Virus record (IMG/VR): IMGVR_UViG_3300030389_001497
Location: 1-24,050 of that record
DNA: 24,050 nucleotides
Direction: 5' to 3' (one strand)
Source of the DNA: a virus
A program made the translations under genes and the position numbers. The stretch's first letter is position 1, and every line of letters starts with the position of its first letter. Below are positions 1-24,050 of the stretch, one piece after another. The notes under the pieces were generated by a model. The model searched no databases. It saw only the letters and a list, made by a program, of their open reading frames with translations, and was not told the origin of the DNA.

Positions 1-543
1 CAATCCTATGTTTGAATAGTAAGAAGCATGTCTACGCCACCTTTCTATAAAAGCAACTTGACTTTTAGATATATCTTCCATACGAATCATTTCTGTAAGA
101 CCTTCTTCGTTGTTGTCATATCCGTTGTCAATGTTCCATTGATTGACTTTTTCTTTTAGTTCATCAAATCTTCTACTACCACCGAGCTTCTCTAGAACTT
201 TTTTACTAGAGTAATTTACCCAACGCATAGCCCAAAGCATTTGAGCATAATACAATAATCTCTTATCTTTACTGCGAAAGTTCATATTGGCGAACAGTCT
301 TTCTCTTTGAACAGCAGTTTCAACAAGGTATTGTCTATCAACATCACTTGTTGGTGCTATCCATTTAGGAACATTGATACTATGAAAGTCAGTACCATCT
401 TTTATTTCTGGAGTGTTTGAGTACACCACTTTGTATTTTCTAACTTTGTTAGCAAACAAAGATACATTTGGTAGTACAGAAGGCAATCCAAGTTTAACTT
501 GACTGTTCCTTTTAGCACGAAAAAGACTTGTTGGCTTACTCAT
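1..543 (-). CDS. Unidentified protein downstream of MoxR-like ATPase (partial, C-terminus beyond window)
   Basis: The first 181 codons are open from an ATG at 543 to the window edge, with no stop. The start overlaps the end of the AAA+ ATPase gene by 8 nt (ATGAGTAA), so the two are translationally coupled. The visible part is basic and contains many aromatic residues (motif LLYYAQMLWAMRWVNYSS at about residues 95-112). I do not recognise a domain. In many bacteria and phages a MoxR/CobS-like ATPase is followed by a von Willebrand A or CobT-like partner. Position makes that the natural guess, but the MIDAS motif (DxSxS) is not in the visible part, so the partner role is inference only. Confidence 0.75.
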   Translation of the reverse strand, partial: MSKPTSLFRAKRNSQVKLGLPSVLPNVSLFANKVRKYKVVYSNTPEIKDGTDFHSINVPKWIAPTSDVDRQYLVETAVQRERLFANMNFRSKDKRLLYYAQMLWAMRWVNYSSKKVLEKLGGSRRFDELKEKVNQWNIDNGYDNNEEGLTEMIRMEDISKSQVAFIERWRRHASYYSNIGL

Positions 544-1252
544 CTTCTTCGTTTGGTAGTTGTTCATCTTGAAGATTTAGAGCAGAAAGCACAGTATATT
601 GTTCATCTTCATCTGGAAACAATATCTGTATTGCTGTAACATCATCTGCTTCACTATCCATTAGTTTCTTCAACTCAATCCATTTACGAATAGATAAGTT
701 TCTACCATCAGTATCTAGGTAGATAGCTTTAAGTCTTTTACCTAGACTTTCCAACGCAGAAGGGTGTATCTTATCAATGTTAATCTTGATAGGAAACCTA
801 TCTGCAAGAGGCTCTGGTAAGTCATCTGGATAGCCGTTCATTGTTGCAATACATTGAAAGCTAGGCAATGGTCTTACAAAAGTACCTTCGTCATCTGGTA
901 GATTGAAACCAGCAAACTCTTTGTCATCTAACAAAGCATGAAGAAATGTTTGCACATCTGCTCCTGCATGGTCTATCTCATTGATAACAAGGCGTGAGCC
1001 TTCTTTGAAAGCACGAGTACCATTACCATCTTTCCAACGAAAACCACCATCAGAAGTAGCTATGTAATGCCCCATCAATTCAGTAGCCGTGCTGTCTGCT
1101 GTCAATGTAATGTTGTATGTACCTTGTCCTTTCTTCAAACCAAAGCGATTGGCTTGATATGTTTTACCTGTACCTGCTACACCATACAGAAGTATTCTGT
1201 CGCTGTAACCGATAACTGTTTCTAGTTGTTCCCAACAACCTTTTTCACTCAT
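536..1252 (-). CDS. MoxR/CobS-like AAA+ ATPase
   Basis: This 238-aa protein is an AAA+ ATPase. The Walker A motif GVAGTGKT is at residues 24-31, the Walker B-like strand LVINEID at 88-94, a sensor-1 region CIATMN at 134-139 and an arginine-finger-like PLADRF at 148-153. The arrangement and small size match the MoxR/CobS branch, whose members are chaperone-like motors that remodel a partner protein and are common in large marine phages. The first acidic residue of Walker B is Asn91, not Asp, while the catalytic Glu92 is kept. The gene starts by a 1-nt TAATG overlap with the upstream gene. A purine-rich tract that encodes that gene's poly-Glu tail lies just before the start and can serve as ribosome binding site. 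The C-terminal 60 residues are acidic. The substrate is unknown. Confidence 0.88.
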   Translation of the reverse strand: MSEKGCWEQLETVIGYSDRILLYGVAGTGKTYQANRFGLKKGQGTYNITLTADSTATELMGHYIATSDGGFRWKDGNGTRAFKEGSRLVINEIDHAGADVQTFLHALLDDKEFAGFNLPDDEGTFVRPLPSFQCIATMNGYPDDLPEPLADRFPIKINIDKIHPSALESLGKRLKAIYLDTDGRNLSIRKWIELKKLMDSEADDVTAIQILFPDEDEQYTVLSALNLQDEQLPNEEDE

Positions 1253-1776
1253 TATTCTTCTTCTCTCCTTTCATCTTGTATCTCTAGGAAAGTTTCAATT
1301 TCTTTGACAAAATCTTGATTGAGCTTGTCTTTATCTACATTTTCCCATACTTTTATCCAATCTTGTCGGTTGAGTTTTGTATCAATCCAACGAATTTCTG
1401 GAATATTTGGTAGATGTTCTAGCACTTCCATAGGTACATCAACTTGAATAGTTGCATACTCTTGGTCTATTTCTCTACCGATTTTACTTTTCACAATAAC
1501 TTCCATTACCATACGAACATGAACATCAGTTAGTTCACCACGCTTGTAATAATGTGGAACAGCCATTAGAACAACAACGGGAAACCTACTGTCTGCAACA
1601 ATATCAGTTTCCATAGCTCGTTCTGTTTTCATAGTTTCATCAAGAAACTCTGGCTCAATGCTTCTGTTGAAGTCCATATCAATAGCAATACCATTTAGGT
1701 ATCTCAATATGTCAACAGTAATAGCACAGTTCTTTAGTCTTTGAGAATATTCTTCAATCTTCTCTGTATCGTTCAT
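1252..1776 (-). CDS. Hypothetical acidic protein, 174 aa
   Basis: No family is recognised. The protein is acidic, with a mixed alpha/beta pattern (hydrophobic strand FPVVVLMAVPHYY at about residues 65-77, another at VRMVMEVIV) and a Glu/Arg-rich C-terminus ending in EEE. The start is supported by an AAAGG site 7 nt upstream and a 4-nt ATGA overlap with the 47-aa gene before it. It overlaps the AAA+ ATPase by 1 nt, so it is probably made together with the ATPase and may be its adaptor or substrate. That role is inferred only from position. Confidence 0.8.
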   Translation of the reverse strand: MNDTEKIEEYSQRLKNCAITVDILRYLNGIAIDMDFNRSIEPEFLDETMKTERAMETDIVADSRFPVVVLMAVPHYYKRGELTDVHVRMVMEVIVKSKIGREIDQEYATIQVDVPMEVLEHLPNIPEIRWIDTKLNRQDWIKVWENVDKDKLNQDFVKEIETFLEIQDERREEE

Positions 1777-1916
1777 AGTGTTACCTTTCTACACACCTTC
1801 TCATGTTCTCTGTTTATCCAATAGTCAACATCTAGAGTGATATCTGGGTGTGCTAAGATATCATCTATTGATACTGACGCTCGGTTTATTTCTTGATTAC
1901 AGTTCTTACATCTCAT
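1773..1916 (-). CDS. 47-aa CxxC mini-protein
   Basis: This short gene begins MRCKNCNQE and has a CxxC knuckle at residues 3-6 plus a further Cys at 42. It could bind zinc, but with only three Cys it would need another ligand such as His38. Support comes from context: its ATG overlaps the stop of the 62-aa gene by 4 nt (ATGA). An AGAAAGGA site lies about 6 nt upstream. Its own stop overlaps the start of the 174-aa gene by 4 nt, and its last codons supply that gene's ribosome binding site. It therefore fills an otherwise 136-bp gap exactly. Confidence 0.7.
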   Translation of the reverse strand: MRCKNCNQEINRASVSIDDILAHPDITLDVDYWINREHEKVCRKVTL

Positions 1917-2101
1917 ACTATTTCCTTTCTAAAGTCCAAGTGAACTATGTTTTCTTCGTGCCTTACGCACCAGACTTGCAAACCAATACTTGTTTTACCT
2001 ACTTCTACCATTGAATAATCTCTTGGTGATAGGTAACTTGGCTTCTCATCAATGCACTTACTACAATGAATAAATAGTTCTATCTCGTTTTTACTCGTCA
2101 T
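1913..2101 (-). CDS. Small zinc-finger protein, 62 aa
   Basis: The protein has CxxC at residues 13-16 and CxxH at 45-48 (HCSKC and WCVRH), the spacing of a small zinc ribbon. Such mini zinc fingers are common in phage early operons and may bind nucleic acid or host proteins. I chose the ATG at 2101, which overlaps the preceding gene by 11 nt. An in-frame ATG at 2122 would add seven residues, and neither has a strong ribosome binding site. The downstream 47-aa gene overlaps its stop. Confidence 0.72.
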   Translation of the reverse strand: MTSKNEIELFIHCSKCIDEKPSYLSPRDYSMVEVGKTSIGLQVWCVRHEENIVHLDFRKEIV

Positions 2102-2288
2102 TTGGAATTGTCCACATGTCAATAGTCCAATCCATTGGATAGTTTTCTAGTTGTTCTGTAACGAACTTAACTGCTTCATCTTTAGATACGTCCATTGGAA
2201 AGATGAAATCAACAGCGAGTTCATTTGTAACTCTCTTTGGATTACCATCTTCGTATTCAAAGATTTCTTTATCTTCTTTCAATCTCAT
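2091..2288 (-). CDS. Hypothetical acidic protein, 65 aa
   Basis: The product begins MRLKEDKEIFEYEDGN and has no recognised domain. It is acidic with a predicted helix (SKDEAVKFVTEQLEN) in the second half. An earlier in-frame ATG at 2351 is possible, but the 2288 start is preferred. It has an AAGAAGG site just upstream, and the sequence before it is coding in another frame for the 59-aa gene that ends at 2293, only 4 nt before this ATG. Confidence 0.7.
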   Translation of the reverse strand: MRLKEDKEIFEYEDGNPKRVTNELAVDFIFPMDVSKDEAVKFVTEQLENYPMDWTIDMWTIPNDE

Positions 2289-2292
2289 GTCT

Positions 2293-2472
2293 TTATCCTT
2301 CTTTCTTTCCAAGTATTCTCTGTACCATACGACCTGTCTTTTCATCAACAATATCTAACTGTTCTTGCGTTAGATACTTTTGTGTAAGTCCAAGTTTTAC
2401 TCTTAGGTACAAATCATCATCAACTTCAACAGAAAATGTATCTCCATTGTGTTCTAGATTTGCTTTACTCAC
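2293..2472 (-). CDS. 59-aa hypothetical protein, GTG start
   Basis: This open frame starts with GTG at 2472, overlapping the stop of the 176-aa gene by 4 nt (GTGA). It ends with TAA at 2293, 4 nt before the next ATG. The product (begins VSKANLEHNG, ends GKKEG) has a hydrophilic beta-like first half and a helix around TQEQLDIVDEKT. No domain is recognised. An AAAGGAG sequence lies 10 nt before the GTG. It accounts for the whole 2293-2472 interval, and it argues against extending the next gene upstream to 2351. Confidence 0.65.
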   Translation of the reverse strand: MSKANLEHNGDTFSVEVDDDLYLRVKLGLTQKYLTQEQLDIVDEKTGRMVQRILGKKEG

Positions 2473-2999
2473 TCTTCTTCATCTCCTTTCATTACATCAT
2501 TTATGAACTTGTCAAGTTCTTTGCTGATTTCATTACTGTCCATTGTTTGAGCAATCATAGAGCCAACCAAATCTGGATTACCAATAGCAATCATTTCTGG
2601 TTGTCCTGATTTAACTGCATCAAAGAACATTTTATGAAACTCTCTATCTCGTAACATTTCCAATGTAGCTCCTAGCATTGCTTCAGCAGGAGTTCCTTTT
2701 GCAGATAAGTCTTTAATCATACTCTCAATAAAACTTGATATTCCATTGAGTGCAGAAGCAATACCTATCTGATACATAGTATCCCATAGTTCGCCAAAGG
2801 CTTGACCATAAGATGAAGCTGTCGTACTCATACGAGTAGTTTTTGGTTCTCCATCTTTTGTGATATCTACAATGTTTGCAGCGTATATACTTACACCATT
2901 GTGAAGTCGGTAGTCTTGATGATTATCAAATCCCCGACTTTCAACTTCCTTGATATGTTCAGCAAATTCTTCTTCATCTGCTTGTTCCATATTTGCCAT
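2469..2999 (-). CDS. Hypothetical protein, 176 aa
   Basis: No family is recognised. The protein begins MANMEQADEEEF, has a small beta-rich segment (residues about 25-55) followed by mostly helical sequence, and ends in an acidic tail (GDEEE). The ATG at 2999 forms a TAATG overlap with the stop of the zinc-finger gene upstream and has AAAGGTGG about 10 nt before it. An in-frame ATG at 3134 is ignored because the intervening sequence codes for that zinc finger in another frame. It belongs to the leftward coupled operon. Confidence 0.8.
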   Translation of the reverse strand: MANMEQADEEEFAEHIKEVESRGFDNHQDYRLHNGVSIYAANIVDITKDGEPKTTRMSTTASSYGQAFGELWDTMYQIGIASALNGISSFIESMIKDLSAKGTPAEAMLGATLEMLRDREFHKMFFDAVKSGQPEMIAIGNPDLVGSMIAQTMDSNEISKELDKFINDVMKGDEEE

Positions 3000-3148
3000 T
3001 AATGTACACCACCTTTCTTTGTGTTTATTCTTTTGACAGTTTGATAGCCACAAGTACGACACAATACTCTGTGATAAACAGAGGATTTTACATTTGCTTC
3101 TATCATTAATTTTGTATAAGTGTCTTGATGACACATATCACATACCAT
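2999..3148 (-). CDS. 49-aa zinc-ribbon protein
   Basis: CxxC knuckles at residues 3-6 (CDMC) and 30-33 (CRTC) give a classic four-cysteine zinc ribbon spanning nearly the entire protein. The start at 3148 has an AGAGAGG site 6-7 nt upstream. An in-frame ATG at 3223 is rejected because it has no such site and would add an unrelated hydrophobic stretch. This is the first gene after the hairpin array at 3264-3611 and the first of the tightly overlapping leftward operon. A regulatory or adaptor role is plausible but unproven. Confidence 0.75.
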   Translation of the reverse strand: MVCDMCHQDTYTKLMIEANVKSSVYHRVLCRTCGYQTVKRINTKKGGVH

Positions 3149-3263
3149 AATTTTCCTCTCTCTTAATATGGTTCTCGTTGCTATCTGTATAAATAGCTTG
3201 ATACCTACACGACTAAATAACATTTATTTTTTAAGGTAGAACATTAGTTCTGTATAGATATCA

Positions 3264-3327
3264 AGCTATCTACTTTCAGTCAGTCAAAACAGGGCAAGTA
3301 GTAAAGACTTCCTACTCGTAGATAGCT
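3264..3327. repeat. Hairpin B of the four-hairpin array
   Basis: The perfect 10-bp arms are AGCTATCTAC (3264-3273) and GTAGATAGCT (3318-3327). An inner 5-bp stem AGTAG/CTACT lies at 3297-3301 and 3312-3316. The loop carries TAGTAAAG, a motif also found in hairpins D and E. Confidence 0.8.
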
Positions 3328-3332
3328 ATTCG

Positions 3333-3424
3333 GTTACAAGGCGTTGCTAGTCAAACACGACCACAATCCATTAGCCGTTGCTTTATATCGTATTAAGAAA
3401 AGCAATAGCAACGTATCTTGTAAC
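3333..3424. repeat. Hairpin C of the four-hairpin array (two-step stem)
   Basis: The outer arms GTTACAAG (3333-3340) and CTTGTAAC (3417-3424) are followed by CGTTGCTA (3342-3349) and TAGCAACG (3406-3413), separated by a 1/3-nt internal loop. An inner stem TTGCTTT/AAAGCAA lies at 3378-3384 and 3399-3405. All arms are perfect. Confidence 0.85.
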
Positions 3425-3529
3425 TATTACAGAGTAGGCATACATGGTTGCTTGGCTATTAGTACGCATATTGGGAGTGCGATATTTAGCTTCGCACCCT
3501 AGTGAAAGGAATACGCCTACTCTGTAATA
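3425..3529. repeat. Hairpin D of the four-hairpin array (15-bp perfect arms)
   Basis: The arms TATTACAGAGTAGGC (3425-3439) and GCCTACTCTGTAATA (3515-3529) are perfectly complementary. Inside is a GC-rich stem GTGCGA/TCGCAC (3477-3482, 3492-3497), extended by G-C pairs past a bulged A. The segment TAGTGAAAGGAAT follows it. The hairpin abuts hairpin C with no gap. Confidence 0.88.
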
Positions 3530-3536
3530 ATTACCA

Positions 3537-3611
3537 TAGAGTAGTCCAAGTATCGTAGTAAAGGAATTTATTACAAACTAACTACGATAAGGTATGTCCT
3601 AGACTACTCTA
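3537..3611. repeat. Hairpin E of the four-hairpin array (two-step stem)
   Basis: The outer arms TAGAGTAGTC (3537-3546) and GACTACTCTA (3602-3611) and the inner arms TATCGTAGT (3551-3559) and ACTACGATA (3581-3589) are all perfect. The loop contains TAGTAAAGGAAT. The right side includes CCTAGACTA, which recurs twice in the central control region. The hairpin ends 5 nt from the stop of the 148-aa gene. Confidence 0.85.
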
Positions 3612-3616
3612 GCTAA

Positions 3617-4063
3617 TTACTTCCTACAATGTTCACATAGTCTTTTACGACCGAAAGATTTCGGTAAGACTATGAAACAATTACTGCAAGTTTTGTAACT
3701 ATCTACAACAACAGTAACGCTATCGTTGTATTGATAACTAGCATCTCTAACTCCGTTGGTATCATCTTCTGGGATAATACCTTCTCTTGATAGCCGAGCT
3801 AGTCGTTTCATCTTGTTCTCCAATTCTTTGTCTTGTTGCACACAATCCCAACATCTAGGAAACTCTGCGTTGGTTAGAACTCCACAAGCGATACACTCGT
3901 GCTTGTACAGGTCTTTGTCTTGACTCTCTGTCATGAACTCTGTCTGTGTACGGATAACAGGTAAGCCTGTATCGGCATACACAAGCCGACCATTGTTCTC
4001 ATCAACACCAATCAAAGCTTTCTTTGTATTAGGTGTATGTGTAATATATTTTTTCTTGCCCAT
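3617..4063 (-). CDS. Double zinc-ribbon protein, 148 aa
   Basis: Two four-cysteine knuckles are visible: C57, C60, C71, C74 (CIAC and CWDC), and C126, C129, C143, C146 (CSNC and CEHC) at the extreme C-terminus. A Lys-rich N-terminus (MGKKKY) and a charged linker complete it. This organisation suits a nucleic-acid-binding or transcription-modulating phage protein, but no specific family is recognised. The ATG at 4063 has an excellent AAAGGAG site 5 nt upstream, so it is preferred over the in-frame ATG at 4078. A possible promoter lies at 4103-4130. The hairpin array begins 5 nt after its stop. Confidence 0.8.
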   Translation of the reverse strand: MGKKKYITHTPNTKKALIGVDENNGRLVYADTGLPVIRTQTEFMTESQDKDLYKHECIACGVLTNAEFPRCWDCVQQDKELENKMKRLARLSREGIIPEDDTNGVRDASYQYNDSVTVVVDSYKTCSNCFIVLPKSFGRKRLCEHCRK

Positions 4064-4102
4064 AACAACTCCTTTCATTAGTGCATGTGTGCATGAATAA
4101 AT

Positions 4103-4130
4103 AAAATAGCTGAGAAAAAAATCTCAACAA
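4103..4130 (-). promoter_or_regulatory. Possible promoter for the double zinc-ribbon gene
   Basis: Read on the minus strand, a -35-like TTGTTG (4125-4130) and a -10-like TATTTT (4103-4108) are separated by 16 nt. A start about 33 nt before the ATG at 4063 would leave room for the AAAGGAG site. The matches are only moderate, and the A/T-rich surroundings make chance matches likely. Confidence 0.35.
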
Positions 4131-4346
4131 CAGTTTTGCCGACAAAAAAATTTTTTGCAAATTTGCCCCATTAAAGAGAACGACTTGACAGCCCCATTCG
4201 TATATGCGTGTTATGGGGTTCTCGCCCTCTATCGCATATGCATAGGGGAAATTTTTTTTGGATAGCATTCATTACGAATTGATATGCATAGGACTGTTGG
4301 GGGTAGGGTAGATTTTGGTATGATACACTCGCCCCCCCGACTAAAT

Positions 4347-4381
4347 AAAAAAAAGCCGACTAGCCCGAAGACTAGCCGACT
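4347..4381 (-). terminator. Rho-independent terminator with UUCG tetraloop
   Basis: On the minus strand a 12-bp stem (three G-U wobbles) is closed by C(UUCG)G and followed by eight U, starting about 64 nt after the stop of the 128-aa gene. The wobbles and U-tract fit only the minus strand. It should end the transcript from the promoter at 4860-4889, separating the 128-aa gene from the rest of the leftward block. Confidence 0.93.
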
Positions 4382-4444
4382 TTGATTTAGTTCAAGAATA
4401 CTTACCTGTAAAATAGCTAAGTAAACAAAAGAACACGAGAAGGA

Positions 4445-4831
4445 TTAGCTCCCCCATGATTGCATCTCACGTTTGCACTCTGAGAGAGTTGGAACTCCTT
4501 CTATCTCTTTAGCTACTTTGTCTGTACCTAGCAGAGATACTAAGGCTTTTGGAATAGTTCCATTAGAGTTTAGTTTGAACTTACCTTTCTCTAACGCCTT
4601 AGGATTATTTTCTACTATGGCTTTGAACTGCATGTAAGCTGGATAGTGCGTGAGTGGTTGGTCATGCAACTTCTTACCATTGCCGAAAGCGTCTGTTTTC
4701 TGCATGATAAAGAAAGCTGATTTGCCATCTTCTCTTGGACTATCCTTACCTACTAGCTTTACGCCATAGTAGTTAGTTCCTTTGATTACACCATAAGTTT
4801 TGTTCTTAGGTGTCCATGTATTTTTAGCCAT
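4445..4831 (-). CDS. Hypothetical basic protein, 128 aa
   Basis: No family is recognised. The protein is basic and Lys-rich (begins MAKNTWTPKNKTYG), probably small and beta-rich in the first 60 residues with a helical second half, ending in QSWGS. The start at 4831 has an AGAAAGGA site about 7 nt upstream. An in-frame ATG at 4858 lies at about the predicted transcription start and has no site. The gene forms a single-gene unit, with its own promoter (TTGACA at 4884-4889), a dyad beside the promoter and the UUCG terminator. That suggests strong, separately controlled, probably very early expression. A host-takeover or DNA-binding role is a guess. Confidence 0.8.
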   Translation of the reverse strand: MAKNTWTPKNKTYGVIKGTNYYGVKLVGKDSPREDGKSAFFIMQKTDAFGNGKKLHDQPLTHYPAYMQFKAIVENNPKALEKGKFKLNSNGTIPKALVSLLGTDKVAKEIEGVPTLSECKREMQSWGS

Positions 4832-4859
4832 TGTATATTCCTTTCTATTAGCTAACATT

Positions 4860-4889
4860 ACTGTAATTGGAGTGTAGCGTGTCTGTCAA
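4860..4889 (-). promoter_or_regulatory. Promoter of the 128-aa gene
   Basis: On the minus strand a perfect -35 TTGACA (4884-4889) is followed after 18 nt by TACAGT (4860-4865; four of six matches to TATAAT). The predicted start near 4853 leaves a leader of about 22 nt containing the AGAAAGGA site. Confidence 0.7.
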
Positions 4890-4892
4890 GGC

Positions 4893-4912
4893 TTTGTCGC
4901 CAATGCGACAAA
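4893..4912. promoter_or_regulatory. Perfect dyad next to the -35 box, likely operator
   Basis: TTTGTCGC-caat-GCGACAAA is a perfect 8-bp dyad with a 4-nt centre, beginning 3 bp upstream of the TTGACA box of the leftward promoter. Symmetry and position are typical of an activator or repressor site. The binding protein is unknown. Confidence 0.6.
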
Positions 4913-5046
4913 CTCGTGTTCGCCTTTACTGATATGCTATAACGACCAATGTAATGTTAGTACTCCCCTTGTACACGAAATAGTCTTAGATACATTGCTG
5001 ATATGCTCCGTGCGTATGTTGTATGGTTCAATGCATAGGGCTACCA

Positions 5047-5124
5047 TTTGTGATACAAAACACTACATACTGTACCTAGACTATTACGTTTGATACATAG
5101 AACACATCAGTCTTACCTAGACTA
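5047..5124 (+). repeat. Degenerate direct repeat, two units of about 41 bp
   Basis: Two consecutive units share GATACA near the start, ACAC in the middle and an exact TACCTAGACTA at the end (5073-5083 and 5114-5124, 41 bp apart; the GATACA copies are 40 bp apart). This resembles a pair of iterons or operator sites. A third CCTAGACTA lies in hairpin E at 3598-3606. Confidence 0.7.
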
Positions 5125-5150
5125 GATATATACCAACACATGCTATGCAC

Positions 5151-5173
5151 TGTGCGTCTGCGCACATGCGCAG
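5151..5173. repeat. GC-rich alternative hairpins
   Basis: Two mutually exclusive perfect 6-bp stems share bases: TGTGCG-tctg-CGCACA (5151-5166) and CTGCGC-acat-GCGCAG (5158-5173). They form a GC-rich island in an AT-rich region. Confidence 0.75.
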
Positions 5174-5250
5174 TGTCTTAACATAGGGGGTGGGGTATGT
5201 ATATACGTAAGGTTTTCAGGATATTCTGGTAATTTACAAGGAACTTAAGT

Positions 5251-5350
5251 AGGGAGACCAGTAAGATGTTTGTTGAATCTTCACTCGCGTGAAGTTATTG
5301 TTACAGGTTACTTACAGGTATTACCAAACAAGGACCACACCAGTCTCCCT
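5251..5350. repeat. Nested inverted repeat, 100 bp
   Basis: The outer stem is AGGGAGAC/GTCTCCCT (5251-5258, 5343-5350). A second stem TGTTTG/CAAACA (5267-5272, 5325-5330) lies inside it. Within that is a hairpin CTTCAC-tcgc-GTGAAG (5279-5294) and the direct repeat of TTACAGGT. All arms are perfect. The element could fold as a branched RNA or be extruded as a cruciform. It lacks the T-loop expected of a tRNA. Confidence 0.75.
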
Positions 5351-5590
5351 GTGTAGTATTTTAACAGAAATCTGTATAATGTATAGTTTAAAATACGTAT
5401 TATTTACTTGTAGACTGTGGTGTGTATTTTCGAGCATAGCGGACATATCAGGAAAATTTTTGAATTTTTTTCTTTCTAGAGTCCTTGGGTACTGACTTTG
5501 TGGTAATCCCAGTCCATCTATAAGATGCAGTCAGCTTTTTGCCGTCCGATAGCTCTTACCTGTAACTCTGTAGTTAAAAAAAACTATTTG

Positions 5591-5620
5591 TTGTGGATAG
5601 TATAAACACAATGCTAGAAT
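5591..5620 (+). promoter_or_regulatory. Extended -10 promoter of the rightward arm
   Basis: TTGTGG (5591-5596) and TAGAAT (5615-5620) are 18 nt apart, with TGC directly before the -10, giving an extended -10 element. The following TAGAATAAAAC is repeated exactly at 6272-6282. The predicted start near 5627 precedes an AGGAGG site (5637-5642), 5 nt before the nuclease ATG. Confidence 0.7.
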
Positions 5621-5647
5621 AAAACAAGTTATTTACAGGAGGATAAA

Positions 5648-6193
5648 ATGTTTACATTTGAAACACAACACGCAATAGGTAAATTAGGTGAACACCTTAT
5701 TAGACGACATTATGAAAGTCTAAAGAATGATGAAGGTGGGAATAGATTTATTTGTCGAGATGCAAAGTTTGACGAACAAATGAAAGGTGCTGATTTATTT
5801 ATTATTAATGATGAATTAGGTACAAGGTATGTAGAAGTAAAAACTGATACCAAAATGCAAGATACAGATAACTTTGCACTTGAAATAATGATTGTACAAG
5901 ATGATGGCACAAAAAAGATTGGTGCAGTTATGAAAACTTTTCCTGACTATCTTTTCTATTGGCAACACCCAACTGCATTAGTTTATTGGTGGAAACCAGA
6001 AGACTTAGTGCCACACATACTTGAATGGTTATCACAAGATGCATACCTTATAGTAAGGTCAGAAAATAAAAATTTTTTTTCACGAACACTGCTAGTGCCA
6101 AAAGATGTGATGATGAAGACAGGAGTCGTCAACGAGATGATGGTAAGCTATCACGTGCTGGAGGATACATTAGCTAATGAAACAAAAGTATAA
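5648..6193 (+). CDS. PD-(D/E)XK-type nuclease, 181 aa
   Basis: The core of a PD-(D/E)XK endonuclease is visible: an N-terminal helix with Glu15 (IGKLGEHLIRRHYE), the GADLFI strand with Asp49, and YVEVKTD with Glu63 and Lys65. These are the residues that usually hold the metal and cut the phosphodiester bond. The rest is beta/alpha and rich in Trp and Tyr (FYWQHPTALVYWWKP), perhaps for DNA contact. Possible roles are Holliday-junction resolution, recombination or host-DNA breakdown; the sequence does not decide. It is the first gene of the rightward arm, with AGGAGG 5 nt before the ATG and a strong promoter, so it should be made early and well. Confidence 0.75.
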   Translation: MFTFETQHAIGKLGEHLIRRHYESLKNDEGGNRFICRDAKFDEQMKGADLFIINDELGTRYVEVKTDTKMQDTDNFALEIMIVQDDGTKKIGAVMKTFPDYLFYWQHPTALVYWWKPEDLVPHILEWLSQDAYLIVRSENKNFFSRTLLVPKDVMMKTGVVNEMMVSYHVLEDTLANETKV

Positions 6194-6266
6194 ATGTAGA
6201 ACTTTTCTGCATAAGAACGGATATACAAGAGTAAGTATTTGCAATTGTAAATATCCGAGTAAATAA
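6177..6266 (+). CDS. Possible 29-aa Cys-containing micro-protein
   Basis: An ATG at 6177 overlaps the end of the nuclease gene and opens a 29-codon frame (begins MKQKYKCRTF) with Cys at 7 and a CNC motif near the end. A GGAGG lies 12 nt upstream, farther than ideal. Chained overlaps are the rule in this phage, which supports it, but the length is so short that chance cannot be excluded. Confidence 0.35.
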   Translation: MKQKYKCRTFLHKNGYTRVSICNCKYPSK

Positions 6267-6271
6267 CATTG

Positions 6272-6282
6272 TAGAATAAAAC
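6272..6282 (+). promoter_or_regulatory. Second copy of the TAGAATAAAAC promoter element
   Basis: An exact 11-nt copy of the -10 region at 5615-5625 lies just before the zinc-finger gene. No good -35 is seen. If active, transcription would start within a few bases of the ATG at 6286, giving a nearly leaderless message; that ATG has no ribosome binding site. Confidence 0.4.
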
Positions 6283-6285
6283 TAC

Positions 6286-6468
6286 ATGAGAAAAGTAACG
6301 GCATGCAAGTCATGTCATAATCCATTTAAAATAAAAGGTGGATACAGATTCTGTGGTAATCTTGGTTGTACAGAGTACAACAAAAGATATGGAGGTAAAT
6401 TAAATGCCAAAACATTACGGAATGAAAATGAAAAAAGGCAAAAAGAGAAAAAAGAAGATGTAACATAA
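6286..6468 (+). CDS. 60-aa zinc-finger protein with basic tail
   Basis: Cys residues at 7, 10, 23 and 28 (CKSC and CGNLGC) form a compact zinc ribbon. The last 25 residues are rich in Lys and Glu. Nucleic-acid binding is likely by analogy with small phage zinc ribbons. No Shine-Dalgarno site precedes the ATG; the TAGAATAAAAC element ends 3 nt before it. A second, shorter frame with a strong ribosome binding site runs inside the 3' part of this gene. Confidence 0.65.
   Translation: MRKVTACKSCHNPFKIKGGYRFCGNLGCTEYNKRYGGKLNAKTLRNENEKRQKEKKEDVT
6404..6463 (+). CDS. Possible nested 19-aa Lys-rich micro-protein
   Basis: Inside the zinc-finger gene, in another frame, an ATG with GGAGG (6391-6395) 8 nt upstream opens MPKHYGMKMKKGKKRKKKM. 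The product is almost entirely basic, like the chain of mini-proteins that follows. The strong ribosome binding site is the main support. The Lys-rich composition would also arise by chance from the A-rich sequence. Confidence 0.4.
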   Translation: MPKHYGMKMKKGKKRKKKM

Positions 6469-6496
6469 GTTACTATCTTTTTGATAGGAGGTGGAC

Positions 6497-6706
6497 ATGT
6501 CCATAAAAAATCGACAAAATATATTTAAAACACCAGAGGATTTAAAGAGTTGGGCTATAGACTTATCAGAAGCCTGTGGGTCTAAATTAATAAATAAAAA
6601 ACATAATGTTTCTAAGATAGATGCGTTGATAGAAAAGTTTGTTTCTGACTATAATAAAAACATGCAAGATATGGTAAATTTAAAGAATAGTTTAGAAGAG
6701 GAATAA
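6497..6706 (+). CDS. Hypothetical protein, 69 aa
   Basis: The product begins MSIKNRQNIFKTPEDLKSWA and is predicted to be mostly helical (two or three helices), ending in LEEE. No family is recognised. The ATG at 6497 has a full AGGAGG (6486-6491) 5 nt upstream, which rules out the GTG at 6491. A small dyad CTATC-ttttt-GATAG lies just before the ribosome binding site. Its stop overlaps the next ATG by 1 nt, and its terminal Glu codons supply that gene's GAGGAA site. Confidence 0.75.
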   Translation: MSIKNRQNIFKTPEDLKSWAIDLSEACGSKLINKKHNVSKIDALIEKFVSDYNKNMQDMVNLKNSLEEE

Positions 6707-6966
6707 TGGCGAAAAAGAAACCTGCAAGGAAACCCTTGAATGAAAAAACAAAAGCAACTCTTAGAAAAAAAGCTGCTAAGTCAAAATACACGTATGGACA
6801 GCTCGCTAGAGTTTATAGGCGTGGACAAGGAGCATATTTATCATCAGGTTCTAGGTCAGCTTCCATGGCTGCTTGGGCTATGGGCAGAGTTAATAGTTTT
6901 ATTAGGGGTGGTCATTCTCAAGATAATGACATAAAGAGAGGCAAGAGTGCCAAGAAAAAAAAGTAA
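6706..6966 (+). CDS. Small basic phage protein, DUF5824-like, 86 aa
   Basis: The segment YTYGQLARVYRRGQGAYL (residues about 28-45) with WAMGRVNSFIRGG and an acidic QDNDI further on matches my memory of DUF5824, an uncharacterised family common in marine phages. That family has the pattern VYxRGxxA, then W(A/G)xxRVxSF, then D(K/N)D(L/I). The termini are strongly basic, pointing to DNA binding or packaging. It starts by TAATG overlap and is the first of the chain of basic mini-proteins ahead of the terminase. Confidence 0.72.
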   Translation: MAKKKPARKPLNEKTKATLRKKAAKSKYTYGQLARVYRRGQGAYLSSGSRSASMAAWAMGRVNSFIRGGHSQDNDIKRGKSAKKKK

Positions 6967-7144
6967 GAGAAAGGTTAAATATGAGAAAGGTGTACCTGCT
7001 AAGTATCTACAGAATAAAAGAAATTCTAAAGCGTCTGTGGCACGTGAAATTCGAAGTACAGCTAAGGCTTATAAGGAAGGACGATATATAGATTTGAAAG
7101 CTGTACAGAAATCAAGAGCTGTTAAAAGAAAGAAGAAAAAATAA
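6947..7144 (+). CDS. Small basic protein, 65 aa, GTG start
   Basis: The gene starts at GTG 6947 inside the end of the previous gene (20-nt overlap), with GAGAGG 5 nt upstream; there is no nearby in-frame ATG. It is highly basic at both ends (PRKKSKRK and VKRKKKK) around a core VPAKYLQ...REIRSTAKAYKEGRYIDL. The function is unknown. Its composition suggests nucleic-acid contact. The stop overlaps the next ATG by 1 nt. Confidence 0.7.
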   Translation: MPRKKSKRKVKYEKGVPAKYLQNKRNSKASVAREIRSTAKAYKEGRYIDLKAVQKSRAVKRKKKK

Positions 7145-7203
7145 TGGGCGGACCTGATTTAGACATTGAGTATGTTTTAGCAAAACAACAAGAGGAAGAG
7201 TAA
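7144..7203 (+). CDS. 19-aa acidic micro-protein
   Basis: This frame begins MGGPDLDIEY and ends QEEE. It is joined to its neighbours by 1-nt TAATG overlaps on both sides, and its final Glu codons form the GAGGAAGAG ribosome binding site of the next gene. It may be a true peptide or merely a translated coupling device. It is the only acidic member of the chain. Confidence 0.5.
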   Translation: MGGPDLDIEYVLAKQQEEE

Positions 7204-7331
7204 TGGCAAAAACTGTAAGCTGGATGTGGAAGGGCAAAAGATATTATGGAACTCTTATTAGAGAAACTAAGACACATAAGTTTGCGAGAACTAAAAATGG
7301 AAAGATAAAAAAAATAAGGAAGAAAAAATGA
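7203..7331 (+). CDS. 42-aa basic protein
   Basis: The product begins MAKTVSWMWKGKRYYGTL and is basic throughout, ending in IRKKK. It has a Trp/Tyr-rich beta-like start. GAGGAAGAG precedes the ATG, and a 4-nt ATGA overlap links it to the next gene. No family is recognised. A role alongside its basic neighbours in head assembly or DNA handling is inference. Confidence 0.62.
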   Translation: MAKTVSWMWKGKRYYGTLIRETKTHKFARTKNGKIKKIRKKK

Positions 7332-7501
7332 AAGTAAAAGGCGTAGATATATCAAAACTAACTAAATCACAGCAAAATGCTATGAAAAAACATTCTAAGC
7401 ATCATACTAAAAAACACATTCAGTATATGTATAATAGTATGAGAAGAGGAGCTAGTTTTAATAAAGCTCACGTAAACGCACAGAAGAAAGTAGGAAAATA
7501 A
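7328..7501 (+). CDS. 57-aa basic helical protein
   Basis: The gene starts within the ATGA overlap and has AAGGAAG 5 nt upstream. The product (begins MKVKGVDISKLTKSQQNAMK) is rich in Lys and His (KKHSKHHTKKH) and looks like two helices. The middle segment HIQYMYNSMRRGASFNKAH (about residues 30-48) is the most protein-like part. No family is assigned. The stop overlaps the next ATG by 1 nt. Confidence 0.62.
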   Translation: MKVKGVDISKLTKSQQNAMKKHSKHHTKKHIQYMYNSMRRGASFNKAHVNAQKKVGK

Positions 7502-7635
7502 TGCCAAAGGGTAATGGAGAATATTCAGCAGCTCAAAAAAAGATTGCAGCAGTTGCACCACCTTTTGATAAGATTACTGGAGCTGACTTTAAAAAACTTC
7601 GTCAGAGCGGTAAACGAAAACCAAAGATGAGCTAA
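7501..7635 (+). CDS. 44-aa basic protein
   Basis: The product begins MPKGNGEYSAAQKKIAAVAP, has a small central amphipathic part (PPFDKITGADFKKL) and ends basic. TAGGA lies 6 nt before the ATG and TAATG overlaps join it to both neighbours. The FDKITGxDFKKLR pattern is reminiscent of short, conserved phage head-region proteins, but I cannot name the family. Confidence 0.6.
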   Translation: MPKGNGEYSAAQKKIAAVAPPFDKITGADFKKLRQSGKRKPKMS

Positions 7636-7928
7636 TGCCACACAGTAATTCTGCAAGAAAAAAAAATTTATTAAAGAAACACGGACTAAAAGGTGTTAAT
7701 AAACCAAAGCGTACACCTAAACATAAAACTAAATCACATATTGTTTTAGCACAAGAAGGTCATCAACTTAAATTAATTAGGTTTGGACAACAGGGAGTAA
7801 CTACTGCAGGTAAAAAACAAGATGCAAGGTCGAAAGCAAGGAGAAAGTCTTTTAAAGCTAGACACGCAAAAAATATTAAAAAAGGTAAAATGTCTGCAGC
7901 ATACTGGGCTAACAGGGTTAAATGGTAA
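7635..7928 (+). CDS. Basic protein preceding terminase, 97 aa
   Basis: The N-terminal 35 residues are Lys-rich and probably disordered. The C-terminal half contains HIVLAQEGHQLKLIRFGQQGV and then RRKSFKARHAKN...GKMSAAYWANRVKW, a signature I associate with conserved uncharacterised proteins of marine tailed phages. The exact family cannot be named from memory. The SFKARH and YWANRVKW blocks suggest a small folded domain that contacts nucleic acid. It starts by TAATG overlap and its last 7 nt overlap the start of TerL, so it is tied to the packaging genes. Confidence 0.72.
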   Translation: MPHSNSARKKNLLKKHGLKGVNKPKRTPKHKTKSHIVLAQEGHQLKLIRFGQQGVTTAGKKQDARSKARRKSFKARHAKNIKKGKMSAAYWANRVKW

Positions 7929-9829
7929 ATGTTGTATGTATAGCAGACGATTGCAATAATTCTTTACCACCGAACGCTACAAAGTATTGTTCTAAAAAAT
8001 GTTATAGAAGAATATCTATGCGTATCAAAAGAGCAAAAGACAAAGGTGAAGAATATAAACTACCTATCAAAGATGTAAATCAACCACAAGCTGCAACAGT
8101 AAGACGTGGACAGTATTATGAGAAATTTATTAATGAAGGTTATGCATTAGAACTTTTAAATGGAAAGATAACTAGACAAGAAGTTGCTGCAGGTTTGGGA
8201 TGTACAGTCGGTAATGTAGCAAGACTTATGGCTGCATATCGGGAAGATATTGAAATAGAAGCAGCAACACAAAACTGGGAACTATCTGATGATGCAAAGC
8301 AATCATTAAAAGAGTTTAAAGGTTTTAGAGATAGATACTTTCTCACAGAACTAGGTGTACCTTTTGAAACAGCAGACTTTCACAATAAATGGATAAAGTC
8401 TATAAATAAAGCATTACTTAATGGTGGACAACAAATGATATTATCACCACCAAGACATGGCAAAACAGAACTTCTAATACACTTTGTAGTTTGGCTTATA
8501 TGCAGAAATCCAAACATTAGAATACTTTGGATAGGTGGTAATGAAGATATTGCAAAAAACTCTGTATCTTCTGTACTTGATACTTTAGAGAACAATGAAA
8601 GACTCAAAGAAGATTTTTGTGGACCTAATGGTTCATTTAAACCAGCTACAAGAACTGGTAAATCTTGGTCACAAAATGGCTTTACAGTATCTACAAGAAC
8701 TGTTTCAGGTATAAAATCACCTACAATGGTTGGTTTAGGTAGAGGTGGTAAGATTCTATCAAGAGACTGTGACATAATTATTGCAGACGACATTGAAGAC
8801 TTTTCATCAACTATGCAACCTGCATCAAGAAGAAACACAAAAAATTGGTGGACAACCACATTAGGTTCTAGAAAAGAAGAACATACAGCAATGGTTGTTA
8901 TTGGTTCAAGACAACACCCAGATGATTTATATTCTGCATTATTAGAAAACGAAGCATGGGAAACAATAGTAGAAGAAGCACATGATTCAATGTGCGTAAT
9001 ACCAGAGTTTGATGAAGATGACCATAAAGATTGTATGTTATGGGAAGATAAACGAAGTTTTAAATGGCTTATGAATAGAAAGAGAGATGCACAAACTACT
9101 GGTGGTGTACAAAGATTTGAGATGGTGTATCTAAATAAAGCACAGGCAAAAGGTTTATCTTTGTTTAATCCAGAAGTTATTAAAGAATGTTATGACCAGA
9201 ATGTTGATTTAGGTAACATACCACAATCTGCATACCTTGTTGCAGGACTTGACCCTGCTGCAACAGGTTATCAAGCAGGATTCTTGTGGGCAGTAGAAAC
9301 ATCTGCTGATGATATAAAGCTACAAATGGTAGATATGGAGAATCAACAAGGTGGTGGTCTTGAAGAAGCACGTAATCTTATAAAGAAATGGTTTGATATG
9401 TATGGATGTTATCACTGGGTAATAGAAGAAAATGGTTTTCAAAAAGCTATACGTCAAGATGAAACTACAAAACAGTTTGCAAATATGCACGGAATAAAAT
9501 TAGAAGGACACGAAACTCATAAAAACAAGTGGGATGAAAGATTTGGTGTTACAGCATTAGCACCGATGTTTGCAGAACATAAGATTGTTTTACCTTTTTA
9601 CTCGCCAGAAGCACAATCTAAGAGTATTGCATACACAAAACAACTTTCATATTTTGCTTCAAAAGGCAATAAAAACTCTTATAAAAGTGATATAGTAATG
9701 GCAAGCTGGTTTCCAATGAAAGTAATTAGAAACTTGCAAAAACTAACATATGCAGATATGGGATTAGATTACACTCCTAGTTATGAGGGTTACAATATGT
9801 TAGACTTAAATGACATACCATGGAGTTAA
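7922..9829 (+). CDS. terL: Terminase large subunit with N-terminal zinc knuckle and helix-turn-helix
   Basis: This is the 635-aa packaging motor and nuclease. The Walker A variant SPPRHGKT is at residues 175-182, Walker B IIIADD at 285-290 and the coupling motif VVIGSRQ at 325-331. The RNase H-like nuclease carries Asp444 (GLDPA), Glu502/Glu503 (VIEEN) and Asp590 (KSD). Before the motor there is extra sequence: a possible zinc knuckle (C6, C11, C23, C27) and a helix-turn-helix-like stretch at about 82-104 (ITRQEVAAGLGCTVGNVARL). Such a DNA-recognition part normally belongs to the small terminase, and no separate terS is seen nearby. The ATG overlaps the preceding gene by 7 nt. The protein acts at the portal to translocate and cut concatemeric DNA. 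Confidence 0.95.
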   Translation: MVNVVCIADDCNNSLPPNATKYCSKKCYRRISMRIKRAKDKGEEYKLPIKDVNQPQAATVRRGQYYEKFINEGYALELLNGKITRQEVAAGLGCTVGNVARLMAAYREDIEIEAATQNWELSDDAKQSLKEFKGFRDRYFLTELGVPFETADFHNKWIKSINKALLNGGQQMILSPPRHGKTELLIHFVVWLICRNPNIRILWIGGNEDIAKNSVSSVLDTLENNERLKEDFCGPNGSFKPATRTGKSWSQNGFTVSTRTVSGIKSPTMVGLGRGGKILSRDCDIIIADDIEDFSSTMQPASRRNTKNWWTTTLGSRKEEHTAMVVIGSRQHPDDLYSALLENEAWETIVEEAHDSMCVIPEFDEDDHKDCMLWEDKRSFKWLMNRKRDAQTTGGVQRFEMVYLNKAQAKGLSLFNPEVIKECYDQNVDLGNIPQSAYLVAGLDPAATGYQAGFLWAVETSADDIKLQMVDMENQQGGGLEEARNLIKKWFDMYGCYHWVIEENGFQKAIRQDETTKQFANMHGIKLEGHETHKNKWDERFGVTALAPMFAEHKIVLPFYSPEAQSKSIAYTKQLSYFASKGNKNSYKSDIVMASWFPMKVIRNLQKLTYADMGLDYTPSYEGYNMLDLNDIPWS

Positions 9830-9830
9830 T

Positions 9831-11564
9831 GTGACACCTGACCAGATTATAGATAGAGCAGTTTATCTTAAAAAGATGCATGACGACTCTCTTCTAGATA
9901 GAAGTAGATTTAGAAATATTCTTAATGGTGGTGAGCATGGTATAAGAGATTTACTAGGTGCAGGAATGGATAGTATGGACTCTTATACTTTACCAGCACC
10001 AAACTTATTATTATCTGCTTTAGATAGACTTGCACAAAAAATTGGCAAAGTTCCAACATTAGATGTACATATTACAAATGCTAGAGATAGTCAAAGAAAT
10101 AAAGGTAAGAAAGATAAATTAGAAAGAATCGTTACTGCATTTGATAAAATGCAAAGATTAGATTTACAACTTCCACAAGTAGCTAGATGGCTACCTGGTT
10201 ATGGATTTGCAGTATGGGTTATTACATCAAAACCAGATGCAAATGGAAATATGTATCCTTGTGCAGAACTGCGTAATCCTTATGATTGTTTTCCTGGATA
10301 CTATGGAAATATGCAAGAACCATCAGAACTTGCAATAATACAAAAAGTTCCTGTAAAGAATCTTATATCAATGTACCCAGAACTAAAAGCATATTTTGAA
10401 GCTGATAATAAAGAAACACAAGAACAGTTCTATAACATTTCATACAATCAATATACAAATGATGGCAGTTGGGAAAATACTAATGAAAGTGGAGAAGTAA
10501 TTGTTGAGTACATGAATATAGAAGGAACATACATTTTACATCCTGCTTCTAAAAAAATAGTTGATTTTGTTCCTAATCCACTTAAATCAGGTCCTGCATT
10601 TGTTATTGCAAAAAGATTTAGTTTTGATAAATTACAAGGTCAGTTTGACCAAGTCATAGGACTTATGGCTTCTATGGCAAAAATAAATATTTTATCTGTA
10701 ATAGCTATGGAAGATGCAGTATTTACAGAAACAAACATTATTGGAGAGTTAGAGTCAGGACAGTATAGAAAAGGTAGAAACTCTATAAACTATTTATCTC
10801 CTGGTTCACAAGTAGTAAAACCTGTAAACAATTTACCATATCAACTCTTTGAATCTGTAGGTAGATTAGAAAGACAACTTAGAGTTGTAGCTGGATATCC
10901 TGTACAAGATGATGCTATATCTCCAAACTCTTTTGTTACAGGTAGAGGACTAGAAGAATTAGAAGCTGGTGTTGGTGCAATGGTATCTGAATATCACACA
11001 ATACTTGAAAATGCTTTACAAGAGGTTGATTCAAAAAGATTAGAACTTGACCAAGTATTATTTGGAAGAACAAGAAAACCTATTAGTGGTACATACAAAG
11101 GTGCATCATTTGCAGAAAACTATACTCCTGCAACTGATATAGATAGTAACTTTGTAACAAAAAGAAAGTATGGAGCTATGGCTTCGTTTGATGCTCCAAA
11201 TAAAATTATTACTGGTTTGCAGTTATTACAAGCAGGAATAATTGATAAAGAAACTATGCAACAAGAAATGGATGGTTTAGAAAATCTAACACAAATTAAT
11301 GAAAGAATTGTAAAACAAAAAACAGAAGATATTTTATATTCTATGTTGCTACAACAATCACAGCAAGGTGATAAAGGTGCAATGATGGCTGTTGTAGAAA
11401 TATATAATAATCCAAAAAACATGGGTAACATATTAGAGAAGTACTTTACAACACAAGGTGAAGAACCAAGTCCTGAGGAACAACAAGTCTTACAACAGGC
11501 TCAAGCTCCTCAGCAACAAGGACCACCAAATCTTGCAGCATTGTTAGGAGGAGCTATTGGTTAA
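9831..11564 (+). CDS. Portal protein
   Basis: The product of 577 aa follows terL directly and has the expected size and pattern. The N-terminal helices are followed by a mixed core. A hydrophobic helix GLMASMAKINILSVIAMED lies at about residues 277-296, and a stem/crown-like helical block TGRGLEELEAGVGAMVSEY at about 369-387. The C-terminal tail is Gln/Pro-rich. It would form the dodecameric channel through which DNA enters the head. The GTG at 9831 is chosen because GGAG lies 5 nt upstream and it follows the terL stop by 1 nt. An in-frame ATG at 9810 would add seven residues but has no site. Its end contains the AGGAGG that serves the next gene. Confidence 0.85.
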   Translation: MTPDQIIDRAVYLKKMHDDSLLDRSRFRNILNGGEHGIRDLLGAGMDSMDSYTLPAPNLLLSALDRLAQKIGKVPTLDVHITNARDSQRNKGKKDKLERIVTAFDKMQRLDLQLPQVARWLPGYGFAVWVITSKPDANGNMYPCAELRNPYDCFPGYYGNMQEPSELAIIQKVPVKNLISMYPELKAYFEADNKETQEQFYNISYNQYTNDGSWENTNESGEVIVEYMNIEGTYILHPASKKIVDFVPNPLKSGPAFVIAKRFSFDKLQGQFDQVIGLMASMAKINILSVIAMEDAVFTETNIIGELESGQYRKGRNSINYLSPGSQVVKPVNNLPYQLFESVGRLERQLRVVAGYPVQDDAISPNSFVTGRGLEELEAGVGAMVSEYHTILENALQEVDSKRLELDQVLFGRTRKPISGTYKGASFAENYTPATDIDSNFVTKRKYGAMASFDAPNKIITGLQLLQAGIIDKETMQQEMDGLENLTQINERIVKQKTEDILYSMLLQQSQQGDKGAMMAVVEIYNNPKNMGNILEKYFTTQGEEPSPEEQQVLQQAQAPQQQGPPNLAALLGGAIG

Positions 11565-11796
11565 TGATGACAACTTTACATTTGCACAAATCATTGCAAA
11601 TAATTACACAGTAGAAGAACAACCTATGTGGGAAATGTATGAAGATGCATTAAATGATGGATTGATGAGTCAACAACAAAAACCTAATTTTATTATTGAT
11701 GCAATAACTATTGCGTTTATACCACAGTTAGGAAGAATTGATTTACTTGTTGTTCCAGAAGATTTTGATTACGGAGATTTAAATGACAAGATTTAA
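11557..11796 (+). CDS. Hypothetical acidic protein, 79 aa, TTG start
   Basis: The start codon is TTG at 11557, fixed by a perfect AGGAGG (11546-11551) 5 nt upstream; the ATGs nearby are in another frame and close after 16 codons. The protein is acidic with a hydrophobic centre (FIIDAITIAFIPQLGRIDLLVV, about residues 45-66). No family is recognised. It overlaps the portal end by 8 nt and the next gene by 14 nt, so it belongs to the head module. Confidence 0.75.
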   Translation: MVNDDNFTFAQIIANNYTVEEQPMWEMYEDALNDGLMSQQQKPNFIIDAITIAFIPQLGRIDLLVVPEDFDYGDLNDKI

Positions 11797-12154
11797 TCCA
11801 CAAACAAATAAAGCTCAGTTTGAATCAGAGAGTTATGGTCAAGGTGAAGAACTAAACGAACTGCAAAGAAATGCAGAAATGTTTGTACAAGAAAATCAAA
11901 CACCTGCTGCACCAGCGAATCCAAGAATGAACAGAGTAAGACAATTTATACAACCAGGTAAATCTATATTTGATACACCGACTAATAATCCTGGTGAAGA
12001 TGTATCGACAAGTCAATATAAGGCAGCTTCAGGGCAACCTATTTATGATGCGGACATGGTATTACGAAGAATGGCAAATGTGTTACAGAGTGCAGATATT
12101 ATAGCATTGATGAATGACGGAATGGCTCAAAACGAATCTGATAGAACGCTCTAA
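11783..12154 (+). CDS. Hypothetical protein, 123 aa
   Basis: No domain is recognised. The first 80 residues are polar and Gln/Asn/Pro-rich, probably disordered. The end (YDADMVLRRMANVLQSADIIALMNDG) forms a helix pair. GGAG lies 6 nt before the ATG. The position between the portal and the giant protein suggests a minor virion or assembly component. The stop overlaps the next ATG by 1 nt. Confidence 0.72.
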   Translation: MTRFNPQTNKAQFESESYGQGEELNELQRNAEMFVQENQTPAAPANPRMNRVRQFIQPGKSIFDTPTNNPGEDVSTSQYKAASGQPIYDADMVLRRMANVLQSADIIALMNDGMAQNESDRTL

Positions 12155-15100
12155 TGGCATATCGGTGGAACTTCACAGCTCCTTGGGAAGATGACCAGAA
12201 CGATGATTACAGAAACGAGTTACTAGGTCAAGCAGCCCAGATAGATAACTTTTTTGCTAACAATCCACAGATACCTTATAACATGCAAGGTATATCACAA
12301 AACTTTGGATTCTTACCTAAAGATGTACAAGTTGCTGGAGCAATGATTGGACTTACAAAAGATTCACCAGAGTTTCAAAGTATTGTAGAAAGATTTTTAG
12401 AAAAAGAAACATCTTGGTGGGAAGGTGTAAAAGCAGCAGGTAGAGGTTCTATTCGTTCGGCAATAGTCGGTATGGAATCTGCGTCACAGTTTGTAAAGAA
12501 GTTTGGTCAAGCAGGTATGAAATATTATTCAAAAAGAAAAATGAACCCTTTACTTGCATTTACAGGTATTGGAAGTCTTATACCTTTGATTGACCCTACA
12601 GGTAGAAATGAGATTGCACAGTCTTTTAAAGAACAAGGACCTACACTTGCAACTAGAGCATTTCAAGAACTTCGTCAAGGTAGAAAAGTAAATCTTGGTG
12701 AAGGATATTTTGGTAACTCTACTGTTGCAGAAGATACAGAAGTATATAAAGAACTTGTTGGTAGAGGTGCAGACCCTAATGAAGTAAAACAAATTATACA
12801 AGATTATTATGGAAAACCTATATCACAGTTAGAAATGAATACAAGAGAAGGTGGTGCAGGAACATACAGAGGTAGAAAAGGTACAGTAAAATTATCTCCT
12901 GGTCGTGTTGCTGCTGTAGAAGTGTTTGAACCTGGAACAAAGTCATTTAATCTTATGTCAGGTATTATTGATGCAGCGTATACTATTTTTACAGACCCAG
13001 CTACATATGTTGGTGCAGGATTTGCAAAAGCAGGTAAAGCAGCTAGAACTTTTAATTTATCATCTACAAAAGAAAAAGCAGGACTTATTGATAAAGTAGT
13101 AAGAAAAACTGTAAAGATACCTACAGCAAAACAATTTTTCTTTGAATCTAAAGTTGGAGATGATATTGCTCAAATGTTTGCTGACGCAAAAAGTTATGAT
13201 GAAATTGAAATACTTTTAGGTAAACAAGGAAAAAGAACAGCTGCAAGGTCTGCAGGTGGTGCAAAACTTTACAAAAGACTTAGAGATGCTGATAATAAAC
13301 AAACTGTTAAAAATATTTTAGTTGAAGCTATTGAAGACCCTATTGCTGATATATCACAAAGATTTGATGCTAACTCATTATTATTCAAAGGTTCATTATC
13401 AAGAGGTGCTGCAAAATTTATTTATGGAGATAAAGTAGCAGCTGCTGGATTAAAAACAGCAATGAAGCTTAATGGAACAAACAATACATTTGGAAGGTTA
13501 TTCCAAGTATTTCCAGCACCAAGAATAAATACAGATGATTTAAATACAACATTTTTTGAACTTAAAGATTTTATGAAGTTTGCAAAAGTTGATGATGATG
13601 TTGCTGTCAAAGCTTTAGATAGAATTGTAGATGCGATGGATGATGAAACTATACGAGCATTAGAAGGACAACCTGCATCGTTGCAAAAATTAAATATGAT
13701 GTTAGATATTTATGGTGGAGAGGGTGGTGTTTTACGACACATTCAAGATAAATTTAAAGCATTAGGTTTACCTGCTGGAGTAGTAAATCAAGTTGGAAAG
13801 CTTGTAGCAAGTGTTGATGAAGCAAATAAATATTTTTACAGTGCTTATGGTGAAGAAGCATGGAACTTACAAAAGATATCAATATTAGATAAAGGCAGAA
13901 ATAATTTAGATAATGTAGATTTTAAAATGGAAGAAGTTTTAGATATTATCGATGACATTGTAAATAACTCTGAAATCAAAAGAGTAAAAGGTATTAAAAA
14001 TGTTCAAGATGTAAAAGACGATTTTTTGCGTAAAAACCAATCAGCATCAAGAGTTCCAACAGATGAACCAGATGCAGAAATTATTGTAAATAAAGTTATA
14101 TCTAATGGTGGTAGAGGTGCAGATATACAAGCATTAAGAGTTGCAAAAGAACTTGATATTGAAACAGGTGGCACAGGAAATGTAGGTTTCAATGATACTG
14201 CACAAAGAGCAGATGGAAGTTTTAAATTTCACGAATCAGAACTTACTGATTTAGGTTTAACAGATGATACTGCAAGACAACTTAAATATATAGACGAAAG
14301 AATTAAACAAACAGAACTAGAAGCAGTAGGCGAAGATAGAAGAGGAACAGTTCTTCGTAATACACTTAATCAACTAAAACAAGTTAGAAAAAAATCCTCT
14401 GAAGAATTAAAAGCATTAGAAAGAGGATTTAAAGAAATGCAACTAAGTCCTATAGCTGATGACATTGCTATTCAAGATTTATTACAAAAAGCTGTATTAG
14501 CAAGAAAAATATTAAGAGGTGATGTATCAGATGTAAGAAATGCAGACATAGTTAGATATACAGAGCAAGAAAAAATTCTTAAATATGTAACTAATCTTAC
14601 AGAAGAAGGACCTACAAAAATATTAAGATATGATACTTTTGATAAAGCTGGATATCAAAGAGAAATAAAGAAATCTCAAAAAGCTCTCAATGACCTTAAA
14701 AAGAAAGTAGCAAGTTTAGATTCAAAAGTTAAACAAAGAGAGGACCTTATAAATAATGTTCAAACTACAAGGAAGCTTGATAGGTTACAAAAAGAAAAAG
14801 ATGCCTTAGAAAAAGGTTACGATTCTTTCCCTGCTCCAGCTAAATATTTTGTATCAAGGTCAAAAAAGAATATTGATGATGCTGATGTAACAATTGCTAT
14901 ATTTGATTCTGCAACTGCTCCAGCGGGTAAAGGAACTATAGGTGCAATTAATTACGCTAGAAAAGGCAAGTTTTCTCAAAGTGCAGTTCCAGAAGCTAAC
15001 AAAATTTACAAAGGTAACAAACCTTTAGTCGTTATTGATACATCACAAGAAATCACAAAAGAATTAGTAAATGAAGTACATCAATTATTAAAAAGATATC

Positions 15101-18100
15101 CTACTGTAAATGTTGTTGGACCAAGAACATTTACAGATGCAGACAAAATTAATCCTGTATTAAAAACATTATTTGTAAAAAATTCAGATGCATTTGATGT
15201 TGTTGATGGATTTAAAGTATTTAAAAATGCAAAAGTATCACCTAACCAGATACTTTCATATTTTTCAGAAATCACAACAGATGACGAAGTTTTGCAGCAA
15301 GTAACAGATTCAGTATTAAAGAAAGCAAATTTTGGTGAATTAGAATCAGTAGTAGGCAGACCTACAGCACATTTGATTTCAGAATATTTAGCATCAGGTT
15401 CACTACCTTTGCCAGATGCAAGATTATTTTTAAGAGTATTTTCTCCAGCAAGAGAGTTCTGGTCAAGAATAGTTCCTTCAACTAGAAAGAGTTTAAAAAG
15501 TAAACAAACTGTTCAATTAGAAGATGGAAGAGAATTTGACCTTTCTGATTTTGAAAAGATGTTAGCTAAACCTGTAAAGGAACTTTTTGATTTACAAACA
15601 TCAGACCAAAAAGGAATTACAGCTTGGGCAAGACAAACAGTAAAAACAGCTAGAAGAAGATTTGATTTATCTGCAGATGATTCAGATGCTAATGCATTAG
15701 TACAAGGTTGGTTTTCATTATTAGGAGACAATTACATGAACAAAGCTTGGAAGCCATTCATACTTATTAGAGGTGCGTGGACTGCAAGAGTTGTTGGTGA
15801 AGAACAAATCAGAATGTGGGCTGCAGATTTAGATAATGTATTTACACATCCATTATCAGCTTTTGCTTGGATTATGGGTAAAAACAGAAAAGAAGTTTTA
15901 AATGCTATAGGAGACCCAGAAGATATAAAACTATTACAAACAATTAGAAAAGGACAATTCAGTATTAGAGATGATGAAGTTCTAGGTGAAGCTTTACAGC
16001 ATCAAGCTGCTATGTCTTTATCTCATGGTGGTATTTTAGATGGAGATAAACTAAAAAGAACATTTGCTTTTAAAGGTGTTGAAAAAGGACAAGCAGGATA
16101 TCATGGTGCAGCTGCATCTGAAATATATCAACTTGTAGATGACCCTCTTGCAGCTAATTTAGCAACTATCAGAGGTTCTTTAGAAGAAACAAGATTAGGT
16201 GTACAAAATATAAAAGATAGATTTTGGGATGGAGATTTATCTACTTGGAGAACAGCACTTGCTTATGGTTCTGATGAAGCAGGAAAGTATCAAAAGATAA
16301 AAGTTTTGAATGATAGAAAGTGGGCAGACGATTATGTAGATTCTGTTTTAGCTAGATTACATTATAAAACAGGCGGTTCATATAAAGTTACAGAGGTATT
16401 ACCAGATGGAACAAGAAGGGTATTTGATGATATAGAAGGTATGAAAAGAATTAGAAAGTCTCCACAATCTGAAATAGAGTTTGAACTTACAAAAGTAGGA
16501 GATGATGAATTACTTTCACATGTAGCTGCAGGTGTAGATGGAATTGAATCAGGACTTGTAAAAGTTGTTATTGATGGTGATGAAATAGCTATAGGTAGAA
16601 AATCAACTATTGGAATGAAAAAGAAATATGTCAAATGGTTAGCTAATAAAGACCCTTATCAACAATATCATGTAATGAAAAAATCAGTATTTGATATGGA
16701 TGGTGAAAGAGTAAGTTCTTATGATGCAGCAATAGAAAGATTATTTAGTATTGTAATGTCCTCTCCAACAAATAGATTATCTCGTTCACCTGCTTTTAGA
16801 CAATTTTATTGGAGATTTATGGAAGACAACATAGCATACTTTGATGATTCTTTAAGAGCACAAATAAAAAAACAAGCTCAAGCTTCTCAACTTGATAAAA
16901 AATTTATTAAAAAATTAGATACAACAGGTAAAGTATCAGCTGATGAAGGTAAGATTTTAAGACTCGATGATTTAGATTCATTAGATGAAACAGCAAAAGC
17001 TTATGCATTAGCCGAAACTAAATCACTTCTTTATGATTTAAATAGACGACATGTTGTATCAGATATGCTTAGACTAGCATTTCCATTCGCAGAAGTTTAT
17101 ATAGAAATTATGGGTACATGGTCAAGATTATTAAATAAAAAGAAATTATTAGCAACTCGTAAAATATCAAGAGGTATTGAGGGAGCAAGAAAAGCAGATT
17201 TGAATGATGACGATGAAGGATTTTTTCATACAGACGAAATGACAGGAGAAGAAATGTTTTTCTTTCCTGGCTCAGAAATGTTGACAAATTGGATGTTCGA
17301 AGGCAACAGAGATGGAAGAACAGTAGAAAATCCTACAACAGGTGAAAACATAGATGCACCAGATGCAAGAATAAATTTGAAAGGATATGTTTCATCACTT
17401 AACATGATTGTTGGAAATCCAGCACCAGGTTTAGGTCCATTAGTTGCTATACCAGCATCTAGAATTTTGCCAAAGACTGAATTGATAGATAAAATATTTT
17501 TTCCGTATGGGAGAGAAACTGATAGTCCTTTTAATCCATATACTTTTGCAGATGCTTTGATACCTTCTTGGGCAAAAAAAGCATTATCAATGGGTTCAAA
17601 TAATCCAGAAATACAAAGAAGTTTTGCTAACACATACAAAGATGTTATAAAAATGTTTGTTACTACAGGACTTTATGATGACAGTACACCTGCAAAACAA
17701 CAACAAGCATTGCAAGAAGCTAAAAAAACTGCAATGTTTTTAACTATGGCAAGAACTCTTATACAGTTTGCAGCTCCTACAGGTGCAGTAATTAGATATG
17801 ATGTAGAAGTTGCACCTGGTGGACAAATGCATATTGACCCATTACAAAGCAAAGATGCAGACCCTAATCATCATTTCTATGGAATATCTGTATTATCAGA
17901 TGCTTATTACAGAATACTTTCTAAATACAAAGGAGACCAAGTATTAGCTACAAAAGAATTTGTAAATCAATTTGGATTAGACCCTACAGCTTTATTAGTT
18001 TCCAAATCAAAAGAAATAACAAAAAGAAGTTATACAGATGAAGGTGTCAAGTTCAAAAGATTAAATGAAGATTTTATGGGTATTTACCCAGATACAGCAT

Positions 18101-18735
18101 ATTATTTATTTCCTGATAATCCATTAGATGAATTTAATTTTGTAGCTTGGGCAGAGTCTTTTGCAAATAGAGATAGAGTTGATTTGACAGATGATGAGTA
18201 TATTACTGCAGTAAGACAAGCACAAGGTAGATTAGCTTATGAATATCAAAGAAGATTATTGTTCGATTCTGGTGTACATAATAATTTATCACCTGCAAGA
18301 AAATATGAAATACTTACAGATTTAAGAATGGCTCTTAGAAAAGAATATCCTGGATATGGACAAACTTCTCAAACTGCAAAATCAATAGATGCTGAATCAA
18401 AAAGATTACAACTTATTGATATGTTAGAAAGAGAAGGAGACAGAATAATTAATTTACCTAATGGAGATAAAGTTCCTTTGAAAGAACTTAATTCTATGGC
18501 AGGTTTTGCTGAATACATGGAAGCTAGAAATAATGTATTAGCAATTATTCAATCAAGAGATGGTGTAAGAGCATCACTAAAAAGACAAGAGTATGCATAC
18601 TTTAGAGAAGTTTTAAGAAGAAAAGCTCAAGAATTATTTTCAGCTTACCCTGATTTCTACTACATTTATGATGATATACTAAGATTTGAAATAGAAGAAG
18701 AATTTACTGACGTATTCACACCTATGGAGTATTAA
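12154..18735 (+). CDS. Giant virion protein (2193 aa) with a split SLOG/cpYpsA-like domain; candidate polyvalent protein
   Basis: The protein is far larger than any neighbour and uninterrupted. Residues 648-657 (VISNGGRGAD), followed by VAKELDIETGG, match the start of the circularly permuted YpsA/molybdenum-cofactor-carrier branch of the SLOG superfamily. The remaining motifs appear later: RSKKNIDDADVTIAIFD from about 902, a Gly-rich GKGTIGAINYARKG, KPLVVIDTS, and NVVGPRTFTDA near 985-995. Between the halves lies a coiled-coil insertion (about 702-893). A hydrophobic patch is at 130-150, and a segment AFPFAEVYIEIMGTW lies near 1642-1656. Giant phage proteins encoded near the portal and injected with the DNA are known as polyvalent proteins. 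This fits, but injection is inferred. Translation is coupled by TAATG on both sides; no Shine-Dalgarno site is seen. Confidence 0.82.
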   Translation: MAYRWNFTAPWEDDQNDDYRNELLGQAAQIDNFFANNPQIPYNMQGISQNFGFLPKDVQVAGAMIGLTKDSPEFQSIVERFLEKETSWWEGVKAAGRGSIRSAIVGMESASQFVKKFGQAGMKYYSKRKMNPLLAFTGIGSLIPLIDPTGRNEIAQSFKEQGPTLATRAFQELRQGRKVNLGEGYFGNSTVAEDTEVYKELVGRGADPNEVKQIIQDYYGKPISQLEMNTREGGAGTYRGRKGTVKLSPGRVAAVEVFEPGTKSFNLMSGIIDAAYTIFTDPATYVGAGFAKAGKAARTFNLSSTKEKAGLIDKVVRKTVKIPTAKQFFFESKVGDDIAQMFADAKSYDEIEILLGKQGKRTAARSAGGAKLYKRLRDADNKQTVKNILVEAIEDPIADISQRFDANSLLFKGSLSRGAAKFIYGDKVAAAGLKTAMKLNGTNNTFGRLFQVFPAPRINTDDLNTTFFELKDFMKFAKVDDDVAVKALDRIVDAMDDETIRALEGQPASLQKLNMMLDIYGGEGGVLRHIQDKFKALGLPAGVVNQVGKLVASVDEANKYFYSAYGEEAWNLQKISILDKGRNNLDNVDFKMEEVLDIIDDIVNNSEIKRVKGIKNVQDVKDDFLRKNQSASRVPTDEPDAEIIVNKVISNGGRGADIQALRVAKELDIETGGTGNVGFNDTAQRADGSFKFHESELTDLGLTDDTARQLKYIDERIKQTELEAVGEDRRGTVLRNTLNQLKQVRKKSSEELKALERGFKEMQLSPIADDIAIQDLLQKAVLARKILRGDVSDVRNADIVRYTEQEKILKYVTNLTEEGPTKILRYDTFDKAGYQREIKKSQKALNDLKKKVASLDSKVKQREDLINNVQTTRKLDRLQKEKDALEKGYDSFPAPAKYFVSRSKKNIDDADVTIAIFDSATAPAGKGTIGAINYARKGKFSQSAVPEANKIYKGNKPLVVIDTSQEITKELVNEVHQLLKRYPTVNVVGPRTFTDADKINPVLKTLFVKNSDAFDVVDGFKVFKNAKVSPNQILSYFSEITTDDEVLQQVTDSVLKKANFGELESVVGRPTAHLISEYLASGSLPLPDARLFLRVFSPAREFWSRIVPSTRKSLKSKQTVQLEDGREFDLSDFEKMLAKPVKELFDLQTSDQKGITAWARQTVKTARRRFDLSADDSDANALVQGWFSLLGDNYMNKAWKPFILIRGAWTARVVGEEQIRMWAADLDNVFTHPLSAFAWIMGKNRKEVLNAIGDPEDIKLLQTIRKGQFSIRDDEVLGEALQHQAAMSLSHGGILDGDKLKRTFAFKGVEKGQAGYHGAAASEIYQLVDDPLAANLATIRGSLEETRLGVQNIKDRFWDGDLSTWRTALAYGSDEAGKYQKIKVLNDRKWADDYVDSVLARLHYKTGGSYKVTEVLPDGTRRVFDDIEGMKRIRKSPQSEIEFELTKVGDDELLSHVAAGVDGIESGLVKVVIDGDEIAIGRKSTIGMKKKYVKWLANKDPYQQYHVMKKSVFDMDGERVSSYDAAIERLFSIVMSSPTNRLSRSPAFRQFYWRFMEDNIAYFDDSLRAQIKKQAQASQLDKKFIKKLDTTGKVSADEGKILRLDDLDSLDETAKAYALAETKSLLYDLNRRHVVSDMLRLAFPFAEVYIEIMGTWSRLLNKKKLLATRKISRGIEGARKADLNDDDEGFFHTDEMTGEEMFFFPGSEMLTNWMFEGNRDGRTVENPTTGENIDAPDARINLKGYVSSLNMIVGNPAPGLGPLVAIPASRILPKTELIDKIFFPYGRETDSPFNPYTFADALIPSWAKKALSMGSNNPEIQRSFANTYKDVIKMFVTTGLYDDSTPAKQQQALQEAKKTAMFLTMARTLIQFAAPTGAVIRYDVEVAPGGQMHIDPLQSKDADPNHHFYGISVLSDAYYRILSKYKGDQVLATKEFVNQFGLDPTALLVSKSKEITKRSYTDEGVKFKRLNEDFMGIYPDTAYYLFPDNPLDEFNFVAWAESFANRDRVDLTDDEYITAVRQAQGRLAYEYQRRLLFDSGVHNNLSPARKYEILTDLRMALRKEYPGYGQTSQTAKSIDAESKRLQLIDMLEREGDRIINLPNGDKVPLKELNSMAGFAEYMEARNNVLAIIQSRDGVRASLKRQEYAYFREVLRRKAQELFSAYPDFYYIYDDILRFEIEEEFTDVFTPMEY

Positions 18736-20117
18736 TGGAACAAGAAGCAAATTTAAAAGGTAAAGTCCTTAGAGAAGCAATAATCAAAACAGGCTTAGAT
18801 ATAAAGACAGTTGCTAATGCTTTTGCTAATGATATAGCTAATTTTCTTGGAATATCTGGTAGGGCAGCAGCACAAATGCTTACATTTATTGGTCAAGGTG
18901 AAAATACAATGGCACAATCACAAGCTTTACTTGGTCAAGGATTTGAGTCTAATCCTAAAATAGTTGCATTTATGGCTGGTCTTACAGGAGATGATTACAA
19001 CCCATTAGATGAAATAGATGAACAAAGACAAGCTGCAGCTGGTGAAGCACCAGAAGATGTAATAGAAGTAGCACAAAGAGAATATGCTAATATGTCTCAG
19101 CAAGTTGCTGAAACTTCTAGAAGAAGAGCAAGAACAGAACCTACCATTGATGAGCAAAGGGAAAAACTTTTTGCTGAATATAAAGAGGATAAAAATATAG
19201 ATAAATTACTTTCTGGCTTACAAGATTTAGAAAATGTTGAAGCAATAGTAGGAACTCAATACGCATTTGAATCACAATATTTAAATCCAGATACTACAGC
19301 ATATTATGGTTTTGATGCAAGTCCTTATGCATTAGAAACATATAGAGCACAGGCAGGAGACCAAGACCTTGTTCCCATATACAATACTGGTTTACATTTA
19401 TCTTTTTTAAATAATATGCCAGCTGATAGAGTTATTGACTTTCAATTAGCTTTAGAAGCAGCTGGATTTTTAGACCCTGCAAATATATCAGGAGAATTTG
19501 ATGAAGCAACACAATTAGCATTACAAGGTGCATTTACATATATGAATCCAAAAAAAGAATTTGGAATAAATGTAAATGATTTAAATGATATTGCAATAGC
19601 ATCTGGTGGAAATAATGCTGCATTTTTAGGATTTATTCATGATATATTTTTAGACCAATTAGAAGATATAGACCCTAGTGTTATTGACCCAGATAGAACA
19701 GGACCTGATATTGTAACTTTGCCTGATAGTGAAATGCTTGGACAACAAATAGAAAATGCTATATCACAATATAGTGGATTACCAAGTATGGAACTTTTAT
19801 TACCTGATATTAGAGATTGGGCTAACGGAAAGATAAAAGAACTTAATGATAAAGCTGCAGAAGTAAATCAACTTAGTGCTAATCAATACAATATGGCTGC
19901 TCGTGATGCTGCAAGAAGAAGAAAATTTGGTCTTGAACCAAAACAGTATGAAGTAAGAGGACCTTTAGATAGAGAAGATTTATCAAATGCATTTGAGTTT
20001 GAATTAGATAAATATATTAAACAAACTTATGCACCACTTATTGAGGCTAATCAAGTAGACCAAGCAAGAAGACAAGGTATAGCTAGTTTGATTTCTGCAT
20101 TTAGTGTAGGAAGATAA
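18735..20117 (+). CDS. Virion-module protein, 460 aa, with peptidoglycan-binding-like repeat
   Basis: The protein is largely helical and acidic. Around residues 228-271 the sequence reads MPADRVIDFQLALEAAGF, then ISGEFDEATQLALQGAF. This resembles the short helical peptidoglycan-binding-domain pattern (LQxxLxxxGF...GxFDxxTxxAVxxF), so the protein may touch the cell wall during entry. The match is by pattern only. The first 60 residues contain Ala-rich helices, and residues 95-150 look coiled. Coupled starts (TAATG) join it to the giant protein and to the next gene, which suggests they are made in fixed order and may work together in ejection. Confidence 0.7.
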   Translation: MEQEANLKGKVLREAIIKTGLDIKTVANAFANDIANFLGISGRAAAQMLTFIGQGENTMAQSQALLGQGFESNPKIVAFMAGLTGDDYNPLDEIDEQRQAAAGEAPEDVIEVAQREYANMSQQVAETSRRRARTEPTIDEQREKLFAEYKEDKNIDKLLSGLQDLENVEAIVGTQYAFESQYLNPDTTAYYGFDASPYALETYRAQAGDQDLVPIYNTGLHLSFLNNMPADRVIDFQLALEAAGFLDPANISGEFDEATQLALQGAFTYMNPKKEFGINVNDLNDIAIASGGNNAAFLGFIHDIFLDQLEDIDPSVIDPDRTGPDIVTLPDSEMLGQQIENAISQYSGLPSMELLLPDIRDWANGKIKELNDKAAEVNQLSANQYNMAARDAARRRKFGLEPKQYEVRGPLDREDLSNAFEFELDKYIKQTYAPLIEANQVDQARRQGIASLISAFSVGR

Positions 20118-20836
20118 TGGACGGAGAACAAATACCTTGGATAGATTGGATAAATGAAATTATCGTTGCGGCAGAAGAACTTAAAGAAAAAGGTGCTCAA
20201 TTAGCTAAAGACCCATCTGAAGATATACAAGTATTACATAACATGATTGCAATATCTGCAGCAGAGTGGAGAGATGGTAATAAAGTAAATGAAGCTGGAC
20301 CAAGTATGGGTAAAGCTCTTGGTGATGAAGAATCATATTCACCTGCACAAATATACAAACCAGTATGGGGAAAGGATACAAGTTCTGTAGATGTGAGCAT
20401 TATAAATAATCCTCTTGTTCCTGAATTTCAAAATATAGATGGAGATAAACTTATGGAGCTAATATCAGATGATGTATCTCTTGCAGCTAAAGCATATGTA
20501 ATTATTTTACAAAATAAAAGAGGTTACGATATTTGGTCAACTTGGGATGATTTTGTTACAAATCCTGATACACCACAATACTTAGATTATGCACAACAAT
20601 ATTCATTTGAAAGTTTGAATACACCAAGTGATGCTGTTGACCCTGATAGATTGTTTACACCAGACAGAGAACCTGGAACAGGTAGATTATTGCAAGATGG
20701 TAAACCTTTACCAGTAGAAAAAAGAGTTACATTTTCTACAAAAGATAATAGAGAAAGACAAAGAAGATGGCTTGCATCAGTTAAACTAAAAGGAATACTT
20801 AGCGATGCAATAGTGGAGGCAATAAATGTCGACTAA
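20117..20836 (+). CDS. Hypothetical virion-module protein, 239 aa
   Basis: The protein is acidic and starts MDGEQIPWIDWINE. The first half is helical; the middle contains DDVSLAAKAYVIILQNKRGY followed by Trp-rich IWSTWDDF. A proline-rich stretch (DPDRLFTPDREPGTGRLLQ) follows and the end is basic. No family is recognised. It starts by a 1-nt overlap with the previous gene and overlaps the next by 11 nt. A structural role is inferred only from position. Confidence 0.72.
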   Translation: MDGEQIPWIDWINEIIVAAEELKEKGAQLAKDPSEDIQVLHNMIAISAAEWRDGNKVNEAGPSMGKALGDEESYSPAQIYKPVWGKDTSSVDVSIINNPLVPEFQNIDGDKLMELISDDVSLAAKAYVIILQNKRGYDIWSTWDDFVTNPDTPQYLDYAQQYSFESLNTPSDAVDPDRLFTPDREPGTGRLLQDGKPLPVEKRVTFSTKDNRERQRRWLASVKLKGILSDAIVEAINVD

Positions 20837-22184
20837 AAATGTAGATTTAGATTTAACAATAGAAGGACAATCTGTTGATAGTTTTAAAAAAGATAATGAC
20901 AATCAAACTGTAAATACTTCTAGTGCAGGTGTTTTTTCATATTCAAATAAACCAACACCTGAAGCTGTATATTTTGATGGTAATTTTTATTATTTTTTGT
21001 GGGATGTATCTCAAACATTAGATGAACCAGATGGAACTTCATTCCTAGCATATAATGCAGGAAAAAAATATAATCCATATGGTTTTGGTGATACTGTGAG
21101 TGGAGCAAAAAGAATAGGACCAAGAGCTGTAACTACAGCACCTGGAATATTATTAGGAGAAGATTTATTAAGAGTAGGAGACATATCACCTGCATACAAT
21201 AATTTAGATAATTGGAATCCTGGAGAAACATTTGATGACAGGATTGCATTGTATGAAGATGTTGCTCCATGGTTTTTTGATGCTGTAGTAGATGAAGATG
21301 GTAACGTAGATTATCCTGGAATGGATTTATTGTTTGATTTAGTTATCAACAATACTCCTATAGACCCAGGAGACCCAAGACTTCTAGCTATACAAGCACC
21401 ATACACTACAGAAACTATTGAATATTTAAATGCTTTAGGTCCACAGGGTTACAACATTGGTGGCAAACCAAATATGAAGCTTGTTGCTTTACGAGAAACA
21501 AGAACTACACAATTAGATAACGCATTTAGTCGTTTGGGTTTAAATCCAAATGATTATAAAAAAGATAATCCAGAACTATACGAGCAGCTATTACAGCGAG
21601 CAGTAGAAGGAAATATATCTGTTGCACTACTACCAAAATTTGTTGGTTACGTAGAAAACATGGATGGATACGCAGTAGCAAAAGATTCACCTTTATATAG
21701 CTTATTTTCTGCTGAATCTGCAAAGTTGACTGCTGATAGTTCTGGGTTAGATTTATCTGATTATATATTTAACAATAAAAATACAGCAAAAGGTATTGAA
21801 GTCTTAGGTGCAGGTGTATTCAATTCACTATCTGAAGCAGACAAAAAGAAAGGTGCTTTATTGTTTGCAACTGAAGGAACTGAAAGTGTAGAGGAATACT
21901 ATCAAAATATATTTGATACAAATCCATACTTTTCTAGATTTGCAGGTAAAGGACTAAACTATACAAAAGTTGCTGCACCTTACATAAAACTTTATACATC
22001 TGTATATGGAGAAGCTCCTGATGAAGAAGCAGATTTCTTTTTAGGACAGTTTCAAAATGATTACAATACTGCAGCTATAAACTTTAGACAAAATGCTTAC
22101 GATACAGGTAATAAATTTTTTGGATATAATGTAGCATCACTTATGAACAAATCATTAGGTGGTCCAGTAGTTAGGGCAATATAG
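20826..22184 (+). CDS. Hypothetical virion-module protein, 452 aa
   Basis: GGAGG lies 6 nt before the ATG, the best ribosome binding site in this part of the module, suggesting higher expression than its coupled neighbours. The first 120 residues are polar and Gly/Thr/Tyr-rich, a beta-like composition seen in surface or tail proteins. The remainder is mostly helical, with LNALGPQGYNIGG and LDNAFSRLGLNPNDYKK blocks. No domain is recognised. The stop TAG overlaps the following GTG by 1 nt. Confidence 0.75.
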   Translation: MSTKNVDLDLTIEGQSVDSFKKDNDNQTVNTSSAGVFSYSNKPTPEAVYFDGNFYYFLWDVSQTLDEPDGTSFLAYNAGKKYNPYGFGDTVSGAKRIGPRAVTTAPGILLGEDLLRVGDISPAYNNLDNWNPGETFDDRIALYEDVAPWFFDAVVDEDGNVDYPGMDLLFDLVINNTPIDPGDPRLLAIQAPYTTETIEYLNALGPQGYNIGGKPNMKLVALRETRTTQLDNAFSRLGLNPNDYKKDNPELYEQLLQRAVEGNISVALLPKFVGYVENMDGYAVAKDSPLYSLFSAESAKLTADSSGLDLSDYIFNNKNTAKGIEVLGAGVFNSLSEADKKKGALLFATEGTESVEEYYQNIFDTNPYFSRFAGKGLNYTKVAAPYIKLYTSVYGEAPDEEADFFLGQFQNDYNTAAINFRQNAYDTGNKFFGYNVASLMNKSLGGPVVRAI

Positions 22185-23269
22185 TGGCAAAAGTAACTTA
22201 TTATAGAAAAGACTTTTTGACAGGTTATCAAATTGATACTGACAATACAGCTCAAATAGAAGCTTTAGAAGACGCAGGCTATACAACAAATTTTGCAGAA
22301 GCAGAAGCTGCTTCATTTACAGGGGGAGGACAAAATTTTATTGGTAATACTGCTAACACAGCAGATGAACCATTATCAGATAGTTTTCAAGCAAACTTTA
22401 CTGTAGAACAAGCAAAGGTATTACTACCTTACATTACTAAGTTAGACCCACAAAGAGGTGAAAAACTTATAAAAGCATATGTAGATGGATATATACAATC
22501 AGGTAAAGTTGAGTTTGCATTAGCTGCTTTACGTGCAGCACCAGAATATGATGAAATGTTTAATGGTATAAAAAGAAGTGATGGTTCATTAAGAATGACA
22601 GAGGCACAATATCTTCAAAATAAAGAAGCTGTATTAGTTCATTTTAACGAATATAACTTAGGTGGATATGCAAAAGAAAACATTGATACTGTATTTCCTA
22701 AATTACTTTCTAATAATGTATCACCAGATGAAATGAGACAAAGATTACAAGCAGTCACTGATACTATAAATGCAGTTCCACAAGACCAAAAAGCACAGAT
22801 ACTTGGCGAATATCAACAATATTATTCAACAGAACTTGGAGAATTTGTAGAGCCTAATGAATCTACACTTGTTGCTTTAGCAATAGACCCAGAAGTAAAT
22901 GCACAGATACTTTCTAAAAGACTTAATGTATCACAGATAAGTGCAACATTTGAGAGAGTAACAGGAGAAGATATAGACTTTGATGCTGTACAAAGACTTA
23001 TTGGTAGTGGTATTACTGCACAAAGAGCTGCAAGTGAGTTTGAAACAGCTACAGCAAGAGCTCTCACAGCATCAAGATTAGCTAGAAGATTTAATAGACA
23101 AAATCAAGATTATACAGCATTAGAATTTGCAGAGTTTGGAGCAGCACCAGATACAAACTTTATGGAACAAATAGGTTCTTTATCTGCACAAGCTGAAACA
23201 GAAAGTGCAGTAGCAACAGGTGCAAGACAAAATAGAGAAGGTCAAGTTACAGGCTTGACAGAGCAATAA
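22184..23269 (+). CDS. Hypothetical virion-module protein, 361 aa, GTG start
   Basis: Translation starts at GTG, sharing one base with the stop of the previous gene (TAGTG). The product begins MAKVTYYRKDFLTGYQ. The first 60 residues are a small beta-like unit plus a Gly-rich linker (SFTGGGQNFIG); the rest is Ala-rich and helical. It includes APEYDEMFNGIKRSDGSLRM and SNNVSPDEMRQRLQAV blocks that look conserved, and a basic helix RALTASRLARRFNRQ near residue 300. No family is named. It is the last gene of the coupled chain. The next promoter's -35 lies inside its final codons. Confidence 0.75.
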   Translation: MAKVTYYRKDFLTGYQIDTDNTAQIEALEDAGYTTNFAEAEAASFTGGGQNFIGNTANTADEPLSDSFQANFTVEQAKVLLPYITKLDPQRGEKLIKAYVDGYIQSGKVEFALAALRAAPEYDEMFNGIKRSDGSLRMTEAQYLQNKEAVLVHFNEYNLGGYAKENIDTVFPKLLSNNVSPDEMRQRLQAVTDTINAVPQDQKAQILGEYQQYYSTELGEFVEPNESTLVALAIDPEVNAQILSKRLNVSQISATFERVTGEDIDFDAVQRLIGSGITAQRAASEFETATARALTASRLARRFNRQNQDYTALEFAEFGAAPDTNFMEQIGSLSAQAETESAVATGARQNREGQVTGLTEQ

Positions 23270-23281
23270 ACCTGCTATACT
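23255..23281 (+). promoter_or_regulatory. Promoter of the scaffold-capsid unit
   Basis: A perfect TTGACA (23255-23260) and TATACT (23276-23281) are separated by 15 nt, with TGC directly before the -10, an extended -10 element that tolerates the short spacing. The predicted start is about 23288, the first base of a perfect hairpin. It would let the highly expressed capsid genes be transcribed independently of the long upstream operon. Confidence 0.72.
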
Positions 23282-23447
23282 AGATGTAGTGCCTGGCAGG
23301 ATTCGGCACTCAAAATATAGGGCTGCAGACGCGATGACACAGCCAAGGTGTGTCGTTTGACATTCGTAAATCCTTGTGAAATCCCTTTAATTACCTAGCG
23401 ATTATGTATATGGGATTATTTATATGCTAGAGAAAATGGAGAAAATA
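23270..23447 (+). other. Structured leader of the scaffold-capsid transcript
   Basis: About 160 nt separate the predicted start from the scaffold ATG. The leader opens with AGTGCC/GGCACT (23288-23293, 23305-23310). A 9-bp stem follows (23333-23341 with 23349-23357; core GACACA/TGTGTC, two G-U pairs on the plus strand). A competing stem is GGCTG/CAGCC (23321-23325, 23340-23344). AATCCC/GGGATT arms lie near the 3' end. Mutually exclusive stems suggest a switch or an RNA-protein binding site. A TTGACA at 23357 lacks a -10. Confidence 0.5.
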
Positions 23448-23930
23448 ATGGAAGAAAATAAATTAGACCAAGCTACAGAAGATGCAATTGAGGAAGCTGT
23501 AGAATCTAACGACAATATAAAGCAACTTAGAGATGAGTTCAAAAAACTTAAAGCTGAGAACAAAGCATTCAAGGCACAAGCCATGAATACTGCATTAGAG
23601 TCATTAGGTTTAGAAGCTGACAAAGGCATTGGGAAAGCTGTAACAAAACTTTACGATGGAGAAATGAATGTAACTGACATCAAAGATTTTGTTAACAACG
23701 AGTTCGGTGATGCTATTAATGCTGAACCTGTCGTTGAAAATAAAGTTGCAGATAATGTTACTGAAGCTCAAGGAAGAGTTGAACAGCTTAATAAACTTGG
23801 TATAAACGCTGAACCTGTTGATATATCACAAGAGTTCAACAACTTCATTAATGATTCCAACACAAGCACAAGAGATTCTATCAACGCTAAATTGCGTATG
23901 TTAGATACTCTTAAGGAAGACAAAAAATAA
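23448..23930 (+). CDS. Scaffold-like protein, 160 aa
   Basis: The protein is acidic and helical with a heptad-like coiled coil (IKQLRDEFKKLKAENKAFKAQ spans residues 24-44), and its gene sits 19 nt before that of the predicted major capsid protein. This is the size, composition and place of a capsid scaffolding protein, which guides procapsid assembly and then leaves or is cut. No protease gene is seen in the window. I chose ATG 23448, with GGAG 6 nt upstream; in-frame ATGs at 23424 and 23436 are weaker alternatives. It is the first gene behind the dedicated promoter. Confidence 0.75.
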   Translation: MEENKLDQATEDAIEEAVESNDNIKQLRDEFKKLKAENKAFKAQAMNTALESLGLEADKGIGKAVTKLYDGEMNVTDIKDFVNNEFGDAINAEPVVENKVADNVTEAQGRVEQLNKLGINAEPVDISQEFNNFINDSNTSTRDSINAKLRMLDTLKEDKK

Positions 23931-23949
23931 TTTATAGGAGAAGATAAAA

Positions 23950-24050
23950 ATGGCAGAAATATCGTTAACTAATAATACGTTATATGCTCAAAATATTAAT
24001 AACTTCGCTGGTGAATTGTTTAAAGTTGGTGGTCAAAGAACACCTTTATT
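23950..24050 (+). CDS. Major capsid protein, N-terminus only (partial)
   Basis: A GGAG site (23937-23940) lies 9 nt before the ATG. The visible 33 residues begin MAEISLTNNTLYAQNINNFA and go on to GELFKVGGQRTPL. The TPL(L) block near the N-terminus after a short polar start is typical of HK97-fold phage coat proteins. The identification depends mainly on its place right after the scaffold-like gene and the dedicated promoter. The rest lies beyond the window. Confidence 0.7.
   Translation, partial: MAEISLTNNTLYAQNINNFAGELFKVGGQRTPL

Follow-up and report, generated by a model that had tools for sequence, protein, structure and literature searches.

Bacteria sense and signal with nucleotide-binding domains of the SLOG kind, which form hubs both of nucleotide signalling and of anti-phage defence. 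A first-pass annotation had noticed motifs of such a domain, of the circularly permuted YpsA (cpYpsA) type and split by a coiled coil, inside a giant phage virion protein, raising the question of whether a SLOG domain is really built into this protein and what it could be doing there. The DNA analysed here (the window) comprises positions 1-24,050 of IMG/VR record IMGVR_UViG_3300030389_001497 on one strand, and its longest open reading frame (ORF) encodes the giant protein (Table 1). Full-length relatives of this 2193-aa protein are 59-99% identical to it, and approximately 38 IMG/VR contigs carry the giant gene, with 54-99% identity in the best segment.

Table 1. Coordinates of the features in the window
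Feature	Position	Strand	Remarks
Terminase large subunit	7922..9829	+	phrog_38 E=5e-64; Streptomyces podoviruses among best relatives
Portal protein	9810..11564	+	Streptomyces podovirus portal genes, E to 7e-23
Giant ORF, 2193 aa	12154..18735	+	Longest ORF of the window; predicted ejection (internal virion) protein with SLOG block
Segment, residues 205-395	12766..13338	+	Collinear with Immanuel3 gp9 153-331; hhalign E=5.3e-4, single comparison
cpYpsA SLOG first half, residues ~644-699	14083..14250	+	Strand 1, glycine loop, helix, strand 2
First glycine loop VISNGGRGAD, residues 648-657	14095..14124	+	GGNTGVD (canonical) in L020/L050
ETGG motif	14161..14172	+	Invariant in all relatives
Helical insert splitting SLOG, residues ~700-892	14251..14829	+	Mostly helical in AlphaFold2 model
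cpYpsA SLOG second half, residues ~893-1009	14830..15180	+	PF12694 positions 39-129
Second glycine loop GKGTIG, residues 925-930	14926..14943	+	G-K-G-[TS]-x-G across all relatives
NVVGPR motif, 'GPR' of cpYpsA	15109..15126	+	Aligns with NIAGPR of 3imk
Segment, residues 1686-2066	17209..18351	+	Homologous to ct2KA10 giant 1307-1668; hhalign prob 92, E=7e-7
Five ORFs 3' of giant: 460, 239, 452, 361 and 168 aa	18735..23930	+	All cysteine-free

The motifs quoted in the first-pass annotation were all recovered in the 2193-aa ORF, in the same order and at the same places, with IETGG at residues 669-673, KYF..R..KN.DDADVTIAIFD after the insert at residues 897-918, KPLVVID at residues 956-962 and NVVGPRTFTDAD at residues 986-997. 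The block that it had proposed is likewise present, while its limits had to be redrawn: halves and insert together occupy 14083-15180 (residues ~644-1009), with the start moved to 14083 and the edges of the two halves shifted to residues ~699 and ~893.

PF12694 is the Pfam profile of cpYpsA, a member of the SLOG superfamily (Burroughs 2015 is reportedly the paper that defined the SLOG/cpYpsA family), and has a curated cut-off of 26.2 bits. It matched the window segment with 25.3 bits (E=1.4e-5), just below this cut-off and over the second half only. The relatives L020 (42.4 bits, E=7.3e-11, in two stretches), L018 (40.0), L024 (38.9), L011 (38.2) and L005 (27.4 bits) scored above it, excluding the outcome that profile searches find no SLOG match. 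Both PF12694 halves matched separately and in order in G003, G005 and G006, G003 aligning with profile positions 1-67 and then 53-128 and G005 sharing the match to the first half (1-67), while none of the 14 control genomes had a match. When a profile of 16 family members was compared with all PDB sequences, the best match was 3imk, a cpYpsA crystal structure (E=0.004), in three collinear pieces. The first SLOG half fell on 3imk residues 8-37 and the second half on residues 53-81 and 127-144; the first two pieces thus place an insert of 190-230 aa between 3imk residues ~37 and ~53. NCBIfam and PADLOC scans returned neither a SLOG nor a defence call for the giant protein. Beta-lactamase matches of the giant protein (E ~0.1) were set aside as chance.

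An AlphaFold2 model of residues 628-1015, built with 16 sequences (pLDDT 83), showed a Rossmannoid alpha/beta fold like that of 3imk, with the alpha/beta strand order interrupted by long helices and with E20-22, H29-39 and E43-45 (model numbering) as elements of the first half. The best PDB match of this model in Foldseek was again 3imk (prob 0.99, TM 0.48 by target, E 0.08); the insert accounts for the weak Foldseek E-values, and the identity of the match still agrees with the sequence evidence. Two SLOG proteins, a DprA and a molybdenum-cofactor carrier, were among the best viral matches. The DprA alignment of the predicted model is 393 columns long (TMt 0.58), so that it probably covers both SLOG halves. 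The SLOG-like fold anticipated for the block was accordingly found by structure prediction, and a failure of the two halves to meet was not seen in the predicted model. A chance resemblance, to which the sub-cut-off score of the window itself could point, is extremely improbable, because relatives score above the cut-off down to E=7e-11, the halves are ordered, no control genome matches, and 3imk was reached independently by sequence-profile and fold searches. Taken together, the giant ORF holds a cpYpsA-type SLOG domain (PF12694) as two collinear halves, and the assignment made from motifs alone is upheld.

3imk, a putative molybdenum carrier of Syntrophus aciditrophicus, shares with the giant protein the motif order II.G...G.D/E, GG, R..N..D.D.T, G..GT, KP...D and N..GPR. 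By contrast, 3imk is compact (158 aa), whereas the domain of the giant carries the long insert and an altered GGWxPxG segment inside a 2193-aa phage protein. The split by a helical insert, as the first-pass annotation had described it, was seen both in the model, where the insert is helical, and in the profiles, where the halves lie on either side of it. The insert is ~190 aa long in the window and 190-230 aa in relatives, and both halves and insert are kept in all of the ~26 inspected IMG/VR contigs that span the block.

Comparison of the window with L005-L020, which lie outside its closest group, gave 45-68% identity in the SLOG halves vs 26-44% in the insert, and dN/dS in the halves was 0.04-0.13 among closer pairs. 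The SLOG domain is under purifying selection. Positions that vary little or not at all comprise the glycines in the two loops, the acidic residue that follows the first loop, ETGG, R902, N906, K926, N933, D962 and GPR 989-991. The window departs from canonical cpYpsA in its first loop (NGGRGAD) and in having lost the customary GGWxPxG segment; the first loop varies across the family (NGGRGAD, GGGPGSE, GGNVGVD) and is of textbook form in some relatives, for example IISGGNTGVDLEALRVGKELGLETGG in L050. Without binding any ligand, the SLOG fold could have been exapted as a compact platform that carries the helical hairpin inside the virion core, and the architectural nature of ejection proteins, the variable glycine loop and the missing P-x-G segment would fit such a role. 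We consider it unlikely, since the Gly, Asp/Glu, N, K and GPR positions show little or no variation although the hairpin drifts, and since the closest SLOG-less relatives manage without the domain. LOG enzymes have the glutamate of PGGxGTxxE at the place corresponding to the second glycine loop. The equivalent stretch here, G-K-G-[TS]-x-G-x-x-N-Y-A, has an acidic residue in no relative, so the LOG-type catalytic glutamate is absent and binding rather than cleavage is favoured for the block, as far as sequence can tell.

The giant gene lies between the portal gene and the scaffold-like ORF and major capsid protein (MCP) gene, which agrees with a place among the virion genes of a phage, as originally proposed for it, and no tape measure gene was recognisable. 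Terminase, portal and capsid are closest mostly to actinobacteriophages. The gene order resembles that of Streptomyces phage Immanuel3, which runs terminase, lysin, portal, small ORFs, a 1648-aa giant, gp10-gp13, tRNAs, scaffold-like ORF and MCP. The succession terL-portal-small-giant-...-gp13/phrog_8424-scaffold-like ORF-MCP is common to the window and the Beephvirinae, to which Immanuel3 gp9 (the 1648-aa giant) belongs. The 361-aa ORF of the window grouped with phrog_8424, which is Immanuel3 gp13, and the 168-aa ORF is predicted from its position to be the scaffold. Members of this Streptomyces podovirus group are podoviral by transmission electron microscopy, namely Abafar (PMC11536984) and Destructrice (PMC13097060), and in Destructrice a tape measure protein is absent (PMC13097060). 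Matches of the giant to the Streptomyces gp9 family are collinear and weak (E 5e-4 and 0.04). Beephvirinae differ from the window in that their giants have no SLOG, in their GC content of ~60% and in their soil hosts. The 1764-aa giant of Caudovirales sp. ct2KA10 shares with the window's the C-terminal 380 residues (E=7e-7), the gene slot and the lack of cysteine, whereas the SLOG domain and any counterpart of the block are absent from it.

There is no cysteine in the 3873 aa made up by the giant and the five ORFs that follow it (0 of 2193 in the giant alone), although cysteine averages 0.6-0.8% over all ORFs of these phages; the chance of such an absence is 2e-7 to 7e-14 at 0.4-0.8% cysteine. 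Counted from the start codon, the giants inspected throughout the clade, in the Streptomyces phages and in ct2KA10 likewise lack cysteine. Known ejected proteins taken as controls, N4 vRNAP (3500 aa), T7 gp15 and gp16, and P22 gp7, gp16 and gp20, also have no cysteine, and T7 gp14 has one. For N4-type vRNAP, the lack of cysteine has been linked to injection and passage through the tail (PMC3715699, PMC2784036). Because some scaffold and capsid control proteins are likewise cysteine-free, the absence supports ejection without proving it. From the synteny with Streptomyces podoviruses, the profile matches to their giant and the lack of cysteine, the most likely identity of the giant is that of a podovirus ejection (internal virion) protein, which would be packaged and then ejected. 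It might instead be an assembly or tail-core protein, retained in the particle or lost before maturation, given that its gene adjoins a scaffold-like gene and scaffold proteins may be cysteine-free. This is very unlikely, because its size, the absence of cysteine over its full length and the synteny with podoviruses lacking a tape measure (PMC13097060) fit ejection proteins. The viruses of this clade are marine viruses of bacteria and probably short-tailed. A cysteine-free gene block could serve as a simple marker for finding other ejected cargo.

PF12694 had no match in the Streptomyces gp9-type and ct2KA10 giants even at E=1, and the SLOG block had no counterpart in the giant of ct2KA10, so the marine clade has probably acquired the block. 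A podovirus ejection protein may thus be able to take up a domain of signalling type. Besides SLOG, Pfam and PHROGs detected no domain in the giant, and the model of its C-terminal 1194 residues folded poorly (pLDDT 41) and was uninformative in Foldseek. Polyvalent proteins and N4 vRNAP (PMC5512222) are multidomain proteins with which the giant has in common its size, the location in late gene blocks and a predicted or known injection, and with N4 vRNAP also the lack of cysteine; unlike in them, no known enzyme domain such as zincin, ART or RNAP was detected in the giant, and SLOG is the one domain recognised in it. YpsA-like SLOG domains occur in phages according to the passages of a survey of viral SLOG domains drawn on here, in which they are typically standalone and SLOG is not named among virion-packaged domains (PMC9503650), and the text of the polyvalent-protein survey (PMC5512222) mentions neither SLOG nor YpsA. 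Searches by tblastn found no match to the giant or the SLOG block in isolate phages, nor to the SLOG block in plasmids, and a scan with the second SLOG half alone matched only contigs of the same clade. Given its absence from those passages and that text and from isolate phages and plasmids, an ejected, polyvalent-like virion protein that carries a SLOG in two parts would be a new variation on known SLOG and ejected-protein themes.

Domain identity, split, conservation, gene context and cysteine absence are established here, and we infer from them packaging and ejection, nucleotide binding and its coupling to the helices. The reading that we favour, at evenly balanced odds, is a model in which the ejection protein uses its SLOG as a ligand-responsive switch or as a sensor of host nucleotide state at entry. 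The giant would be stored in the capsid and enter the host by way of the short tail along with the DNA, with a cpYpsA-family SLOG built, in the marine clade, into its middle. The ~190-aa helical hairpin would leave the SLOG past the ETGG loop, from the loop that precedes the second half. To our knowledge, cpYpsA proteins have no established ligand. By analogy with YpsA-clade members, the SLOG could bind an abundant or signalling nucleotide of NAD/ADP-ribose or adenine-nucleotide type in the cytoplasm, and binding would shift the inserted helices, through which the change would be transmitted. Few copies of the module would arrive at entry, ahead of any viral gene expression. In a fuller version, which is possible but doubtful, a nucleotide sensor would enter the cell alongside the phage genome: the giant, once ejected, would read NAD-derived or other host nucleotide signals early, and the inserted helices would pass binding on to the DNA-entry machinery or a host target.

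By contrast, the injected SLOG could be an anti-defence effector that captures or degrades NAD-derived immune signals such as cyclic ADP-ribose isomers, thereby pre-empting Thoeris-type defence. Injection would provide the right timing, and Aravind and co-workers, in the passages drawn on here, propose an NAD-derived-signal role for viral SLOGs, mostly of the YpsA-like clade, together with virion-packaged ART, Macro, NADAR and Nudix domains (PMC9503650). The Thoeris link is speculative, as the first-pass annotation had already stated, and we hold this reading to be more doubtful than plausible. Its sponge or LOG-type hydrolase forms are disfavoured: large ejection proteins are few per virion (~3 gp16 in T7, according to the gp16 database record), which would not suffice for a stoichiometric sponge, and there is no LOG-type catalytic glutamate. 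No co-encoded Macro, NADAR or Nudix partner was found among the proteins scanned, which covered part of the ORFs of the relatives, and PADLOC gave no match. With a SLOG copy carried in an ejected virion protein and acting ahead of viral gene expression, phage sensing or disarming of host nucleotide signals at entry would become directly testable.

A genome scan for a host or prophage gave no match. The GC content of these phages is 34-36%, and 'Candidatus Actinomarinales' have ~32.5% GC, with known phages at 33.6-36.5% (PMC7771536). Together with the actinophage-like structural genes, this GC content suggests 'Candidatus Actinomarinales' as the host.

Six successive ORFs, beginning with the giant gene and totaling 3873 aa, contain no cysteine, an absence conserved in the clade, and such a cysteine-free run could mark ejected proteins. 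Directly upstream of the terminase gene lies a cluster of small ORFs of which five or six, 42-97 aa in length, encode strongly basic products (net charge +8 to +27). Several of the small ORFs share 75-98% identity with counterparts in relatives and one weakly resembles DUF5824; the basic products are possibly DNA-binding or packaged proteins. At the window's left end, the protein adjoining a MoxR/CobS-like AAA ATPase is related to G001_23, a protein of record G001 bearing a DCSGSMG VWA-like motif, and the two are predicted from sequence to be a MoxR-VWA-type pair.

Coordinates of features in the window and in related contigs
Feature	Position	Strand
MoxR/CobS-like AAA ATPase and neighbor	1-1252	-
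Small ORFs	6706-7928	+
Cysteine-free ORFs	12154-23930	+
Extra insertion, giant protein	L023:8793-9217	
Extra insertion, giant protein	L024:12676-13100	
Giant gene in three frames	L022/G004:6813-13548	

Among relatives, only contigs L023 and L024 carry an additional insertion of about 110 aa in the giant protein, at a position matching window residue ~1112. The giant gene of L023 has a stop at codon 646, immediately ahead of the SLOG block, and that of G004 (record of contig L022) is spread over three frames; both may reflect assembly error, split proteins or decay. Because both ends of the 52898-base L005 contig (G001) carry the same genes, offset by 41183 bases, the genome measures about 41.2 kb.
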